Source: Halobacillus hunanensis
GTDB taxonomy: Bacteria > Bacillota > Bacilli > Bacillales > Halobacillaceae
DNA: 64,000 nt
Direction of reading: 5' to 3'
NCBI RefSeq assembly: GCF_900166655.1
Contig: NZ_FVZB01000006.1
Coordinates: 682,001 to 746,000 of the forward strand
Shown here: positions 1-64,000 of the stretch, in pieces
How the letters are laid out: each line of letters opens with the position of its first letter
How positions within the stretch are numbered: position 1 is the stretch's first letter
Notes under the pieces: generated by a model
The model's input: the letters and a program-made list of their open reading frames with translations, nothing else
Database searches by the model: none
What the model was told of the DNA's origin: nothing
Position numbers and translations under genes: made by a program

Positions 1-138
1 AATTCATTTATCTTTCAATTCCTCTCGTATTTTGCTGCTGTTATCCATTTTTCAAATTAAGACCAGTTTCTATATACTTAAAAGTAGATTATCCACCGCT
101 TCCTGAGGGTACAATGGTTAAAAAAAGTGAGGTCACCT

Positions 139-1020
139 ATGTTCACTACTCCTATTGCAAAATTACTGCGACTTGTTCCTAATCAAGCAAAAAAGAACCC
201 TATGATCCCCTTACAACAAGTAAAAATGAAAACAGAAGTTATAGTTGAAACATCCGTTCAGCTTACCCATATATCTTTTTACTATCCTTTAGGAGCCGAA
301 AAGAAGAAGCTCCCTGTCTACATCAACTTCCATGGCGGAGCATTCATAATGAATGAAAAGGAGATGGATGATCCTTATTGCCGATTTCTGGCCAACCAGA
401 CTGGGTGTGTCATTCTAAATGTCGATTATGCGAAAGCGCCGGAGTACCCTTTTCCTAAACCAATTGAACAGTGCTATGAAATTATCCAATGGATGAAGAG
501 AAAAGCGGATGGTTTGAATATCAATCCGGAAAAAGTCATGGTAGGCGGTCAAAGTTCCGGTGCAAATATCGCAGCAGCTCTCTGTCTTTACCTAGAAGAG
601 AAAGGGGGAAACCAGCCACTCCTCCAAGTATTATCTTGCCCTATGCTGGACTTTGTAACCTCGCATGCAGATAAACCAGAACCAGATCAGTGGCGTTCTA
701 GATACCCTCAGGTCGCAAGTTTTTTAAACACGTGCTATGTACCTGAAAAAGAACAGGCAGAACATCCTCTTGCTTCCCCTGTACGTGCTGATGTAAGTGA
801 CCGTCTAGCTCCTGCTCTTATTGTAACCGCCGAGTATGACGCTTTTAGACCAGAAGCCGAATTTTATGCTGAGAAATTAAAGAAAGCAGGGGTAAAGGTT
901 CAAGAAAAGCTATTCAAAGACTGTTTACATGCTTTTACCCATCTTGGCCCGAAAGAAGAAGCCGAGGAGGCTTGGAACTTGATAGCAAATAAAATCAGAG
1001 AAGCGGCAGAATCCCTATGA
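139..1020 (+). CDS. alpha/beta hydrolase (HSL-type esterase/lipase)
   Basis: A cytoplasmic serine esterase of the hormone-sensitive-lipase family, about 293 residues. The oxyanion-hole motif HGGAF lies near residue 65, the nucleophile elbow GQSSG near residue 137, and the acid and base are probably the Asp of EYDAFRPE and the His of CLHAF near the C terminus. The reading frame is open from a GTG at 127, but GAGGT ends six bases before the ATG at 139, so I prefer 139. No signal peptide is visible. It stands alone, upstream of and convergent with the polyol locus. The substrate cannot be deduced; short-chain esters are usual for the family. Confidence 0.85.
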   Translation: MFTTPIAKLLRLVPNQAKKNPMIPLQQVKMKTEVIVETSVQLTHISFYYPLGAEKKKLPVYINFHGGAFIMNEKEMDDPYCRFLANQTGCVILNVDYAKAPEYPFPKPIEQCYEIIQWMKRKADGLNINPEKVMVGGQSSGANIAAALCLYLEEKGGNQPLLQVLSCPMLDFVTSHADKPEPDQWRSRYPQVASFLNTCYVPEKEQAEHPLASPVRADVSDRLAPALIVTAEYDAFRPEAEFYAEKLKKAGVKVQEKLFKDCLHAFTHLGPKEEAEEAWNLIANKIREAAESL

Positions 1021-1404
1021 AAATTGGAACAAGGAAGGAAAGAAGTAATTGATGAGAAAAATGAGGCAGCCAGCTGAAGAATAAAGATGGATAGAAGGTG
1101 TGGTCAAGGCTTTCTCCCCCATTCAGGGGAGACTGAGGGGAAGACATCACATAATCTATAAACCCTTCCTTAAAAACTTTATAACAAAGATAATTCTATT
1201 AACGATCTTCCGGTTTTGCCCTCACTTTTTTTAAAAAGCAGGGAACTTCTATTAGCTGGTATTGTGGAAAATCCTATTTAAATAAAAATAAGCAGTACTT
1301 CTCTAGGGAAGTAGCTGCTTATTTTATAGAGGTATGAAATGGTTTATAAGAACGATGGAGTATTATCTCAATAATTCTCTTGCTTCTTTACACCATTCCC
1401 AACC
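1021..1404. other. intergenic region between esterase and glpX
   Basis: 384 bases without a credible gene. A short GC-rich hairpin without a T-run (CTCCCC/GGGGAG near 1116-1133) follows the esterase, and a strong bidirectional terminator lies at 1287-1325. Nothing else was recognised. Confidence 0.6.
1287..1325. terminator. bidirectional rho-independent terminator after glpX
   Basis: Inverted repeat AATAAGCAGTACTTC / GAAGTAGCTGCTTATT with one bulged base, flanked by A-rich sequence on the left and TTTT on the right. It can end the minus-strand glpX transcript and plus-strand read-through from the esterase. Confidence 0.8.
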
Positions 1405-2364
1405 TTAAACCCGACTTCCTTCACGCTCATGTTTCCTGTGTTTGCTTTCTATTAACCTGAACTGACGTTCTGTCCCGTCAATTAAAATAGAATGCGTTAC
1501 ATGACAGTCCGAGTAAGACTGGATGCCTTTTAAAAACATATTTTCTGTAATACCTGTAGCAGCGAAAATGCATTTATCTGTACTGACAAGTTGATGATGA
1601 GTTAGCTTAGCTTCTGGATGATGAAGTCCCATTTCTATACAGCGCGCATATTCTGCATCACTTCTTGGCAATAACTTTCCTTGCATTTCCCCTCCCAATC
1701 CTTTGATCGCCACGGCTCCTAGAACTCCTTCAGGTGCTCCGCCAATTCCTAAAAACAGATCAACTTCTAAGTGGTCTAAACAAGTAGCTGTTTCGTAAAT
1801 AACATCTCCATCTTTAAACAAATGTACTTTGGCTCCCATTTGTCTGATCTCATCAACATATCTTTGATGTCTGGGTCTATCTTGGATAAGTACATGTAAT
1901 TCGTTCATTTCTTTACCTTTCGCGCCAGCCACTTTTTTTATATTCTCGGATAAAGGAGCATCAATATCGATGTGACCTTTCGCTGCCGGTCCTACGGCTA
2001 GCTTCATCATATACATATCAGGTGCATGAAGAAGTGCCCCTTTTGGTGCAGCTGCAATAACTGTAATAGCATTACTTTGACCATTTACTGTTGGAGTAGT
2101 TCCCTCTATGGGGTCTACAGCAATATCGATTTCCGGGAAGTCACCCGTCCCTAGTTTCTCACCAATAAATAACATCGGTGCTTCATCTATTTCTCCTTCT
2201 CCAATAACAATTCTTCCGTCCATACACATCTCATTTAATTTCTCTCGCATAGCATGTGTCGCTGCTCCATCAGCTTTTATTTTGTCTCCACTTCCTATCC
2301 AGGGAATCGCAGCCATAGCAGCCGATTCAGTGACTTTTAAAAAATCCAGCATAAGTGATTTCAT
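1405..2364 (-). CDS. glpX: class II fructose-1,6-bisphosphatase/sedoheptulose-bisphosphatase-like (GlpX)
   Basis: Sugar bisphosphatase of the lithium-sensitive GlpX family, about 319 residues. The N-terminal part carries the family pattern AAIPWIGSGDK...DGAATHAMR, then GEGEIDEAPM and the metal-binding stretch DPIEGTT. The frame extends upstream to 2397, but AGGAGG lies just before the ATG at 2364, which gives the canonical MKSLMLDFLK start. It is the last gene of the polyol locus, 23 bases after rpiB. Inference: in a tetrose pathway it could dephosphorylate sedoheptulose-1,7-bisphosphate formed by aldolase from erythrose-4-phosphate and DHAP, rather than serve gluconeogenesis. A general housekeeping FBPase role cannot be excluded. 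Confidence 0.9.
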   Translation of the reverse strand: MKSLMLDFLKVTESAAMAAIPWIGSGDKIKADGAATHAMREKLNEMCMDGRIVIGEGEIDEAPMLFIGEKLGTGDFPEIDIAVDPIEGTTPTVNGQSNAITVIAAAPKGALLHAPDMYMMKLAVGPAAKGHIDIDAPLSENIKKVAGAKGKEMNELHVLIQDRPRHQRYVDEIRQMGAKVHLFKDGDVIYETATCLDHLEVDLFLGIGGAPEGVLGAVAIKGLGGEMQGKLLPRSDAEYARCIEMGLHHPEAKLTHHQLVSTDKCIFAATGITENMFLKGIQSYSDCHVTHSILIDGTERQFRLIESKHRKHEREGSRV

Positions 2365-2387
2365 GAAATGTTTCCTCCTAGGGATGT

Positions 2388-2876
2388 CTAACCGCATTGG
2401 TTTCCAGAAACAGGTTGAGGAGCATGGTCTTTTTTTAATTGCTTTTCTTTTTCATTAATTTTTTCTACTTTTCTTTTCGAACCGTCCGCCCATTCAGACT
2501 TCAGGTAAGCTTCTACTACTTTTTTTCCGACCTCTATACCAATGATTTGCGCGCCCATCGTAATAATTTGCGCATTATTACTTAATTGAGCTCTTTCAGC
2601 AGCATACGTATCGTGTGCTAACGCTGCACGAATGCCAGGGTATTTATTGGCTGCAATTGACACTCCAATACCTGTTCCGCATATTAAGACTGCACGATCT
2701 AACTTACCGTCATGGATATCTTTGGATACCTCAAATGCTACATCAGGGTAATCCACTGCTGAGCAGGAATGGCATCCATAATCCACTACTTCATGGTTTG
2801 TTGTTTCTTCTACAAACTTTTTAATGACCTCTTTAAATTCGAAACCATTGTGATCACTGCCAATGCCTAATTTCAT
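2388..2876 (-). CDS. rpiB: RpiB/LacAB-family sugar-phosphate isomerase
   Basis: Aldose-ketose isomerase of the RpiB family, about 162 residues. The N-terminal GIGSDHNGFEFK, the YGCHSCSAVDYPD region and the catalytic-loop motif LICGTGIGVSIAANK are all present. The track-length frame begins at 2915; GAGGGG before the ATG at 2876 gives the standard start MKLGIGSDHNG. It follows its own promoter and operator-like motif (2914-2969) and precedes glpX. In known tetritol pathways RpiB homologues (DerI/EryI) convert erythrulose-4-phosphate to erythrose-4-phosphate. That role fits the neighbours here but is inference. Confidence 0.9.
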   Translation of the reverse strand: MKLGIGSDHNGFEFKEVIKKFVEETTNHEVVDYGCHSCSAVDYPDVAFEVSKDIHDGKLDRAVLICGTGIGVSIAANKYPGIRAALAHDTYAAERAQLSNNAQIITMGAQIIGIEVGKKVVEAYLKSEWADGSKRKVEKINEKEKQLKKDHAPQPVSGNQCG

Positions 2877-2913
2877 GGCCCTTCCCCTCTTTCGTTTTAT
2901 TTTATTTACTTTC

Positions 2914-2942
2914 ATTTTAGTTCATTTTATAAATTATTTCAA
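2914..2942 (-). promoter_or_regulatory. sigA-type promoter for rpiB-glpX
   Basis: On the minus strand TTGAAA (2937-2942), a 17-base spacer, and TAAAAT (2914-2919). It lies upstream of rpiB and downstream of the dhaL terminator, so rpiB-glpX is probably a separate transcription unit. Confidence 0.6.
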
Positions 2943-2969
2943 TTATTTTCGGTCGTTATTTTCGTTTAG
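2941..2969. promoter_or_regulatory. operator-like motif upstream of rpiB
   Basis: Plus-strand AATTATTTT, 7 bases, TATTTTCGTTTA. The same flanks with a 5-base centre occur at 7412-7438 before the dehydrogenase gene. In both places the motif touches the upstream edge of the -35 box. Probable binding site for the neighbouring DeoR regulator (inference). Confidence 0.5.
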
Positions 2970-3012
2970 TTTCATTTTACTCTTTCACTTACGATTAAAC
3001 GGGGAAAAAGGT

Positions 3013-3051
3013 AAAAAAAGAATCAGAAACTATCGATACAGCCCTGATTCT
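3013..3051 (-). terminator. rho-independent terminator after dhaL
   Basis: Minus-strand stem AGAATCAG / CTGATTCT followed by a run of seven T, lying between the dhaL stop and the rpiB promoter. Confidence 0.75.
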
Positions 3052-3095
3052 ATCATTTATTCTGTTTTTCACTACGCTTAAGCCGTCTCCTTAGG

Positions 3096-3752
3096 TCACA
3101 CTGTTTTTGCAGAATTGTTTTTAATAAATTGCAAAAACGTAGATAGAATGAAATAAGCAGAGGTCGCCCCTGGATCTTGAGCACCAATAGACCTTTCCCC
3201 TAAACGACTGGAGCGGCCTTTCTTGGAGATAATGTCTTTCGTTGAGTTCATTCCTTCTTCTGCAGCGTTTACAGCTTCGGAAAATGCCAATTCAAAATCC
3301 TGGGAGTTAGTGAAACTAGTTTCCAGCTTACGGGCAAATGGTTCAAGTGTATCAACCATTGTTTTATCACCAACCTCAGCTTGACCTCTGTCCTTTACTC
3401 CTTTTGCGAAAGCAATCCAATACTCTGTTAAGTCACAATCATTCAAAACCGCTTTATTTTTTGAAGTTTTCGCTCCCCTCATAAAGCCTGTGGCATATAG
3501 AGGACCTACAGAAGACCCCACCGCATTTAGAAACGTTTTCCCTACGGCAACACTTAACTTTCCACAGTCTTCTATCTCGATTAGTTCATTGTTTAATTTT
3601 TCCTCAACAGCTTGCCATCCGATAGACATGGTTACTCCATGGTCTCCGTCTCCTAATTTACGATCCAGGTCACAAAGATAGTCCTTCTCTTTTTCGATCA
3701 TTTCTACAACTTCCCTAAAGAAATCTTTTAAACCTTTAGATGTAAGTTCCAT
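3096..3752 (-). CDS. dhaL: dihydroxyacetone-kinase-type ADP-binding subunit DhaL
   Basis: Nucleotide-binding (DhaL) half of a split ketose kinase, about 218 residues. The N-terminal region has LDRKLGDGDHG, whose GDGDHG aspartates bind ADP-Mg2+; GSSVGPLYATGF and DPGATSAYF are also family features. The frame runs back to 3785, overlapping dhaK, but AAAGGTAGTG before the ATG at 3752 gives MELTSKGLKDF. No DhaM phosphoryl donor is present nearby, so the pair may use ATP directly. The substrate is probably a ketotetrose such as erythrulose, as for the DerK/LerK kinases; that is inferred from the locus. Confidence 0.88.
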   Translation of the reverse strand: MELTSKGLKDFFREVVEMIEKEKDYLCDLDRKLGDGDHGVTMSIGWQAVEEKLNNELIEIEDCGKLSVAVGKTFLNAVGSSVGPLYATGFMRGAKTSKNKAVLNDCDLTEYWIAFAKGVKDRGQAEVGDKTMVDTLEPFARKLETSFTNSQDFELAFSEAVNAAEEGMNSTKDIISKKGRSSRLGERSIGAQDPGATSAYFILSTFLQFIKNNSAKTV

Positions 3753-3771
3753 GCTGAACACTACCTTTCCC

Positions 3772-4776
3772 TTATTTTTGAACAAACATAGGGCAATCTA
3801 CTGGATGATCAATCATGTCGGTCAACTCTTCGTCTAACTTCATGAGAGTCACAGAGCACCCTCCCATTTCTAAAGAAGTAATATAATCTCCAACATAAGA
3901 GCGGTAAATCTTAACTCCCCGTTCACTTAAAATTTGCTCGACCCGTCGATAAACAATGTATAAATCCATTTTAGGCGTAGAACCAAGTCCATTGACCAGC
4001 ACAGCAACTTCATCGCCTTTCACAATTTCAATATCTGCTAAAATATCATGAACAAGTCGGTCAGCTATTCTATCCGCCGTTTCTAATGGACCTTTCTCAA
4101 GACCAGGTTCTCCGTGATGGCCTAACCCAATCTCCATCTCGTCTTCACCAATTTCAAAGCTAGGTTCTCCTGTCTGAGGAAGGTAGCAAGGACTAGTTCC
4201 CACTCCCATTGAACGTATATGATCATTAGCTTTATTAGCAACTCGAACTACATCTTCTAAATTATACCCAAAGTCAGCAGCTGCTCCCGCGGCTTTATAA
4301 ATAAAAAGCTCTCCAGCTATGCCGCGGCGTTTATCCTTTTCCGCTTTTGGTGCCGAAGCAACATCGTCTGTTGCTAGAGCCATACCTACTTCAATATCTT
4401 CTTCTAAATCTGCCATCTCAGCCGCCATCCCAAAATTCATGACGTCTCCGGCATAATTACCGTATAAATAAACTACACCAGCCCCTTTATCAATGGCTTT
4501 TGTTACTTCTAAAATAGGATCTGGTGATGGGGACGCGAAAATATTCCCTACGGCTACGCCGTCTGCCAATCCTTCGCCAACATACCCCATAAATGCCGGC
4601 TCATGACCTGATCCTCCTCCGATGAGGATTCCAACTTTACCTTCTTTTGTTTCACGGGCCGTTACTAATGCACGATCGTTACTTGGCAGCTGCCTTATGT
4701 AGTCAGGATGAGCACGAACATATCCCTCGACCATTTCCTCTACAACGTTAACTGGATTATTAACAAGTTTTTTCAC
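3772..4776 (-). CDS. dhaK: dihydroxyacetone-kinase-type substrate-binding subunit DhaK
   Basis: Substrate-binding half of a DhaK/DhaL kinase, 334 residues. GGGSGHEPAFMGYVG near residue 53 is the canonical glycine-rich ketose-binding motif. The GHHGEPGLEKG segment contains the His that forms the covalent hemiaminal with the substrate carbonyl in E. coli DhaK. The gene lies 19 bases upstream of dhaL and downstream of the permease, with a hairpin in the 99-base gap. Because it sits with a polyol dehydrogenase and RpiB, a four-carbon ketose may be the true substrate rather than dihydroxyacetone. Confidence 0.9.
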   Translation of the reverse strand: MKKLVNNPVNVVEEMVEGYVRAHPDYIRQLPSNDRALVTARETKEGKVGILIGGGSGHEPAFMGYVGEGLADGVAVGNIFASPSPDPILEVTKAIDKGAGVVYLYGNYAGDVMNFGMAAEMADLEEDIEVGMALATDDVASAPKAEKDKRRGIAGELFIYKAAGAAADFGYNLEDVVRVANKANDHIRSMGVGTSPCYLPQTGEPSFEIGEDEMEIGLGHHGEPGLEKGPLETADRIADRLVHDILADIEIVKGDEVAVLVNGLGSTPKMDLYIVYRRVEQILSERGVKIYRSYVGDYITSLEMGGCSVTLMKLDEELTDMIDHPVDCPMFVQK

Positions 4777-4844
4777 CGTTACTCACTCCTATTACTTCTT
4801 CAAAATTAATAAAATTCCTATAGAAAATAAGTAGAGTTTTTTAT

Positions 4845-4871
4845 GAAGCCCACCTTTAACAGGAGGGCTTC
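4845..4871 (-). other. intercistronic hairpin between permease and dhaK
   Basis: GAAGCCC / GGGCTTC stem with a small inner pairing and no T-run on the minus strand. It probably adjusts mRNA processing or stability within the operon rather than terminating it. Confidence 0.4.
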
Positions 4872-4875
4872 CCTA

Positions 4876-6156
4876 CTAAACAACTGAATGACTGCCCTCT
4901 TCGATCGATTCCTTTTCTTCAGCAGCAGGTACTTTTAAGAACCTCGTTAATATGGCTGCTCCGAAGTAAAGTCCTCCTAATATCCACATCATCCCCTGTG
5001 TATCTACTAAACCATAGAATAAAGCTACTAACGCCGGACCAACGAACACACATAAACCGGCTCCAAGATTTAAAATAGACATAGCCGCTCCTTTATCTCC
5101 ATCACCAACGAGCGAAGGAGTCAAAGCGGATAGAGGGACGAATCCTGCTAAACACGCTCCCCATAGCATTCCGATTAATCCGACCACAAACACGTTGCCT
5201 GTAAATACTTGCGGCAAATAAAACAACATGATCGTAAAAACTCCACAACCAACTGCGCCAAACCAAGTTATCGTATTCCTCCAGCCAAATTTATCCCCTA
5301 CGAAACCAAATATTAAATTGAAAGCAATATTGGAAATGAAAATCGTTCCCCATATATTTAACCATACAGTTGTACTGACACCTTGGCTAGCTAAATAAAT
5401 TGGCAGAAACAGAGGAAACGCATACTGAGCTGCTTGGTTAACAACCCTTACAATACCAGCCATTCCAACTTTAGGTTCCCTTTTCACAATCGTAATCCCA
5501 TTCATCAATTCCTTCATCCCTGATGATTGACCAGGTTTCTTTTCCAGTTCGAATTGATCACGATTAACCACAATAGCCAGAAATGCACCAATAAATACCC
5601 AAATCAATGCGCTCCAAAGTGTCGGGATATGCCCAAACATTTGAATCGACCAGCTGGAATAATAAGCGCCTAATACGCTTAATCCTCCAGTAAACACAAA
5701 CCAGAACCATCCTACAGCCTTACCAAGTTGATGTTGAGGAGTTCGATAAGTAATCCAAACTAGAAATGCATACGCAAATAAGGGATAACCAAACCCTCTA
5801 ATCGCATAAGTAGGAATCATTAATGTATAATTGAACGCTGGTATGGCAAGCCCGACAAACAAACTATGTCCGAGCACATACATAAATACTCCCAAAAGCA
5901 TTGTTCTTCTCGGTCCTATCGCTTCCACCAATACTCCGGAGAACCATGCGCCGATAGCAATCGTTACACCATAGGCTGTTGTTAGAAAGGCAGCCTGCTG
6001 TACAGATAAACCTTCATCGACTAAGTAAGGACTAATCCAGGCAAGTTCCAAACCATCTCCCATCATAAAGATTAAAACTCCAAGATATCCCCAGATTAAA
6101 TGAGATGGGAGACCAATTTTATCTAGAAACGTATCTTTCCCAGCTACATTTTCCAT
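4876..6156 (-). CDS. MFS polyol permease (RbtT/DalT/CsbX-like)
   Basis: Integral membrane transporter of the major facilitator superfamily, 426 residues with about 12 hydrophobic helices. The N-terminal half resembles ribitol/arabitol permeases and CsbX: GLPSHLIWGYLGVLIFMMGD with acidic residues in helix 1, then EAIGPRRTMLLGV in the loop after helix 2. It lies 29 bases downstream of the zinc dehydrogenase and upstream of dhaK, so it probably imports the alcohol the dehydrogenase oxidises. The exact substrate (erythritol, threitol or a pentitol) cannot be read from sequence. Confidence 0.82.
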   Translation of the reverse strand: MENVAGKDTFLDKIGLPSHLIWGYLGVLIFMMGDGLELAWISPYLVDEGLSVQQAAFLTTAYGVTIAIGAWFSGVLVEAIGPRRTMLLGVFMYVLGHSLFVGLAIPAFNYTLMIPTYAIRGFGYPLFAYAFLVWITYRTPQHQLGKAVGWFWFVFTGGLSVLGAYYSSWSIQMFGHIPTLWSALIWVFIGAFLAIVVNRDQFELEKKPGQSSGMKELMNGITIVKREPKVGMAGIVRVVNQAAQYAFPLFLPIYLASQGVSTTVWLNIWGTIFISNIAFNLIFGFVGDKFGWRNTITWFGAVGCGVFTIMLFYLPQVFTGNVFVVGLIGMLWGACLAGFVPLSALTPSLVGDGDKGAAMSILNLGAGLCVFVGPALVALFYGLVDTQGMMWILGGLYFGAAILTRFLKVPAAEEKESIEEGSHSVV

Positions 6157-6185
6157 CCAATCCCTCCCTTATACTTATTCAAATG

Positions 6186-7295
6186 TTACGGCTGTAAAAT
6201 TATTTTCAGAGACCTTTCACCCTTCTTCATTAATTCAAACCCTTCTTCGAAATCCTTTAAATCAAGTTGATGGGTGACGACATTGTCTGTAGGGAAGTCT
6301 CCATTGGATATCCCATCTATTACGAGCGGGTAACAATAAGGACCTAAATGAGAACCGAGTACATCAAGTTCTTTTCTGTCGCTGATAATACTCCAGTCAA
6401 CCGTCACAGGCTCTCCAAACACACTAAACTCTACAAATCGACCTAACTTCCTGATCATATGAAGCCCTTGTTCTACTGATTTCGGATGGCCGGTCGCTTC
6501 AATATACACATCGCAACCGTAGCCCTCGGTCATATCTTTAATTTCTTGAACGACGTCAACTTCACTCGGGTTTAAAACAACGTCCGCGCCAAACTGCTTG
6601 GCTAATTCCAAGCGATCTTCTTTTAAGTCCAGCACAACTAATTTTTCAGCTCCTGATTTTTTAAGGGCACCAACCATTCCGAGTCCAAGAGTTCCAGCCC
6701 CAGACAACACGACTACATCCCCCAGTTGAACCTGAGCCCTTTGAACAGCGTGAAGACTACAAGCATAAGGCTCTATTAAAATCGCTTCCTCAATTGGTAA
6801 GTCCTCGGGAACTTTATAGTTAATGGCTTCTTTCGTAAATTTCATATATTCAGCCATCCCGCCGTTTACGTTATTTTGAAACCCATATAAATCATGCTTT
6901 TCACACATCCAATACTGACCTCTATTGCAGAATCGGCATTCCCAGCATGGAACGATCTGCTCAGAAATAACCCGGTCTCCAATTTCAAAATCTTTCACGT
7001 CTTCTCCTTTTTGAACGACTCTAGCGATGAATTCATGCCCAGGAATCATTGGGGCCTTAATATAAGAGGGCTGTTGTTCATCTCCCCAGAAACTCGGGGC
7101 CCCATCATACGCCTTAATATCACCGGCACAAATACCGCAAGCTTCTACTTTTACAATAATTTCTTCTTCATTTTCTAATTTAGGAGTTTCTACTTCCTCA
7201 TATCGATAATCTTTCGGACCGTATGCAACAATTGCCTTCATGGTTTCCGGAATCTTTTTAACTACTTCCTGTTTACCAGTCACTGTCTCGTTCAT
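6186..7295 (-). CDS. zinc-dependent polyol dehydrogenase (MDR family, erythritol/threitol dehydrogenase-like)
   Basis: Medium-chain alcohol dehydrogenase, 369 residues. The catalytic zinc ligands are the Cys of ACGICAGD and the GHE motif in MIPGHEFIARV. The structural zinc site is the four-Cys set in CWECRFCNRGQYWMC. The Rossmann motif is GAGTLGLGMVGALK. It is the first gene of the minus-strand operon, directly behind a promoter and operator-like motif and divergent from the DeoR regulator. It most likely oxidises the imported sugar alcohol to a ketose for DhaK/DhaL. EltD-like erythritol/L-threitol dehydrogenase is the best guess; sorbitol- or xylitol-dehydrogenase activity is possible. Confidence 0.85.
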   Translation of the reverse strand: MNETVTGKQEVVKKIPETMKAIVAYGPKDYRYEEVETPKLENEEEIIVKVEACGICAGDIKAYDGAPSFWGDEQQPSYIKAPMIPGHEFIARVVQKGEDVKDFEIGDRVISEQIVPCWECRFCNRGQYWMCEKHDLYGFQNNVNGGMAEYMKFTKEAINYKVPEDLPIEEAILIEPYACSLHAVQRAQVQLGDVVVLSGAGTLGLGMVGALKKSGAEKLVVLDLKEDRLELAKQFGADVVLNPSEVDVVQEIKDMTEGYGCDVYIEATGHPKSVEQGLHMIRKLGRFVEFSVFGEPVTVDWSIISDRKELDVLGSHLGPYCYPLVIDGISNGDFPTDNVVTHQLDLKDFEEGFELMKKGERSLKIILQP

Positions 7296-7384
7296 CTTAT
7301 CTCTCCCTCTCCTAAATAGTTATTGAAAATCATGCAACCGATCCTCAAACAAACCTTTTGTAATCGGTTTCATTAATTGAGTCA

Positions 7385-7412
7385 AGTTTATCATTATTTT
7401 TTGTTTTGTCAA
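7385..7412 (-). promoter_or_regulatory. sigA-type promoter for the polyol operon
   Basis: Minus-strand TTGACA (7407-7412), 16-base spacer, TAAACT (7385-7390). The -35 box abuts the operator-like motif at 7412-7438. Confidence 0.55.
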
Positions 7413-7438
7413 ATTATTTTTCGAATATTTTCGTTTAC
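7412..7438. promoter_or_regulatory. operator-like motif in the deoR/dehydrogenase intergenic region
   Basis: Plus-strand AATTATTTT, 5 bases, TATTTTCGTTTA. Near copy of the motif at 2941-2969 and in the same position relative to the -35 box. Candidate DeoR-family binding site. Confidence 0.5.
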
Positions 7439-7492
7439 TGACTTTTATTGAGTCCCGAAACCGTATATCGAAAAGGGAAGTCGGTGAAACTG

Positions 7493-7521
7493 TTGATAAA
7501 TCATGAGAAATCACATAATAT
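7493..7521 (+). promoter_or_regulatory. sigA-type promoter for the DeoR regulator gene
   Basis: TTGATA (7493-7498), 17-base spacer, TAATAT (7516-7521), 32 bases before the regulator ATG. Confidence 0.65.
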
Positions 7522-7553
7522 AAAACTATAATAGACCAAGAGGATGAAATGTA

Positions 7554-8342
7554 ATGAAAATGTTTGTAAGTGAAAGAAGAAATAAAATTATGCAGCTTTT
7601 AAATGAAAAAAAACGAGTTACTGTTAAGGAACTGTCCTCATATATAGGGGTATCAGAAGCAACTCTTCGTGCAGATCTCAATAAGATGGAGGCGGATGGT
7701 CTTCTGACTAGAACCCACGGGGGAGCTACACTAAAAGAGGAGTCAGATAATGAAACGAGCTTTACCGCTCGTGAAAAGAAAAACAAAGAACAAAAAACAG
7801 TCATTGCTGAAAAGGCCTTTGAATTAATTGAAGAAAAGCAATGTATTTTGTTAGATGCAAGTTCAACTGCGTTAGAATTGGCTCGTTACTTAAAAACCCA
7901 ACCGATGCGACTCACAATTGTAACGAGTGGTGTCCTAACGGCATTAGAATTAAAAGAAAATCCGGATCTAACAGTCATTATGATCGGCGGAGTTGTAACG
8001 AACCGCTCCTCATCGATCGAGGGGACATTGGGGTTAGATATTTTAGACCACGTAAATATTGATATGATGTTTACATCAGGGAATGGTTTCTCAGTGGATA
8101 AAGGGCTGACAGACTTTAACTTGTATGAAGTTGAATTAAAGAAACAACTTGTACAAAGGTCTAATAAACTAGTTGCCATCGTGGATAGTTCGAAAATAGG
8201 AACGACTTCAAGTGCAGTTTTTGCAACACCGGATGACATCGATACGTTGGTCACTGATAATCCGTTGGATGATAACTTGTCTGCACAACTATCAGAAAGT
8301 CATATTAATGTACTAGCTCCAGCCCTAAGCACACAAAAATAA
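7554..8342 (+). CDS. DeoR-family transcriptional regulator
   Basis: Sugar-phosphate-responsive regulator, 262 residues. The N-terminal winged helix shows ERRNKIMQLLNEKKRVTVKE followed by GVSEATLRADLNKMEADGLLTRTHGGA, the DeoR signature. The rest is the DeoRC sensor domain, with DASSTALELARYL and the IVDSSKIG motif near the C terminus. It is divergent from the polyol operon and ends at a strong terminator. It probably represses the dehydrogenase and rpiB promoters through the shared motif and responds to a tetrose or ketose phosphate; both points are inference. Confidence 0.9.
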   Translation: MKMFVSERRNKIMQLLNEKKRVTVKELSSYIGVSEATLRADLNKMEADGLLTRTHGGATLKEESDNETSFTAREKKNKEQKTVIAEKAFELIEEKQCILLDASSTALELARYLKTQPMRLTIVTSGVLTALELKENPDLTVIMIGGVVTNRSSSIEGTLGLDILDHVNIDMMFTSGNGFSVDKGLTDFNLYEVELKKQLVQRSNKLVAIVDSSKIGTTSSAVFATPDDIDTLVTDNPLDDNLSAQLSESHINVLAPALSTQK

Positions 8343-8719
8343 AGTCCCGCATTACGGATGACGGAACACTATTAAATAAGGCTATAAAGATTCTCCTATT
8401 GCATGAATAGGAGAATCTTTTATGTTGTGGCAATGAATTTCTGCTTTATAGGATTCGCTCAAGGCAACAACCTCATCACCATTGTTGCACAATTAATATC
8501 TGAATGTTCAAATATCTATTCTTATTTACAAAAAAATCCTTTATAATGGGTAGCGAAGGGGTGCCTTTCCAAATCCAAAATGAAAGGTCAATACAGACAA
8601 GAATACCGCAACCATCTGGTAAATATATCGCGAACCATTTCCCAGCTCCTAGTTTCGTAAAAAGTTATTACTAAATACATAAGGCTCGTATGCCTATAAA
8701 TGGAATGGAGGAATAACAC
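8343..8719. other. intergenic region between deoR and the nitronate monooxygenase gene
   Basis: 377 bases with the deoR terminator at 8386-8424 and a possible -10 (TATAAT, 8553-8558) without a convincing -35. No small gene with a good ribosome site was found. Confidence 0.5.
8386..8424 (+). terminator. terminator after the DeoR regulator gene
   Basis: Perfect 15-base stem AAAGATTCTCCTATT / AATAGGAGAATCTTT with a 5-base loop, followed by TTTTA. Confidence 0.85.
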
Positions 8720-9688
8720 ATGTCAGAAAATCCGTCAATTCTTCAGAATTTGCGTATCCCTGTAATCGGGGCGCCATTATTTATTATTAGTAATCCTAAG
8801 CTAGTGATCGAGCAATGTAAGGCAGGAATCGTTGGATCGATGCCTGCCCTAAATGCCAGACCTGGATCCTTACTTGATGAATGGCTGGCAGAAATTACAG
8901 AAGAGCTTGCAGCTTATAACGCCAAAAATCCAGATTGTCCTGCTGCCCCATTTGCGATTAATCAAATTGTTCACAAGTCTAATAAACGGTTAGAACACGA
9001 CATGGAATTGTGCGAGAAATACAAAGTTCCGATTATCATAACTTCTTTAGGTGCGCGGGAGGAGGTATATGATCATGCACACAGCTATGGAGGAATTGTG
9101 CTGCACGACATTATCAATAATACTTTCGCGCACAAGGCCATCGACAAAGGTGCAGATGGATTAATTGCCGTTTCGGCAGGAGCTGGCGGTCATGCCGGTG
9201 TAAAGAGCCCTTTTGCCCTAGTTCAAGAAATCCGCCAATGGTTCGACGGGCCTCTTGCTTTGTCTGGATCGATTGCTACGGGTAGTTCAGTTTTAGCCGC
9301 CCAAGCTATGGGGGCTGATTATGCTTATATTGGCTCTCCCTTCATTGCCACGCATGAAGCCCGTGCTTCTGAAGAGTATAAGCAATCCATCGTTGACTCT
9401 ACATCTGATGATATTGTCTACAGCAATCTTTTCACGGGTGTACACGGAAATTATCTGAAACCATCCATTCAAGCAGCAGGATTGGATCCTGATAACCTTC
9501 CTGAGAGTGACCCATCCAAGATGAATTTTGGAGGAGAAGACGCTAAGCCGTGGAAAGATATTTGGGGAAGCGGCCAAGGCATCGGTGCTGTTCAAGACAT
9601 TACGAGTACAGCAGATTATGTTGACAAAATTTATAATGAGTATAGTGAAGCAAGAAACAATCTGATAAGTGGCAGTGCAGTTAGATAA
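8720..9688 (+). CDS. nitronate monooxygenase (2-nitropropane dioxygenase family)
   Basis: FMN-dependent TIM-barrel oxygenase, 322 residues, that oxidises alkyl nitronates such as propionate-3-nitronate. The N-terminal PVIGAPLFIISNPKLV matches the flavin-binding start of the family. AVSAGAGGHAG contains the His that acts as catalytic base, and GADYAYIGSPFIATHEA supplies the phosphate-binding GS near the barrel C terminus. The start ATG follows GGAGGAATAACAC. It is a single-gene unit after the deoR terminator. The enoyl-ACP-reductase FabK is a distant relative but lacks this pattern. Confidence 0.88.
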   Translation: MSENPSILQNLRIPVIGAPLFIISNPKLVIEQCKAGIVGSMPALNARPGSLLDEWLAEITEELAAYNAKNPDCPAAPFAINQIVHKSNKRLEHDMELCEKYKVPIIITSLGAREEVYDHAHSYGGIVLHDIINNTFAHKAIDKGADGLIAVSAGAGGHAGVKSPFALVQEIRQWFDGPLALSGSIATGSSVLAAQAMGADYAYIGSPFIATHEARASEEYKQSIVDSTSDDIVYSNLFTGVHGNYLKPSIQAAGLDPDNLPESDPSKMNFGGEDAKPWKDIWGSGQGIGAVQDITSTADYVDKIYNEYSEARNNLISGSAVR

Positions 9689-9783
9689 AGTTGATTAGAG
9701 GATCTGAGTGCTTCTAAAGGTTGTTTGAAGGAAGAGTGATAATAGAAGCTTCTCTGAATGAGACAGTTTTTAAGGAGGAAAAT

Positions 9784-10152
9784 ATTGAAGTTTTTGCAGG
9801 ATATTTAGCCGGTATCGATAATTCCGACCACCGAGAACGAACGGAGGAAATTTTGGTGTGGATTATTGATACATTCTCAAATTTAGAACCACACATCAAG
9901 TGGAATACGCCAATGTTTTCCGATCACGGCACGTTTATTATTGGTCTTTCAACGGCGAAGCATCATATGAGCATTTCTCCTGAAGAAGCAGGCATTACGC
10001 AATTTGCAGACGACATTGCACAAGCTGACTACAGTGCGACTAAAGGGTTGTTTCGCATCCCTTGGAATAAGCCCGTCGATTATGAATTGCTTGAGAAAAT
10101 AATTGAATTTAACATTCGGGATAAAGCAGAATATACGAACTTTTGGAGGTAA
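9784..10152 (+). CDS. ydhG: YdhG/frataxin-like (DUF1801) protein with a probable ATT start
   Basis: Small protein of the YdhG/DUF1801 family; B. subtilis YdhG is an intracellular iron chaperone related to frataxin. The diagnostic block [16 protein letters not shown] and the C-terminal [10 protein letters not shown] are intact. The frame is open from a TTG at 9721, but homologues begin at about EVFAxYLAGIDN. Here AAGGAGG (9772-9778) stands five bases before an ATT codon at 9784, which would give [13 protein letters not shown], about 122 residues. No ATG is available in this interval. Alternatives are the GTG at 9736 or the TTG at 9721, both with weaker ribosome sites. Confidence 0.8.
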
Positions 10153-10245
10153 TATTTCTTAGAGACTCCTAGCAAATTATGCTTAAGGGGATTTGAAAGC
10201 CCTTTAAGTTAAGTAAGAATAAAGTCATTTGCTTTATTCTAAAGT

Positions 10246-10277
10246 AAAGCCGCATTTTCCTAAAATGCGGCTTTCTC
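10246..10277. terminator. bidirectional terminator between ydhG and the VOC gene
   Basis: Perfect 13-base stem AAAGCCGCATTTT / AAAATGCGGCTTT with a 3-base loop, T-rich on the right and A-rich on the left; it separates two convergent genes. Confidence 0.85.
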
Positions 10278-10296
10278 AACCTATAAACTCTTTCAT

Positions 10297-10647
10297 TCAC
10301 AGGTGGATAAGAATATTAACGAGCTTCCCAAATGGATCCCTTACAAAAAATCGCCGAACTCCCCATGATTCCTCGACTGGTCCATACTCAATTGAAATCC
10401 CTGCTTCTTGTATGCGGGTTAGCGCGTCATCAAGATCATCGACCTCAATCGATAGATCTGGCACAGGTGTCCCAGATCCCCCCTCTGAAAGGAAACTAAC
10501 TTGAGTGTCCATTTTCTCATGCGAACCGTATGTTGCAATAAATCCCATATCCATCAGTTGTTCAAGTCCGAGTACTTCCCCATAAAAGAATTTTGCTTTA
10601 GACATTTCCTGCGCCTCAATATTGGCAACAATTCGTTTAACCTTCAC
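10297..10647 (-). CDS. VOC-superfamily (glyoxalase/bleomycin-resistance-like) protein
   Basis: Single vicinal-oxygen-chelate domain, 116 residues. It has the typical order: first strand KVKRIVANIEAQEMSKAKFFYGEVLGLE, then EVDDLDDALTRIQEAGISIEYGP, then FFVRDPFGKLVNI at the C terminus. The ATG follows AGGAGG. It is convergent with ydhG across a shared terminator. The metal and substrate are unknown; members include glyoxalase I, fosfomycin-resistance enzymes and many uncharacterised proteins. Confidence 0.85.
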   Translation of the reverse strand: MKVKRIVANIEAQEMSKAKFFYGEVLGLEQLMDMGFIATYGSHEKMDTQVSFLSEGGSGTPVPDLSIEVDDLDDALTRIQEAGISIEYGPVEESWGVRRFFVRDPFGKLVNILIHL

Positions 10648-10834
10648 TTTATATCCTCCTAAATGTGTTGTCCAAATTTAAATCTCACAAAAGGCTCAAT
10701 TAAACTTTTCATAAAAAGGAATCGAAAGTACATAATAAAACGGTAATTATGATGAAGAGATCCAACCTGACTAATAGCCCGTTTGTCTTTATTTTGTATA
10801 AGTATATACCATGTTGAGGAGTTGACATGAAAAA

Positions 10835-12286
10835 GTGAAATTTAACAAGGAAAAGATCAACGTTGTAGATTTTCAACAAACTAAGAAAAGCGTGTATGCT
10901 ACAGGGATAGGAAACGCTGTGGAATGGTTTGATTTTGGCTTATATTCATATTTGGCTGTTATTATTAGTCAAAACTTTTTTACCGGTGTTGAGAATGATC
11001 AGCTTAAATTGGTTTTCACATTTGCAACATTTGCGATTGCCTTCTTAATGCGCCCGCTAGGCGGTGTTATATTTGGTAAAATCGGTGATAAATCAGGAAG
11101 AAAAGTTGTTTTAACGACCACAATTATTTTAATGGCTGCTTCAACATTACTAATCGGTTTATTACCCACTTATGATCAAATAGGTATTTGGGCTCCTATA
11201 CTCTTATTAATAGCCAGAATTATTCAGGGTTTTTCAACTGGTGGTGAATACGCTGGTGCAATGGTCTATATTGCGGAATCTTCCCCAGACAATAAACGTA
11301 ACATGCTTGGAAGTGGATTGGAAATTGGCACGCTCGCTGGTTTTATATTAGCTTCACTACTTGCAAGTGCACTCTTTATGATTTTATCAAATGAACAGAT
11401 GGCCTCATGGGGCTGGAGAATACCATTCCTACTCGGTTTACCTTTAGGGTTTGTTGGGTTGTATTTAAGAAGAAGTTTAGAAGAAACACCGATTTTTGAA
11501 AATGAAATTGCCGATGATGAAACCGAAGAGGAGAGCTTCCTGTCTATTTTAAAAAATCATAAAAAAGATGTTCTTGTATGTTTTGTAGCAGTCGCATTCT
11601 TTAATATTACAAACTACATGTTACTATCATACATGCCTTCTTATTTAAGTGCGGTTATTGGATTATCCAGTACAACTGGAACCGTAATCATTACAATTAT
11701 AATGGTTATTATGGTACCGCTGGCTCTAATGTTTGGAAGGCTCAGTGATAATATTGGAAACAAAACTGTTTTCCTGATTGGTTTAGGCGGATTAACGCTG
11801 TTATCTGCGCTAGCATTTTATTTAATGAACTTGGATTCTTTAGTGTTTATTTCTTTAGGAATCCTCATTCTAGGTGTTTTGCTTTCAACTTATGAAGGTA
11901 CAATGCCTGGATCATTACCAACGATGTTCACAACAGATATTCGCTATAGAACACTAGCCGTGACCTTTAATGTCTCCGTTTCATTATTTGGCGGAACTAC
12001 TCCATTAGTTGCAACATGGTTAGTTTACCAAACAGGAAATAGCTTAGCACCTGGGTTCTATCTCACAATCGTTAGTATCATCGGATTCTTAGTGATCGCA
12101 TTCTTTTTCAGTAACACGTCAGGAAAATCCCTGAAAGGTTCATACCCGACAGTAGCTTCGAAGTCCGAATATAAAGAAGCTGTCGAAAATCCAAAAGTTG
12201 CATTATGGTGGAAAGAAGAAATGGAAGCTGCTGAGGAAATAGGCACAGTTGATGAAAAAAAGGACAATCCGGATTCAGATAAATAA
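10835..12286 (+). CDS. MHS-family MFS transporter (ProP-like)
   Basis: Metabolite:H+ symporter of the MFS, 483 residues, about 12 helices. [20 protein letters not shown] opens the protein and [20 protein letters not shown] follows helix 2, both typical of ProP/ShiA/KgtP-type permeases. [15 protein letters not shown] is the helix 4-5 signature. The C-terminal tail is acidic and charged. The ribosome site (TTGAGGAG) is best placed for ATG 10827, but that frame reads only ATG AAA AAG TGA. The transporter frame begins at an overlapping GTG at 10835, so one A seems to be missing after the start codon. The substrate is unknown; proline, betaine or a carboxylate is possible. Confidence 0.82.
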
Positions 12287-12296
12287 AGAAAAACAT

Positions 12297-12335
12297 CAGG
12301 GAGGAGCAGTGACTTAAGGTTATGCTCCTTCCCTG
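12297..12335 (+). terminator. hairpin after the MHS transporter gene
   Basis: CAGGGAGGAGCA / TGCTCCTTCCCTG stem with a 14-base loop, followed by a weakly T-rich stretch; a probable terminator. Confidence 0.55.
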
Positions 12336-12459
12336 TTACACTCTTTGTCCTTAATTCGTCGCTGTTCGTTTGTCATTTTCTTCTCTCCTGCATGCCAAGT
12401 TAAATTGACTTTATTATTGATTAATCGTGTTGAACTTTTCCTTTAGCTTAATATGTATT

Positions 12460-13291
12460 TTACTCAAATGGAAAAATATACACTACATAGTTGAACACAT
12501 TTGTAAAACCTATATTCTGAGCGATTGCATTAGAGGGCTTGTTTGCCTCCTCACAATCCCAGTACAGAACTATATCATTGCTCATACCTTCTTTTACAAC
12601 ATAGTGGGCAATCTTTTGAGCTAAATTATTCCCTTGATGAGCCTTTAACGTTTCTATATCTATACTGTGCATATTTTCAAATGCAAATCCCGACAAACAT
12701 ACACTCACAATCTTATGATTGTAAGCAATACAATAGCCTATTCCCCTGTTGTAAAAGCTTTCGGGGGAAGGCCAAAACTCTAATATTTTCGAGCGTACAA
12801 ATTCAATGTTATCAAATGAATGATCGTTATTTTCATACAGAGCTTTCTTTATTTTAAAAACTTTGTATTCTGGTCCAAATTGAAGGGTTATTCTTTTCCC
12901 TATAATTACTTTTTTCCAGCTCATATACTCTTTGATTCGTCATTTTCAATGGACGATGTTCAAAGATTTTTTCTATAGTCTTATTCCATCCTGGGTGATT
13001 ACCAATTCCTATAAAATAGTTTTCTTGAAGTTTCTTTGCTTCAGGAGTTATTATTTTATCAACAAAATCGTTTATACAAGTATTAAACACCTTATTCTCT
13101 TCATCGCCAATAAAGAAAAACCCATCATTATTGTCTAACCAAATCAGTCCAGTTTTAGGAGAATCGCTATTATCGACAAATATACGACCAGGATTTACTC
13201 CTTCAATTACTCCTTTAACTTCTAAATTACCTTTTTCATTTAGTAAACTTTTACATTTATAAAATTCTCTCGTGTTAAGTTCAGTAATCAA
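12460..13291 (-). pseudogene. frameshifted GNAT-family acetyltransferase
   Basis: Two overlapping frames together make one GNAT_acetyltran-type protein of about 275 residues. The upstream half contains GVIEGVNPGRIFVD, GLIWLDNNDGFFFIGDEEN and the QRVYELEK junction. The downstream half continues at VIIGKRITLQFGPEYKVFKI and carries HQGNNLAQKIAHYVV, the acetyl-CoA loop. The frames join at a run of six T on the plus strand (12910-12915); removing one would restore one reading frame. The frame is open upstream to 13336, but a GGGGGAGGA site supports a TTG start at 13291 (MITELNTREFYK). Disabled by mutation, or a homopolymer sequencing error. Confidence 0.75.
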
Positions 13292-13389
13292 TATTGAACA
13301 TCCTCCCCCAAAGAGTCTTAATCCAGATACATCCATATTTTACATTTTAATTCAATCTACTCAAGAAAACAGTCCTTATATCTAGGATT

Positions 13390-13418
13390 GGCGCTTACCT
13401 TTATTCAAGATAAGCGCC
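13390..13418. repeat. dispersed palindrome, copy 1
   Basis: GGCGCTTA, 13 bases, TAAGCGCC, with an inner CTT/AAG pairing. Nearly identical to 16408-16436 (about 40 bases of shared sequence including the flank) and related to 18485-18513. It lies 17 bases beyond the DinB gene end and 5' of the broken GNAT gene. Confidence 0.75.
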
Positions 13419-13434
13419 CATTCGGAAACGACAT

Positions 13435-13959
13435 TCATTCTTTTTTATTCTTCATTTGTTTTAAATATAAATAAAGACCATAATCTGTCGGAACAGAAGA
13501 ATGCCCCATCTGCCTTAACATAGCAGTGATATTACCACGGTGATAGGTTCCATGGTTCACAACATGAAGCACTTGCTCAAACACACTTGTTTCCATCAAG
13601 TCACCATTCGGGTTTTCAATCACAAGCGGTTTGTCTGTGTTTTCCATTTTACTTAGGAACAACTTGTACCGTTCTGACAGTTTAAGAAATATAGCTTCCA
13701 TTTCTTCCATTCCCTTTGAGACTGTCTCCTCTTTTAGTTCCTCTTGCAGCCTCAATGAATAATCCATACTTTTACCCGAAAACACTTCTATCCACCCAAG
13801 ATCAGAAAGATAAACATGGGCTAAAACATGAGATATTGATGGAAATACACTTTGAACTTCTTGACGATAAACATCCTTGGGCAGCTCTTTTAGGCGGTCG
13901 AAAATTTGTCTATTTGCCCATTCGTTATAGTCATACAATTGTAATTCAATCTGCTTCAT
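13435..13959 (-). CDS. DinB-family protein
   Basis: Four-helix-bundle DinB/YfiT-like protein, 174 residues. The conserved metal-binding histidines are in VLAHVYLSDLGW (about residue 48) and in VVNHGTYHRGNITAML near the C terminus, the typical HxxxH arrangement. The N terminus LYDYNEWANRQIFDRL is a standard DinB opening. Members include thiol-dependent S-transferases and many uncharacterised stress genes; the reaction here is unknown. The ATG follows GAAGGAAGAA. It lies between the palindrome at 13390 and a 28-residue ORF on the other strand. Confidence 0.85.
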   Translation of the reverse strand: MKQIELQLYDYNEWANRQIFDRLKELPKDVYRQEVQSVFPSISHVLAHVYLSDLGWIEVFSGKSMDYSLRLQEELKEETVSKGMEEMEAIFLKLSERYKLFLSKMENTDKPLVIENPNGDLMETSVFEQVLHVVNHGTYHRGNITAMLRQMGHSSVPTDYGLYLYLKQMKNKKE

Positions 13960-14138
13960 TTAAGGCTTCTTCCTTTCATATTTGATTTAGTACCCTAATT
14001 ATACACTGCCACTTTGGTTTTAAGCTCTATTTTTATTCCGCTAAAGCCCTCAAATTATTAGGTCTTAAGGTTTTCTTGCATTTCAATCAATAAAATGACT
14101 GGTTTTCGAAATACTAAAAGTGAGGGGAGTGAAAAATC

Positions 14139-14225
14139 ATGGCTCAAGGAAACAAAAAGCTTTCAAATAAAAACGCACAGCAACATGATAGGAAAGTAGA
14201 GAAACAACCAAGAACACGTCGGTGA
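14139..14225 (+). CDS. 28-residue basic small ORF
   Basis: ATG 14139 with a good ribosome site (GAGGGGAG, 8 bases upstream) and a TGA at 14223. The product is hydrophilic and basic, starting MAQGNKKLSNKNAQQHDRK and ending PRTRR. A strong terminator follows within 40 bases, so it looks like a complete transcription unit. I do not recognise the family; small basic peptides of this look occur in sporulating Bacillaceae, but no function can be assigned. Confidence 0.5.
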   Translation: MAQGNKKLSNKNAQQHDRKVEKQPRTRR

Positions 14226-14264
14226 AGAATTGATCTAGAGCCAAAAAAATGATGGGAAGTTTCT

Positions 14265-14305
14265 CAGGCTGTCGAGAAAGTCTCGACAGCCTGCAAGTTT
14301 TTATT
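14265..14305 (+). terminator. strong terminator after the 28-residue ORF
   Basis: Perfect 13-base stem CAGGCTGTCGAGA / TCTCGACAGCCTG with a 3-base loop, then TTTTTATT. Confidence 0.85.
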
Positions 14306-14497
14306 CACTTTATAATGTCGGGTGTGTTATGTGCACAATGGAATCGCGTCTTTGAGGATCTCATATTAACAGAGGTGGTCATTGATCGCCTTATTTATCA
14401 TTCACATTCAGTTTTTTTTACTGAAGAAAGTAAATGCGTTACGAATCTTAGTCATCTTATATGTTCCTCACTATCAGTGCGCCCGATTACTTAAGAT

Positions 14498-15154
14498 TTA
14501 ACGTTGAATTTTCAGACCTAATAACGAAGCAAATTGTATCGCTTGAGACGTTGATACTTTACACCCTTTTAAATTCTCTACTGAAACAATTAAAGAATCA
14601 AAATCAGATGAGCTTATATCAATTCCTTTTAATGATGTCTCTTCAAAGCTTACGCCATTAAGATTGCATGAAAGAAATTCTACTTTTTTAAGCTTACAGT
14701 CAAAAAGGTCAGCGCTTTCTAACTTAGCATCATCAAAAATCACCTTTTCAAGTTTTGAGTTACCGAACATAACCATATTAAGAATGGATCCCCCAAATCT
14801 TGTATTACCGATATAAGACTCTGCCAGGTTGCTGCCTAGCAACTTACAATTAAGAAATTCAACTCGATTCATGGAGGCATTACCCAAATTAGCATTGGAT
14901 AAATCACAATTCTTAAAGCACACATCGGTAAGATCAATTCTGCTAAAGTCAGTATTAACAAAGTTGCAGTTTTTGACAACTGTTTGATAAAGTCGTAATC
15001 GATCTATGGACTCGTTATCAAATTCTGAATCGGTAACCATACACATTTCAAATTCTGGATCTTCTTCGTAAAAAATATCTGTAAATCTTCTCTCGGTTAG
15101 ATCTTCAGGGATCTTAGGTGTGTCAATCTTCACTGTATATCTACCTACTTTCAA
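14498..15154 (-). CDS. pentapeptide-repeat protein (Qnr-like size)
   Basis: About 218 residues (211 from the GTG at 15133), built of A(D/N)LXX-type pentapeptide repeats: NCNFVNTDFSRIDLTDVCF, then NCDLSNANLGNASMNRVEF and following coils. This predicts a right-handed quadrilateral beta-helix. The C terminus ASLLGLKI resembles the cap of chromosomal pentapeptide proteins related to Qnr, which mimic DNA and protect gyrase. The frame opens with a TTG at 15154; the GTG at 15133 has a somewhat better ribosome site (GTAGGT). Quinolone protection is possible but not shown; many pentapeptide proteins have unknown roles. Confidence 0.82.
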   Translation of the reverse strand: MKVGRYTVKIDTPKIPEDLTERRFTDIFYEEDPEFEMCMVTDSEFDNESIDRLRLYQTVVKNCNFVNTDFSRIDLTDVCFKNCDLSNANLGNASMNRVEFLNCKLLGSNLAESYIGNTRFGGSILNMVMFGNSKLEKVIFDDAKLESADLFDCKLKKVEFLSCNLNGVSFEETSLKGIDISSSDFDSLIVSVENLKGCKVSTSQAIQFASLLGLKIQR

Positions 15155-15359
15155 AGAACTTTAATTCATTTATAAGGTCTTTAGATACAAACATAAAGGA
15201 ACACAGGTTCCCTTTCAAGACTTGACCTTTATGCAGTTTCTGATACACAGGAGTTGTTTTAAGTTCTAAGAAACCCTCTATTAAGTTAAATGTCCCTTAA
15301 ATGAAAGCGAGTTATTCGATAAACGTTTCCTTTTATTGAATAAAACAAACAGTTATTCA

Positions 15360-15620
15360 CTAACTTTCATCATTTGGAGTCTCTTCATTGCAACCGCACT
15401 CATATTCCTTAAATTTAAATTCCTTGTGCAGCTTTAATTCTTGAAAGTCACTTGTTTCTGACTTATAAACTTGTACCAATGGAGCAACATCCAGTTTAGC
15501 AAAATTCCTTACCTGGTTCTCCATATCAACAGATGATTCAAGAGGATACTCGTTCATATGTTCGAATAACTCGTTGTGTTCACAAACATCATACGTCACT
15601 GCAAGAAAATATTTTTTCAT
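15360..15620 (-). CDS. hypothetical protein, 86 residues
   Basis: Unrecognised small acidic protein. The ATG at 15620 follows GGAAGGGATGTC and is preferred over the upstream frame start at 15668. It starts MKKYFLAVTYDVCEHNELFE and ends with a CGC pair in YECGCNEETPNDES. No membrane segment or signal peptide. It lies between the pentapeptide gene and the broken RibD-like gene, with about 40 bases to the next stop; expression is plausible. Confidence 0.6.
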   Translation of the reverse strand: MKKYFLAVTYDVCEHNELFEHMNEYPLESSVDMENQVRNFAKLDVAPLVQVYKSETSDFQELKLHKEFKFKEYECGCNEETPNDES

Positions 15621-15717
15621 GACATCCCTTCCTATTTTAATTGATAAATAACAAGTTCTATCCTCCATTAAAGCGCTCGTTTAGGGAGTATAGCCCAAAC
15701 AATGTCACATCTGTCTA

Positions 15718-16310
15718 TTATTGAATAACTTTATACCGAATATGTGTCACATCAGACGCATTTATAACTTCAACAATTTCAAGTGATGTAAATTCTTCAA
15801 AGAGTCGCTTTCCTTTTCCCAAAATAACAGGAACAATATGCAAAATATTTCATCAACAAGACCTGCTTTCAAGCATTGTTGTGAGACACTCGCACCTGCA
15901 ACACCTATTTCCTTATCACCCGATACAGCTTTAGCTTTCTTAACAGCCGACGCGACACCATCTGATACAAACGTAAAGGGTGTTGTACCTTGTGGAACTG
16001 TTTCGGGATCCCTATTCGTCACAACAAATACTGGAACGCCTTTATTAGGATGACTACCTCCCCACCCATTGACAATATCGTACGTCCCTCGTCCAACGAT
16101 CATGGCTCCAGCATTATTTAGAGATTTATCATATACTACTCGATTTACTTCAGAAAGCTTAAAAAACTCATTTACCTGACTGGCTTGATCCCCCGAAAAC
16201 AACCAATTATGTAAAACCTCTGCATCTCCTAAAGGTTGCTTGGGGTTATCATTTTGTCCAGTGATGAACCCATCAAGTGAAATGGACATATCAATAACAA
16301 CTTTCCCCAT
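15718..16310 (-). pseudogene. frameshifted dihydrofolate-reductase-like (RibD C-terminal domain) protein
   Basis: The first 150 residues are a normal YyaP/RibD_C-type reductase: MGKVVIDMSISLDGFITGQN, GAMIVGRGTYD, then PVFVVTNR and GVAGASVSQQCLKAGLVDEI. The frame then runs into unrelated sequence and stops at 15762. In the neighbouring frame the expected ending continues (HIVPVILGKGKRLFEEF, VTHIRYKVIQ) to a stop at 15718. The shift maps to a run of four A on the plus strand (15842-15845), where one extra base would restore the frame. Either a pseudogene or a homopolymer error. Confidence 0.75.
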
Positions 16311-16407
16311 GCAAAAACTCCTTTCTCATTGGTTTTTTAGCTTACCACATACGAGTACATAGGATTTCTTCAGGAAAATCAACAAACTGGCCCTTATATG
16401 TAAGATT

Positions 16408-16436
16408 GGCGCTTACCTTTATTTAAGATAAGCGCC
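16408..16436. repeat. dispersed palindrome, copy 2
   Basis: GGCGCTTA, 13 bases, TAAGCGCC. It shares the flanking GATT and the interior CCTTTATTxAAGA with copy 1 at 13390. It lies about 100 bases 5' of the broken RibD-like gene. Confidence 0.75.
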
Positions 16437-16576
16437 CTTTTCATTAAGACTTGATTACAAGATAAATTACCTTGAACTGAGCATCAAGCTTCTAGCAGCT
16501 ATTATTAACGAAACCATAGCTCAACCATATTTGTTTACTAGAAAAGTTCATCTGATCACGATCTTAAGTAGCTTGT

Positions 16577-17197
16577 TTAAGTTTCTGCACGAAATGTTTT
16601 CCCTAATTCATCACCAAGTCCAAAGTAATGACGAAAATTATAAATTAACGGGCTCCACTTCCTTGGGTCAACATGATGCTGGTCCATAACAATATTTTTA
16701 TGAGCATGTACATGGACAGCCTGTACTTCTACAATACCAAACACGGGATTATGCTCTGGAATTCTAATATTTTTCACTATTGCTTCTATTTGTAAGGGGC
16801 ACTCATCGATTCTAGAAGGCTTTACCGTTTTAGATTCCTTTGGTGTTAACCCTGCTGCCCTATATTTGTCCTTTTCATAGCTAAACCCTGAATCCAGTTT
16901 ATATTCTGGAACTGGATTGCGGCCCGTGAAAGGTGCTAGTGCTTCAACATTTTCCCATAACGAAGGGTCTGGAATGTTAACCACACTTTCCGGATCCCTT
17001 TGCAAGTTCTCAATGGCTTTTCCTCCAAGACCAAGCCCTAATACAATACAATCGCCAAGCCCCCAAGAAGAGGAAATAGGCGTAATATTCGTCGTTTCAT
17101 CTTCATTTAGAGTGTTAAGTAAAATTACGGGAGTTCCGTAATAAAGGATTTTTGGCTTAATTTCCTGGTCTCTTTGTGACATGCTATTTTGGATCAT
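16577..17197 (-). CDS. flavin-reductase-family (FMN-binding split-barrel) protein
   Basis: Flavoprotein of the flavin-reductase-like (DIM6/NtaB) family, 206 residues. PVILLNTLNEDETTNITPIS, SSWGLGDCIVLGLG and the NLQRDPESVVNIPD segment are the flavin-binding core. The ATG follows AGGAGGGG seven bases upstream. It is divergent from an ArsR-type regulator that probably controls it. Members serve as flavin reductases for monooxygenases or as free oxidoreductases; no partner monooxygenase is adjacent. Confidence 0.85.
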   Translation of the reverse strand: MIQNSMSQRDQEIKPKILYYGTPVILLNTLNEDETTNITPISSSWGLGDCIVLGLGLGGKAIENLQRDPESVVNIPDPSLWENVEALAPFTGRNPVPEYKLDSGFSYEKDKYRAAGLTPKESKTVKPSRIDECPLQIEAIVKNIRIPEHNPVFGIVEVQAVHVHAHKNIVMDQHHVDPRKWSPLIYNFRHYFGLGDELGKTFRAET

Positions 17198-17327
17198 TTA
17201 TATCCCCTCCTGTATTAGACCATTAGGTACTCTAACAAGTTCCTCTGCTAGAACTACAAAATGATATATACAGTATAATTCTGTAAAACTACAACATTGA
17301 TCGAAATATGGATGTTAAAAGAAAATA

Positions 17328-17356
17328 TTGTGACTATAAGAATTTTCCATTATGAT
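17328..17356 (+). promoter_or_regulatory. sigA-type promoter for the ArsR-family gene, with a repeated GATCGAA motif
   Basis: TTGTGA (17328-17333), 17-base spacer, TATGAT (17351-17356). A direct repeat GATCGAARTATG occurs at 17299-17310 and at 17354-17365, the second overlapping the -10 box, as expected of a repressor site. Confidence 0.6.
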
Positions 17357-17388
17357 CGAAGTATGCTTGTAAACGAGGGGGAGCTAAA

Positions 17389-18075
17389 ATGAACGCTAGT
17401 CCTAATGTAGCAGAGGTTGCCTCCATTCTCGGAGAACCTTCTAGATCGTTAATTTTGACAAGCCTAATGGATGGACGTTTTCATACGGCCACTGAATTGG
17501 CATACATGGCAGGGATTAAGCAGCAAACGGCAAGTTTTCACCTATCAAAGTTAATGAAAGCCAATCTAATCATTATGGAAAAACACGGTCGTCACAGGTA
17601 CTATCACATTATTGATGGAGAAGTTGCTCAAATTTTAGAATCTTTCCTAGCGCTCTCCAGACCGCCTGAAATACGTTCATTGAATCAGTCCATACAAATG
17701 AAGGCACTTAAATCCGGGCGTACCTGCTATGACCATTTAGCTGGTGAATTAGGGGTGGGATTGACCGAGTCCATGCTTCAAGAAGGACTAATTGAAAAAG
17801 CTGAAAAGGAATTCATTGTTTCTTCAAAAGGAGAAAGATTTTTCGAGGAATTTGGACTGGACATTTCTAAACTACGCCAAAAACGACGTTCCTTCTCCAG
17901 AGTATGCTTGGATTGGAGTGAACGACAACATCACCTAGCAGGCGCATTAGGTAATGCCATTGCTGCAAAGCTCTTTGAGATAAATTGGATAGAAAAGCAT
18001 CCATCTAGCCGTGCGGTCAAAGTAACAGAAAGAGGGCATGACGGATTACAAAAGTATTTTAATATGAAGGTTTAG
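17389..18075 (+). CDS. ArsR-family winged-helix regulator
   Basis: DNA-binding regulator, 228 residues. The N-terminal third is an ArsR-type winged helix: VASILGEPSRSLILTSLMDG, then ATELAYMAGIKQQTASFHLS as recognition helix and the wing EKHGRHRYYHI. The remaining 120 residues form a second helical domain with RSFSRVCLDWSERQHHLAGA, seen in a long ArsR subgroup beside flavoprotein or efflux genes. No metal-binding CxC box is present in the first domain, so it is not a classical arsenic sensor. The ATG follows GAGGGGGAG. It probably represses itself and the divergent flavin-reductase gene. Confidence 0.85.
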   Translation: MNASPNVAEVASILGEPSRSLILTSLMDGRFHTATELAYMAGIKQQTASFHLSKLMKANLIIMEKHGRHRYYHIIDGEVAQILESFLALSRPPEIRSLNQSIQMKALKSGRTCYDHLAGELGVGLTESMLQEGLIEKAEKEFIVSSKGERFFEEFGLDISKLRQKRRSFSRVCLDWSERQHHLAGALGNAIAAKLFEINWIEKHPSSRAVKVTERGHDGLQKYFNMKV

Positions 18076-18108
18076 AACACAACAATCCAAGTAAAGCTTT
18101 TGTATTTG

Positions 18109-18447
18109 TCATTCAAAATCTCTTGCTGTTAATAATTCTTTACCCATCCCCGTGAAAAGTGTTATTAGATAACCATTTGGATCTTTCAGTAAAAGTTCTC
18201 AAGCATTCCAAGGGCGGTCAATTGGTCCTTCTATAATCTCCCCATCAAATTTAAGTGCTTTATCTGAAAAAGAATTAATGTCTTTTACAGTTAGGTTAAT
18301 AACGACACCTTTCCCGTTGGTTTTCGTATCGCTTTGGTCTGTCACTAACATCAAATCTTGATATTTTTCACCCCGAATATGCGCTATTACAGTTTGCCCG
18401 TCTTCACCCGGAAAAGAAAGGGTAAGTAAAAAAATATACTCTTTCAC
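18109..18447 (-). pseudogene. VOC-family protein disrupted by an in-frame stop
   Basis: Glyoxalase-like remnant. The readable part has GEDGQTVIAHIRGEKYQDLM, GVVINLTVKDINSF and PIDRPWNA, then a TGA at 18199-18201 where relatives have Arg (CGA to TGA is one transition). The frame continues beyond it as ELLLKDPNGYLITLF to a second stop at 18109, the normal C-terminal strand. The N terminus also looks damaged: no FYxxxLGF segment in frame, although a neighbouring frame reads VLP...KSIFFY. At least two lesions, so decay rather than a single sequencing error. Confidence 0.65.
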
Positions 18448-18484
18448 ATTTTCCTTGGAAGAACAGTTAAACCATATAAATAGT

Positions 18485-18513
18485 GGCGCTTTCCTGTAAT
18501 CAAGGTAAGCGCC
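18485..18513. repeat. dispersed palindrome, copy 3 (divergent)
   Basis: GGCGCTTTCCT, 6 bases, AAGGTAAGCGCC: same palindromic core as at 13390 and 16408, with a different loop. It lies 38 bases 5' of the broken VOC gene. Confidence 0.65.
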
Positions 18514-18527
18514 GTCTACATATTTTT

Positions 18528-18586
18528 AGAAAGGCCCCTATTATTCGGGGTATAGTTCAGGCTACAATAATAGGGGCCTTTCTTTT
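18528..18586 (+). terminator. long hairpin with T-run (terminator or small-RNA end)
   Basis: 18-base perfect stem AGAAAGGCCCCTATTATT and its complement, 20-base loop, followed by TTTT on the plus strand. No plus-strand gene ends nearby (the ArsR gene ends at 18075), so it may end an unannotated transcript. Confidence 0.6.
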
Positions 18587-18757
18587 ATCTCGCATTATAA
18601 TGAAAAAATGAAAGTTCCGTTACGAACGATTTAAAGGTAACCTTAAAAATGTACTTTGTGCTTCTATCCTTTAACGAAAATTAAAAAGCTTTTGTACAAA
18701 CTGGCTTATCAAAAGTCACAAATAGTTTATTTATTTGATCAATAATCACGTCTGAAA
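18587..18757. other. intergenic region downstream of the papR-like gene
   Basis: 171 bases, AT-rich, no recognisable gene or terminator beyond the hairpin to its left. Confidence 0.4.
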
Positions 18758-18919
18758 TTAGTGTTTGAATGGAAGATCATCATATAGTGAAACATCTGAA
18801 TCTACCTCGTGAATCTTAAAAGCTGTGCTTACTTCAGAAATGTTGCTGTAGCTATTGTCTAATACACTAAAGGTTATTAAGGCTAATAGTAAGTTGAAGA
18901 ATATCAATAACTTTCTCAA
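18758..18919 (-). CDS. papR: PapR-like secreted signalling pre-peptide
   Basis: A 53-codon gene starting at TTG 18919, nine bases after AAAGGAG. The product begins MRKLLIFFNLLLALITFSVL, a short Sec-type signal segment, has a polar middle, and ends SLYDDLPFKH. Known PapR of the Bacillus cereus group is about 48 residues, starts MKKLLI and ends in heptapeptides of the type ADLPFEF or SDLPFEH, which are exported, trimmed, re-imported and bound by PlcR. Length, hydrophobic N terminus and the C-terminal xDLPFxH all match. It is divergent from a PlcR-like receptor gene, whereas B. cereus papR lies downstream of plcR. Predicted active form: the last 5-8 residues. Confidence 0.8.
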   Translation of the reverse strand: MRKLLIFFNLLLALITFSVLDNSYSNISEVSTAFKIHEVDSDVSLYDDLPFKH

Positions 18920-18985
18920 TCTACCCCACTCCTTTATTTGTTTTGATTTAAATTCTAATTTACCTAGTCAATATAGTTGATTTCT

Positions 18986-19011
18986 AAGTAAAAATATACC
19001 ATATTTTACTT
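18986..19011. promoter_or_regulatory. palindrome in the papR/plcR intergenic region
   Basis: AAGTAAAAATAT, 3 bases, ATATTTTACTT: an almost perfect inverted repeat between the divergent genes. Possible regulator-binding site; it does not match the published PlcR box. Confidence 0.4.
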
Positions 19012-19094
19012 GAGATGTTTCCAAATATTAAAATACTTATACTATAAAACGGGTACCTTAATGTGTGATTTTTATTGTGCACACATTATATATA

Positions 19095-19110
19095 TATGAG
19101 TAAATGCATT
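19095..19110. promoter_or_regulatory. PlcR-box-like sequence
   Basis: TATGAGTAAATGCATT compared with the PlcR box TATGNAN4TNCATA: it differs at the sixth and last positions. It lies 49 bases before the receptor ATG. A second, weaker candidate is TATGAAAATTTTCTAT at 19129-19144. Confidence 0.4.
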
Positions 19111-19158
19111 GTGGTAAAATATGTATCGTATGAAAATTTTCTATTTGAGGTGTTAAAA

Positions 19159-20067
19159 ATGGATCCTTATGTTGAACTATCTATTGGAAGTACTATTAAA
19201 GATTTAAGGCTTTATTTAGGTATCTCACAAAAGGAACTTTCCGATGGTATATGTACCCAATCTCTAATCAGTCAAATAGAAAGTGGAACTAATATTCCTA
19301 ATTCGATTTTATTAAGACAAGTGGCAGAGAAATTGGGGATTACATTAGATGGTTTATTGCTTATGTCTGAATACCCTAAATTTCCCCACTTCAAAAAAAT
19401 AGAATCCAAGTTGATAAAACTTGTTGAAACTAGTAATTATACTGAAGCATGGAAAATTATTGAATTAGAGAAAGGGAACACTTCTTTTGAAAGTGGAAAG
19501 GTCAAACAGTTTTTCTTATGGGCTGAAGGTGTATGTCAATATTATTTGAGTAATGATTTCACACTGGCAATGGATCTTTTGAAAGAAGCTTTAAATATAT
19601 CGGATAATCTTATCTTTTCATATCAGGATGTTAAAATCTTGAATAGTCAAGGCATTTTATATGCAGAAGAGAATTTATTAGAAGAGTCCATCGAAACTTT
19701 CAAATTGATTTTAGCTACCAAAGAAAAACTTTCACCTTATGTTTTATCCATTTCATCTCTATTTCCCAAAGTTTATTACAATTTGTCGAAGGTTTTAACT
19801 ATTCAAGGAAGCTATGAAGAGTCTATAAAATATTGTCAAGAAGGTATATATTATAGTGGAAATATGGAATCTATTTCGGACCTAGGTGAATTGTATTTCC
19901 AAATAGGACTAAATTTTGAGAAAATGCAAAAATATAATCAATCATTAAAATGGCTAATAAAGTCTCAAGACATTTTCAAACTAAAGGTTAGCAACTATGA
20001 GTTTTTGATGATAATTACAAATAAGATCCAAGAGGTAAGTTTATTGTTAGAAAAAGATACTAAGTAA
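19159..20067 (+). CDS. PlcR-like peptide-sensing transcriptional regulator (HTH + TPR)
   Basis: 302 residues. The N-terminal Xre-type helix-turn-helix IGSTIKDLRLYLGISQKELS / QSLISQIESG aligns well with PlcR (GSEIKKIRVLRGLTQKQLS, QSEVSRIESG). The rest is helical with tetratricopeptide-like repeats (SQGILYAEENLLEESIETFK, YNLSKVLTIQGSYEESIKY, LYFQIGLNFEKMQKYNQSL), the peptide-binding fold of the RRNPP family. The frame opens at 19075, but GAGGTG six bases before ATG 19159 fixes the start. It is divergent from the PapR-like gene. Expected role: activate target genes on binding the re-imported peptide; whether the lanthipeptide genes are targets is open. Confidence 0.85.
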   Translation: MDPYVELSIGSTIKDLRLYLGISQKELSDGICTQSLISQIESGTNIPNSILLRQVAEKLGITLDGLLLMSEYPKFPHFKKIESKLIKLVETSNYTEAWKIIELEKGNTSFESGKVKQFFLWAEGVCQYYLSNDFTLAMDLLKEALNISDNLIFSYQDVKILNSQGILYAEENLLEESIETFKLILATKEKLSPYVLSISSLFPKVYYNLSKVLTIQGSYEESIKYCQEGIYYSGNMESISDLGELYFQIGLNFEKMQKYNQSLKWLIKSQDIFKLKVSNYEFLMIITNKIQEVSLLLEKDTK

Positions 20068-20309
20068 CGGATTCGAATGAGGGTGATAATTCAAGAAAAG
20101 AAGGGTATTCATACCGTGTGACATTCCATGCAGCTTTCTGGCTCTACAATCTTTCTCAGAGAAGATCCGTGTCAAATTAATTTCGGTTATCTATTGTATC
20201 TTGCAAAGAAAAATTGCAAGATACAATAGCGTAGAATTTCACATTTACGAACGGCTTATAAGCTCTTATTGAAAACCTTCATTCAAAAAGTTATCAATAC
20301 CTCAGAGAA
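20068..20309. other. region between the plcR-like gene and the small membrane-protein gene
   Basis: No start-bearing gene found. It contains a 16-base perfect inverted repeat (20191-20229). Confidence 0.4.
20191..20229. repeat. 16-base inverted repeat between convergent units
   Basis: CTATTGTATCTTGCAA, 7 bases, TTGCAAGATACAATAG. No T-run on either side. It sits between the plcR-like gene and the end of the lan operon; a possible factor-independent stop of weak type or an mRNA 3'-end protector. Confidence 0.6.
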
Positions 20310-20480
20310 TTATCCCCTAGTGAAGTATTTGTATAGAAGAAGCGCGACGATTACTGAAACGAGACAACCAATGCCTCTAGATAACCAAATATTTATATTT
20401 ATATTCTCCATTATCCGGTTTACAAATGCACCAATGCTTGTAGATAAAAAAATTAGTAAAATCCATTTTATTGTTGACAC
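20310..20480 (-). CDS. 56-residue two-helix membrane protein at the end of the lan operon
   Basis: GTG start at 20480 behind a strong ribosome site (AGGAGGGAG, 6-7 bases upstream), 22 bases after the lanJ stop, so it is probably cotranscribed. The product starts MSTIKWILLIFLSTSIGAFV, then a short polar stretch NRIMENININIW, a second helix GIGCLVSVIVALLLYKYF and the basic end TRG. No recognised family. Small membrane proteins in lantibiotic loci often give self-immunity or help export; that role here is inference. The gene is below the usual 60-codon cut-off and easily missed. Confidence 0.7.
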   Translation of the reverse strand: MSTIKWILLIFLSTSIGAFVNRIMENININIWLSRGIGCLVSVIVALLLYKYFTRG

Positions 20481-20502
20481 GATGACTCCCTCCTATTAAA
20501 AG

Positions 20503-21615
20503 TTATTTTGAAAGAATTAGAACACATTTTCCAAATCGGGAGGAATCAAAAAAAGAGCGTTGTACAAAATCCACACCTTTTTCTAGTTCATATTCCTGAT
20601 CAATGATTATTCTCATACCCGTTCTATTTTGTAACTGAATTGCTCTTTCTAAATCTTCTCTTGACCCTAGGCAATTTCCCAAAATAGAAACATTCTTAAC
20701 AATACTCATTTCTAATGCTCCTCTGACCATAGGCTCCGCATCACTTGGAGTGTCATTGGACAATAATGGATGTTGATCTCGTACCCCACAAGTAACATAT
20801 GTCCCACCAGTTTGTAAGTAATGTAATGCATAGCCGATGTTCATATCGAAAAATGGGTCAAAAACATGTGTGATCTTCTGCTTGACTATATCATTTGACG
20901 CACTATTAATAGCATTACTTACTGATTCCACGCGGCTAGGATGTATTTTTTGTAGTTCTTCATCACTCCAATCTGACGTTGACAAACAAAGTGGAGTAAT
21001 GCCATGAGAGAGTAACTGTTGAATAATAAATAGTGATGTGTTTGACCGTGCACTTAATACTAACGGATTTCCACCATTAGCAAGTATTCCAGAGCGGCTT
21101 ATCATCCCTGACGCAGTTTGGGATCCCAACGAAAAACAAGCAGCTTCTCTATCACCTAGGCTTTTTGGTTTTTTTATTATCTTTTTCTTATGGAGACGCA
21201 ACCAACCCATCGATGCAAAATTTGTAGCTACACCGGGTAAAACTCCTTGCTTTCCGCTATCAGGGTATGAGCAATCAGACATCACACTATCCCCGACCTT
21301 AAATTCATGCACGTCCCTACCAACAGCAACAATATCTGCACTAAATTCTGAGCCAAATGGAACAAACAATCGGTCAGAACTCTTGATTGAATTGTAGTTT
21401 TCGATTAATAGGGCTTTATCACGGTAATTGCATGAAAAAGCTGTTACTCTTACTAATACATATTCACTATTTTTCGGATGTTCAGTGTCGAAAGTAGGTT
21501 GATCTAATTCAATCGTTCCAAACAGTATATCTTCTTGTCCAAACTTAACCGTTCCTAATTCTGTGTAATCCATTGAATCCTTCTTACTCGGATTAATTGC
21601 CACTAATGAGCGCAC
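20503..21615 (-). CDS. lanJ: LanJ-type MDR dehydrogenase (dehydroalanine to D-alanine reductase)
   Basis: 370-residue quinone-oxidoreductase-like MDR protein resembling LtnJ, which reduces dehydroalanine in lacticin 3147 peptides to D-alanine. The groES-like half includes AFSCNYRDKALL and FGSEFSADIVAVG, with VGDSVMSD following. The Rossmann half is degenerate around NPLVLSARSNTS rather than GxGxxG. GTG start after GGGAGG. It is the last modification gene, after lanM2, exactly as ltnJ is in the lacticin 3147 locus. The likely substrate is the dehydrated Ser at core position 7 of the alpha peptide. Confidence 0.78.
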   Translation of the reverse strand: MRSLVAINPSKKDSMDYTELGTVKFGQEDILFGTIELDQPTFDTEHPKNSEYVLVRVTAFSCNYRDKALLIENYNSIKSSDRLFVPFGSEFSADIVAVGRDVHEFKVGDSVMSDCSYPDSGKQGVLPGVATNFASMGWLRLHKKKIIKKPKSLGDREAACFSLGSQTASGMISRSGILANGGNPLVLSARSNTSLFIIQQLLSHGITPLCLSTSDWSDEELQKIHPSRVESVSNAINSASNDIVKQKITHVFDPFFDMNIGYALHYLQTGGTYVTCGVRDQHPLLSNDTPSDAEPMVRGALEMSIVKNVSILGNCLGSREDLERAIQLQNRTGMRIIIDQEYELEKGVDFVQRSFFDSSRFGKCVLILSK

Positions 21616-21968
21616 TCTATATCCTCCCTGTTAAAACTCAATTTTACTACTTATATAATCTTCGCTTTTCTCCTGTTTTTAAATTAATCAATGATGAAGC
21701 CTAATACATAAAGGTATTTCATCAAATTCGGCTTAACACCATAAACGATTGCTTGCCGGTCAGGTGGTTCATGGACTAATAACGATAATAGTCCTCAAAA
21801 CTACCACCGTCATGAGGCTGACACCTTTGATGGCTGTGGTCTGTTCCACCCCCGAAATCCGTTCATTTGCGCTAAGCCCTCAATTTATGTGGAATCCTTA
21901 GTAGATGTTCCCCTTTGGTACTAAACACTCTCTATCGTACCAAAGGGGCTTTTTTATGTATCCGGACT
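21616..21968. other. 353-base gap between lanM2 and lanJ
   Basis: Holds a plus-strand hairpin with T-run (21910-21956), an imperfect nested hairpin at about 21761-21815 (GGTGGTT...GGACTA...TAGTCC...AACTACC), and a minus-strand open stretch (21684-21794) with no start codon whose translation ends AIVYGVKPNLMKYLYVLGF. The last looks like the tail of a lost gene; I do not recognise it. Confidence 0.45.
21910..21956 (+). terminator. hairpin with plus-strand T-run beside the lanM2 end
   Basis: 12-base stem CCCCTTTGGTAC / GTACCAAAGGGG, 15-base loop, then CTTTTTTAT on the plus strand. On the minus strand no T-run follows, so for lanM2 it would act only as an RNA 3' structure. Confidence 0.6.
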
Positions 21969-24782
21969 CTACTTTGATATCTCCTCAAATTCCTCCTTAC
22001 AGGAATGCTCCTTATATATATTATTTTGTTGATATGAAACAGAGCTTAGATTAAGTGGAAACCAAGCGGGGTCACCATTGTTATACATCTTTAACAGAAG
22101 AGCTGAATCAGCTACTCCACTCCAACCGAGGAAGTATCCCAAAAGGTAGTCTCTATTCTTCTCTCCAGTATAAAATCCATTATTATTAGCCAAATCTAAT
22201 ACAGTTTCCCAATACTGATTTGCAAGTGATAGATACCACGAATCTCCAAGAGCCTCATATGCAAACAGTAGAGATTGAAGTACCCCAGCAGCCCCATGAC
22301 ATATAGATAAATCTATAGGTCTATCTTTTGGCAGTGCTGTTGATTTCTTAGCTACTTCATATAGATCTAATTGTTCGTTTAATGCACTTGCCATTTCAGC
22401 TAGGACCATTAACAAACCAGCATTTCCATTACACCAACCTGCAGTATTAACAGTATTCGGAAAGGATATTTGTGAAGCCTTTTTAAAAAAACGCTTACAC
22501 CCTTCAATATCTTTTAAAGCAAAAGATAATCTAAATTGGGCCCAGATAACTCCTAAGTTCCCATGTGCTAATCCATCACTAGATAACATAGTTGAGGGAT
22601 TTTCAATGCAAATTTTAGATTCCAATTCTCTTAAAATCTGATTCGGTGTATCTGAAAATGATGCTAACGTGAGACCTATCCCTGTTGGGCCGATAAATAT
22701 ATCGCCACGCGGAGTTTCCTCTGATTGAAAATGCATTGCAATTTCTTCTATTCCTTTTACCCTATTCGAATTATGGTTAAATATGAAATCCAAAGAACTA
22801 TATCCTGATACTATCGATATTGGTGCAGATTCTAATTGTGAAGAAAATGCATGACGAAGAGATTTTAAACCTTTATTAGCCTGATTAAAAAGATTGATGT
22901 TCTCTGGAGAGGTGACTGTTTTTTCATACTCTGTCATGTGCTCCAAGAGAAAAAGGATGCCTCCGGTATCATGAAGCGAAATTAAAGCGGTAGAATCATA
23001 GGATATAGGTATATTTCCATATACCCCTCCAATCCATCCAGTTTGAGCATTATCTGTTTTGGTAGTAATTGATAAAGACCTTATTAATTCAATCAAAGGA
23101 TCGGGATTATCTTTTGTTACCTTTCGCAAAACATTTGAAAAGAGAGGAGATTGATAGCCCAAATCATCAGTTTTTTTATGATCTGCCTCATGTATTCTAA
23201 TATCAGAATATCCTTCTGCAATTAAGCGCTTATCATGTAATAATCTTTTTTGTGACAGCTCCTCTAACATTTTAATTGCATTATTTGCTGGTGACACATC
23301 AAATATCTCATTTGAAACAAAATCCATTGAGTATAAACGTTTATCATTTGCCTTTATGGAAAAGTGTGGGATATCTCCATTTTTTATAGAACGAATTTCT
23401 TCTTCCAACGTTTTCTTAGCTATTTCAGAATCCCTAATTAACCTAGGGGGTTTTAGATATTTTAGCACTTGATTAATTGAGGCATCGTCAACTAAATTCT
23501 CAGGAAATAGGCATGCATCAAGCATAAAGTAATACTGAACTGTAGGTCTAATAACTACTCTCATTAAACATTCAATATCAGTTAACTTAGAATAAATTTG
23601 CTCACGTTTATCCATCATCTTTTCATATCCATCTGAGTAACCATTTAGGAAATCTTCTTGAAATGGAAGTGGATCGGGTGCTTGATTATCAGTTAACGTT
23701 ATTGGTACAGTTGTCCGTTCAACAGTAATCTTTTCCTTAGCCAAATCTACAGCGTCTGTCCCTGGATTTTTCAATGTAAAGACCATTTCATTGGTTACTT
23801 GTGGATAGGGCGTATTGATTGCGCCAATTAACACTTCATGCGGAAGTGTCAATTGCTTAGCTGGAATTATTGACGTATTAGCAATTGAATGGGAAATCAT
23901 TTCCTCCATTGATTCGTGGAGGGAATGACTACGACCATATTTCGGTTGTAAACTGGTTTCTAAATCTACAACATAAGGAAATATCCCATTAAAAATAATA
24001 TTTTCATCATGTAAATCTGTTGCCCCCAAACAGCTAAACACCGCCGCACATAAACCTAGGTTATAATAAGCACTGCCAGTCTCTGACTGGCTTATGGGTG
24101 TATGCTGCACAAACTCTTGCCAACCATATTTACCTCGATTAACCGTTCGAGGAACTGGTGAATAGTTCTGTAGAGTATCAAATTTCAATGTGTCAGAAAA
24201 AAGCTCATCTATTAAAACATCAATCTCTAAAGACCGAGGCTTATATAGAATCTTCTTTGACGATTTAAATTCCAAGCAAAGGTTAACTTTTGAACCATTA
24301 TGAGGATCGGATTCAAGAGGTGTAATAGCTTGTAATTTTGATCCTCTACTAATTAAACCTTTTGATAAGAGTAAAGTGGCATCACGGCTGAAATTGTGGG
24401 ACACATCTTCAATGAAAGAACAAGTATTATTCACTGATTGTGTTACCATTTTTCGTAAAAAATCATATTTTGTAAACCAATTGCTTATGAGTTCCTTATC
24501 GATTAAGCTGACATATCGATCAAATATTTTTGATGATGAAGGATTAGCCGGATAAGATAAACTTTCTCGATATTTGTGAAGTTCATATACAAAAGTTTTA
24601 TGACATAGTCTCCACACGTGAAATTCCAATAATGTGTGTAAACAGTCCATAGATGCTATCTCAGCATGCGTTACAACATCTTGCCTAGATAAGTTTTCTT
24701 TTACCTTATAATTCGTCTTTTCTATTTCATCTGAAAAAAAACTCTCCACAGCATGGACTAGTCTCTCTGATACTAACTGCAT
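21969..24782 (-). CDS. lanM2: class II lanthipeptide synthetase LanM2
   Basis: Bifunctional dehydratase/cyclase, 937 residues. The N-terminal two thirds is the DUF4135 kinase-like dehydratase, with KILYKPRSLEIDVL, NRGKYGWQEFV and the catalytic-loop region GATDLHDENIIF. The C-terminal LanC-like domain has zinc ligands in WCNG (Cys784) and CHG (Cys828, His829). ATG 24782 overlaps the lanT end by 10 bases, indicating translational coupling. In the lacticin 3147 system LtnM2 modifies the beta peptide A2; the same pairing is likely here by position. Confidence 0.93.
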   Translation of the reverse strand: MQLVSERLVHAVESFFSDEIEKTNYKVKENLSRQDVVTHAEIASMDCLHTLLEFHVWRLCHKTFVYELHKYRESLSYPANPSSSKIFDRYVSLIDKELISNWFTKYDFLRKMVTQSVNNTCSFIEDVSHNFSRDATLLLSKGLISRGSKLQAITPLESDPHNGSKVNLCLEFKSSKKILYKPRSLEIDVLIDELFSDTLKFDTLQNYSPVPRTVNRGKYGWQEFVQHTPISQSETGSAYYNLGLCAAVFSCLGATDLHDENIIFNGIFPYVVDLETSLQPKYGRSHSLHESMEEMISHSIANTSIIPAKQLTLPHEVLIGAINTPYPQVTNEMVFTLKNPGTDAVDLAKEKITVERTTVPITLTDNQAPDPLPFQEDFLNGYSDGYEKMMDKREQIYSKLTDIECLMRVVIRPTVQYYFMLDACLFPENLVDDASINQVLKYLKPPRLIRDSEIAKKTLEEEIRSIKNGDIPHFSIKANDKRLYSMDFVSNEIFDVSPANNAIKMLEELSQKRLLHDKRLIAEGYSDIRIHEADHKKTDDLGYQSPLFSNVLRKVTKDNPDPLIELIRSLSITTKTDNAQTGWIGGVYGNIPISYDSTALISLHDTGGILFLLEHMTEYEKTVTSPENINLFNQANKGLKSLRHAFSSQLESAPISIVSGYSSLDFIFNHNSNRVKGIEEIAMHFQSEETPRGDIFIGPTGIGLTLASFSDTPNQILRELESKICIENPSTMLSSDGLAHGNLGVIWAQFRLSFALKDIEGCKRFFKKASQISFPNTVNTAGWCNGNAGLLMVLAEMASALNEQLDLYEVAKKSTALPKDRPIDLSICHGAAGVLQSLLFAYEALGDSWYLSLANQYWETVLDLANNNGFYTGEKNRDYLLGYFLGWSGVADSALLLKMYNNGDPAWFPLNLSSVSYQQNNIYKEHSCKEEFEEISK

Positions 24783-26944
24783 TGTAAACTCTCCTTTTCA
24801 AGCTCTGCACTAAACAATTCAGCATACAAGCCATCTTTATTAATTAATTCTTCATGAGATCCACTTTCTACAATGCATCCATTTTCAAGAACTACAATAC
24901 GATCAGCATTTAGAATAGTTGCAAACCGATGTGCTATAACAACTTTTGTACATTTAATATTTGATAATGCATTATAAACATTTGTTTGTGAAATATTATC
25001 AAGTGATGAAGTCGCTTCATCCATTATTAGTAATTTGGGTGTTTGAAGTAAAATTCTCGCTATATGAATACGTTGCCTTTGTCCTCCAGATAGGTTTGCT
25101 CCAGTTTCTGATATTACTGTGTTGTAACCCATAGGAAACTTGCCAATAAAATCTAAAAATCCTAATGAATCACAAAACTCTAGTATTTCTGATTCCGTAC
25201 GTTTACTGCCCAGCTTGAGGTTTTCCATTATAGTTCGATTGTGCAAGTGTGCTTCTTGAGGAATATAGCTAATTGAATCTCTTAATGTATCAAGATTATA
25301 GTCATGATACTCCATTCCTCCAAAATATATAGAACCACTAGTAGGCTTAAATAAACTACTTATTACCTTCCCAAGAGTAGTCTTCCCGGACCCAGATACC
25401 CCAACTAGAGCTATCGTTTCTCCATCAGAAATATCCAAATTAATATCTTTAACGGCCGGAATGTCATCGGAGGTATAACTAAAACTAAGATTTTTCATAG
25501 ATACTGATCCTGAATCCATTTCCCTTGAAGTTTCACGAGAGTGTTCTTTGGGATATTCAAATATATCCTCAGCTAAAACAATATATCGCACTGCCACCAT
25601 AATTTCAGATGCAGTTGTGAAAATTGAATTCATATAGACGAACAATAATGACACAATTGACTGAACCGCAATTGCTTGTCCAAGTGTCAAGAAACCTAAT
25701 TCTGCCATATATATACTAGTAACAAGAATAATTAAAGGAGCAAATACTTGTATTCCGGATAATATCGCTCCTATTATTCCTTGCTGGATACGCATTCTAT
25801 GGCTTGTTGCATTTAAGTATCTTTTGAATCGCTGCTTCCAGTCATTGATATAGGATTGGACATAGCCTCCTAGTTTCACGCTATTTATGGAAACCACAGC
25901 GTCTAACTGTATGCTCTGTGCATTAGTTCCCTCATGCAGTTCTTTATCCGTTGCAGAATTCACGTAAGACTGACCAATAACCAGAAAAACAAAGGTTGAT
26001 ACAATAAACAACAGTACCATTGTCCCAAGTATCGGTGATATCCAAAAAATATATCCTAATATGGCTACACTACTTATCAAATCAAGACATGCCTGTACTA
26101 GTGTCGTTCCTAAAACATCCTGTATTCGTGTAAGGGAGTTAAGCCGATAAATAATTTCACCAGGAGCCCTTACTGTAAAATACTTTGCTGCGAGCGATAA
26201 AACACGTGTAAAGGCCCCTCCCATAAGATGCCAACTAAAACGATAAATTATTTTTATGGAGAAGGAGGTCCTGAGAAAATTCAGTCCTATCATAATAACC
26301 ATTGCTATTATGAGAGACACAAGTATTGTAGCAAAGGAAGTGACATCGCCAAGCCCATTGTCAATTAACAGTTGTGTGAATATGGGGATCGCTAATGTCA
26401 TTCCAACTAACACAATGCTTAATAAAGCTATTTTTACATATAGATTTATCATATTAGATGGCCAAATATAGTCTTTTTTCCATCGAGAAAGGTTGTTAAC
26501 GCTACGGTTTTCGAAATCTGTTCCAGGTTTTGCAACTAGCACATACTCTTCAAGATTCTCTAAAAACTCTGAATGGGAGATTGATATCCTCCCTATTGAA
26601 GGGTCCATGATTATTACTTCATCTTCACTATACGACTCGATACAAACAAAGTGATACCCTTTCCAAAAGGCTATGATTGGAAAGTCCATTACTGTAAATG
26701 CCCTCGTGTCTTTTATTCGATAAGCTTTGGCATTCATTCCAAAATGAGAGAGCAACTCTTTTAGTTGTTGCAATCCTAAACCGTCTCTTCCAGGCTCTTT
26801 AACTTGTCTGAGTTCTGTAATTGAAGTTTGGTAATTATAAGCCTCCAGAATCGTTCTAACACAACATAGCCCACATTCTGATTGTGCTAATTGTAAAGTC
26901 GGAGTGAGTTTTCTTTTTTTCATTTTTTCAGAAAACATTTTCAT
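24773..26944 (-). CDS. lanT: bifunctional lanthipeptide transporter/leader peptidase LanT
   Basis: ABC exporter with an N-terminal C39 peptidase domain, about 723 residues. With numbering from the upstream TTG at 26956, the catalytic Cys28 is in QSECGLCC, His102 in KGYHFVC and Asp118 in MDPS. About six membrane helices follow, then the nucleotide-binding domain with Walker A GVSGSGKTT, signature LSGGQRQR, Walker B LLIMDEATSSLD and a switch His in VIAHRF. I prefer ATG 26944, just after the lanM1 stop, over the TTG. It cleaves the double-glycine-type leaders (GG of the beta peptide, GA of the alpha peptide) during export. Confidence 0.93.
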   Translation of the reverse strand: MKMFSEKMKKRKLTPTLQLAQSECGLCCVRTILEAYNYQTSITELRQVKEPGRDGLGLQQLKELLSHFGMNAKAYRIKDTRAFTVMDFPIIAFWKGYHFVCIESYSEDEVIIMDPSIGRISISHSEFLENLEEYVLVAKPGTDFENRSVNNLSRWKKDYIWPSNMINLYVKIALLSIVLVGMTLAIPIFTQLLIDNGLGDVTSFATILVSLIIAMVIMIGLNFLRTSFSIKIIYRFSWHLMGGAFTRVLSLAAKYFTVRAPGEIIYRLNSLTRIQDVLGTTLVQACLDLISSVAILGYIFWISPILGTMVLLFIVSTFVFLVIGQSYVNSATDKELHEGTNAQSIQLDAVVSINSVKLGGYVQSYINDWKQRFKRYLNATSHRMRIQQGIIGAILSGIQVFAPLIILVTSIYMAELGFLTLGQAIAVQSIVSLLFVYMNSIFTTASEIMVAVRYIVLAEDIFEYPKEHSRETSREMDSGSVSMKNLSFSYTSDDIPAVKDINLDISDGETIALVGVSGSGKTTLGKVISSLFKPTSGSIYFGGMEYHDYNLDTLRDSISYIPQEAHLHNRTIMENLKLGSKRTESEILEFCDSLGFLDFIGKFPMGYNTVISETGANLSGGQRQRIHIARILLQTPKLLIMDEATSSLDNISQTNVYNALSNIKCTKVVIAHRFATILNADRIVVLENGCIVESGSHEELINKDGLYAELFSAELEKESLQCS

Positions 26945-26945
26945 G

Positions 26946-29879
26946 TTAATTACCAAACGTTAATGGGGAAGTTTTAATAGTAGGGTCAAGAGATTTGCAA
27001 AGGTGCAATAGTGCACCAGCTTTACCCGCCATCAATCCTGGGCTTAAAGGATATCGGCCCTTCCCATTTTTATAGTAGTTAAAAATATATTCTGGAGAGC
27101 AGAAAGTTGTTTTCATCTCTAGGAGGATTTCAGATGTCTCTTCTGGAAATGATTCACTCACGTACTCAAGCGCCTCTACTATTCCCAAACTTCCATGACA
27201 AAGTACCGGAACACGCGATATAGGTATTCTTCTTAGCTGATCTATTAAATTTAGAACAGATTCTTTAGGTAAAATGTTTGATTTGTATGCTTCGTAATAG
27301 GCTATTAATAGTCCTGATAAACCATTACACCAAGATGATGATACATTCATACCTTCGCCATCTTTATATATCTCTATGATTCCATCATTGTTTGTGTACT
27401 TATTACAGATGATCGAATCAATATCCTCAACTATTCGTTTTATTTCGCTGTTTTCTTGTTTTTGATTGACCAAAGCAAAAAACCAAAGTAATTGACCATA
27501 TCCATGAGTCAATCCTGAAGTAGTTTGAGTATCACTTGCATTTATTTTTGAATATGCCAATGAAAGACTTCTTTTGATAATATCATTACTTAATTTGAAA
27601 TCTTTTTGCGTTCGGTATCTCATAACAATCGAACTACTTTTGCCCGTAATCATGTCGAAAAAATCATTATCTGGTGTATCCAGAGAATGGTGCAATATTG
27701 GCCACGAATTAACAGCTATGTCTTTCCATTTTTCGTTTCCAACGAAATCCCCTGCCGCAAATAATGTCCACAGTAGACCTGAAACTCCAGAAAATCCACC
27801 AATTCCAGAAAGAAGGACATTTCTAAGTTCGAAACTTTTTTCTTCTAGAATGTTTGATGATTTTTCAAAAATATCATTGGAAGCTTTGATTGCATCATCG
27901 TCTGATACCAGTTTACCGGCCACTGCTAACGCGAGTGCTGGGCCAACTCTTCCGTTATATAAATCGTACCCTAAAACTCCTGGTGTCCAGCCCTGCCCCC
28001 CAAATCGTGCAACAGGTCCAATCCAAGTCTTTGGTAAATGTTCATAGCGATCATCCAAAAGTGATTCAGTTATTGATTTGGAAAACCAAGAAATGATTTC
28101 TTTGTGATTTTTATTGTTGTAATCTTTTACTGTGTTCAGCTTTTTAAATTTAGTTATTTCTTTCTCTATAGATTCTGACTCTTCTAGTTTTAGCTTTCCA
28201 TCTGCATGTGGATCTGCTAACTTAGCAACAAAAGCTAGTCGTATTAGGTTGGTTTGTCTAATCAAGTCATCTTTTGTGAGATTTTCCATCTTTGAAATAA
28301 ATTGTGATTCCGGACTTGTTGGAATATGAGAAATAACTTCATTTCCAGAAAAAACTTCTGTCCCTTTGAAGTTGAGGGAAAAATACGGGATGTCCCCGTT
28401 CCAGAGTTGTCTGCATTCAGATAAAACCAAATTGGTATCACTTGTTAGACTCAGTATTCCAGTACGAGACAATAAAGCATGTGCCGTTTCTATATCTCTG
28501 GATGGTTCTGCATCAGATAAGATACGTAAGATTTGTTCATACCTGTATGTCATATTATGTATATAACGAAAATTAACATTACTAAATGACTTTCTAACTG
28601 CGTCAATAAACAGATTCTTTTGTTGGTATACTTGCATGAAAAATTCAGAGAAACCTTCAATAATTTGGTCACATCTTTCATGGATAAAAGACTCCAAATC
28701 TGGGTCATTCGATAGAGTATTATCGATACTTTGATGCTTCCAGACAACTTTTATGTTTGAAGAAAAACCATTTTGTATATCGAAAATCTTAAAAGGACTT
28801 ACACTGTTTTCGTTTCGAATACCAGTGAACCCGACATCAACTGAACCATTCCCTGTTTTTGTACCTAATGATATTGGGAGTACACCTGTACCATATACTG
28901 ATTTCTCCAATGCATGATAAGCGCTTCTTTTTGATTCAGGAATTCCAGTTCTAATCCGAGGTGGATGGAATAGAGTTTCCAAATCTATTGGAAGCGGCCC
29001 CTCATTTGTCCACAGTATGTTGCTGTAATGCATATCTGTAGCATTTAACATAAACATTAGACATGCTAGTCTGCCTGCTTGGAACATATCAGTCTTTTCT
29101 TCATTAGTTTCTACAAACGTTGTAAAACCATAATTACCAAAATCAATAACAGTCAGGGAAGGCATCTTTGGAGATATAAATTTGTTAATCTCTCGAATGA
29201 AGTTTGTATATCCTAATTCTCCAGATACTGAACGCGGTTTGAAAACAATCTTTTCTCCATGTTCAAAAGTAATAATCGCTACAGAAGTCCCATTGTTATG
29301 TGTGTCTCCCCCTGACTGTACAGAAGCAATACGACTAGTGCACGGAATTTTGAGTTCTTCCTCAATTCTTACACGATGTTTTTCAGTCAACTGAATAGCA
29401 TCTTTAATTGCATTTGCTCTGTTCTCTAATAGATTATTGCACCTACCCCATGCAATTGCGTAAATATCCGCAAATTCTTTGAACTGTGTAGCCATTAATC
29501 TTTGAGTGTAGTAATCATAAATTTCTTTCGAATTCATAGACTGCTCAGATAATGTTTTGATCTGTTCAGCGAAACACCTTATTAAGTACGAGAAAGCTAT
29601 CTGTGAGAACAGCTCACAGATAGCATTTTTGAATGATTCAGGTTCCAGAAGATGCTTGTCCAAATTCGAGTCCCATACTTTCTCCAAGGCATTTCTAGCA
29701 ATCATCCTACAAGGGTTATGATAGGGGTATAATTCCTGGGCCTTGAAAGCATCTACATTATTCAAATTATCTTCAGAGTGCACAGACAATTCATCAATAT
29801 AATATAGAAGTGGTGCAATATGTTCATCGAAATCTGACTGTTCAAGTTCTGGATAAAACTGTTTCTTGTAGGTAATCAT
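26946..29879 (-). CDS. lanM1: class II lanthipeptide synthetase LanM1
   Basis: 977-residue LanM. The dehydratase domain shows KIVFKPRSVSGELGY, SLTVIDFGNYGFTTFVE and NATDMHYSNILWTNEGPLPI. The cyclase domain carries WCNG (Cys851) and CHG (Cys894, His895) as zinc ligands. It starts 18 bases after the beta-peptide gene and its stop codon touches lanT, so the three genes are tightly coupled. By analogy with LtnM1 it should process the alpha peptide. It is only a distant paralogue of LanM2, as usual for two-peptide systems. Confidence 0.93.
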   Translation of the reverse strand: MITYKKQFYPELEQSDFDEHIAPLLYYIDELSVHSEDNLNNVDAFKAQELYPYHNPCRMIARNALEKVWDSNLDKHLLEPESFKNAICELFSQIAFSYLIRCFAEQIKTLSEQSMNSKEIYDYYTQRLMATQFKEFADIYAIAWGRCNNLLENRANAIKDAIQLTEKHRVRIEEELKIPCTSRIASVQSGGDTHNNGTSVAIITFEHGEKIVFKPRSVSGELGYTNFIREINKFISPKMPSLTVIDFGNYGFTTFVETNEEKTDMFQAGRLACLMFMLNATDMHYSNILWTNEGPLPIDLETLFHPPRIRTGIPESKRSAYHALEKSVYGTGVLPISLGTKTGNGSVDVGFTGIRNENSVSPFKIFDIQNGFSSNIKVVWKHQSIDNTLSNDPDLESFIHERCDQIIEGFSEFFMQVYQQKNLFIDAVRKSFSNVNFRYIHNMTYRYEQILRILSDAEPSRDIETAHALLSRTGILSLTSDTNLVLSECRQLWNGDIPYFSLNFKGTEVFSGNEVISHIPTSPESQFISKMENLTKDDLIRQTNLIRLAFVAKLADPHADGKLKLEESESIEKEITKFKKLNTVKDYNNKNHKEIISWFSKSITESLLDDRYEHLPKTWIGPVARFGGQGWTPGVLGYDLYNGRVGPALALAVAGKLVSDDDAIKASNDIFEKSSNILEEKSFELRNVLLSGIGGFSGVSGLLWTLFAAGDFVGNEKWKDIAVNSWPILHHSLDTPDNDFFDMITGKSSSIVMRYRTQKDFKLSNDIIKRSLSLAYSKINASDTQTTSGLTHGYGQLLWFFALVNQKQENSEIKRIVEDIDSIICNKYTNNDGIIEIYKDGEGMNVSSSWCNGLSGLLIAYYEAYKSNILPKESVLNLIDQLRRIPISRVPVLCHGSLGIVEALEYVSESFPEETSEILLEMKTTFCSPEYIFNYYKNGKGRYPLSPGLMAGKAGALLHLCKSLDPTIKTSPLTFGN

Positions 29880-29897
29880 AAAATTTCTACCCCCCCT

Positions 29898-30095
29898 TTA
29901 ACAAGCGCGTGTACAAGCAGTAGTTGGACAAGTGTTAGTTGAAATATATCCCGTAACTACCGTAATAACGATAGTTGGTGTTGCCCCTCCAGCAACTTCA
30001 TCATCAGTTAATGCGATCATATCTGATTCCAGATATTTTCCCAGTTCTAATTCATTTTCCGTACTATTACGATTATTAGATTTATTATTATTCAT
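29898..30095 (-). CDS. lanA2: lanthipeptide precursor, beta type (LtnA2-like)
   Basis: 65-residue precursor. ATG 30095 follows AAAGGAGATATCGCT. The leader contains ELELGKYLESDMIALTDDEV and ends at AGG. The core after GG is ATPTIVITVVTGYISTNTC followed by PTTACTRAC, nearly the same C-terminal half as lacticin 3147 A2 (AYISTNTCPTTKCTRAC). Three C-terminal Cys and the matching Ser/Thr allow the three conserved rings. The N-terminal half is Thr-rich and has no Ser, unlike LtnA2, so D-Ala positions of LtnA2 are missing. Confidence 0.92.
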   Translation of the reverse strand: MNNNKSNNRNSTENELELGKYLESDMIALTDDEVAGGATPTIVITVVTGYISTNTCPTTACTRAC

Positions 30096-30131
30096 AGCGA
30101 TATCTCCTTTTCCCATATAAGTATTTCTAAA

Positions 30132-30329
30132 TTATTTACACCATGACATGCATTCATGAGAAGCTGTACACCAACTCCCATCATTGCCCCAGTAATCACT
30201 AAGAGAAAATGTATTTGTAGTGCAGGCTCCAAATACGTCATCATCAAATTGTTGATCTACAACCTCTTCAAACCAAGTAACTTGTTCATTCTGACTCTCT
30301 TTTTTCAATTTACTGATTTCGTTTTTCAT
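30132..30329 (-). CDS. lanA1: lanthipeptide precursor, alpha type (LtnA1-like)
   Basis: 65-residue precursor; ATG after AAAGGAGGG. The leader ends VTWFEEVVDQQFDDDVFGA, almost the LtnA1 leader, with cleavage after GA. The core is CTTNTFSLSDYWGNDG followed by SWCTASHECMSWCK, closely matching lacticin 3147 A1, including Ser7 (site of D-Ala in LtnA1) and the mersacidin-like C-terminal ring motif CTxxxEC that binds lipid II. First gene of the biosynthetic operon, downstream of a promoter with an extended -10. Confidence 0.93.
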   Translation of the reverse strand: MKNEISKLKKESQNEQVTWFEEVVDQQFDDDVFGACTTNTFSLSDYWGNDGSWCTASHECMSWCK

Positions 30330-30378
30330 ATTATCCCTCCTTTCTGGAAAATTCCAAAAATTAAGAGCTCTCTAGTAA

Positions 30379-30407
30379 TTTTTACCATGGGAAATATACC
30401 CCGTCAA
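30379..30407 (-). promoter_or_regulatory. promoter of the lan biosynthetic operon
   Basis: Minus-strand TTGACG (30402-30407), 17-base spacer ending in TGG, then TAAAAA (30379-30384): an extended -10 arrangement, 50 bases before lanA1. Confidence 0.6.
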
Positions 30408-30446
30408 CGAGATTCCTGAATTATTAAAATACTTATATTGCAAATT

Positions 30447-30495
30447 CACAAAGTTCACTTTACTCTTGTATAAGTTTACTTTACAATACTTTGTG
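30447..30495. promoter_or_regulatory. inverted repeat bracketing the lanR promoter
   Basis: CACAAAGT at 30447-30454 and its exact complement ACTTTGTG at 30488-30495 flank the promoter. Inside are two direct repeats (GTTCACTTTAC and GTTTACTTTAC) 21 bases apart. Probable autoregulatory operator for the LtnR-like protein. Confidence 0.5.
30459..30487 (+). promoter_or_regulatory. promoter of the immunity operon
   Basis: TTTACT (30459-30464), 17-base spacer, TACAAT (30482-30487), 22 bases before the lanR ATG; it overlaps the repeats listed at 30447-30495. Confidence 0.5.
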
Positions 30496-30509
30496 AGAGG
30501 TGAGGATTT

Positions 30510-30749
30510 ATGAAGAAAGATTTTGGCGATTCCATATCAAATAATGTTTATGAATATCGAGTGCTTGCCAAGATGTCTCAGTTAGAGTTGGCAAAAAAAA
30601 TCGGTGTTTCTAAGCAAACAATTTTTGTAATGGAAAAAGGAAATTATGTGCCTTCGTTACGACTAGCGTTTCGTATTGCCGATTTCTTTGAAGTTGATGT
30701 GAACGATATTTTTACTTATGTGAAAGGAAATGATCCAAATGACGTTTGA
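30510..30749 (+). CDS. lanR: Xre-type regulator of immunity genes (LtnR-like)
   Basis: 79-residue Cro/CI-type DNA-binding protein: YEYRVLAKMSQLELAKKIGV, SKQTIFVMEKG and PSLRLAFRIADFFEVDVND are the typical helix-turn-helix and capping helices. It has the size and position of LtnR, which represses the RIFE immunity operon of lacticin 3147. ATG after AGAGGTGAGG. It overlaps the next gene. Confidence 0.88.
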   Translation: MKKDFGDSISNNVYEYRVLAKMSQLELAKKIGVSKQTIFVMEKGNYVPSLRLAFRIADFFEVDVNDIFTYVKGNDPNDV

Positions 30750-31092
30750 ATCTATGCCCGTAATATCAAATTCAATCTTTTATCCTTTGAAAATTTGGGC
30801 GGAAAAATCAAATGATAATTGGAATATGCTTATTGTTAGCGGTTTTATATTGCTTTTAGTCGGAGGGGTCTTGATACTCGTATATCGGAACAAAATGGGT
30901 AAATCAGACGAAAGAACAAGTCACATATATTTGAAAAGTGCCTTCGTAATGTTAGGTGGAGTCGTTCTGTGCGACTTAATTTTTCCGAAAGGATACATGT
31001 GGCAAATTTTCTTTTTATTTAAATATTCTCTGGCATTCTTCGCATCTGGAATATATCTAGCTGTTCAATACAAAAGGGATTTTTTAAACTAA
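30739..31092 (+). CDS. lanI: membrane protein, probable lantibiotic immunity protein (LtnI-like)
   Basis: About 117 residues with three hydrophobic segments (NMLIVSGFILLLVGGVLILV; SAFVMLGGVVLCDLIF; IFFLFKYSLAFFASGIYLAV). ATG 30739 (MTFESMPV) has the better spacing from AAAGG than ATG 30730. The position between the R-like regulator and an ABC pair matches LtnI, a dedicated immunity protein. Sequence alone does not prove immunity. Confidence 0.7.
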   Translation: MTFESMPVISNSIFYPLKIWAEKSNDNWNMLIVSGFILLLVGGVLILVYRNKMGKSDERTSHIYLKSAFVMLGGVVLCDLIFPKGYMWQIFFLFKYSLAFFASGIYLAVQYKRDFLN

Positions 31093-31116
31093 TGGAATAA
31101 ACAGGGGGATTGGAAA

Positions 31117-31986
31117 ATGCTTATCAACTCAATTACTAAGAAATATAGTGGCTCTGTAGTTTTAAATGAGCTATCTTTTGATTTCAAACCAGGAGAAATT
31201 GTCGGTTTAATTGGAAATAATGGCGCAGGAAAAAGTACGCTTATGAAGATAATTGCTCAAACGATTCAGAAATTCGATGGATCTGTTGAAGACAACAGTC
31301 ATGTCGGATACTTGATTGAGGAACCTAAACTATTTAGTAATAAGACTGGATTAGCGCATTTATCCTATTTCTCGAAAATTTATGGAAACATATTCAAACT
31401 TAATGAATACGAGGAACTTCTAAAATGCCTGCAATTGTTTGATGTATTGAATAAAAAAGTGAAGGAATACTCTTTGGGAATGAAGCAGAAATTAGGAATA
31501 GTTATAAGTCTATTGAACAATCCGAGTTACGTCGTATTAGATGAGCCAACAAACGGTATGGATATTGAAACATCCCTCGAAGTATTAGAGCAATTGAAAA
31601 AAATGGCTAAAGAGTGGAATGTCGGTATATTGATTTCCAGCCATAAGCTAGAAGACATTGAGAACGTCTGTAATCGCGTCTTGTTTATAGAAAAAGGGAA
31701 CATCCTTGATGAACAGCAATTTAGTAACAAGAGCCAGCACATACTAAAATTAGTTTTTGATACTCCTACTGAATTAGCAACATTTATCAATCATCAAGAG
31801 TTCGGAAGTATCGTTCATTCAAGTGAAAAAACAGTTGAAATTGAAACGACGGCAAATAATGCTGATGTTTTCCAATTTTTAAATAAATTAGGTATAAGAT
31901 TAATTGATTTTACTACTGAAAAGAAAACGCTTCGTAATGTGTATATGAGCAAACTCGGAGGTGAAAAACGTGATATTGGATATTAA
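31117..31986 (+). CDS. lanF: ABC transporter ATPase, immunity type (LtnF-like)
   Basis: 289-residue ATPase with Walker A GNNGAGKST, signature YSLGMKQKLG, Walker B YVVLDEPTNGMD and a switch His in ISSHKLED. It has the LanF E-loop-type feature (GYLIEEPKLF, with Glu where most ABC proteins have Gln), characteristic of lantibiotic immunity ATPases. ATG after AGGGGGATTGG. It overlaps the permease gene, with which it would expel the peptides from the producer membrane. Confidence 0.9.
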   Translation: MLINSITKKYSGSVVLNELSFDFKPGEIVGLIGNNGAGKSTLMKIIAQTIQKFDGSVEDNSHVGYLIEEPKLFSNKTGLAHLSYFSKIYGNIFKLNEYEELLKCLQLFDVLNKKVKEYSLGMKQKLGIVISLLNNPSYVVLDEPTNGMDIETSLEVLEQLKKMAKEWNVGILISSHKLEDIENVCNRVLFIEKGNILDEQQFSNKSQHILKLVFDTPTELATFINHQEFGSIVHSSEKTVEIETTANNADVFQFLNKLGIRLIDFTTEKKTLRNVYMSKLGGEKRDIGY

Positions 31987-32695
31987 AAGTTACGTTAGTT
32001 ACAACTTAAGTGAGCTATTTAAGAGGGGATCTTTGATTGTGGGAGTATTGGCAGCCTTAGGACCAGCAATACTCATTAGTTACCTTATCTTATCAGGAAC
32101 TACAGCTTTTACGATTAAACATGTTTCAAACTTTTATTGTATGTTAGGAATGCTCGCTGCTGTATTACACCCTCTTTACTTTGTCAACAGAGATTATTCA
32201 TCTAAGACAATATCATTGATTAACAATTCAAAACAAAACAGAAAAAAATATGTACTAGCCAATGTTGTAATTGCTCTATGTGTCAGTTTAATTTATGCAG
32301 CATTAGGAATTGTTTTACTTCTAGTTACAAAAGAACTTGGAGTTCCTGGAGAGTTGAAAGCTTCCTTCCTTCTGGGATTTTCAGTTAACGTCTTTCTTCT
32401 AGTGCTAACTTTTTTCTTGTTTGGATATATCTTACTACTTTATGGTGTCCGAAGTGGTGCAGTTTATGGAATTTTGACAGCGTTACTACTTTTCTTTCAT
32501 AATATTTTGATAAATGTGTTGGAAAGTACAAATAACGTATTTCTTTCAAACATAATTGAAAATTTTCCTGGTTATTTCTATCCAGTTATGGTTGGATCAA
32601 ACCCACTTTCTCCTATGCAGTACTTTATTGGATGCCTCACCTTAGTCGTACTTCTTGTACTCGTCCTTAAAAAAAGCGAAAGAATTGAAATATAA
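31970..32695 (+). CDS. lanE: ABC permease, immunity type (LtnE-like)
   Basis: About 241 residues with six hydrophobic helices and NPLSPMQYFIG near the C terminus. GGAGGTGA lies five bases before GTG 31970, which I prefer over GTG 31961. It overlaps lanF by 17 bases and is the last gene of the R-I-F-E operon, closed by a terminator at 32795. Partner of LanF in self-protection. Confidence 0.85.
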   Translation: MILDIKSYVSYNLSELFKRGSLIVGVLAALGPAILISYLILSGTTAFTIKHVSNFYCMLGMLAAVLHPLYFVNRDYSSKTISLINNSKQNRKKYVLANVVIALCVSLIYAALGIVLLLVTKELGVPGELKASFLLGFSVNVFLLVLTFFLFGYILLLYGVRSGAVYGILTALLLFFHNILINVLESTNNVFLSNIIENFPGYFYPVMVGSNPLSPMQYFIGCLTLVVLLVLVLKKSERIEI

Positions 32696-32794
32696 TAATA
32701 AGATTGCATTGTAGAGTTTTAAAAGAGCCAAGACTGGCCCCTTTTCTGAAAGCTAAGCTACTTTAAATAGATTTTCAATTTCTCCCCATGATAA

Positions 32795-32832
32795 AAAGTC
32801 GAAGAGCGAAGTCTCTTCGACTTTCTTTGTAC
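32795..32832. terminator. bidirectional terminator between lanE and the ALDH gene
   Basis: 12-base stem AAAGTCGAAGAG / CTCTTCGACTTT, 6-base loop, T-rich on both strands. It separates convergent operons. Confidence 0.8.
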
Positions 32833-32967
32833 AGCGCTGAAACAACTTCATTTCCCCGTAATGTCGCTGACTACTTCATTCAAATCCTAACAATTGGCTA
32901 AGAGGGCTTTATGGCAAATTCGTTAGGTAAGTAGCTAATATCCACTCTGAAATTGTAAACACCGTTG

Positions 32968-34407
32968 TTACTTGGCCAAATTAAAACAAGCCACTTTCTT
33001 TTCCGTCATCGATTCAATCGCAAACCGAATCCCTTCTCGACCGATACCTGAACCTTTCACACCGCCAAACGGCATCGCATCGACGCGGTAGTCACTGCTG
33101 TCATTGACGATCACACCGCCGACATCCAACTTTTCAATAGCTTCGTGAGCTTTGTCGATGTTCGGGGTGAAGATCCCTGCTTGCAGTCCATAGTTCACTG
33201 AATTAGACTGCTGAATGGCTTCTTCTAAGTCCTCGGCAGGAAATAGAGAAACGACTGGGGCAAATGCTTCTTCGCATGCAATCTTGGCATGTTTTGGAAC
33301 ATTGGTTAAGACCGTCGGCGTGTAATAAGCGCCCCGGCGCTCGCCTCCGCACAGAATTTCTGCTCCATCTTCAACAGCTTCATTCACCCACTGTTCGATT
33401 CGTTTGGCTTCTTCTTCACTGATCATCGGCCCCATGTCGGTGGATTCAGAACGTTTATCGCCCATATTCAGCTGTTTTGTTTGCTTAACGAATTGTTTGG
33501 TAAAATCATCGAAGACATCTTTTTCAATAAAAACGCGTTGGACACTGATACAGTTTTGCCCAGCAGCTGCAAAGGAACCGCTGACGGTATTCTCAACGGC
33601 GCTTTTGAGATCCGCATCGTTCAGGACAATGACAGGGCAGTTTGAGCCTAGTTCCATCCGAAGCTTTTTCACGCCCGTTTTTTCGGTGATTTGTTCTCCG
33701 GTTTCAAGACCTCCGGTAAACGAAATCATTCCTACGTCAGGATGCTTGACGAGTGGAACGCCAAGTTCGCTTCCTTTTCCCGTTACAACGGAGAGCAATG
33801 CGGATGGCAGACCTGCCTCAATCAGGGCTTCTCCTAAATAAAGGGCGCTCAACGGCGTCACCTTTGTCGGCTTGACGACTACGGCGTTTCCAGAGGCAAG
33901 CGCCGGACCAACCTTATGAGCTACCAGATTTAATGGGTCATTAAAGGCGGTAATGGCACCCACAACGCCGATTGGAAAATGAGTATAGTAGCCAACACGG
34001 TTCTCACTTCCAGGTACCTGGTCAAAGGAAATCGTTTCGCCCTGAATTCTGCGCGCCTCTTCTGCACTAATTCTCAGGATTTGAATCGTTCTGTCTACTT
34101 CATCCCGAGCTTCATTGATCGTCTTACTTCCTTCGCGGGCTATGATGGTCGCAAACGTTTCTTTTTGCTCATTCACGTTATCCGCTGCTCGGTTTAAGAT
34201 CTCAATCCGTTTATGAACAGGCAGCCTTCTTCTTTGGTCGATTTCCTGTTTGGCCCGTTCAATCGCTTCGTTCATATCGCTCGCTGAAGCAGCTGGAACG
34301 GTATCAATCAGGCTGTTGTCACCTGGATCACGAACTTCTATGGTCTCATCCTTCTCTTTCCATTCACCGGCAATTAACATCTTTTGACCTGTTACACCTG
34401 TTGTCAT
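32968..34407 (-). CDS. aldehyde dehydrogenase, candidate aspartate-semialdehyde dehydrogenase of ectoine catabolism
   Basis: NAD(P)-dependent ALDH, 479 residues. VGAITAFNDPLNLVAHKVGP and VVVKPTKVTP form the cofactor site, MELGSNCPVIV contains the general base Glu, and GQNCIS the nucleophilic Cys. ATG after GAGGTGAACACAG. Last gene of a five-gene operon that starts with an ectoine hydrolase homologue. DoeC in Halomonas, also an ALDH, oxidises L-aspartate-4-semialdehyde to aspartate; the same job is likely here. The lactaldehyde/phosphonoacetaldehyde dehydrogenase subgroup is an alternative. Confidence 0.85.
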   Translation of the reverse strand: MTTGVTGQKMLIAGEWKEKDETIEVRDPGDNSLIDTVPAASASDMNEAIERAKQEIDQRRRLPVHKRIEILNRAADNVNEQKETFATIIAREGSKTINEARDEVDRTIQILRISAEEARRIQGETISFDQVPGSENRVGYYTHFPIGVVGAITAFNDPLNLVAHKVGPALASGNAVVVKPTKVTPLSALYLGEALIEAGLPSALLSVVTGKGSELGVPLVKHPDVGMISFTGGLETGEQITEKTGVKKLRMELGSNCPVIVLNDADLKSAVENTVSGSFAAAGQNCISVQRVFIEKDVFDDFTKQFVKQTKQLNMGDKRSESTDMGPMISEEEAKRIEQWVNEAVEDGAEILCGGERRGAYYTPTVLTNVPKHAKIACEEAFAPVVSLFPAEDLEEAIQQSNSVNYGLQAGIFTPNIDKAHEAIEKLDVGGVIVNDSSDYRVDAMPFGGVKGSGIGREGIRFAIESMTEKKVACFNLAK

Positions 34408-34414
34408 ACTGTGT

Positions 34415-35467
34415 TCACCTCATTTCATAGATTCGTGTTTTGTTGATATTAATTAAATCAGTTAACAGAGAAAATCCAGTTTCGATCCGTCCGGCACCTG
34501 CGCCTGTGACCGTAACCGGACCCGACAAATCACATTCATAAGTGATCGCATTCGTGGCTCCCATCACCGAGGAGAGTGATTCATCCAAGGAAAGCTTTTC
34601 CGGTTTTACGGATGCCTGAACCTTACCATCTTGCTGGGTAATTCTCGCGAGCAGCTTCCACCGTTTCCCTTCTGACTTCGCTTCTTTAATGTCTTCCGCG
34701 GTAAGATCTGTCATTCCCTGGCATTCCACCTCATCTTTTTCCAGAGGTACATCCATCACAACGTTGGCTAAAATAACCACTTTATACAAAATGTCATGAC
34801 CTTCAACATCACTGGTGGGATCCGCTTCTGCATAGCCACGTTCCTGCGCCTGGGCTAAGGCGTCCTCATACGTCATGTCTTCTTCCATTTTTGTTAAAAT
34901 GAAGTTCGTTGTCCCGTTGAGGATTCCGCGGATTTCACGGATGGTATTTCCCGACAGCGAAACAGCGGGCATCCGCAATGTTGGCGTTCCGCTCATCACC
35001 GTGCCTTCAAATCCCCATCCGACGCCATTTTCCTCGGCCAGCGCGGATAATTCTTTGTATTGAAGGGCGACAGGGCCTTTATTTGTGGTGATAAGATTCT
35101 TCTTATTTTCAAAAGCCTCCCGGCAATGATCGATTGCGGGCTGACCTGTTTCAACATCCGTTGGGGTCACTTCCACAATCGTATCCGCGTTTGTCTCCCT
35201 AATCGTTTGCAGACTGTCCCACCCTCTGATTAAGCCGGGGTGTTCAGGATAATGCTCTAAACTGTTATCTTCCTTGACCACATCCAGCAACGTCTGGAGA
35301 TTTAGTCCTTCTGGGTGATAGATCGAACCTAAGTTCAAATCTGAAATCGCAACAATCTCGGCATCTAAGGCAACTTGATTCGCCAGCATGTCTTGCTTAT
35401 TAAGCAGAATTTCCGCTAGTCCACTTCCGACAACTCCGAATCCGACAAACGCCAGCTTATGCGTCAT
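34415..35467 (-). CDS. homoserine dehydrogenase without ACT domain
   Basis: 350 residues. Rossmann motif VGFGVVGSGLAEIL at the N terminus, then TTNKGPVALQ, the family signature GILNGTTNFILTKMEED and ADPTSDVEGHDILYK with the catalytic Asp/Lys region. The C-terminal regulatory ACT domain of biosynthetic Hom is absent. ATG overlaps the end of the M20 gene, behind GGAGGTGACGACA. It interconverts aspartate-4-semialdehyde and homoserine, so it shares its metabolite with the downstream ALDH. A catabolic role in this operon is inference. Confidence 0.88.
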   Translation of the reverse strand: MTHKLAFVGFGVVGSGLAEILLNKQDMLANQVALDAEIVAISDLNLGSIYHPEGLNLQTLLDVVKEDNSLEHYPEHPGLIRGWDSLQTIRETNADTIVEVTPTDVETGQPAIDHCREAFENKKNLITTNKGPVALQYKELSALAEENGVGWGFEGTVMSGTPTLRMPAVSLSGNTIREIRGILNGTTNFILTKMEEDMTYEDALAQAQERGYAEADPTSDVEGHDILYKVVILANVVMDVPLEKDEVECQGMTDLTAEDIKEAKSEGKRWKLLARITQQDGKVQASVKPEKLSLDESLSSVMGATNAITYECDLSGPVTVTGAGAGRIETGFSLLTDLININKTRIYEMR

Positions 35468-36698
35468 TTGTCGTCACCTCCTGATTTTGATCTTTTAGCT
35501 CATAGTCACCTGACAAATACCTGAGGGTCGTTTCTGCTAAAATCGCTGCACCATAAGGCAGGCATGCTTCGTCGATATCAAATTCCGGGGTGTGTAAATT
35601 ACGCTGCTGATCATCAGCATTTTTACAGCCAAGGAAAAACATCGCCCCCGGCATTTCCTTAGTCACGATGCTAAAGTCCTCGCCGCCAAGCCCAAACGGA
35701 CCTTCATACACTTGAAACGACGGATAAATGTCTTGCATCGTCTGCTTCAGCCATGTATTCACCTGCGGGTCATTTTGAAGAGCAGGTTCACCATGAGTAA
35801 TCTCCACGTCAACCTCTCCGCCAAGCGGTTCCACAACGGAAAAAGCTTTCTTAACTTCATCGACAAGAAATTCCCTAATGTCAGGGCTGTAACTTCGCAG
35901 TGTGCCTTCGACTTCGACTTCAGTAGGAATCACATTCGTTAATGTTCCCGCGTGAACTTGGCCAATCGTCACAACGCCTGACTCCAGCGGAGATATTTTT
36001 CGTGAAACTATGCCGTATAAGGCTTGCATGGCTGGACCAAGCATCCAGATCGGGTCCTGACATTGCTGCGGGTAAGCCCCGTGACCGCCGCTTCCGCGTA
36101 TTGTTCCTTTGAACATATCGATATTTGCCATGCTGTACCCATCATTCACTTGGGCTTCACCTACTTCTCGCCACGGACACATATGCAGGGCAAAAGCAGC
36201 GTCCGCCTCGTCCAGCACACCTTCCTTGACCACGTAACTGGATCCAGTACGCCCGTCCTCATCAGGAACCTCTTCTGCTGGCTGGAACAGGAGCTTCACC
36301 GTCCCTTTGTATTCATTTTTGTTAAAAGCTTCACCTAACAACTGAGCGACACCGAGTAAAATCGCTGTATGCGCATCGTGTCCGCAGGCATGCATGACGC
36401 CATCATTCTCGGAACAATAATCCTGTGAACTCTGTTCCTCAATTGGCAGAGCATCCATATCAGCTCGTACCGCAATCGTCGGTCCGTACCCATTAGAAAG
36501 TGTCGCTAGCACACCGGTTCCAGCAATTCCTGTTTCAATGTCGATTCCGTCGATTTGTTTCAATTTATCTTCCACAAAGGAGGACGTATCCCGTTCTTGA
36601 AAACTGAGTTCAGGGTTCTGGTGGATGTGCCGTCTCCATTTTATGAGTTCATCCGAAAGCTCGTCGGCACGTTCAGTGATAGCATAACTACCAGCCAA
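35457..36698 (-). CDS. M20-family amidohydrolase (candidate N-acetyl-diaminobutyrate deacetylase)
   Basis: Zinc deacylase of the M20D group, about 413 residues. LIKWRRHIHQNPELSFQE opens the protein; DGVMHACGHDAHTAILLG and QPAEEVPDEDGRTG supply metal ligands and the catalytic Glu, followed by a dimerisation domain. TTG 36698 is preferred because AAGGAAGGTGAT is correctly spaced; the upstream GTG 36707 lies inside that site. In Halomonas and Sinorhizobium the N-acetyl-2,4-diaminobutyrate deacetylase (DoeB/EutE) is an AstE/AspA-type enzyme; here M20 sits in its place. Confidence 0.85.
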   Translation of the reverse strand: MAGSYAITERADELSDELIKWRRHIHQNPELSFQERDTSSFVEDKLKQIDGIDIETGIAGTGVLATLSNGYGPTIAVRADMDALPIEEQSSQDYCSENDGVMHACGHDAHTAILLGVAQLLGEAFNKNEYKGTVKLLFQPAEEVPDEDGRTGSSYVVKEGVLDEADAAFALHMCPWREVGEAQVNDGYSMANIDMFKGTIRGSGGHGAYPQQCQDPIWMLGPAMQALYGIVSRKISPLESGVVTIGQVHAGTLTNVIPTEVEVEGTLRSYSPDIREFLVDEVKKAFSVVEPLGGEVDVEITHGEPALQNDPQVNTWLKQTMQDIYPSFQVYEGPFGLGGEDFSIVTKEMPGAMFFLGCKNADDQQRNLHTPEFDIDEACLPYGAAILAETTLRYLSGDYELKDQNQEVTTNDA

Positions 36699-36712
36699 TT
36701 GGATCACCTTCC

Positions 36713-37924
36713 TTACGAGTTCGTATATTCCGTTTGTGTTTTGGAAAGTTTTTCGAAGGCTTGATCGAGATCAGCGATTAAGTCTTCGGTGTTTTCTACC
36801 CCTGTGGAATAACGAATCAGGCCTTCAGGAATCCCCATGGCTTCCCGTTCTTCGGCTGAACTTTCAACATGACTTGATGTTCTCGGTATGCTGGCAATGG
36901 TTTCGACTGCGCCTAAATTGGCCGCCAAGTGTGCGTGGTTAAGAGTGGGCAAAAATTCACGTACAGCATCAAGTCCGCCTTTTAGTGAAAAGCTGAGCAT
37001 GCTGCCGAAGCCATCCATTTGCTGGGTTGCGATGTCATGTCCCTGATGGGAAGGGAGCCCTGGATAAAACACATCCTCAACAAGCGGCTGCCCCTCTAAA
37101 TAATGGGCAATTTTTTGGGCGCTCCATTCTTGCTGTTTAAGGCGGATATCAAGTGTTTTCATGCCGCGAAGCAACAAGTACGCGGACATAGGTTCAAGTG
37201 TTGAGCCGTTAATTTCGCGAAAGTGATACACTTTATCGACGAGTTCTTTTGGTCCGCAAACGATGCCGCCAAGTGCATCTGCGTGACCTCCGAGAAATTT
37301 TGTGGCACTGTGAATCACCAGATCAGCTCCGAGAGCCAATGGATGTTGATTGATCGGCGTAGCAAATGTGTTGTCCACGATCACTAGTGCGTCGACACGC
37401 TTTGCCGCTGCGATCAGCCTGTTCAGATCAACAATTTTTAACGTTGGATTCGTCGGGGACTCTAAATAGAGGATGTTACAACCTTTTTCAACCTCCCGCT
37501 CTATGGCTTCAAAGTCAGTTGTATCGCAAAGCTCCACATCCACATTAAATTTTGGCAAAAACTCTGAGAAAATTTTATTGGTGCCGCCGTACGTATCTTT
37601 GATGGACACGACACGATCACCTGAGGAGAGCAGGGCAAACAGTGAATTACTGATGGCAGACATCCCCGTTGAAGAGCTGGTCGCCGCCTCCGCATCTTCC
37701 AGCTGACGAATCTTTTCTTCAAACACATCCACCGTCGGATTCGTATTTCTCGCATAAATATGCCCTTCTCGCTTATTTAAGGCAACGTCATACCAATCAT
37801 CGATGTCGCTATAACCAAAGGAAACACTGTGAACAACGGGAACTTGTGTTGCGCCTTGCAGTAAATAGCGGTCTTCACCAGCCCAAACAGACTCTGTTCC
37901 ATAATCCCATTGATTAGCCATCAT
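36713..37924 (-). CDS. cystathionine gamma-synthase/methionine gamma-lyase family PLP enzyme
   Basis: 403 residues, Cys/Met-metabolism PLP family. YARNTNPTVDVFEEKIRQLE, SSSTGMSAISNSLFALL, IVDNTFATP and the PLP-lysine motif HSATKFLGGHADALGG are in place. The two ATGs at 37924 follow AGGGAGGAA. It lies between the ectoine hydrolase and the M20 enzyme, where pathways of known type have the aminotransferase DoeD. It may perform beta/gamma-elimination or replacement on diaminobutyrate or a homoserine derivative; ordinary transsulfuration is the alternative. Confidence 0.85.
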   Translation of the reverse strand: MMANQWDYGTESVWAGEDRYLLQGATQVPVVHSVSFGYSDIDDWYDVALNKREGHIYARNTNPTVDVFEEKIRQLEDAEAATSSSTGMSAISNSLFALLSSGDRVVSIKDTYGGTNKIFSEFLPKFNVDVELCDTTDFEAIEREVEKGCNILYLESPTNPTLKIVDLNRLIAAAKRVDALVIVDNTFATPINQHPLALGADLVIHSATKFLGGHADALGGIVCGPKELVDKVYHFREINGSTLEPMSAYLLLRGMKTLDIRLKQQEWSAQKIAHYLEGQPLVEDVFYPGLPSHQGHDIATQQMDGFGSMLSFSLKGGLDAVREFLPTLNHAHLAANLGAVETIASIPRTSSHVESSAEEREAMGIPEGLIRYSTGVENTEDLIADLDQAFEKLSKTQTEYTNS

Positions 37925-37954
37925 TTATTCCTCCCTTGATTCTTTGTTGATCTC

Positions 37955-39151
37955 TTAAGAAGAAGTCGCCTTTTTGCCTTCCTTAATAATCAGTTCACGC
38001 GGGTAATTGGCAAGGGTTTCACAGCCATCCTCCGTAACGACGAACGTTTCACTGAATTCAACTCCGCAGTCCTGTTCCCAAAGACCGGGGATCAAATGAA
38101 ACGTCATGTTCGGCTGCAGGACGGTTTCATTTCCCTGACGGATACTCGCTGTATGCTCGCTCCAGTTCGGCGGATAACTTAAGCCGATGGAATAGCCGAG
38201 TCTGTCATATTTTTCAAACCCATGTTTCTTAATTGTCTCACTCCATACCATGGCTATATCTCCGCACGTTTTACCAGGTTTGACGGCAGCGAGCGCCTCG
38301 TTAATCCCTTCATGGACAGCGTCTGCCAGGCGCTCCTCCCTTGAAGTTGGCTGTCCGAGCTTGATCGTTCTCGCAAGCGGGGAATGATAGCGTTTATGAA
38401 CTCCGGCCAGTTCAAGTGTGACAATCTCATCTCCTTGAAAAGCTGTTCCATCCCACGTCAAATGGGGACTCGACGTTTTAACCCCTGACAGCAGTAACGG
38501 CACAATCGATGGGTAATCTCCGTCGATTCCCTCTGCCCCGTTAATCTGGGCATGGTAGATGTCAGCCGCGACTTCATTTTCACTTACCCCTTCACGAATT
38601 GCGTTGATGCCGATTTCCATCGCATGTTCAGCATTCGCCGCAGCATTTCTCATGTATTGTAGTTCCTGCTGCGATTTAATCATCCGCACGTTGGGGACTA
38701 ATGTTGTGGCATCTATGAAACTGGCATCTGGCAGCGAACCTTTAAAGTTTTCATAAATCATGGCTGAAAAATAATAACTGCCCAACTCTACCCCAATTCG
38801 CCGCTTATCCTGGTTCAGTTTTTTGAACACATTAGTAATCACATCCATCGGGTGTTTCGTGTTCGAATGAAGGTAGTCGTCGGTATAATAATAGATGCGA
38901 TCATCATCCAGCCATGTCGTTAACTTGGCCCCGTTCGCATCTTCCCTTCTGCCAATCCAAATCGGCTGGTCGTGCTCTTTAATGACGATTAAGGCTTGCA
39001 CAACATAGAAGGAATACGCATTATAGCCGGAAAGGTAATTGATGTTGGATGGATTGGAAACCAACAGAACATCCACCCCTTGTTCGTCCATTCTGGTTTT
39101 CACCTGACTGAGTCTTTGCTGGTATTCTTCTAAGTTAAATAATTGTTGCAC
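37955..39151 (-). CDS. doeA: ectoine hydrolase-like M24 peptidase-fold enzyme (DoeA)
   Basis: 398 residues with the creatinase/prolidase fold. Many segments match Halomonas DoeA: NPSNINYLSGYNAYSFYVVQ, GRREDANGAK, GDYPSIVPLLLSG, PHLTWDG, RYHSPLARTIKLGQPT and IGLSYPPNWSEHT. DoeA opens the ectoine ring to N-acetyl-2,4-diaminobutyrate. As in DoeA, the dinuclear metal ligands of true M24 peptidases are partly replaced. GTG start after AAGGAGGGGG. First gene of the operon. Confidence 0.82.
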   Translation of the reverse strand: MQQLFNLEEYQQRLSQVKTRMDEQGVDVLLVSNPSNINYLSGYNAYSFYVVQALIVIKEHDQPIWIGRREDANGAKLTTWLDDDRIYYYTDDYLHSNTKHPMDVITNVFKKLNQDKRRIGVELGSYYFSAMIYENFKGSLPDASFIDATTLVPNVRMIKSQQELQYMRNAAANAEHAMEIGINAIREGVSENEVAADIYHAQINGAEGIDGDYPSIVPLLLSGVKTSSPHLTWDGTAFQGDEIVTLELAGVHKRYHSPLARTIKLGQPTSREERLADAVHEGINEALAAVKPGKTCGDIAMVWSETIKKHGFEKYDRLGYSIGLSYPPNWSEHTASIRQGNETVLQPNMTFHLIPGLWEQDCGVEFSETFVVTEDGCETLANYPRELIIKEGKKATSS

Positions 39152-39276
39152 AGTGAACCCCCTCCTTCCTTTAACAATTTATGGTTCTGTTCCCACAAAC
39201 GCGGTGGAATAAAACGTAGCCCTTTTGATAAATCTTTTGTAAAAACGGCCTCTGGGGGGCGTGAGCAGGTCCCACG

Positions 39277-39317
39277 CAAAAGCCCCCTGCCTCTATTTCA
39301 ATTAGAGGCAGGGGGCT
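39277..39317 (-). terminator. terminator after the SDR gene
   Basis: 15-base stem AGCCCCCTGCCTCTA and complement, 7-base loop, then TTTT on the minus strand. Confidence 0.8.
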
Positions 39318-39330
39318 TACAACATTCTAT

Positions 39331-40074
39331 TTAGAGCTCTTGCGAAGTAGGGCGAACGATCAACTCATTGACAGATACATCGCCAGGTTCGGCTACAGCA
39401 TAACGAATTGCCCGAGCCATGGAATCTGGGTGAATAGCTTGCTTGTAAAGCTCGTCCACACCCTGTTTGACTTCGTTGTCGGTAATCGTTTCGGTTAATT
39501 CGGTATCGATCGCACCAGGAGAAAGAATCGTCGTGCGAATATTGTTCGCCGCTTCCTCTTTTCTCAGTCCTTCGGTAATGGCACGGACAGCAAACTTACT
39601 TCCACTGTAGACCGCACTCCCCGGAAAGACTTCATGACCCGCGACGGATGAGATATTGATAATATGGCCAGTTTTTCGTTCACGCATGTGCGGCAGTACC
39701 GCAGCGATTCCATACAGCACACCTTTAATATTGACATCAATCATTTGATCCCACTCGTCAGTCTTCAACTTATGCAGCAGCGACTGTGGCATTAACCCGG
39801 CGTTATTCACCATCACATCAATTTTTCCATACGTATCAAGCGCAAATCGCCCCAGTTCCTGCATTTGTTCCTCAGAAACGACGTCCGTCACTTTGTATTG
39901 AGCCTCTCCCCCTTCGTTCTCGATGGCCTTTTGTAATTCCTGCAGCCGTTCTTCACGCCGTGCGGCCAGGACCAGTTTGGCACCATGGCTTGCCAGTTCC
40001 TTCGCAGTTGATTCTCCAATGCCGCTGGACGCACCCGTTAAGACGACAACTTTTCCTTCGATATGGTTAGGCAT
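39331..40074 (-). CDS. short-chain dehydrogenase/reductase
   Basis: Classical SDR, about 247 residues: cofactor motif TGASSGIGES, AARREERL after strand 2 (NADP preference), NNAG, and the catalytic Ser (NISSVAG) with YSGSK. The upstream frame gives GTG at 40086 and TTG at 40080; ATG 40074 matches homologues (MPNHIEGKVVVLTG). It has its own terminator and is separated from the ectoine operon. Substrate unknown. Confidence 0.85.
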   Translation of the reverse strand: MPNHIEGKVVVLTGASSGIGESTAKELASHGAKLVLAARREERLQELQKAIENEGGEAQYKVTDVVSEEQMQELGRFALDTYGKIDVMVNNAGLMPQSLLHKLKTDEWDQMIDVNIKGVLYGIAAVLPHMRERKTGHIINISSVAGHEVFPGSAVYSGSKFAVRAITEGLRKEEAANNIRTTILSPGAIDTELTETITDNEVKQGVDELYKQAIHPDSMARAIRYAVAEPGDVSVNELIVRPTSQEL

Positions 40075-40428
40075 TTTCAAAAACACACCTTTCTACTATG
40101 GTTACCTGGGAAGTTTTGCTATCACCCGGCATGCAATGTACTAATTTTTGAAGTGAAACAGGGGCATAAAATCCTTTTTCAGCCCCACATGTTCCGTATT
40201 TCCACAATGATCGAGATCTAAAACATACCCTGTGCTGTATGTTTTATTTCGGAAAACTTCATGTGGTAATGAGAGCATATTGACCTTTCGTTTTGAATCA
40301 TGGAACGATGAAATACCACTGTGTGCAGCCTATCTATAAAACAAGCAGCCCGGAACCCCCCTTTAAGATAAGGGTTTTCCGGGCTGCTTAAGTAAAGCTA
40401 TATGAACACGTGCTCCTCTGGTTTGCCC
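40075..40428. other. intergenic region upstream of the SDR gene
   Basis: About 350 bases holding the terminator of the DUF4064 gene (40337-40389) and AT-rich sequence without a recognisable gene. Confidence 0.5.
40337..40389 (-). terminator. terminator after the DUF4064 gene
   Basis: Stem AAGCAGCCCGGAA / TTCCGGGCTGCTT with a 21-base loop, then GTTTTAT on the minus strand. Confidence 0.75.
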
Positions 40429-40875
40429 TTACTTCCTAGCCAGACACATAATACCACTAACAAAGAACGGAAATATCGACAATAGTCCGAAAAACGCTGA
40501 AAAAACCGTAGAACCCAAGTCTGAGTAAAACACGGAACCTATGGCAGCTATCAATAGGTATGATGTTAGCACAACAGATAGGACCCCAGCCGCTAGAAAG
40601 AAAGCCCCAGCTACTTTAGGACTTTTCTCTTTCACTAAAAAACTAGTACCCGTAATTCCCAAAGCTAATCCGACCGCAGGTAAAACGATGAGAACAATGA
40701 CGAGCAGAGAAACCATTACTGCCATGCTAATGACGGCGAATGAGACGCCTGGCTGAAGGGTCGCTTCATACATACTGGGGATTACGGCAAATAATGAAGG
40801 AAAAACACCGATTAAAGCGAACCCGTATAACACACTGCCTATAATGCCTAGTACAATTTCGGACGTCCTCTTCAT
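40429..40875 (-). CDS. DUF4064 membrane protein
   Basis: 148 residues, four hydrophobic helices. The start MKRTSEIVLGIIGSVLYGF and the pattern SPKVAGAFFLAAGVLS are typical of DUF4064 proteins of Bacillaceae. ATG after AAAGGGGGAG. Function unknown; probably a single-gene unit. Confidence 0.8.
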   Translation of the reverse strand: MKRTSEIVLGIIGSVLYGFALIGVFPSLFAVIPSMYEATLQPGVSFAVISMAVMVSLLVIVLIVLPAVGLALGITGTSFLVKEKSPKVAGAFFLAAGVLSVVLTSYLLIAAIGSVFYSDLGSTVFSAFFGLLSIFPFFVSGIMCLARK

Positions 40876-41009
40876 CCACGACTCCCCCTTTCTTTAATCC
40901 GTAACTATTTTTCTATGAAAAAGCATACCAATATTTTCATCATATTGAAACTCTAAATCAATCATAAAAGCACTAAGAGAGACTCTTAACTCGAATCGAG
41001 CCGGCTACG

Positions 41010-41045
41010 TAAAAAGCATCCTGCTCTTTTCACAAACAGGATGCT
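41010..41045 (-). terminator. terminator after the 97-residue gene
   Basis: Stem AGCATCCTG / CAGGATGCT followed by TTTTTA on the minus strand. Confidence 0.75.
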
Positions 41046-41076
41046 GAAATCTCTAATCTCTTAATTCCCTTCAAAA

Positions 41077-41370
41077 CTAGTCCTTAAATTGCGGCGCATG
41101 CTTCCTGGCAAACGTAATAATTTGATGATAAGTCTCAGGCGCAAAATCCTTTTTCGCCGGTGAGTACAGCTGGGCTGTCTCTTCATCGATCAGCTTAATT
41201 CTCTCTCCACCGCGAACATACAAAGTCACATATAGAAAAGGATTTTCTAAGCAATTTTCAAAAAGGAATCCTTTAGGAAAGTCTGCTGTAATCAGAAGGC
41301 GGTCCTCTACTTGGTTTAAGGAAAGTTGACTATTGAATTCTAGATTTTTTACTTCTTTGAGATACAACAT
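41077..41370 (-). CDS. hypothetical protein, 97 residues
   Basis: Unrecognised soluble protein; mixed alpha/beta composition with KNLEFNSQLSLNQVEDRLLI, then FLYVTLYVRGGERIKLI and the C-terminal ITFARKHAPQFKD. ATG follows AAGGAGTGCAGT. It is flanked by a terminator downstream and a 20-base hairpin upstream (41424-41468). No neighbour suggests a role. Confidence 0.65.
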   Translation of the reverse strand: MLYLKEVKNLEFNSQLSLNQVEDRLLITADFPKGFLFENCLENPFLYVTLYVRGGERIKLIDEETAQLYSPAKKDFAPETYHQIITFARKHAPQFKD

Positions 41371-41423
41371 ACTGCACTCCTTCTTGTTCGACTTTTTCCT
41401 CTGTGTGACTATCCTTATTTCAC

Positions 41424-41468
41424 GTACATCGAAGATATTCTTTTTTTCAAAAGAAAATCTTCGTGTAC
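41424..41468. repeat. long imperfect hairpin
   Basis: GTACATCGAAGATATTCTTT and AAAGAAAATCTTCGTGTAC pair over about 19 positions with a 6-base loop. It lies between the GOLPH3-like gene and the 97-residue gene; possible terminator for the former. Confidence 0.55.
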
Positions 41469-41575
41469 TAATTCCGAGTGTACCACCACAATTTTAAGTC
41501 CATGTAAATTTTCCGGTGACGAGTTTGTGACATCCGTGAAATTGAACAGAATCTATTCAACAAGATAGGAAGAGC

Positions 41576-42253
41576 TTAGCTGCCACCCCCAGAACTAGCT
41601 GCCGAACTTGCTGCAGCTGACGCACAAGCAGCTATCACCACCGTCTGCATCGCTTCTATGGATTTCTTCACAGCTTTCCCATACGCCTCACTTTCACTTA
41701 CCTCATCTATCCTGTTTTGGACATCTTTAGATTTTTCATTTGGAAAAACTTCGCCAATAAGATTGCAAGCTTTTATGAGACTCAGCAGCATAACCGTTCT
41801 TTCATCAGCCTCTTCGTTTCCGTAAAGACACGAATGGAGACGCTTTCGGATTTGTTGTTCGGGTTTATCCTGTTCATTTGGATAGACATGTCGCGAGAAT
41901 ACCCATAAGATCTTTTGTTCTTCTTCTCGTAACACGTTTCTTTTCACCAAAGAATTAAGGATCTCTTTCTTTATTTTATTCATCCGAAAGCTGATACTTT
42001 GAACCCAGTGCTTGACACTTCTAGGTTTTTTCGAATCCTTAATTTGCTGTAATACCGTACGTTGGAAGCCATCTCCATTTTCATTCATAACCACTACTTT
42101 TTCATCTTCGAGCGTAATCCGTTCCTGAATCGTAAGTTCGGCAAGAATCGCTCCCGCCAGACCATAGTTTAAGGAACTACTGGCTGAAAAAACGACCGTT
42201 CCTTTATCGTCATCAAGTGCGAGCAGCAATAGTTCTTCTGCAATTGTAAACAT
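41576..42253 (-). CDS. GOLPH3/VPS74-family (GPP34) protein
   Basis: About 225 residues. MFTIAEELLLLALDDDKGTV, AGAILAELTIQERITLEDEK and the C-terminal low-complexity AACASAAASSAASSGGGS are hallmarks of bacterial GPP34 proteins. Eukaryotic GOLPH3 binds phosphatidylinositol-4-phosphate at the Golgi; the bacterial role is unknown. ATG 42253 (after AAAAGGGGG) is preferred to 42271. Single gene, next to the helicase block. Confidence 0.85.
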   Translation of the reverse strand: MFTIAEELLLLALDDDKGTVVFSASSSLNYGLAGAILAELTIQERITLEDEKVVVMNENGDGFQRTVLQQIKDSKKPRSVKHWVQSISFRMNKIKKEILNSLVKRNVLREEEQKILWVFSRHVYPNEQDKPEQQIRKRLHSCLYGNEEADERTVMLLSLIKACNLIGEVFPNEKSKDVQNRIDEVSESEAYGKAVKKSIEAMQTVVIAACASAAASSAASSGGGS

Positions 42254-42398
42254 ACGGTTCCCCCTTTTCATAACTCTTCTATACGATACGAAAAATCATA
42301 GCCATTTGTTTCAAAAAAATGAACTGGACTCTTTTCTTAGCATAGGAGATCTAATCTACTACATAGGTGAAAGGAAAATTTTTACGATCCCGAGGAGT

Positions 42399-42540
42399 TT
42401 GAGGGCAATCTTTCACGCTAGGGAGCAATCTTAAAGAGATAGAGGACAATCTTTTCCGTTACGGAACAATCCTAAGTAGATAGGGAACAATCTTTTCCGT
42501 TAGGGAGCAATCCCATCGAGTTAGGAAACATTCCGCAACC
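42399..42540. repeat. degenerate 20-21 bp tandem array
   Basis: About seven units of the form AGGGAACAATCTTTTCCGTT with substitutions, directly downstream of the helicase gene. No reading frame of note. Confidence 0.7.
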
Positions 42541-42541
42541 A

Positions 42542-43849
42542 TTAAGGAACAATGAATTCAGATTTCCGAAAATCAGACAGCCCTTCTTCTAAACATTCAA
42601 ATCTTCCATACTCCTTCAAGAACCTCAGCCCGACACTTCCAACCGGACCATTCCGCTGCTTCATGAGCAAAATCTCCACACGGTCCTTCAGCTGCGAATC
42701 TCTGTTATAGTAATCATCCCGATACAGAAAGCTGACCACATCCGCATCTTGCTCAATGTTGCCGGACTCCCTCAAGTCAGACAGCATCGGTCGTTTATCC
42801 TGGCGTTGCTCTACATTTCTCGACAACTGTGACAGAAGTACAATCGGCACGTTTAGTTCGCGGGCGAGCAGCTTCAGTTCTCGTGTGATCGCTCCGACTT
42901 CGAGGTCGCGGCGTTCGAAGCGGCCTTTTGCTGTCAATAGCTGCAAGTAATCGATGATCACCATATGGTTACGGCCGGCTTTATCATCCTGCATAGCTTG
43001 ACGAACGCTTGCCCGGATATCATGAACAGTTCGCGCCTGTTCATGAATGTTGAGCGACCAGCGGGCGATCTCCCCAATCGATTTCAGCGCTTGTGCATAA
43101 TCTTTATTGGAAAAACTCATCGAGCGCCACTTTTGCCCATCGACCGCGGCTTCCATCGAGATAATCCGCTGCAGCAGTGATTTGACGCCCATCTCTAAGC
43201 TGAACAGGTGAACCGCTCCTCTTGCTCGACAATGGTGGGTGGCCAGGTTCAAGGCGAAGGCCGTTTTTCCCATGGATGGGCGGGCGGCGACGATGAGTAA
43301 GTCGCCTCGCTGTGCCCCGCCTGTCATCTGATCGAGTTGTATGTAGCCAGTGGAAAAACCGGTTTGCCCGCCTTCGGGTGGATCGGTCATCTCTTGAGCG
43401 ATGTCTATCAAGTGCTCATACACAGTTGCCCGGTCCTGTTCGAATCCAATCTGACGCAGTTCATCCAATCGTCCCATCAGCTGATCTAGAGACTGGTCGG
43501 TAGGGTTGCCAGCGTAGTGTAATGCCAGTTCCTTCGTCTTTCGGTTCCGATAAGCTTCCAGCACCAGCCGCTGGTCATGCTTGAATGTGGCCGTAGTCGG
43601 AACCGATTCAGCCAGAGACAGCAAGTACTGAACGCCGCCGAGACGCCCTACCCGCTCTCCTAATTCAGTCGTGACCGTTACAATCGTGACTGGCTGCTCC
43701 GCCGCATCTACCTTTTTAATCGCTTGAAAAATTTCCTGATGATTACGGTTCTCAAAATGTACAGCCAGCAGAAACACATCTTTAACGAGAGTCCCTTCTT
43801 GCAGGATCGCTCCAAGTACCGCCTGTTCCGCTTCATGATTACGAATCAT
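42542..43849 (-). CDS. DnaB-type replicative helicase (phage-like)
   Basis: 435 residues. The N-terminal DnaB domain has EAEQAVLGAILQEGTLVKDV. The RecA-like domain has Walker A ARPSMGKTAFALN, then FSLEMGVKSLLQRI, Walker B MVIIDYLQLL, SQLSRNVEQRQDKRPMLSDL and the arginine-finger region near LLMKQRNGPVG. Shorter and more divergent than chromosomal DnaC. It overlaps the loader gene by 11 bases, so it belongs to the replication module. Confidence 0.88.
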   Translation of the reverse strand: MIRNHEAEQAVLGAILQEGTLVKDVFLLAVHFENRNHQEIFQAIKKVDAAEQPVTIVTVTTELGERVGRLGGVQYLLSLAESVPTTATFKHDQRLVLEAYRNRKTKELALHYAGNPTDQSLDQLMGRLDELRQIGFEQDRATVYEHLIDIAQEMTDPPEGGQTGFSTGYIQLDQMTGGAQRGDLLIVAARPSMGKTAFALNLATHHCRARGAVHLFSLEMGVKSLLQRIISMEAAVDGQKWRSMSFSNKDYAQALKSIGEIARWSLNIHEQARTVHDIRASVRQAMQDDKAGRNHMVIIDYLQLLTAKGRFERRDLEVGAITRELKLLARELNVPIVLLSQLSRNVEQRQDKRPMLSDLRESGNIEQDADVVSFLYRDDYYNRDSQLKDRVEILLMKQRNGPVGSVGLRFLKEYGRFECLEEGLSDFRKSEFIVP

Positions 43850-44171
43850 GTGACATCTCCTCCACCAGTTGCTGCAGCTGCTTTTGAAAACGCTGCTTCG
43901 TTTCCGGCGTTACGTTCGCCGCTTCCTGCTCCCATTGCCGCATTTTATCCAGGTACGTGTTTTCCTCTGGCGGATACACCGCGATTTCTGAAAGAGTCGG
44001 TGGAAAAACGTTTCGCGCTGCAAAGGCGGACAGTTTTTTCCTCACACCTGTGAAGTCCATTTCCATCAACTCGGGAATCAACATGTCTGCTACCCTTTCT
44101 GTGATCTCGATTTTATTTGGGTACAGTTCACTCATCGTTTCCAGTACTTCTAACGCTTCTCTTTGATCCAT
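43839..44171 (-). CDS. replicative helicase loader/inhibitor (G39P-like)
   Basis: 110 residues. MDQREALEVLETMSELYPNK, MDFTGVRKKLSAFAARNVFPPTLSEI and the C-terminal coiled region resemble phage SPP1 G39P, which delivers the G40P helicase to the origin. Overlaps both neighbours: the helicase start and the DnaD end. Confidence 0.75.
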   Translation of the reverse strand: MDQREALEVLETMSELYPNKIEITERVADMLIPELMEMDFTGVRKKLSAFAARNVFPPTLSEIAVYPPEENTYLDKMRQWEQEAANVTPETKQRFQKQLQQLVEEMSHDS

Positions 44172-44836
44172 TTGTCACCCTCCGCTCTCAATTTGTCAAA
44201 AATACTCTGGTTCGCCGCTTTTTTCGATCGGCGCGTTGACACTTTTTTCGATTCCAACATGTTAGCTGCCTCCACCGTCTTCACGCCGTGCTTTTCCCAT
44301 TGCTTCAAAATTCCCTCGCAATACTGAAACAGCAGTTTATTCTGCTTGACGGCAATTTTCATAGATTCAAGCACAAGCTCATCTGACATCTCCTCACACC
44401 ATTTCGTGATCGACTCCGCGATGAACGGTGTCAGCATGCCCATATTTTGTTCATAAAAAGAATGCGGTCCCCCTTCCGCCACTACTACTTGTTTCTGTTT
44501 CTTTTTCTGTTTAACTAATGGGGACGTTTTATCGTACACATTGTGGTCCACTGTGGCTTGCAAAGAGACCATTTGATAAGCTGCACTCAACCGCGACCCC
44601 CTTGGTCTATGAATCAGGTAACCATGCTCTTTCAATTCATTCCGCGCCCGTTTGAAAGTCCCTTCACTTAACCCCGCTTTGGAACGCACCACCCACGAGG
44701 CAACCGTAAATTCTTCCTTCCAATCGCATTGATTGTTGACGCTCATGAACGCATGCCACAAGGATATTGCGGAGCCTGACAACGGGGTTTGTTCCAATTT
44801 TTTATAAAAAGCATTGATTTCCTTAATGTAGTTCAT
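44150..44836 (-). CDS. DnaD-domain replication initiation protein
   Basis: 228 residues. The N-terminal winged helix (SGSAISLWHAFMSVNNQCDW, RSKAGLSEGTFKRARNELKEHGYLI) is followed by a linker rich in Lys/Gln and a DnaD/DnaB2 domain (FIAESITKWCEEMSDELVLE, YCEGILKQWEKHGVKTVE). ATG abuts the stop of the upstream paralogue (TAAATG). It would open the origin and recruit the helicase-loader complex. Confidence 0.82.
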   Translation of the reverse strand: MNYIKEINAFYKKLEQTPLSGSAISLWHAFMSVNNQCDWKEEFTVASWVVRSKAGLSEGTFKRARNELKEHGYLIHRPRGSRLSAAYQMVSLQATVDHNVYDKTSPLVKQKKKQKQVVVAEGGPHSFYEQNMGMLTPFIAESITKWCEEMSDELVLESMKIAVKQNKLLFQYCEGILKQWEKHGVKTVEAANMLESKKVSTRRSKKAANQSIFDKLRAEGDKWIKEKR

Positions 44837-45133
44837 TTAATGGTTTTCCTCCTTCTGCAATGAAATCATTTGGTATGTCGGGATCTCTTTCGGCGCACCC
44901 GCAATGTGAATAATGTAGCCTTTCTCCCTTAACTCCCGCCGTGCCTTCTTGAACGTGCTCTCCCCTAACCCGGATTTGATGCATAACACCGGCGCTCCTA
45001 CTTTGAACTGTTTACGCGCCCCCGATTTGTGGTGGAAGTACAACATCGCGTGCCACAAGCTCGCGGCAGATGCCGAAATCGGTTTAAGTTCCACCTGCTC
45101 ATAGAATGCCTGAATTTCTTTTACATAGTTCAT
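44837..45133 (-). CDS. DnaD N-terminal-domain paralogue
   Basis: 98 residues, equivalent to only the winged-helix half of the next gene: MNYVKEIQAFYEQVELKPIS, SASAASLWHAML, LGESTFKKARRELREKGYII. The DnaD C-terminal domain is absent. ATG after AAGGAGGAAATCAAG. A recent-looking partial tandem duplication; it could act as a DNA-binding modulator of the complete protein. Confidence 0.75.
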   Translation of the reverse strand: MNYVKEIQAFYEQVELKPISASAASLWHAMLYFHHKSGARKQFKVGAPVLCIKSGLGESTFKKARRELREKGYIIHIAGAPKEIPTYQMISLQKEENH

Positions 45134-45349
45134 CTTGATTTCCTCCTTGATTTTTCTTGTGGAAGGGTTCTTTTTTGCTTCACAAAAATTCCCCCTTCAT
45201 GATCTATAATCGTATGTGCTCCGCGTGAGGTGTCAAAAATGCCATTATTTTTTTCCTCCAAGAAAATACTTGGCACACGGTGAGAAATGTGAACCAAGCT
45301 ATTTTTAAAAGGGAAATGGTACGTAGCGAAGGGCAGCTTTAAGAAACGA

Positions 45350-45814
45350 TTATGGACACAGGTGGGGCTTCGTTTTCTCCTTAATCGCCTTTCTCGCACG
45401 CTTCACGGTAGCAGGGCTGACCGATTCAGACACAGCGATCTGTCCAACCGTACAGCCTTGAAGAGATAAGCGAAGAACATTTTTTTCAAAAGAAGTTAAA
45501 GCAGCATAATGGAAAATATCGTGGAAGGAAATCAAATCTATAATCGGATCCGGTGAAAAAGAACCGTCATACCGGCTAAGCATAGAAAGGCGTGACGATT
45601 GAATTTTTTGCTTACGAAACAGGGACTTTAAATAGAAGGTGAGCTGGCTTGTAAAATACGTAGAAAAATTGGCCCGGGTAGGGTCGAAGCTTTCCTTGCA
45701 GGCATCATAAATGAAAAAAGCTTCCTGGAGATAATCCTCGTGAGGCTTCCTCACGTGTAGTTTGTGGAGGACTAAGTAGACAAGACGTTGGTAATGTTCG
45801 TAGGATTCGTTCAA
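45350..45814 (-). CDS. sigma-70-like factor (divergent pair, left)
   Basis: 154 residues. Region 2-like EDYLQEAFFIYDACKESFDPTRANFSTYFTSQ, then a region 4 helix-turn-helix near the C terminus (CTVGQIAVSESVSPATVKRARKAI). It is divergent from a second sigma-like gene at 46012 and upstream of the replication genes. No anti-sigma gene is adjacent. Could direct transcription of the replication cassette; inference. Confidence 0.75.
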   Translation of the reverse strand: MNESYEHYQRLVYLVLHKLHVRKPHEDYLQEAFFIYDACKESFDPTRANFSTYFTSQLTFYLKSLFRKQKIQSSRLSMLSRYDGSFSPDPIIDLISFHDIFHYAALTSFEKNVLRLSLQGCTVGQIAVSESVSPATVKRARKAIKEKTKPHLCP

Positions 45815-46011
45815 TGCTAGTTTCCATTTCTATTGGATATCCAATCCTGAATTTGTGCACCCCCTTATTATTACCTAAGAACTACAAAAATGGAATATTT
45901 ATTTATAATTTTCTTCAATTTTTTAAAAATTAACCCAATTTATGACACCAAAACCCCTTTTCGACACGATAATAATTATGAAAAATATAAACCGAAAAGG
46001 TGGCTGGCCAT

Positions 46012-46506
46012 ATGTCCATAGACTTCGAAGAGCTCGTTACACAACATAAACAGCTGATTTATTTCCATATCCACAAACTCCACATCAAAGATCGCAACGG
46101 AGATTTTTTTGCTGAAGGATTAGAAGCCCTCTGGAAAGCATATGAAAGCTACAATCCCGACATGGGAAAACTATCGACGTACATAAGCTGGAAAATCCGC
46201 AACGCCCTCATCGATGCCATCCGCAAAGAAGCAACTGCCTCAAAGTATGACCAAATCTATATCCAGGACCAAATCACTTCCCCGCTGCACACAGAAGATC
46301 TCATCGAAGACCACTACCTGTGGGAGCAAGTCAAGGGAATATTGACGACAAATCAATGGAAATGGGTCTACTATTTTATCATCCAGGATTTGTCGGTCGA
46401 TCAGATTGCCAAGGTAGAAGGAGTGACGAGGGATGCGGTGAAGAATTGGGGACGTCATGCGAGGAAAAAGCTTCGTGGCTTGCTGCAGGAAATCGGGGAG
46501 TTTTAA
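46012..46506 (+). CDS. sigma-70-like factor (divergent pair, right)
   Basis: About 164 residues. IDFEELVTQHKQLIYFHIHK, YNPDMGKLSTYISWKIRNAL and IDAIRKE are sigma region 2; LSVDQIAKVEGVTRDAVKNWGRHARKKL is region 4.2. ATG 46012 is preferred to GTG 46000 because AAAAGGTGG is spaced nine bases. Paralogue of the divergent gene at 45350. A 12-base-stem terminator follows. Confidence 0.8.
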   Translation: MSIDFEELVTQHKQLIYFHIHKLHIKDRNGDFFAEGLEALWKAYESYNPDMGKLSTYISWKIRNALIDAIRKEATASKYDQIYIQDQITSPLHTEDLIEDHYLWEQVKGILTTNQWKWVYYFIIQDLSVDQIAKVEGVTRDAVKNWGRHARKKLRGLLQEIGEF

Positions 46507-46525
46507 ATCTACCATAATGAACTAA

Positions 46526-46562
46526 ACAGATTCATTTTGGTGGTAAATGAATCTGTCTTTCC
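46526..46562 (+). terminator. terminator after the right-hand sigma gene
   Basis: Perfect 12-base stem ACAGATTCATTT / AAATGAATCTGT, 7-base loop, then CTTTCC; a weak T-run. Confidence 0.65.
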
Positions 46563-46735
46563 AAATGAGATAGTTAAGAGTGTATAATTCAGGCAGATTG
46601 CTTCTGTCTCACCATGCGTCTCGAAGTGTTCGCCTTCTAACTGAACGATATCTAAAGAACAAATTAATTATGTGTTGAATAGATACGAACAAATTGGAAA
46701 TAATGGTAACAACATGTTTGAATGAGGTGATCACA

Positions 46736-47035
46736 ATGAAATGGAATAAACTAACTTTAAGCCTACTCGCAGTTATTCTATCCACTGGGATATTGACAGG
46801 GTGCGGCACTGCTGACGAAGAACAAGAGCCAACCCAAAATGAACAGCAGCCTACTGACCAAAACTACGAAGGCGGAAATAATGACGAACAAGAGCCGGAT
46901 CCAACCGAAGAGCCTTCCGAACAACAAAATCAAAACAATGATGAGCAAGAACCTGATCCGAGCGAAGAGCCTTCAGAGCAAAAAGACCAAGGTGATGATG
47001 AGTTAGACGAAGAACAACATAACAATAACGAATAA
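46736..47035 (+). CDS. acidic repeat-containing lipoprotein
   Basis: About 99 residues. Signal peptide MKWNKLTLSLLAVILSTG with lipobox ILTGC, so lipid-anchored after cleavage before Cys. The mature part is almost entirely Asp, Glu, Asn, Gln and Pro, with two near-identical units NNDEQEPDPTEEPSEQQ and NNDEQEPDPSEEPSEQK. Strong acidity suits a halophile surface. ATG after GAGGTGATCACA. Followed by a terminator; function unknown. Confidence 0.8.
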   Translation: MKWNKLTLSLLAVILSTGILTGCGTADEEQEPTQNEQQPTDQNYEGGNNDEQEPDPTEEPSEQQNQNNDEQEPDPSEEPSEQKDQGDDELDEEQHNNNE

Positions 47036-47055
47036 TGGCAAACTCGATCTATTCG

Positions 47056-47096
47056 AAAAAGGATGGTTTTCTTGAACAGAAGACCATCCTTTTTCT
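47056..47096 (+). terminator. terminator after the lipoprotein gene
   Basis: Stem AAAGGATGGTTTTCT / AGAAGACCATCCTTT (one mismatch), 5-base loop, followed by TTTC. Confidence 0.8.
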
Positions 47097-47179
47097 TTGG
47101 GCTATTTTTTCTACTGCAGTCTTACATTATTCTAGACCTCCCGTTCACCAATCAATCTCATCAGGATAGTGTGCAACGC

Positions 47180-47300
47180 TCCAATATAGGCTTTTTTCGC
47201 TCACATCTTGTTTACGAACGATCGCTTTTCGTCCAAATCGCTCGCCTTCATATCCATTTCGCTCACTTCCAAGCCATTTACGCTCGCCCCGAGGGGATTA
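47180..47300. repeat. degenerate 21-bp tandem array
   Basis: About five units of the type CGCTCGCCTTCATATCCATTT between the lipoprotein terminator and the transporter gene end. Confidence 0.55.
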
Positions 47301-47312
47301 GGCTGATACCTA

Positions 47313-48641
47313 CTAGTTAAATAACGGGATAATTAACCCGGCTAACAATAAGATGAGTGCTCCGCCTAAGCGAGAGGAGATCTGAGCAAAAGGCATCAGT
47401 TCCATTCGCTTCGAAGCAGAAAGAACCGCCACATCACCTGTTCCACCCATATTCGCCATACACAAACCAGCCGTGATAGCTGCTTCGATCGGGTAGAATC
47501 CAACAAGTTTGCCGAGCAATCCTGCTCCAATGATCGCTCCGAATACAACACCGAATACAGTCAGAATATACTGCAGGGTCAAGGCTTCAATGACCGTGTT
47601 CAAATCGGTATAAGCGATTCCGATTCCAAACAGTAAGGCAAGTGTCCAGTTATTGGCGACAAACTTATACCATTGGCTTGCACCTTCAATTACATTTTGA
47701 GGAATCACATCAACAATCTTCATAACAGCGACAATAATAATCATAATCGCATACGGGTGGATGGGGATAAAGTCTCCAAGCAAAGTCCCCACTGCAAAGA
47801 ATGCGACAGCAGCCAGTAAACCGATCCCCATTTTTTGAATATCATAGGTCGGCTTTTCCTCTTTGTATTGAAAACCGTGAACCAGTTGACCGTTCCCCGT
47901 CAAAGAAGGAACTTTTTTCCCAAGCAGGTTAAGCATACTTGCCAAAACAATAGCGAAGACATTCCCTAAAGCAAGGGCAGGTACCAGAATAGAAATATAA
48001 TAGCCTGGAGTATTTCCCATCATCTCTGAATAGATTTGGCTCATCGGCACAGCACCTGCTCCCATACCGCCGCCCATGATCGGCATGGTGATAACAAGAA
48101 CAGCCTCGCGCAAAGAGAAACCAACTAAAGATCCTAATAGACCGGCGATCAACATGGCACCAATCACCGCTCCACCGATAGGTAAAAAGTAACGCAAACC
48201 TACTTTCATAAGAATCTTTTTATTCATGCCAAGGATACTCCCTGTTATCAAGGCCGCGATGTAAAAATTCAAGAAGCCACCATCTTTCATGAAAGTTGTC
48301 ATGGCTGTCACCGAAGAATCCGGCAGCCACCCTGCATACACCATGAATGCCGCACCGAAGATGGCGATGATCGCTCCCCCGCCGAGAAAGGTTTTGACGA
48401 TTGGGGTGTTGTCCCCAATCCAACCAAATAATTCTCCCAATACAATCATCACAAGCAAGCTTCCGATCATCCCGCCTGGAAGGTTCCCCGTGTACAAGCT
48501 GAACAAGGTGATCGCCGTAAAAATGGCGAACCATAGCACAGGAATCTCGAAAATCGTAAACCCTTTCTTTTTGCTCTGCATTTCTGTGACTTGTTCGTCC
48601 GATTGGCTGTCATAGTTCAGCTCTTTAGCTGTTTGTGACAT
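47313..48641 (-). CDS. 2-hydroxycarboxylate (malate/citrate) Na+ symporter, 2HCT family
   Basis: 442-residue membrane transporter of the CitS/MaeN/CimH family. The two re-entrant-loop motifs are GGGMGAGAVPMSQIY and NMGGTGDVAVLSASKRM, the first preceded by about five helices. Hydrophilic N terminus of about 28 residues. Upstream are a perfect cre site and an inverted repeat, and the adjacent two-component system is of the type that senses citrate or malate. MaeN-like Na+/malate symport is most likely; citrate is possible. Confidence 0.88.
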   Translation of the reverse strand: MSQTAKELNYDSQSDEQVTEMQSKKKGFTIFEIPVLWFAIFTAITLFSLYTGNLPGGMIGSLLVMIVLGELFGWIGDNTPIVKTFLGGGAIIAIFGAAFMVYAGWLPDSSVTAMTTFMKDGGFLNFYIAALITGSILGMNKKILMKVGLRYFLPIGGAVIGAMLIAGLLGSLVGFSLREAVLVITMPIMGGGMGAGAVPMSQIYSEMMGNTPGYYISILVPALALGNVFAIVLASMLNLLGKKVPSLTGNGQLVHGFQYKEEKPTYDIQKMGIGLLAAVAFFAVGTLLGDFIPIHPYAIMIIIVAVMKIVDVIPQNVIEGASQWYKFVANNWTLALLFGIGIAYTDLNTVIEALTLQYILTVFGVVFGAIIGAGLLGKLVGFYPIEAAITAGLCMANMGGTGDVAVLSASKRMELMPFAQISSRLGGALILLLAGLIIPLFN

Positions 48642-48696
48642 CTTGATCCACTCCTTTTCGTTCGTAGTAAAATAACAGATGAATGCTTAAAGCGTC

Positions 48697-48711
48697 AGCA
48701 AACGCTTTCAT
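48697..48711. promoter_or_regulatory. CcpA cre site before the 2HCT transporter gene
   Basis: Minus-strand ATGAAAGCGTTTGCT matches the cre consensus WTGNAANCGNWNNCW at every defined position. Predicts carbon catabolite repression of the transporter. Confidence 0.75.
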
Positions 48712-48729
48712 TTACTTAACCTAATCTTA

Positions 48730-48751
48730 GTGAAGTTCACAGAACATTCAC
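48730..48751. promoter_or_regulatory. inverted repeat upstream of the cre site
   Basis: GTGAA...TTCAC over 22 bases, with an inner perfect 11-base palindrome GTGAAGTTCAC. Candidate binding site of the neighbouring response regulator. Confidence 0.4.
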
Positions 48752-48782
48752 ACATTACGAAATTAATGATAGTATTGTAATT

Positions 48783-48812
48783 AAAAAAAGCAGCCGAAGT
48801 TGGCTGCTTTTA
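48783..48812 (-). terminator. terminator after the response regulator gene
   Basis: Stem AAAGCAGCC / GGCTGCTTT, 6-base loop, seven T on the minus strand. The regulator stop codon lies inside its upstream arm. Confidence 0.8.
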
Positions 48813-49523
48813 CAAATAACGATCGATATGATCTCGCTTGGAATCATTCAGTTTATATTGGTAAATCGGCCTCCCGACACCATAGACCAGGGTTTCTTCC
48901 AAATACTCGATGTCACTCAGGAATTTTAAATACTTCCGTATAGAAACCCTGGAGATTTGCGTCATCTCTGCCACCTCATCTGTGGAAAAAGAATCTGGTT
49001 CCTTAGAGAGAATCACCTGGTTAATCGTAGCTAATGTGTTTTTCGTAAGGCCCTTCGGTAATTCATATGATTTCAGTCCCTCTGCTTGCGGACTTGATTT
49101 TTGGAGCACACGATCGATTTCACGCTGGTTAACTTGGTCGATATCCGATAATGTATAATGATTTCGCTTGTATTGAGTGAGCGATTTCTCAAAGCGTTCA
49201 AATTCAAACGGTTTAATGAGATAATCTACAGCTCCAAGCCTTAAGGATTGCTGAATCTGGTGAATATCGGATGCAGCTGTAATTAAGATCACATCAATAT
49301 CCTGATTTTGTTCACGGATCCTTTTTAGAAAATCAATTCCATTTAACCCTGGCAAATAGACATCGAGAAGCAGCAAGTCCACTTTCGTTCGGGCCAAGTG
49401 CTCAATGGCTTCATCTGTGTTGCCAGCGATGCCGCTGAGTGTAAACCCGTCTATTTGTTCGATGTAACTTTTGTTCAATTGAGCTACCATCGGATCATCC
49501 TCTACGATGAGCACGCTGATCAC
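48810..49523 (-). CDS. CitT/MalR-type response regulator
   Basis: About 237 residues. Receiver domain VLIVEDDPMVAQLNK with phospho-acceptor Asp in DLLLLDVYLPG, Thr in LITAASD and Lys in DYLIKPFEF. The C-terminal half has a winged helix (FSTDEVAEMTQISRVSIRKY). GTG 49523 is well spaced from AGGAGGTG; the frame opens at 49532. It overlaps the kinase gene. It probably activates the adjacent 2HCT transporter gene. Confidence 0.88.
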   Translation of the reverse strand: MISVLIVEDDPMVAQLNKSYIEQIDGFTLSGIAGNTDEAIEHLARTKVDLLLLDVYLPGLNGIDFLKRIREQNQDIDVILITAASDIHQIQQSLRLGAVDYLIKPFEFERFEKSLTQYKRNHYTLSDIDQVNQREIDRVLQKSSPQAEGLKSYELPKGLTKNTLATINQVILSKEPDSFSTDEVAEMTQISRVSIRKYLKFLSDIEYLEETLVYGVGRPIYQYKLNDSKRDHIDRYL

Positions 49524-51126
49524 TTTGTTCACCTCCTGATTCGTAAGGGATAATTAATGTAAAAGTAGTGCCATGCTTACGATTTGAGCCCACATCAATG
49601 GAGCCCTCCATGTTCTCCACACTCCGTTTCGTGAGATAAAGGCCAAATCCACGATGATCCCCCTCTTTCGTAGACACTCCTTTTTGAAAAATTTCCTCGT
49701 ACTTGTCCTCCGAAATGCCGCTTCCTGTATCCGACACGATTATCGTCAACAGGGCATCTATGTACGACAATCTCACATCGACCTGCTTCTGCGTACGTTC
49801 CCAAACACTGTCAACCGCATTATCAATCAAGTTGCCAAGGATCGTAATCAGTTCATGGGTGATGGCAGGATCCTCCGGCTGCGGGATCTCGGTTTCACAT
49901 TCAACATTCAAATGCACATGCGATTCTCTGGCAGCGCTCATTTTGCCAATGACGAATCCAGCAAGAGCCGGATCTTTGATATCCCGCGTGACATTGCCCA
50001 CTTCATGAGCCTGGTGATTCACCAATGTACTAATAAAATGGTTCACTTCCTTATAATCTTCCATCTTAATCAACCCTAGCAGCACATGCAGTTGATTCAT
50101 AAACTCATGTGATTGAGCCCTTAGCGTATCGGCATACATCTGCACCCCCGTCAGCTGTTCCGCTAACTGGTTAACCTCGGTTTTGTCACGAAACGTCGCG
50201 ATCGCCCCAACAACCTGATCTTGTACAACTAAGGGAGCACGGTTGGTGATGATTGAAACCCCATTAATCGTTTGCTCCTCATCTAATTCCGATACGTTTT
50301 CTTCTAACACATGCTGTAGCATCGTACCTGGTAAGAAGTCATTGATTTTCATTCCTACCGGTTCCTGATTCATCAAGCCCGCCTTCTGAAAAATGTGCCG
50401 AGCTGATTTATTTACGAGCACAATTGTGGACCCTTTATCGATCGCGATAATGCCTTCACGCACAGAATGAAGCATCCGATTTCGTTCCTCATGAATCCGG
50501 GCAATCGCATGCGGCTCAAGACCAAACAAGCTTTTCTTAATGTATTTAGCTAACAGAAGAGCCCCGGTAATCCCAACGAGCACCCCCACAATCGAACCGA
50601 TGATGACCCGTTGATGGCTTTGTTGAATCGATTCCTGAACGGCTTGTAACGAAATACCGACCGCTACAGCTCCGATTTGATTCTGACTCTGATCATAGAT
50701 TGGTGTGAAAGCCCGTACCGACTTTCCTAACGTGCCTTTCGACGAAGAAATATACTCCTCCCCCTGAAGCACGCGTCCCTCGTCCCCGCCTACGAAGTGT
50801 TTGCCAATCCTTTCAGGAACAGGATGTGACTGGCGGATCCCATTCATATTCATCACCACAACGAATAAGACACCGGTTTCATCCTGGATCGTCATCGCAT
50901 ACTCTTGGATCTTATCTTGGTCCACCTCACCCTGTAACCCTTTTTTAACAATTTGAGACTCTGCAACCGTACGGGAGACAATTGTCGCTTTCTCCTCCAA
51001 TTGGTTGCGGATATTTTCACTTGTAGAATCGGTGATGAGGAGGTCTGTAACGAGCAAAGATACTAATACGACGAGGCAGACTAGGAGCATGATAATGGTA
51101 CTTAACTTAAATCGTGGCTGGCGCAC
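49495..51126 (-). CDS. CitA/DcuS-type sensor histidine kinase
   Basis: 543 residues. An N-terminal helix, an extracytoplasmic sensor domain (about residues 35-170), a second helix (IIGSIVGVLVGITGALLLA), a PAS domain (MLHSVREGIIAIDKGSTIVL), then the His box SHEFMNQLHVLLGLI, N box NLIDNAVDSV, G1 DTGSGIS and G2 GFGLYLTKRSVE. GTG start after GAGGTGAGACACA. Members of this class sense citrate, malate or fumarate outside the cell; the transporter next door is the probable target. Confidence 0.9.
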   Translation of the reverse strand: MRQPRFKLSTIIMLLVCLVVLVSLLVTDLLITDSTSENIRNQLEEKATIVSRTVAESQIVKKGLQGEVDQDKIQEYAMTIQDETGVLFVVVMNMNGIRQSHPVPERIGKHFVGGDEGRVLQGEEYISSSKGTLGKSVRAFTPIYDQSQNQIGAVAVGISLQAVQESIQQSHQRVIIGSIVGVLVGITGALLLAKYIKKSLFGLEPHAIARIHEERNRMLHSVREGIIAIDKGSTIVLVNKSARHIFQKAGLMNQEPVGMKINDFLPGTMLQHVLEENVSELDEEQTINGVSIITNRAPLVVQDQVVGAIATFRDKTEVNQLAEQLTGVQMYADTLRAQSHEFMNQLHVLLGLIKMEDYKEVNHFISTLVNHQAHEVGNVTRDIKDPALAGFVIGKMSAARESHVHLNVECETEIPQPEDPAITHELITILGNLIDNAVDSVWERTQKQVDVRLSYIDALLTIIVSDTGSGISEDKYEEIFQKGVSTKEGDHRGFGLYLTKRSVENMEGSIDVGSNRKHGTTFTLIIPYESGGEQSDQRAHRRG

Positions 51127-51794
51127 TGTGTCTCACCTCAAGACTGGAAGTTGGTAGATTGAAATAGATAGATTTTTAAATAAGGGGACCTATAAAAGTC
51201 ACAATTTTACTATAGTAATTTTCTTTTCATTGTAGCATAGACCACAAGAGTAACTGTGGCCCCTTTTCCTACTCTAACTTCTGTCCCTCACCTAACCTCC
51301 TCTACTATTCCAAAATAACCCCCAAATAATTATCAGAAAATTCTTTTCAATATGTTTCGCATGTGTTAGTATGACGTATATAAAACGTTGTTATATTTTT
51401 ATATCATACAAAGGGCGGGAGATGATTCAACATGCATAAATGAGATCAGGATTGTAAGCAGTAAACCGTAAAAGTAAAAAGGTACAAGAAAAGTGAAAAA
51501 TCTGCAATGAATTCACACGAATGTCGAGATGTTAACCCTTTTAATATTTAATCTATAACAGCACTCCACTCGTAATGACACGACAAATCAGCCCTTATTC
51601 TATTCACCTTCGATAACTCACTCCAGTACACAGGATTGGAAGTCCAGTCAGCAGCATCATCAACGAAAAACATCCCTTCCACACATTACTTTTTATAACA
51701 AAATTATAAAGTACGTTAAATTAACGAACTATCAATAAATATTTTGAAAGGGCTTGCAAATTAAACAGATGTTAATTAAAGAGGAGAGATAACC
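51127..51794. other. 668-base leader region before the symporter operon
   Basis: No gene above start-codon and ribosome-site criteria. It contains a long AT-rich palindrome at 51369-51409 (GTATG...ATATAAAA...TTTTATAT...CATAC). The rest is AT-rich and unrecognised; a long untranslated leader or a lost gene is possible. Confidence 0.45.
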
Positions 51795-51914
51795 ATGCTT
51801 GGAATGGACGGTTTAATCATTGTATTCGCCTGGGTCGGCACAGCTTTATCAGCACTCGGCTGCGTTATTTATGGATTAATCAACTGGAACAAAGGAGGAG
51901 ATGATTCGCAATGA
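51795..51914 (+). CDS. symporter small accessory protein
   Basis: 39 residues: MLGMDGLIIVFAWVGTALS, then ALGCVIYGLINWN and a polar tail KGGDDSQ. One membrane helix. ATG after AAGAGGAGAGATAACC. Its stop codon overlaps the ATG of the symporter (ATGA), indicating coupled translation. It matches the small-subunit genes that precede SSS-family symporters in many Bacilli. Required with or stabilising the large subunit by analogy. Confidence 0.8.
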   Translation: MLGMDGLIIVFAWVGTALSALGCVIYGLINWNKGGDDSQ

Positions 51915-53497
51915 ATCTATCAGTACTTATCCCGCTATTAACCGTTTACATAGCCATTATGTCTGGGCTGGCTTATTACGGTTACCGAAAAACAAATACA
52001 GAAGCAGATTACCTTGTGGCAGGACGTAGTATCAACCCGATTGTTATGGCCCTCTCCTATGGGGCGACATTCATCAGTACTTCCGCGCTTGTCGGTTTTG
52101 GCGGAGTTTCGGCTATATACGGGTTTGGGATGCTATGGCTGGCTTTTTTGAATATTATATTGGGCATTTTTGTAGCTTTCGCCTTATTTGGGACAAGGAT
52201 CCGAAAACTGTCAGCTGAAATGAATGTGTTTACGTTTCCATCTTTTTTAGGGGAGCGATATAATTCGAAATTCATCACTGTGTTTTCGGGGATTATGATT
52301 TTTGTATTTATGCCAGCCTATACGAGTATTGTACTAATTGGCGGCGGTCGATTTTTGGAAGAAACACTAGCGATTGATTATAATATCGCCCTGTTAGTAT
52401 TGGCATTTATTGTAGGAGCTTACGTGATCAGTGGCGGACTGAAAGCCGTAATGTATACGGACGCCTTCGCGGCAATCGTTATGCTGGTTATGATGGCAAT
52501 CTTTTTGTTCGGGACGTATCAGGCAGTCGGCGGATTAACCGCAGGACATAGCGGGTTAACCGCGTTGAAGGAACTCGTCCCCGACGCTCTCGCGGAACAA
52601 GGACATCGTGGTTGGACAGCCATGCCGGCCTTTGGTTCTCCCATTTGGTGGACACTGGTCAGTACATTAATCATGGGGGTCGGCATTGGCGTATTGGCTC
52701 AGCCGCAGCTTACTATGCGGTGTATGACCGTAAAGGACAACCGCGCCTTAAATCGCTCCGTGCTCGTCGGCGGTATTTTCATATTTTTTATGACGGGCGC
52801 TGTGTTCATGATCGGACCGCTAACCAATCTTTATTTTTACAATACGACCGGCGAGCTTGCTATGACTGTGGCAGGCGGGAATGTTGACCTTGTTATCCCG
52901 ACCTTTATCAATGAAATGATGCCAGATTGGTTTGTTTATTTGTTTACCTTAACGGCATTGTCAGCCGTGATCTCAACGGTCAGTTCGTTAATTCACGTTC
53001 AGTCGGCTTCCTTTAGTGAAGACATCTTGAAGAACATCGGCGTCAACTCCGTATTCGGCAACAAAATCAGCATGTCTCGCGTTGGTGTCATCATTGGCAT
53101 GGCCGCTGCCATTTTATTAGCCTACATCTTGCCGGGCGGCGTCATAGCTCAAGCGACATCGTTCTGGTTCGGGATTTGTGCTGCTGGGTTTTTACCAGTA
53201 CTCATCGGCAGTCTATATTGGAAAAATTCAACAAGGGCCGGTGCTATTTCAAGTATCGTTGTTGGTTTTGCCGTAAGTATTATCGGTTTCCTGTTTTTCC
53301 ATCAAAAAGAAGCGGCAGCCATCGGATTAGCCAACGCCTTGTTCGGAATGGATACTTTAGCAGGCTTCCCGATGACTCATATTAATCCATTGTTCTACGC
53401 GCTTCCGCTTTCAAGCCTTGTATTTATTCTCGTTAGTTTGAAAACAGGCGAGCAGGTGGATATAGAAGTAACAGAGGACTCCGTCGTTTCGAAGTGA
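51911..53497 (+). CDS. sodium:solute symporter (SSS family)
   Basis: 528 residues, about 13 helices with the LeuT-type core. EADYLVAGRSINPIVMALSYGATFISTSALVGF is the family N-terminal pattern; GLKAVMYTDAFAAIVML and LFTLTALSAVISTVSSLIHV carry the sodium-site region. It is coupled to the small subunit upstream and to a secreted acylase 42 bases downstream, and the phenylacetate operon lies beyond. SSS members include phenylacetate (PaaL), acetate and proline carriers; phenylacetate is my inference. Confidence 0.88.
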   Translation: MNLSVLIPLLTVYIAIMSGLAYYGYRKTNTEADYLVAGRSINPIVMALSYGATFISTSALVGFGGVSAIYGFGMLWLAFLNIILGIFVAFALFGTRIRKLSAEMNVFTFPSFLGERYNSKFITVFSGIMIFVFMPAYTSIVLIGGGRFLEETLAIDYNIALLVLAFIVGAYVISGGLKAVMYTDAFAAIVMLVMMAIFLFGTYQAVGGLTAGHSGLTALKELVPDALAEQGHRGWTAMPAFGSPIWWTLVSTLIMGVGIGVLAQPQLTMRCMTVKDNRALNRSVLVGGIFIFFMTGAVFMIGPLTNLYFYNTTGELAMTVAGGNVDLVIPTFINEMMPDWFVYLFTLTALSAVISTVSSLIHVQSASFSEDILKNIGVNSVFGNKISMSRVGVIIGMAAAILLAYILPGGVIAQATSFWFGICAAGFLPVLIGSLYWKNSTRAGAISSIVVGFAVSIIGFLFFHQKEAAAIGLANALFGMDTLAGFPMTHINPLFYALPLSSLVFILVSLKTGEQVDIEVTEDSVVSK

Positions 53498-53539
53498 ATG
53501 AGAGGTACGATGGATATAAAAAAGATGGGAGGATCTCAA

Positions 53540-55990
53540 TTGCTATTGAAAAAAACGATCTTATTTTTGTTGTTGAGCGTAATGGTTTTTTCATCAAGTC
53601 AAGTAGAAGCAAAACAACAACCAAAAGACAAAAACGTAACCGTTAAAAATGGTACCGCGAAAATTGTTAGAGATGATTATGGGGTCCCGCATATTTACGC
53701 AAAGTCTAAGGATGACTTGTATCGTGCTTATGGCTATGTTACAGCTAAAGACCGCTTATTCCAACTTGTTATGTTTCGCCGCAGCAATGAAGGGAGAGTA
53801 TCGGCCATTTTTGGTAACAAGTATTTAGAGCACGATATGAGAATGCGGAGAGACGGTTATAGTGATAAAGAAGTAAAGAATATGATTTCACGAATGGATC
53901 CCTTTTCACAAAAAGTAATCAAAAATTATGCCAAAGGGATTACCAAATATATCAAAGAAGCTAATCAAGAACCTAATCGTTTACTATCAAAAGAATTCCA
54001 CAAATACGATATCAAACCTAAATCTTGGACAGGTGTTGACGTTTTAAGATTATACATGGCTTCTATGACGGTCTTTATGGATCAGGAACAGGAGTTAAAG
54101 AATGCGGCAACCCTGGCGAATTTAAAGCAGAACCATGGAGCTGATAAAGCTAAAAAAATGTTTAATGATATTTTCCCGAAAAATAATCCCGCCTCTCCTA
54201 CTAGCATTATGGGGGATGAAGAATTAGGTCAAAAACAACACTATGGAAACGGAAAGGTCAGACAAACCTCTGAAGCAGCGATTGAAGCTGCTGACAAAAT
54301 CAAGGATAGACGTAAAGAATTCGAGAAAACCTCTCACGAGTTAGGGGTCCCATTAAAAGTCGGAAGCAACGCCCTAATTGTTGGCTCAGAAAAATCTGAA
54401 TCTGGTAACGCCATGGTGTTTGGAGGTCCACAGGTTGGATTAACCGCTCCTGGTTTTATGTATGAGGTGGGGCTGCATGGTCCAGGGATTGATATTGAGG
54501 GATCTTCATTTATTGGATACCCATTCATTATGTTTGGGGCAACCAATAAATTCGGCTTTTCATCCACTGCCGGCTATGGCAACCAAGTCGATATATTTAA
54601 AGAGACATTAAACCCAAATAACCCTCACCAATATCAGTATAAAGGCGAATGGGCAGATATGAAAAAACGCGTCGAAAAGTTTCAAGTTCGTGATGAGAAC
54701 GGAGACATCCAAGAAGTTGAAAAAGTGTTTTACGAAACTGTTCACGGTCCTGTAATTTACCTGGATGAGGAAAAGCAAGCAGCCTACAGTAAATCGTGGA
54801 GTTTTCGTGGAACAGAAGGACAAAGCTGGTCCGCTTATTTACAAACCAATTGGGCACATAATCTAAATCAGTTCAAGAAAGCAGCCCGAAATTTTACGAT
54901 GTCACTGAATTGGTTCTATGCTGATAAACAAGGGAATATTGGTTATTTCCATGTAGGTCAATACCCTAAACGGGATCAGAGACTTGACTTTAGACTCCCG
55001 ACTCCCGGAACCGGTCAATATGAATGGGACGGATTCAAGGATACAGCAAATAATCCGTCTGTGATCAATCCGGACGTCGGTTTTGTTGCTAATTGGAATA
55101 ATAAACCTTCTCCAAATTGGCAGAATGGTGAATTAAGCTTTAATTGGGGAGCTGACCATAGAGTCCAACAGTACATTGATCAGGCGAAAAAAGCTGACAA
55201 ATTAAACTTACAGGAGATCAACGACATTAATTACCACGCAAGCCTTGTTAATTTAAGAACAAAATGGTTTAAGCCTTACCTACTAGACACTCTGGAGGGG
55301 GACATTGACAAAAATCCAGAATTAAAAGAGGTTTACCAGTATTTAAAAAACTGGAATAACCTCAATGAAGATCTAAATGATGATGGCTATTATGACAGTC
55401 CAGCTACAACTATTTTCGAAGCTTGGTGGTCCAACGTTCCAGCTAATCTATTTAAAGACGACCTTGGCAAAAGCTATGATGACCTAAAAGGAACCATTGA
55501 CCATCGGTATGGCTGCAGTTTATGTTTAAGAGTATTTCGCGGAGATGAAGCACAAAATGCTGTTCAATATGATTGGTTAAATGGAGAAAGTCGTGAGCAA
55601 ATTATAATGGAAAGCTTACATCAAGCGCTAAACGAACTAGAAAAAGAATATAACGGAAATATGGATGACTGGTTAACAGAAGTAAGGACAACAACGTTCG
55701 GAGCACAGTCACTGATCGGTGCACCACATGGTTTAGGCTCAGATATCCCAATCCCCGTTATGAATCGGGGAAGTGAAAATCATTACGTGGAATTAACAAA
55801 AAAGGGACCAGAAGGCTTTAACATCACTCCTCCAGGTCAAGTTGGGTTTATTAGTAAAGACGGTTCTGTTCACCAACATTACAATGACCAAATCAAGATG
55901 TACGCCAACTGGGAGTTTAAACCGATTCTTTTTACAAAACAGGACGTTATCAATAATACGGAATCGATCCATTACCTGCAATTCCGATAA
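53540..55990 (+). CDS. penicillin-G-acylase-type Ntn-hydrolase (secreted)
   Basis: About 816 residues from TTG 53540, which has GGGAGG seven bases upstream and yields the signal peptide MLLKKTILFLLLSVMVFSSS ending QVEA; an ATG at 53510 also has a usable site. The alpha-subunit part has VRDDYGVPHIYAKSKDDLY and YGYVTAKDRLFQL. The autocatalytic nucleophile is the Ser of KVGSNALIVG, followed by GGPQVGLTAPGFMYEVGLHG and FSSTAGYGNQVDIF as in B. megaterium penicillin G acylase. It releases phenylacetate or related acyl groups from amides outside the cell; N-acyl-homoserine-lactone acylase activity is the alternative. Confidence 0.88.
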   Translation: MLLKKTILFLLLSVMVFSSSQVEAKQQPKDKNVTVKNGTAKIVRDDYGVPHIYAKSKDDLYRAYGYVTAKDRLFQLVMFRRSNEGRVSAIFGNKYLEHDMRMRRDGYSDKEVKNMISRMDPFSQKVIKNYAKGITKYIKEANQEPNRLLSKEFHKYDIKPKSWTGVDVLRLYMASMTVFMDQEQELKNAATLANLKQNHGADKAKKMFNDIFPKNNPASPTSIMGDEELGQKQHYGNGKVRQTSEAAIEAADKIKDRRKEFEKTSHELGVPLKVGSNALIVGSEKSESGNAMVFGGPQVGLTAPGFMYEVGLHGPGIDIEGSSFIGYPFIMFGATNKFGFSSTAGYGNQVDIFKETLNPNNPHQYQYKGEWADMKKRVEKFQVRDENGDIQEVEKVFYETVHGPVIYLDEEKQAAYSKSWSFRGTEGQSWSAYLQTNWAHNLNQFKKAARNFTMSLNWFYADKQGNIGYFHVGQYPKRDQRLDFRLPTPGTGQYEWDGFKDTANNPSVINPDVGFVANWNNKPSPNWQNGELSFNWGADHRVQQYIDQAKKADKLNLQEINDINYHASLVNLRTKWFKPYLLDTLEGDIDKNPELKEVYQYLKNWNNLNEDLNDDGYYDSPATTIFEAWWSNVPANLFKDDLGKSYDDLKGTIDHRYGCSLCLRVFRGDEAQNAVQYDWLNGESREQIIMESLHQALNELEKEYNGNMDDWLTEVRTTTFGAQSLIGAPHGLGSDIPIPVMNRGSENHYVELTKKGPEGFNITPPGQVGFISKDGSVHQHYNDQIKMYANWEFKPILFTKQDVINNTESIHYLQFR

Positions 55991-56003
55991 AGAACTAATG
56001 GAA

Positions 56004-56037
56004 AAAGCGGCCTCCACAAGTGGGAGCCGCTTTCTAT
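56004..56037 (+). terminator. terminator after the acylase gene
   Basis: AAAGCGGC / GCCGCTTT stem with an extended inner helix, then CTATT. Confidence 0.7.
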
Positions 56038-56112
56038 TACTCTTTTGATGAGATCTTTAGTCAGTATCCTCGCTCCGCCTTTCAAGTGTTATATAAAAAA
56101 ATGGGGCGCCCT

Positions 56113-56300
56113 TTACATGAGGGGCACCCTCATTTCTTGAATGGGGGATATACTCCCCAACGAGAAACGATAACGTCCTGTCTCAAAAAGATAGCGACCT
56201 ATCTCAAAAATATACCTCCCTAACTCACAGTCATAACGACCTAACGAGCAGCTATTACGCCCTAACGACCAACCATAACGCCCTAACGAAAATTTTTCTT
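56113..56300. repeat. degenerate 21-bp tandem array
   Basis: Eight or so 21-base units (type CGTTAGGGCGTTATGGTTGGT on the minus strand) between the acylase terminator and the ferredoxin gene. Read on the minus strand it would spell (S/E)LGRYxx heptads, but no ribosome site supports translation. Confidence 0.7.
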
Positions 56301-56305
56301 CGTTT

Positions 56306-56545
56306 TCAGCCTGCTTCAAAAAACTTACGATTCAATTGAATATAATCACTTTCTTCCTCAGGAACTTCGTCTTCCATATAGATCGCTTCCACAGGACAAG
56401 CTGCCTCACAGGCACCACATTCAATACATACTTCTGGATCAATATGAAACATGTCTTCCCCTTCTTCAATACAATCTACCGGACAGACTTCGATGCATTC
56501 GCCTGCCTTTTCATCTTTACAAGGTGATGTAATTACAAAAGCCAC
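56306..56545 (-). CDS. 8-cysteine ferredoxin (2[4Fe-4S] or 7Fe type)
   Basis: 79 residues. Cys9, Cys17, Cys21 and Cys25 (with CxxxCP), and Cys40, Cys43, Cys46 and Cys50 (CxxCxxCxxxCP). The spacing of the first set is that of a Bacillus-type 7Fe ferredoxin, with a long gap between the first two Cys. ATG after AAGGAGGGCTTCACC. It closes the phenylacetate operon and may supply electrons to the epoxidase in place of PaaE; general use is possible. Confidence 0.88.
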   Translation of the reverse strand: MAFVITSPCKDEKAGECIEVCPVDCIEEGEDMFHIDPEVCIECGACEAACPVEAIYMEDEVPEEESDYIQLNRKFFEAG

Positions 56546-56591
56546 GGTGAAGCCCTCCTTCTTATAAAATCAAAAACCGCACAAAATACGT

Positions 56592-57791
56592 TTAATCCCT
56601 TTTTACAATCATCGAAATTCCTTGGCCTACGCCGATACACATTGTAGCCAGGCCACGTTTACTATCCCTCTTTTTCATTTCGTGCAGCAAGGTCGTTAGA
56701 ATTCTAGCTCCGCTGGCTCCTAACGGATGACCGTACGCAATCGAACCTCCATTGACATTGACAATATCCTGATCGAAGTTCAACTCACGGATACATGCAA
56801 GAGATTGGGAGGCAAATGCTTCATTTAATTCGATCAAGTCAAGATCATCCACGTTCATGTCAGCTCGTTTCAGCGCTTTTTGCGTAGCATGAATGGGACC
56901 AATGCCCATAATTCTAGGTTCCACTCCTGCTGTAGCTGAGGTAACATAAGTAGCAAGAGGTTCTAGTCCTAGATCCTCCGCCTTTTTCCGGCTCATTAAT
57001 AAAACAGCCGAAGCTCCATCATTGACTCCAGATGCATTCCCAGCGGTAATACTGCCATTGGAAAATAACGATGGAAGTTTATTTAATTTTTCCAGTGTAG
57101 TGGACGGTCTCGGGTGTTCATCTTCAGCCACCTCATATGTGCCCATCTTTCGGTCATGGATCGATACGGGTGTGATTTCTTCCTTCAACCGTCCACTTTC
57201 CATTGCTTCTTTGGCACGCAGTTGACTTTGATGAGCAAACTCATCTTGATCGGATCGTAAAATGTTATAGGCTTCAGCAACATTTTGAGCCGTTTCCGGC
57301 ATTGAGTCTGTGCCATACATTTCATCCATGGACGGGTGAGTGAAACGCCAGCCGATCGTCGTGTCCTGGAGCTGTTGATCACCGCGTTTGAATCCTTTGT
57401 CGGGCTTTCCCATCACATAAGGGGCGCGTGTCATACTTTCCGTCCCACCGGCGATCATTACGTCTCCCTGCCCGACAGCAATCGCCCGGGCAGCGTACGT
57501 CACCGCGTCCAATCCTGATCCGCACAATCGGTTAATCGTCGTACCTGCTACTGTAGTCGGATATCCAGCGAGTAATGTAGACATCCGCGCTACATTTCGG
57601 TTATCTTCTCCTGCCCCATTGGCATTTCCAAGGATGACCTCCTCGATTTCTTCAATCGGAAGCTTTGGATTACGCTCTCGTAAGGAACGTAGAACATGGG
57701 CTCCCAAGTCATCCGGGCGAACGCTTTTTAAAGCACCATTATACCGTCCAATCGGGGTTCTTACCGCATCTACAATTACAACTTCTTCCAT
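56592..57791 (-). CDS. paaJ: acetyl-CoA C-acyltransferase (3-oxoadipyl-CoA/PaaJ-type thiolase)
   Basis: 399-residue thiolase. Catalytic Cys in NRLCGSGLDAV, GGTESMTRAP, NASGVNDGASA, ELNEAFASQSLA, GGSIAYGHPLGASGARI and the C-terminal CIGVGQG with the second active-site Cys. ATG after AGGGAGGTGAACATTC. It releases acetyl-CoA and succinyl-CoA at the end of phenylacetate catabolism. Located between paaH and the ferredoxin gene. Confidence 0.87.
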   Translation of the reverse strand: MEEVVIVDAVRTPIGRYNGALKSVRPDDLGAHVLRSLRERNPKLPIEEIEEVILGNANGAGEDNRNVARMSTLLAGYPTTVAGTTINRLCGSGLDAVTYAARAIAVGQGDVMIAGGTESMTRAPYVMGKPDKGFKRGDQQLQDTTIGWRFTHPSMDEMYGTDSMPETAQNVAEAYNILRSDQDEFAHQSQLRAKEAMESGRLKEEITPVSIHDRKMGTYEVAEDEHPRPSTTLEKLNKLPSLFSNGSITAGNASGVNDGASAVLLMSRKKAEDLGLEPLATYVTSATAGVEPRIMGIGPIHATQKALKRADMNVDDLDLIELNEAFASQSLACIRELNFDQDIVNVNGGSIAYGHPLGASGARILTTLLHEMKKRDSKRGLATMCIGVGQGISMIVKRD

Positions 57792-57806
57792 GAATGTTCA
57801 CCTCCC

Positions 57807-58661
57807 TTACTCCTCATAGTTATATATACCGCGCCCGCTTTTTCTCCCTAACCTGCCTGCTTGAACGAGCTGTTCCAATAGCGGAGCAGGACGGTATTTT
57901 TCACCTAACGTTTCGTGTAAGTACTTTAAATTATTCAGGCGGGCGTCTAATCCGACCAAATCCCCAAGCTCAAGGGGACCCATCGGATAGTTCAAGCCGA
58001 GCCGAACCGCTTTATCAATATCTTCTGCAGTGGCCACGCCTTCCTGCAGCATTTGGAACGCCTCATTGCCGACAAGAGCACTGATTCTACTCGTCACAAA
58101 ACCAGGAAATTCATTGACTTCAACGGTTTCTTTCCCCATTTTTTCGGAAGAAACTCGAATAAGGTCCACCGTCTGATCGCTCGTTTCTAACCCCTTCACA
58201 ATCTCGACAAGCGGCATACGATGGACGGGATTAAAAAAGTGCATAACCGCTACTTGTGGTGCTCGATTTGTGTAGGAGCCGAGCTCTGTTGGACTGATTG
58301 TCGACGTATTTGAAGCAAAAATCGTATGCTCTGGTGCATGTTTATCTGCCGTCTCCAAAATTTGTTTCTTCAACTCACGTTTCTCTGGCACTGCTTCTAT
58401 CAGTAAATCAGCCGTACTTACGGTTGATTCAAGCTGTGAAGAGGTATGGAGATGATCCAGCAGTTCACGCGCCTGTTGTTCTGTGATTTTTTCCTTTTCA
58501 ATCCCTTTTCGTGTCGTTTTTTCAGCAAACGCATACGCATCCTGCAGCTGACTTTCCGACACATCAACTAAGGTGGTATGAAAACCGGCAAGGGCCGAGA
58601 CATAAGCAATGCCTCGCCCCATCACGCCAGCTCCCGCCACCGTCACGTTTTGTACAGCCAT
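57807..58661 (-). CDS. paaH: 3-hydroxyacyl-CoA dehydrogenase (PaaH-like)
   Basis: 284 residues. NAD-binding motif VAGAGVMGRGIAYVSAL at the N terminus, FASNTSTISPTELG, the catalytic His in MHFFNPVHRMPLVEIV with the partner Glu, and GFVTSRISALVGNEA leading into the C-terminal helical domain. ATG after AAGGAAGGGCTTAGACC. Oxidises 3-hydroxyadipyl-CoA in the pathway. Confidence 0.88.
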   Translation of the reverse strand: MAVQNVTVAGAGVMGRGIAYVSALAGFHTTLVDVSESQLQDAYAFAEKTTRKGIEKEKITEQQARELLDHLHTSSQLESTVSTADLLIEAVPEKRELKKQILETADKHAPEHTIFASNTSTISPTELGSYTNRAPQVAVMHFFNPVHRMPLVEIVKGLETSDQTVDLIRVSSEKMGKETVEVNEFPGFVTSRISALVGNEAFQMLQEGVATAEDIDKAVRLGLNYPMGPLELGDLVGLDARLNNLKYLHETLGEKYRPAPLLEQLVQAGRLGRKSGRGIYNYEE

Positions 58662-58682
58662 GGTCTAAGCCCTTCCTTTCTT

Positions 58683-60209
58683 TTACACTCCGAACGGATT
58701 TAGCGGTTTTGGTCCATAGTAAGAAAGAACACTTTTATCTTCCATATAAAGGTCGAGTGTTTCTACACAAAGTTCTCTGCCGAATCCAGATTGTTTATAG
58801 CCTCCAAATGGAGTGCCAGGGAATGCTGAGAATGGTGTATTGACCATCACGATTCCGGCTTCAATCTGATGGGAGACGCGAGTAGCTCGGCCCTGGTCCT
58901 TCGTCCATATCGCCGATCCTAATCCGTACTCTGTATCGTTGGCACGCTTGACTACATCTTTCTCATCCGTGAATTTCTCGACCACAACGACAGGGCCGAA
59001 GATCTCCTCTTTCACAGCTTTCATATCAGGGGTAACGTCGGTAATCACAGTCGGCTCATACCAATGACCATTTTCAAATCCTTCAATCTCCATGACTTTA
59101 CCGCCTGTCGCGATCGTCGCTCCTTCTTCTTTAGCGGACTGAACATAACTGTCTATAACTTCGAGCTGGTTGCGGCTGATGATCGAACCAAGGTGCGTCC
59201 CTTTATCAAATGGATCACCTGACTTCAGCTTCTCTGTTTTTGCAATAAATTGCTCCATAAATTCATCATAAATCGATTCATGCACAAACATGCGTGAACG
59301 CGCTTCACAGGATTGACCCGTGTTAAAGAAAATCCCAAATAATGAACCTGGAACAGCCGCATCTAAATCTGCATCTTCAAACACGATATTTGGTGATTTT
59401 CCGCCCAGCTCGAGGGTAAGGCGTTTTAGTGTCTCTGAAGACTTGCTCATAATATCTCTTCCTGTCGGTGTTGAACCTGTGAAGGCCACTTTGTTAATAT
59501 CTTTGTGTTCGACTAGGTAGTCGCCGACAACTTTGCCTGAACCTGGGAGCGTGTTCACGACGCCTTCTGGCACACCCGCTTCATGGCAAATTTCGTTCAA
59601 AATAATCGCTGTAATCGGCGTCAAACTAGCTGGTTTGATAATCACGGAACAGCCAGCTGCAATCGCCGGGGCTATTTTCCAGGCCGCCATCATCATCGGA
59701 TAATTCCATGGAATGATCTGGGCACACACTCCAACCGGTTCCTTGTGTGTATAGTTAAAAAAGCCATTCGGCATATTATTGACGGCACCGCGGTGGCCGA
59801 CAATCGCACCCGCATAAAATTCAAAGTCCTCAATCGACTGGTTGATTTGAACCTGTGCTGCCCCGACAGACTTCCCGCTGTTTAACACTTCCGCTTCAAC
59901 GAGTTCATTAAATCGTTCCCGCATAATCGCCGCAATTTTATTGAGGACACGGGAGCGTTTTCCGACCGGATATTTATTCTTCCATTTCCCCTTGTCAAAA
60001 GCGTTCCGCGCCGCTTGTACGGCCTTCTCAGCATCTTCCTGATTGGCTTTTGCAACCGTAGCCAGGACCTCACCTTTGGCAGGATTATATACTTCAAAAG
60101 TTTCACCGGAAGCACTTTCTACACGCTCCCCATTAATGATCATTCCATAATGTTCACGCTTCATCGCTCCAACCTCTGTTACTGCTTCTGCTGTTACTGT
60201 GCTTGTCAT
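58683..60209 (-). CDS. aldehyde dehydrogenase of the phenylacetate operon (standalone PaaZ-ALDH equivalent)
   Basis: 508 residues. IIPWNYPMMMAAWKIAPAIA and SVIIKPASLTP form the cofactor site, LELGGKSPNIVF contains the base Glu, and NTGQSCEARSRMFV the catalytic Cys. ATG after AAAGGAGTGGTGAGAT. Most proteobacteria use a fused PaaZ; here no MaoC-type hydratase domain is attached. As in Azoarcus pacL-type systems, a separate ALDH probably oxidises the ring-opened semialdehyde, with a hydratase doing the ring hydrolysis. Phenylacetaldehyde dehydrogenase is the alternative. Confidence 0.85.
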   Translation of the reverse strand: MTSTVTAEAVTEVGAMKREHYGMIINGERVESASGETFEVYNPAKGEVLATVAKANQEDAEKAVQAARNAFDKGKWKNKYPVGKRSRVLNKIAAIMRERFNELVEAEVLNSGKSVGAAQVQINQSIEDFEFYAGAIVGHRGAVNNMPNGFFNYTHKEPVGVCAQIIPWNYPMMMAAWKIAPAIAAGCSVIIKPASLTPITAIILNEICHEAGVPEGVVNTLPGSGKVVGDYLVEHKDINKVAFTGSTPTGRDIMSKSSETLKRLTLELGGKSPNIVFEDADLDAAVPGSLFGIFFNTGQSCEARSRMFVHESIYDEFMEQFIAKTEKLKSGDPFDKGTHLGSIISRNQLEVIDSYVQSAKEEGATIATGGKVMEIEGFENGHWYEPTVITDVTPDMKAVKEEIFGPVVVVEKFTDEKDVVKRANDTEYGLGSAIWTKDQGRATRVSHQIEAGIVMVNTPFSAFPGTPFGGYKQSGFGRELCVETLDLYMEDKSVLSYYGPKPLNPFGV

Positions 60210-60227
60210 ATCTCACCACTCCTTTAA

Positions 60228-61010
60228 TTAGTTTCCAATAAACGATGGTTTACGTTTTTCTTTGAATGCCTGCAGCCCTTCGCGATGATCATGAGACTGC
60301 CCTGCAATCCGCTGGGCCTGCGCTTCTTTTTCAAGCAAATCTTCAAAGGTAGAATTCATGCCATCGATCATGTATCGTTTTACTAGAGAAATAGATTGAG
60401 TAGGCATGTCTGCTAGTTTTTCAGAAAATTGAGCTACCCCATCCTCCCATTCCGAGGATTGTATCACCTCTGTGGCAAGCCCTAGTTCCTTCGCTTCTTC
60501 TCCCGTAATCGGTTTGCCAAGCACAGCTACTTCTAATGCTTTTGCATAGCCGATGAGCCGAGGCAGCATATAAAGGAACCCCGAATCCGGAATCAGCCCG
60601 ATGCTCATAAATGCGCTTACAAATTTGGTCTCTGGCTGAACTAACCGGAAATCGGCCACTAAGGCTAAACTCATTCCTGCGCCCGCTGCTGTCCCATTGA
60701 CTGCAGCCACGATCGGCTTTTCCGTTTGTTTGATCGCCTTCACCATCGGATGGTAGCGGTTACGAAGGAAGTCAGCATGATTGGTATTTTCATCGACTCC
60801 ACCCAAGTCCTCTCCGGCACAAAACGCTTTGCCTTCACCTGTAATCACGATACTTCTCACTTCACTATCTTTGCTTGCTGTCTTTAAAGCTTTGATGATC
60901 TCTTTGTTCATGACTTCTGTAAAAGCATTGAAGGCAGACGGTCGATTTAAGACGATCCTCGCGACACCTTTGCTTTGTTCATACGTAATCGTTTCGAATT
61001 CTGCTTCCAT
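60228..61010 (-). CDS. paaG: 1,2-epoxyphenylacetyl-CoA isomerase-like crotonase (PaaG)
   Basis: 260-residue crotonase-fold protein. GEGKAFCAGEDL is the CoA-binding/oxyanion segment; MSIGLIPDSGFLYMLPRLIG contains the PaaG-type Asp in PDSG; HDHREGLQAFKEKRKPSFIG is the C-terminal family motif. It is 3 bases from the next gene upstream. Converts the ring epoxide to oxepin-CoA. Confidence 0.85.
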   Translation of the reverse strand: MEAEFETITYEQSKGVARIVLNRPSAFNAFTEVMNKEIIKALKTASKDSEVRSIVITGEGKAFCAGEDLGGVDENTNHADFLRNRYHPMVKAIKQTEKPIVAAVNGTAAGAGMSLALVADFRLVQPETKFVSAFMSIGLIPDSGFLYMLPRLIGYAKALEVAVLGKPITGEEAKELGLATEVIQSSEWEDGVAQFSEKLADMPTQSISLVKRYMIDGMNSTFEDLLEKEAQAQRIAGQSHDHREGLQAFKEKRKPSFIGN

Positions 61011-61013
61011 TCA

Positions 61014-61787
61014 TCACACCCCCTTAAAAGAAGGAGACCGTTTCTCAGTAAAAGCTTTCATCCCTTCTTTTTGATCCTGAGAGGCAAAGGCTAGGTAGAA
61101 ATTCTTCCGCTCCAGCTTCAACCCATCTTCGAGCGGCGTGTCTACAGCCTCATCAACCGCTTCCTTGATAAGACGGACCGCTACAGGTGCCTGCCCGGCA
61201 AGCTGGTGGGCCAGCCTCATCGTTTCTTCCTTCACCATTTCAGGAGCCACAACCCGGTTAATCACACCGTAATGCAAGGCTTCCCGTGCACTCATCTGCT
61301 GCCCTAGCCAAATCCATTCCAATGCCTTCGCCCGCCCCATCGCTTTTGTTAAAAACTGCGTACCGCCAGCACCAGGCATGACACCAAGGGTCACTTCCGG
61401 GAATCCGAAACTTGCGTTCTCAGCTGCAACAATGAGGTCGCAATGAAGCGCCAGTTCAAACCCGCCGCCTAACGCAAACCCGTTGACGGCCGCGATCACG
61501 GGCTTTTTAATCAACATCATCCGATCCCATACCGCGAAAGGATTGGTAAGTTCCAGGGACAGCGGGGAATCATCCATCATTTCATCAATATCAGCTCCGG
61601 CAGCAAATGCTTTCTCATTCCCCTTTACGACAATCACACGAATCGAATCATCACGGTCGAAACGTTCCATTTGTTCAACGATTTCATCGACCATTTGCCG
61701 ATTCAGCGCATTGGCAGCCTGTGGTCGATCAAGCTGAATAATCCCGGTTTTTTTCTCGACATATGTTTGAATAAATTCATTAGCCAT
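61014..61787 (-). CDS. paaF: enoyl-CoA hydratase (PaaF-like)
   Basis: 257-residue crotonase. GNEKAFAAGADIDEM (first oxyanion/Glu region), NGFALGGGFELALHCDLIVA, and PEVTLGVMPGAGGTQFL with the second catalytic Glu. ATG overlaps the EthD gene end by 8 bases. Hydrates 2,3-dehydroadipyl-CoA; an oxepin-CoA hydrolase role is also possible since PaaZ is not fused here. Confidence 0.87.
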   Translation of the reverse strand: MANEFIQTYVEKKTGIIQLDRPQAANALNRQMVDEIVEQMERFDRDDSIRVIVVKGNEKAFAAGADIDEMMDDSPLSLELTNPFAVWDRMMLIKKPVIAAVNGFALGGGFELALHCDLIVAAENASFGFPEVTLGVMPGAGGTQFLTKAMGRAKALEWIWLGQQMSAREALHYGVINRVVAPEMVKEETMRLAHQLAGQAPVAVRLIKEAVDEAVDTPLEDGLKLERKNFYLAFASQDQKEGMKAFTEKRSPSFKGV

Positions 61788-62085
61788 CTACTTCTTCACC
61801 GATCATCAGCGTCACAAGATCGCCCGCAAACTTCATTAGATCTTTTCCGGAAGCCTTGCCTTCATCTGACTTCATCCCCTTTTGCAGGGAATCGTGATCA
61901 TCATAGAACATTTCACAAAGCAGGTAATACTCGCTTTCCCCCATCGGAGAACCGACGATTTTGGTGACTTTCATTTCCCGCAAGCCCGGAATCTCCTTTG
62001 TAATCGGGGTATGTGTGTTAAAGTAGTGCTCATCAAACGCCTCTTTATCCTCGGGTTGTTTGTACAGAGCAATTAGCTTGACCAT
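61780..62085 (-). CDS. EthD-family protein
   Basis: 101-residue dimeric ferredoxin-like-fold protein: MVKLIALYKQPEDKEAFDEH with the EthD HYxxTHxP pattern (HYFNTHTPITKEIPGL). ATG after AAAGGAGTTTTTATAA. EthD-like proteins accompany aromatic and ether degradation operons; no reaction is proven. It lies between the repeat element and paaF. Confidence 0.8.
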   Translation of the reverse strand: MVKLIALYKQPEDKEAFDEHYFNTHTPITKEIPGLREMKVTKIVGSPMGESEYYLLCEMFYDDHDSLQKGMKSDEGKASGKDLMKFAGDLVTLMIGEEVDG

Positions 62086-62523
62086 TTATAAAAACTCCTT
62101 TCTTGTGTAAAACGATTTAATTTCATAATTTCTCTTTTCACAATACGAAGGTTAAAATATGCCGCGCGGGACCCACAGTCGACATCCTCTAAGCTTTCAG
62201 AGAGGCTGAGACAAAAGTGTTTTTCAAATGGAAATCCGAACTATAAAAATTATAATTGGTGCATGTAAACCGCTACGAAAATATACTTCGCTTTCCGCGG
62301 GCGGCTGTTGAGCCTCCTTGTGCTAGCGCACTGCGGGGTCTCACCTAGGCCTTTCCTCCCGCAGGAGTCTTCGTATATTTTCTCCGCTAAAACAGTACAT
62401 TGTTCGTCTTTTTACTTAAATAAGTTTAATCATATCCCGTTGTAGGCTTCTTGTATATTAATTGCTAAGAGGCATTACTTTATTACGTATTAACTCTAGC
62501 CACACAAAGGAAAAAACATAGAC
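62086..62523. other. 438-base interruption of the paa operon
   Basis: Contains a palindromic element (62277-62382) and AT-rich flanks. No gene. paaD lies upstream and the EthD gene downstream, so the operon appears split or carries an insertion. Confidence 0.6.
62277..62382. repeat. Bacillaceae-type palindromic repeat element
   Basis: Ends GAAAATATAC and GTATATTTTC are exact complements. Inside are CTTTCCGCGGGCGGC, TGCTAGCGCA, TGCGGGGTCTCAC and TCCCGCAGGAG. I recognise this GC-rich motif set from dispersed intergenic repeats in Bacillaceae. Mobile or structured-RNA nature unknown. Confidence 0.65.
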
Positions 62524-63024
62524 TTACACAACTGAATAATCTACTACGGGTTTCATGGCTTCAAATGGATTTTTACAGGAACCGCAATAGAGAATACTGC
62601 GGCATGCCGTCGGACCGAACACATTATCCATCGAGGTAAACGCTGATCCGCAATACGGACAATCGACGGACCATTCCTCCCCAGGCTGATAGTTTTCAGG
62701 GGGCGGCGACACGCCATGTTTTCTCAGTTGTTCTTTTCCTTCATTAGTAATCGCATCCGTTGACCATCTAATCTGGAAGGAAAATTCAACGTGACACCTC
62801 TCTACCCATTCCAAACTTTCTACTGCAAGCTTCACATTTTTTTCAATAAAATCGAGGGCGGGGCAGCCTGCAAAGGTGGGTACCATGGTGATCGATACGT
62901 TGCGATGATTCACCAGTACGTCATGAACCATCCCGAGATCCCGAACGCTGACTGAGGGAAGCTCAGGATCATCCACTGTTTTTAAAATGGCTAGAATCTC
63001 CTGTCGCTTTTGTTCATCATTCAC
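62524..63024 (-). CDS. paaD: phenylacetyl-CoA epoxidase accessory subunit PaaD
   Basis: 166 residues. The MIP18/DUF59 domain has ILKTVDDPELPSVSVRDLGM and VPTFAGCPALDFI with the conserved Cys; a C-terminal zinc-ribbon-like region follows (CPYCGSAFTS, CRSILYCGSC). ATG after AAAGGAGGGGATAAGCG, 24 bases from paaC. PaaD is needed for assembly of the iron centre of the epoxidase. Confidence 0.88.
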   Translation of the reverse strand: MNDEQKRQEILAILKTVDDPELPSVSVRDLGMVHDVLVNHRNVSITMVPTFAGCPALDFIEKNVKLAVESLEWVERCHVEFSFQIRWSTDAITNEGKEQLRKHGVSPPPENYQPGEEWSVDCPYCGSAFTSMDNVFGPTACRSILYCGSCKNPFEAMKPVVDYSVV

Positions 63025-63048
63025 GCTTATCCCCTCCTTTAAAATGAC

Positions 63049-63864
63049 TTACCATACCGCATACCGATCACTGTCATAAACCTCCGCCAGCGTTTGTAAA
63101 GCCTGGTCTAAGTCGGCGGTATGTTCACCTGATCGCCCGCTGCCAAACTTGTCACCCAGCGAATCGGCTGGTAAATCTTTGATCGTCGCCTGCACCTCTT
63201 GCAGCCACCGCTGCTTCAACTCACTCTCACCAGAGATTAATTGATGGTGTACGATATCCTGAGCTTTTGGCCCTAAATCGTAAATATCCTTGCCTTCTTC
63301 CCACGCTTCCTCTAAACGAGCCTGAATCTTCTCCTGAGCTTCTTCAGTTGAACTCAGAAGCTGCTGCATCCACATTTTCCAGTGCGCCAAGTGATAAGGC
63401 TGTTCCATCAATACCTTCTGTGCCGTGTTCGCCAGCGGCTCATAGGAGCTTTTCACAGCCGCTTCAAGTTTTACTTTTTTCATCGTTTCATATAAAAACT
63501 GACGAACAACGGTCAGCGCCCAGTCATACCACGGTTCTCCATAATAGGAACCTTCTCCATTTTTCTTTTCAAAATAGCTGGCATTCCGCCTTTGCTCAGG
63601 AGCGCGTTCGTGAGCAAGCGCATCCACTTTTCCTTCCCCTAAATCCTCTAATAATTGATAGTAGAGAAAAGCATGCCCCATCGTATTTTGCGTAATCGAT
63701 GAAAAAGCAACATCTTCTTCAATATGAGGTGCTAACCCAAGCCACTCAGAGCCTCGGAAAGAAATGATAAAGTCATCATCCGCCAGCTGATACAACAATT
63801 CAGTTAAGGCCTCGTAATAAGCAGGATTTTGTTTCGCCTGTTCAACGGTTTCAAAAGATTTCAT
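63049..63864 (-). CDS. paaC: phenylacetyl-CoA epoxidase subunit PaaC
   Basis: 271 residues, ferritin-like helical structural subunit of the PaaABC(E) oxygenase. LTELLYQLADDDFIISFRGSEWLG, EEDVAFSSITQNTMGHAFLYYQLL, RNASYF and the late AHWKMWMQQL are PaaC features. The ATG overlaps the paaB stop (ATGA). Without paaA in the window the complex is only partly visible. Confidence 0.85.
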   Translation of the reverse strand: MKSFETVEQAKQNPAYYEALTELLYQLADDDFIISFRGSEWLGLAPHIEEDVAFSSITQNTMGHAFLYYQLLEDLGEGKVDALAHERAPEQRRNASYFEKKNGEGSYYGEPWYDWALTVVRQFLYETMKKVKLEAAVKSSYEPLANTAQKVLMEQPYHLAHWKMWMQQLLSSTEEAQEKIQARLEEAWEEGKDIYDLGPKAQDIVHHQLISGESELKQRWLQEVQATIKDLPADSLGDKFGSGRSGEHTADLDQALQTLAEVYDSDRYAVW

Positions 63865-64000
63865 GATTTCTTCACCTCTTTCCAGGACATAATTTCTTTT
63901 TCATCTAACATGCCTTGTTCTTTTTCACTCCACTTTTTCCTCAAATAACCGTAACCTTTTGTACTACGATAATCTTTGTTGTCTAAACGATTCGTCCATT
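63861..64000 (-). CDS. paaB: partial phenylacetyl-CoA epoxidase subunit PaaB (3' end)
   Basis: About 46 codons, running off the right edge. The visible end reads NRLDNKDYRSTKGYGYLRKK and then EKEQGMLDEKEIMSWKEVKKS, which fits the C terminus of Bacillus-type PaaB. The stop overlaps the paaC ATG, consistent with a paaA-B-C-D order. The assignment rests on position and general similarity. Confidence 0.65.
   Translation of the reverse strand, partial: WTNRLDNKDYRSTKGYGYLRKKWSEKEQGMLDEKEIMSWKEVKKS

What the first reader, a model, noticed from the sequence alone, without database searches (positions are those of the whole stretch)
18758..20067. A PapR/PlcR-type quorum-sensing pair outside the Bacillus cereus group pattern
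Seen directly: a 53-codon minus-strand gene with a strong ribosome site encodes a peptide with a hydrophobic N terminus (MRKLLIFF) ending YDDLPFKH. It is divergent from a 302-residue regulator with an Xre helix-turn-helix and TPR-like repeats. Established: B. cereus PapR has the same size and C-terminal heptapeptides such as ADLPFEF and SDLPFEH, bound by PlcR. Here the genes are divergent and the peptide has Lys-His in place of Glu-Phe/Glu-His, suggesting a distinct pherotype. The peptide gene falls below usual gene-calling size.
Basis: partly seen in the sequence, partly recalled or inferred. Interest (0 to 1): 0.92.

Follow-up and report, generated by a model that had tools for sequence, protein, structure and literature searches.

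The report
Pheromone switch on a lantibiotic cassette
A small secreted-peptide gene and its receptor gene, related to the PapR/PlcR signalling pair of Bacillus cereus, travel together with a lacticin-3147-type antibiotic gene cluster and probably switch that antibiotic on when enough producer cells are present.

Summary
In detail: a 53-codon TTG-start peptide gene (18758-18919, minus) ending DDLPFKH, divergent from a 302-residue HTH/TPR regulator (19159-20067, plus). The PlcR/PapR reading is supported: PlcR is the best solved relative by sequence and fold, and a divergent peptide gene ending LPFKH or LPFRH stands beside 4 of 4 close receptor orthologues. Two points need changing. Divergent order and LPxxH tails are common among PlcR-like pairs of other Bacilli, and the pair is not a genus trait (1 of 11 genomes). 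In the block a 16-bp palindrome pattern occurs at exactly two places: between the pair, and 14-15 nt upstream of the conserved -35 of the lantibiotic promoter. The lacticin 3147 plasmid has the same cluster without pair or palindrome. Two lysines that hold PapR's glutamate in PlcR are Glu and Ser here, where the peptide has lysine. Peptide binding, DNA binding and the sign of control are inferred. New variant of a known kind.

The parts
18758..18919 (-). pheromone precursor gene (papR-like), 53 aa, TTG start
   Evidence: tail conserved in 4 of 4 close orthologous loci
18761..18781 (-). codons of the candidate mature heptapeptide DDLPFKH
   Evidence: length of the mature peptide inferred from PapR7
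19026..19041 (.). 16-bp imperfect palindrome TATTAAAATACTTATA, candidate operator 1 (between peptide and receptor genes)
   Evidence: same place in G297, G356, G771
19159..20067 (+). PlcR-like receptor/regulator, 302 aa, HTH + TPR (RNPP_C)
20310..20480 (-). small membrane protein, 56 aa, conserved in the three cassette relatives; function unknown
20503..21615 (-). LanJA-type dehydrogenase (candidate maker of D-Ala from dehydroalanine)
   Evidence: 48.9% to the dehydrogenase of the lacticin 3147 cluster on pMRC01
21969..24782 (-). lanthipeptide synthetase LanM, second
   Evidence: TIGR03897 over cut-off; 40.2% to pMRC01
24773..26956 (-). LanT, C39 peptidase ABC exporter
26946..29879 (-). lanthipeptide synthetase LanM, first
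   Evidence: TIGR03897 over cut-off; 44.5% to lacticin 3147 LanM
29898..30116 (-). LanA2 (beta) precursor, core ...YISTNTCPTTACTRAC (true start may be a downstream ATG)
   Evidence: NF038161 68.7 bits, cut-off 26; 66% to LtnA2
30132..30329 (-). LanA1 (alpha) precursor, core CTTNTFSLSDYWGNDGSWCTASHECMSWCK
   Evidence: NF000539 37.8 bits, cut-off 29; 72% to the pMRC01 alpha precursor
30402..30407 (-). -35 hexamer TTGACG of the lanA promoter; TTGAC kept in all 4 cassettes
30422..30437 (.). 16-bp imperfect palindrome TATTAAAATACTTATA, candidate operator 2 (upstream of the lanA promoter)
30510..30749 (+). small Xre regulator, LtnR-like by position
   Evidence: 65% to the pMRC01 HTH regulator at the same place
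30730..31092 (+). LtnI-like immunity protein candidate
   Evidence: 42% to the pMRC01 hypothetical protein at the same place
31117..31986 (+). immunity ABC ATPase (LtnF-like)
   Evidence: 35% to pMRC01
31961..32695 (+). immunity ABC permease (LtnE-like by position only)
   Evidence: no match to pMRC01 at E 1e-3

Best explanation
A PlcR/PapR-type quorum-sensing pair that serves as the dedicated switch of a transferable lacticin-3147-type lantibiotic cassette. The 53-aa precursor is exported, its C terminus (about DDLPFKH) is released outside and taken back in by an oligopeptide permease, binds the TPR pocket of the 302-aa receptor, and the loaded receptor binds the 16-bp palindrome TATWARNATNYTWATA. 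From the site upstream of the lanA promoter it activates lanA1-A2-M-T-M-J, and from the site between the pair it raises the peptide gene (positive feedback). Shown by sequence: both genes and their co-conservation, the predicted PlcR fold, the cassette, the two identical palindromes and their fixed place relative to the lanA promoter, and the receptor changes that match the peptide's lysine. Inferred: export, trimming, import, peptide binding, DNA binding, and that the effect is activation.
For: Receptor: PlcR is the best match in solved structures by sequence (E 2e-23) and by predicted fold (top 5 Foldseek hits are PlcR chains, model pLDDT 86). Pair: peptide gene divergent in 4 of 4 close orthologues, tails LPFKH/LPFRH. 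Cassette: same gene order in G297, G356, G771; window DNA similarity to them runs from the pair to the end of the immunity genes and, apart from one 86-bp match at 62.3 kb with G356, stops there. Operator: the best direct repeat in 18500-33000 (26 nt, 85%; another of 26 nt has 77%) is the stretch holding the palindrome, in the pair's and lanA's intergenic regions; the pattern occurs exactly twice in the 64-kb window and twice in each of three 33-kb relatives, always at these two places, and at five places in 3.98 Mb of the genome (reversed control pattern two). It ends 14-15 nt upstream of an invariant TTGAC in all 4 lanA promoters, centre near -57 if the spacer is 17, the place of an upstream-bound activator, before a weak -10. 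pMRC01 lacticin 3147: same gene order, no receptor match, no pattern match in 24,934 bases, and, by eye, TTGACA-17-TAAAAT. Held-out test: 4 of 49 other PlcR-like loci have the pattern within 500 nt (0.13 expected, at most 2 in 200 shuffles), all upstream of the receptor and all with Leu in the recognition helix as here (4 of 12 with Leu, 0 of 37 without). Charge swap: PlcR K87/K89 (ionic contacts to PapR's Glu, PMC6568020 passages) are E90/S92 here and E/N or V/N in the orthologues, while 35 of 49 other receptors are Lys/Arg at both. The genome has 7 oligopeptide-binding-protein matches.
Against: The palindrome pattern was written down after looking at the eight sites, so one search is not a clean p-value. 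Genome-wide it is not specific: a tighter form occurs in 274 of 397 genomes of the order, at numbers like those of the reversed control. The four held-out loci are at most three lineages (two have the same site), and their sites begin only 28-47 nt before the receptor start codon, not about 130 nt as here. A looser test (any 16-bp TAT...ATA palindrome) found 5 of 53 loci upstream but also 3 of 53 downstream. The classical PlcR box is not enriched in the window: 44 hits at 2 mismatches, 43.5 expected. G114 has the pair without any lantibiotic gene, and its one site lies 100 nt 3' of the receptor gene with no obvious target. The charge-swap rule fails in L031 (candidate peptide with Arg, receptor Arg/Arg) and L071 (Arg, His/Arg), and the five LPF[KR]H receptors are one clade, so it may be one event. 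The papR-side promoter elements are not conserved in spacing. PlcR sits on a very long branch (2.8), so orthology to PlcR is not shown. The related TprA of pneumococcus represses (PMC5436883 passages).
Confidence: 0.75

Rival explanations
1. Same parts, opposite sign: the receptor represses lanA and the peptide relieves it, as described for TprA/PhrA of pneumococcus, a PlcR-family regulator with downstream lantibiotic genes; the related TprA2/PhrA2 has its peptide gene on the opposite strand beside LanM-type genes.
For: Described precedent (PMC5436883, passages seen).
Against: The palindrome lies upstream of the -35 of a promoter with a weak -10 at fixed spacing in 4 of 4 cassettes, a usual place for an activator; the signal tail and fold are PlcR-like, and PlcR activates.
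Confidence: 0.15
2. The pair is a real quorum-sensing system that only hitch-hikes with the lantibiotic cluster and regulates itself or genes elsewhere.
For: G114 has the pair with no lantibiotic genes in 28 kb. One further intergenic site lies elsewhere in the genome, upstream of a PatB-like gene.
Against: The palindrome in the lanA promoter region of all 4 cassettes, and its absence from the pair-less lacticin 3147 cluster.
Confidence: 0.06
3. The shared palindrome is the operator of the small Xre regulator (LtnR-like), not of the PlcR-like receptor.
For: The Xre gene starts 72 nt from the lanA palindrome.
Against: pMRC01 has a 65% identical Xre but no palindrome; the palindrome also sits between peptide and receptor genes, and upstream of 4 other PlcR-like receptors. 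A different conserved repeat, AAGTTYACTTTAC, lies next to the Xre start (by eye).
Confidence: 0.03
4. The peptide ORF is a chance ORF or another small secreted peptide and the receptor does not bind it.
For: No peptide family in Pfam or NCBIfam; no binding test.
Against: Conserved tail in 4 of 4 orthologues; 37 of 63 receptor loci against 0 of 93 control pieces.
Confidence: 0.01

Closest known systems
PlcR/PapR of the Bacillus cereus group (RRNPP family)
   Same: HTH+TPR receptor with the PlcR fold (predicted); small precursor with signal-like N terminus and C-terminal DLPFxx; 16-bp TAT...ATA palindrome as (candidate) operator.
   Different: Peptide gene divergent instead of downstream (PapR position recalled); Lys-His for Glu-Phe; receptor K87/K89 replaced by E/S; palindrome has T or A for the G4 that B. 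cereus PlcR needs (G4 to A leaves 1% activity, PMC2464732 passages); neighbour is a lantibiotic cluster, not a scattered regulon.
TprA/PhrA and TprA2/PhrA2 of Streptococcus pneumoniae
   Same: PlcR-family regulator and peptide next to LanM-type lanthipeptide or lantibiotic genes; phrA2 on the strand opposite to tprA2 (PMC5436883 passages).
   Different: Peptides LDVGKAD / VDLGLAD without LPxx; TprA represses; no sequence or palindrome comparison made here.
Lacticin 3147 cluster of pMRC01
   Same: Gene order A1-A2-M-T-M-J with divergent R-I-F-E; precursors 66-72% identical.
   Different: No PlcR/PapR pair and no palindrome; by eye a near-consensus promoter.
RRNPP-linked biosynthetic clusters listed by Bernard et al. 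2023 (PMC10075063)
   Same: 196 clusters predicted to be under an adjacent RRNPP pair, 25 of them in Bacillaceae (passages).
   Different: The words Halobacillus and lanthipeptide do not occur in its main text; its table S5 was not read, so the Priestia koreensis copy may be in it.
Rodencin cluster of Bacillus subtilis EH5
   Same: Two-component class II lanthipeptide, two LanM, LanJA dehydrogenase, lacticin-3147-like cores (PMC11519912, abstract and section 4).
   Different: No PlcR-like pair is mentioned in what I read; its sequence was not examined.

Membership tests
PlcR/PapR-type RRNPP pair | N-terminal HTH plus RNPP-type TPR domain | tested here: met
   HTH_3 and RNPP_C over cut-off
PlcR/PapR-type RRNPP pair | closer to PlcR than to other RRNPP receptors of known structure | tested here: met
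   PlcR 86.5 bits, next RRNPP receptor (5w4m, Rgg2) 19.8; top 5 folds PlcR, other RRNPP receptors (ComR, Rgg2, PrgX) lower
PlcR/PapR-type RRNPP pair | orthology to B. cereus PlcR (same clade) | tested here: inconclusive
   own clade at 100/99 support; PlcR on a branch of 2.8 changes per column
PlcR/PapR-type RRNPP pair | adjacent small precursor with signal-like N terminus and LPxx C terminus | tested here: met
   signal judged by hydrophobicity only
PlcR/PapR-type RRNPP pair | peptide-backbone asparagines N159 and N201 of PlcR | tested here: met
   N at both in all 5 members of the clade; their role is recalled, with N205 of the PlcRa model in PMC3519770 passages as support
PlcR/PapR-type RRNPP pair | classical PlcR box TATGNAN4TNCATA | tested here: not met
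   no exact match in the window, no enrichment at 2 mismatches; a variant 16-bp palindrome instead
PlcR/PapR-type RRNPP pair | peptide-dependent DNA binding and activation | not testable with these tools
   needs experiment
Lacticin-3147-type two-component lantibiotic cluster | two precursors, two LanM, LanT, LanJA and divergent R-I-F-E in the same order | tested here: met
   the permease by position only
Lacticin-3147-type two-component lantibiotic cluster | lipid II motif CTxT/SxEC in the alpha core | tested here: met
   CTASHEC; motif from PMC11519912 section 4
Lacticin-3147-type two-component lantibiotic cluster | antibacterial activity and D-Ala in the product | not testable with these tools
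   needs experiment
TprA/PhrA-type repressor pair | repression of the lantibiotic genes in the absence of peptide | not testable with these tools
   operator place argues for activation

The most novel reading that the evidence does not exclude
A lacticin-3147-type antibiotic cluster has acquired its own complete quorum switch and moves between bacterial families as one block: signal, receptor and a private operator evolved together (charge-swapped peptide pocket, T or A for G at the key operator base), so that the cassette is insulated from the host's and neighbours' other PlcR-like circuits and is produced only by a quorum of carriers. As far as my searches show, it would be the first two-component, D-alanine-type lantibiotic under a PlcR/PapR-type pheromone.
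Probability: 0.5. Interest if true: 0.66.

Novelty: new variant of a known kind. Interest (0 to 1): 0.55.

Why it matters
It gives a silent-cluster problem a direct key: a 7-residue synthetic peptide is predicted to turn on a lacticin-3147-type lantibiotic in environmental Bacilli. It also offers a compact case of a signal, its receptor pocket and its DNA site changing together, which bears on how new quorum-sensing 'languages' arise and on why antibiotic cassettes carry their own.

Tried and rejected
Classical PlcR box as the operator: not enriched. A general TAT...ATA palindrome test over the family: upstream 5 of 53 but downstream control 3 of 53, so not used as support. Genome-wide counts of the tighter pattern over 397 genomes: like the reversed control, so not used as support. 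Promoter scan of the pair's intergenic region: 4 promoter-like sites against 2.7 expected, uninformative. Other copies of the receptor in the genome: none at E 1e-3 among 18 scored candidates. Viral contigs and phages: two weak HTH-only loci and four distant hits, not followed. Plasmid search for the receptor: 30 records, all under 60% identity. PADLOC: one hit, an HTH model. Idea that divergence marks this pair as unusual: dropped. Idea of a genus-wide system: dropped. Simple charge rule for all peptides: has exceptions.

Rows dropped before counts: near-identical receptors (90% identity or more) were collapsed, 63 to 53, or 58 outside the clade to 49; would also skip a locus with N or a short flank while still counting it in the 53. 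In one search three co-directional ORFs and one downstream ORF were left out as peptide candidates by my judgement. In some searches only up to 5 first-look candidates a genome were scored, and the two samples overlap.

Full report
What is there. The peptide gene runs from 18919 to 18758 on the minus strand: 53 codons, TTG start after ATAAAGGAGTGGGGTAGA, basic and hydrophobic N terminus, C terminus YDDLPFKH. Divergent from it, 239 nt between the starts, a 302-residue protein is encoded at 19159-20067. Pfam finds HTH_3 and RNPP_C, both over their cut-offs. Among solved structures PlcR is by far the best match (E 2e-23; no gap in the first hundred aligned residues). An AlphaFold2 model from an alignment of 32 sequences (mean pLDDT 86) has PlcR chains as its five best Foldseek matches; ComR, Rgg2, PrgX, a Listeria regulator and other TPR proteins follow.

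Is the pair real. Only 1 of 11 genomes of the genus, this one, has the receptor and there is no close orthologue among the other 43 genomes of the family (5 have 27-31% matches). Searches of 397 genomes of the order and 398 of the class (overlapping samples, up to 5 candidates scored a genome) gave four close orthologues: G297 77%, G356 76%, G771 70%, G114 50%. All four have a divergent small ORF with a ribosome site, a hydrophobic start and a tail ELPFKH, ELPFKH, EELPFRH or EDLPFKH, with synonymous codon differences within the tail. The five receptors form one clade with 100/99 support.

How unusual is the layout. Around 63 PlcR-like receptor loci (this one included) I sought signal-like small ORFs with a proline-containing tail. 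49 of 63 loci have one; of the 51 ORFs found, 33 are upstream and divergent, 11 downstream and opposite, 7 co-directional. The same loose scan hits 2 of 93 control pieces and 1-4 of 63 loci with shuffled flanks; with the stricter tail [DERT][LIF]PxxH at the very end, written after seeing the tails, it is 37 of 63 against 0 of 93 and 0 of 63 in each of 10 shuffles. A 2025 Halobacillus paper names plcR and papR among quorum-sensing genes (PMC12167742, passages).

The target that was missed. The genes that follow are a complete class II two-component lantibiotic cluster: minus strand LanA1, LanA2, LanM, LanT, LanM, dehydrogenase; plus strand Xre, a small membrane protein, ABC ATPase and permease. 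The order is that of lacticin 3147 on pMRC01, with 35-72% identity in the proteins that match; the permease and the 56-aa membrane protein gave no match at E 1e-3. DNA similarity with the window begins inside the peptide gene (in G771 just before the receptor gene) and ends with the permease; the only other match in the 64 kb is 86 bp at 62.3 kb with G356. The block has 34.9% G+C against 38.7% and 45.1% on its sides. It is therefore best read as a cassette that moved between families (three relatives, two families). G114 has the pair alone in 28 kb.

The operator. A direct-repeat search of 18500-33000 gave as its best pair 19023-19048 and 30419-30444 (26 nt, 85%; one other pair of 26 nt has 77%): one in the pair's intergenic region, one in front of lanA1. 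Its core is an imperfect 16-bp palindrome, TATTAAAATACTTATA, identical in both. Aligning the same regions of the three relatives gave the pattern TATNARNATNYTNATA. It occurs twice in the window (0.04 expected from shuffles, but the pattern was made from these sites), twice in each relative at the same two places, once in G114 100 nt beyond the receptor gene, not in 24,934 bases of pMRC01, and at five places in the whole genome (reversed control two): two are these, one is another intergenic place, two are inside genes. A tighter form is found in 274 of 397 genomes of the order at numbers like the reversed control, so sequence alone is not specific genome-wide. In 49 other receptor loci, not used to make the pattern, 4 have it within 500 nt (0.13 expected, at most 2 in 200 shuffles), all upstream of the receptor; these are at most three lineages, and their sites begin 28-47 nt before the receptor start codon, nearer than the 133 nt here. 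Those 4 are among the 12 receptors with Leu at the recognition-helix position of PlcR Glu33, as here; 0 of 37 others have it (Fisher p 0.002, not corrected for kinship; with one mismatch 7 of 12 against 4 of 37). A looser palindrome test did not discriminate. The B. cereus PlcR box has the same length and ends, TATGNAN4TNCATA, but needs G at position 4, where A leaves 1% activity (PMC2464732, passages); at the cassette sites that base is T or A.

Sign of control. In all four lanA promoters the palindrome ends 14-15 nt upstream of an invariant TTGAC, followed at 17-18 nt by a weak -10; its centre is near -57 if the spacer is 17. pMRC01, without the pair, has TTGACA-17-TAAAAT (read by eye). Both facts fit activation. 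The pneumococcal relative TprA represses (PMC5436883, passages), so the sign stays inferred.

The pherotype. PlcR holds the glutamate of PapR with Lys87/Lys89, Gln237 and Tyr275 (PMC6568020, passages). Here the aligned residues are Glu90, Ser92, Glu244 and Phe; the orthologues have Glu/Asn, Glu/Asn, Glu/Asn and Val/Asn at the first two. Outside the clade 35 of 49 receptors are Lys/Arg at both, 9 have one basic residue and 5 none. The peptide has Lys or Arg where PapR has Glu. This is what a charge swap predicts. Glu at 237 is the usual residue of the family and proves nothing. L032, with Arg in its candidate peptide, has Val/Cys and fits; L031 and L071, also with Arg, keep Arg/Arg and His/Arg and do not.

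Import and processing. The genome has 7 matches to the oligopeptide-binding protein family and 3 to M4 peptidases, so the usual route is available; which ones act is unknown.

Comparison with print. I found no description of a PlcR/PapR-type pair on a lacticin-3147-type cluster in searches (listings only, open-licence library). Bernard et al. 2023 predict 196 biosynthetic clusters under an adjacent RRNPP pair (PMC10075063, passages); its table S5 could not be read and may hold the P. koreensis copy. Verdict: new variant of a known kind, a pheromone-receptor pair with its own peptide code and candidate operator, fixed to a transferable lantibiotic cassette.

Noticed in passing
G000 C6:417159-418901 and C1:1061365-1063345 (outside the window): Two M4 metalloprotease matches each lie within about 1.4 kb of an HTH_3 match in an open frame of about 445 aa, as nprR-nprA pairs would; perhaps further RNPP systems in this genome.
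   Followed up: no
L079:4227-4242 (G114), about 100 nt 3' of the receptor gene: G114 has the LPFKH pair without a lantibiotic cluster; its single palindrome lies downstream of the receptor, about 550 nt before a pyrophosphatase-like gene (by eye), so its target is open.
   Followed up: partly
G330 C10:93338-93924: Four copies of TATAAGRATATTAATA about 190 bp apart in an unrelated genome; might mark repeated pheromone genes or targets.
   Followed up: no
G245 C116:120257 and 121358; G069 C5:6522 and 7624: The palindrome flanks other PlcR-like receptor genes on both sides.
   Followed up: no
window 20310-20480 (-): 56-aa membrane protein conserved in the three cassette relatives, with no Pfam match and no counterpart found on pMRC01; possible extra immunity factor.
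   Followed up: partly
window 30451-30484: Direct repeats AAGTTYACTTTAC before the Xre/immunity operon, seen in similar form in the other cassettes and in pMRC01; possibly the Xre operator (by eye).
   Followed up: no
G000 C1:33207-33222: A third intergenic palindrome TATAAGGATATTAATA, about 150 nt upstream of a PatB-like gene (by eye); possible further target or chance.
   Followed up: partly
window 18199-18447 (-): Short ORF that looks like a remnant of a glyoxalase-type protein just outside the cassette border (by eye).
   Followed up: no
window 42542-46506: DnaB-like helicase, DnaD-like and sigma-like ORFs that look like a phage replication block (by eye).
   Followed up: no
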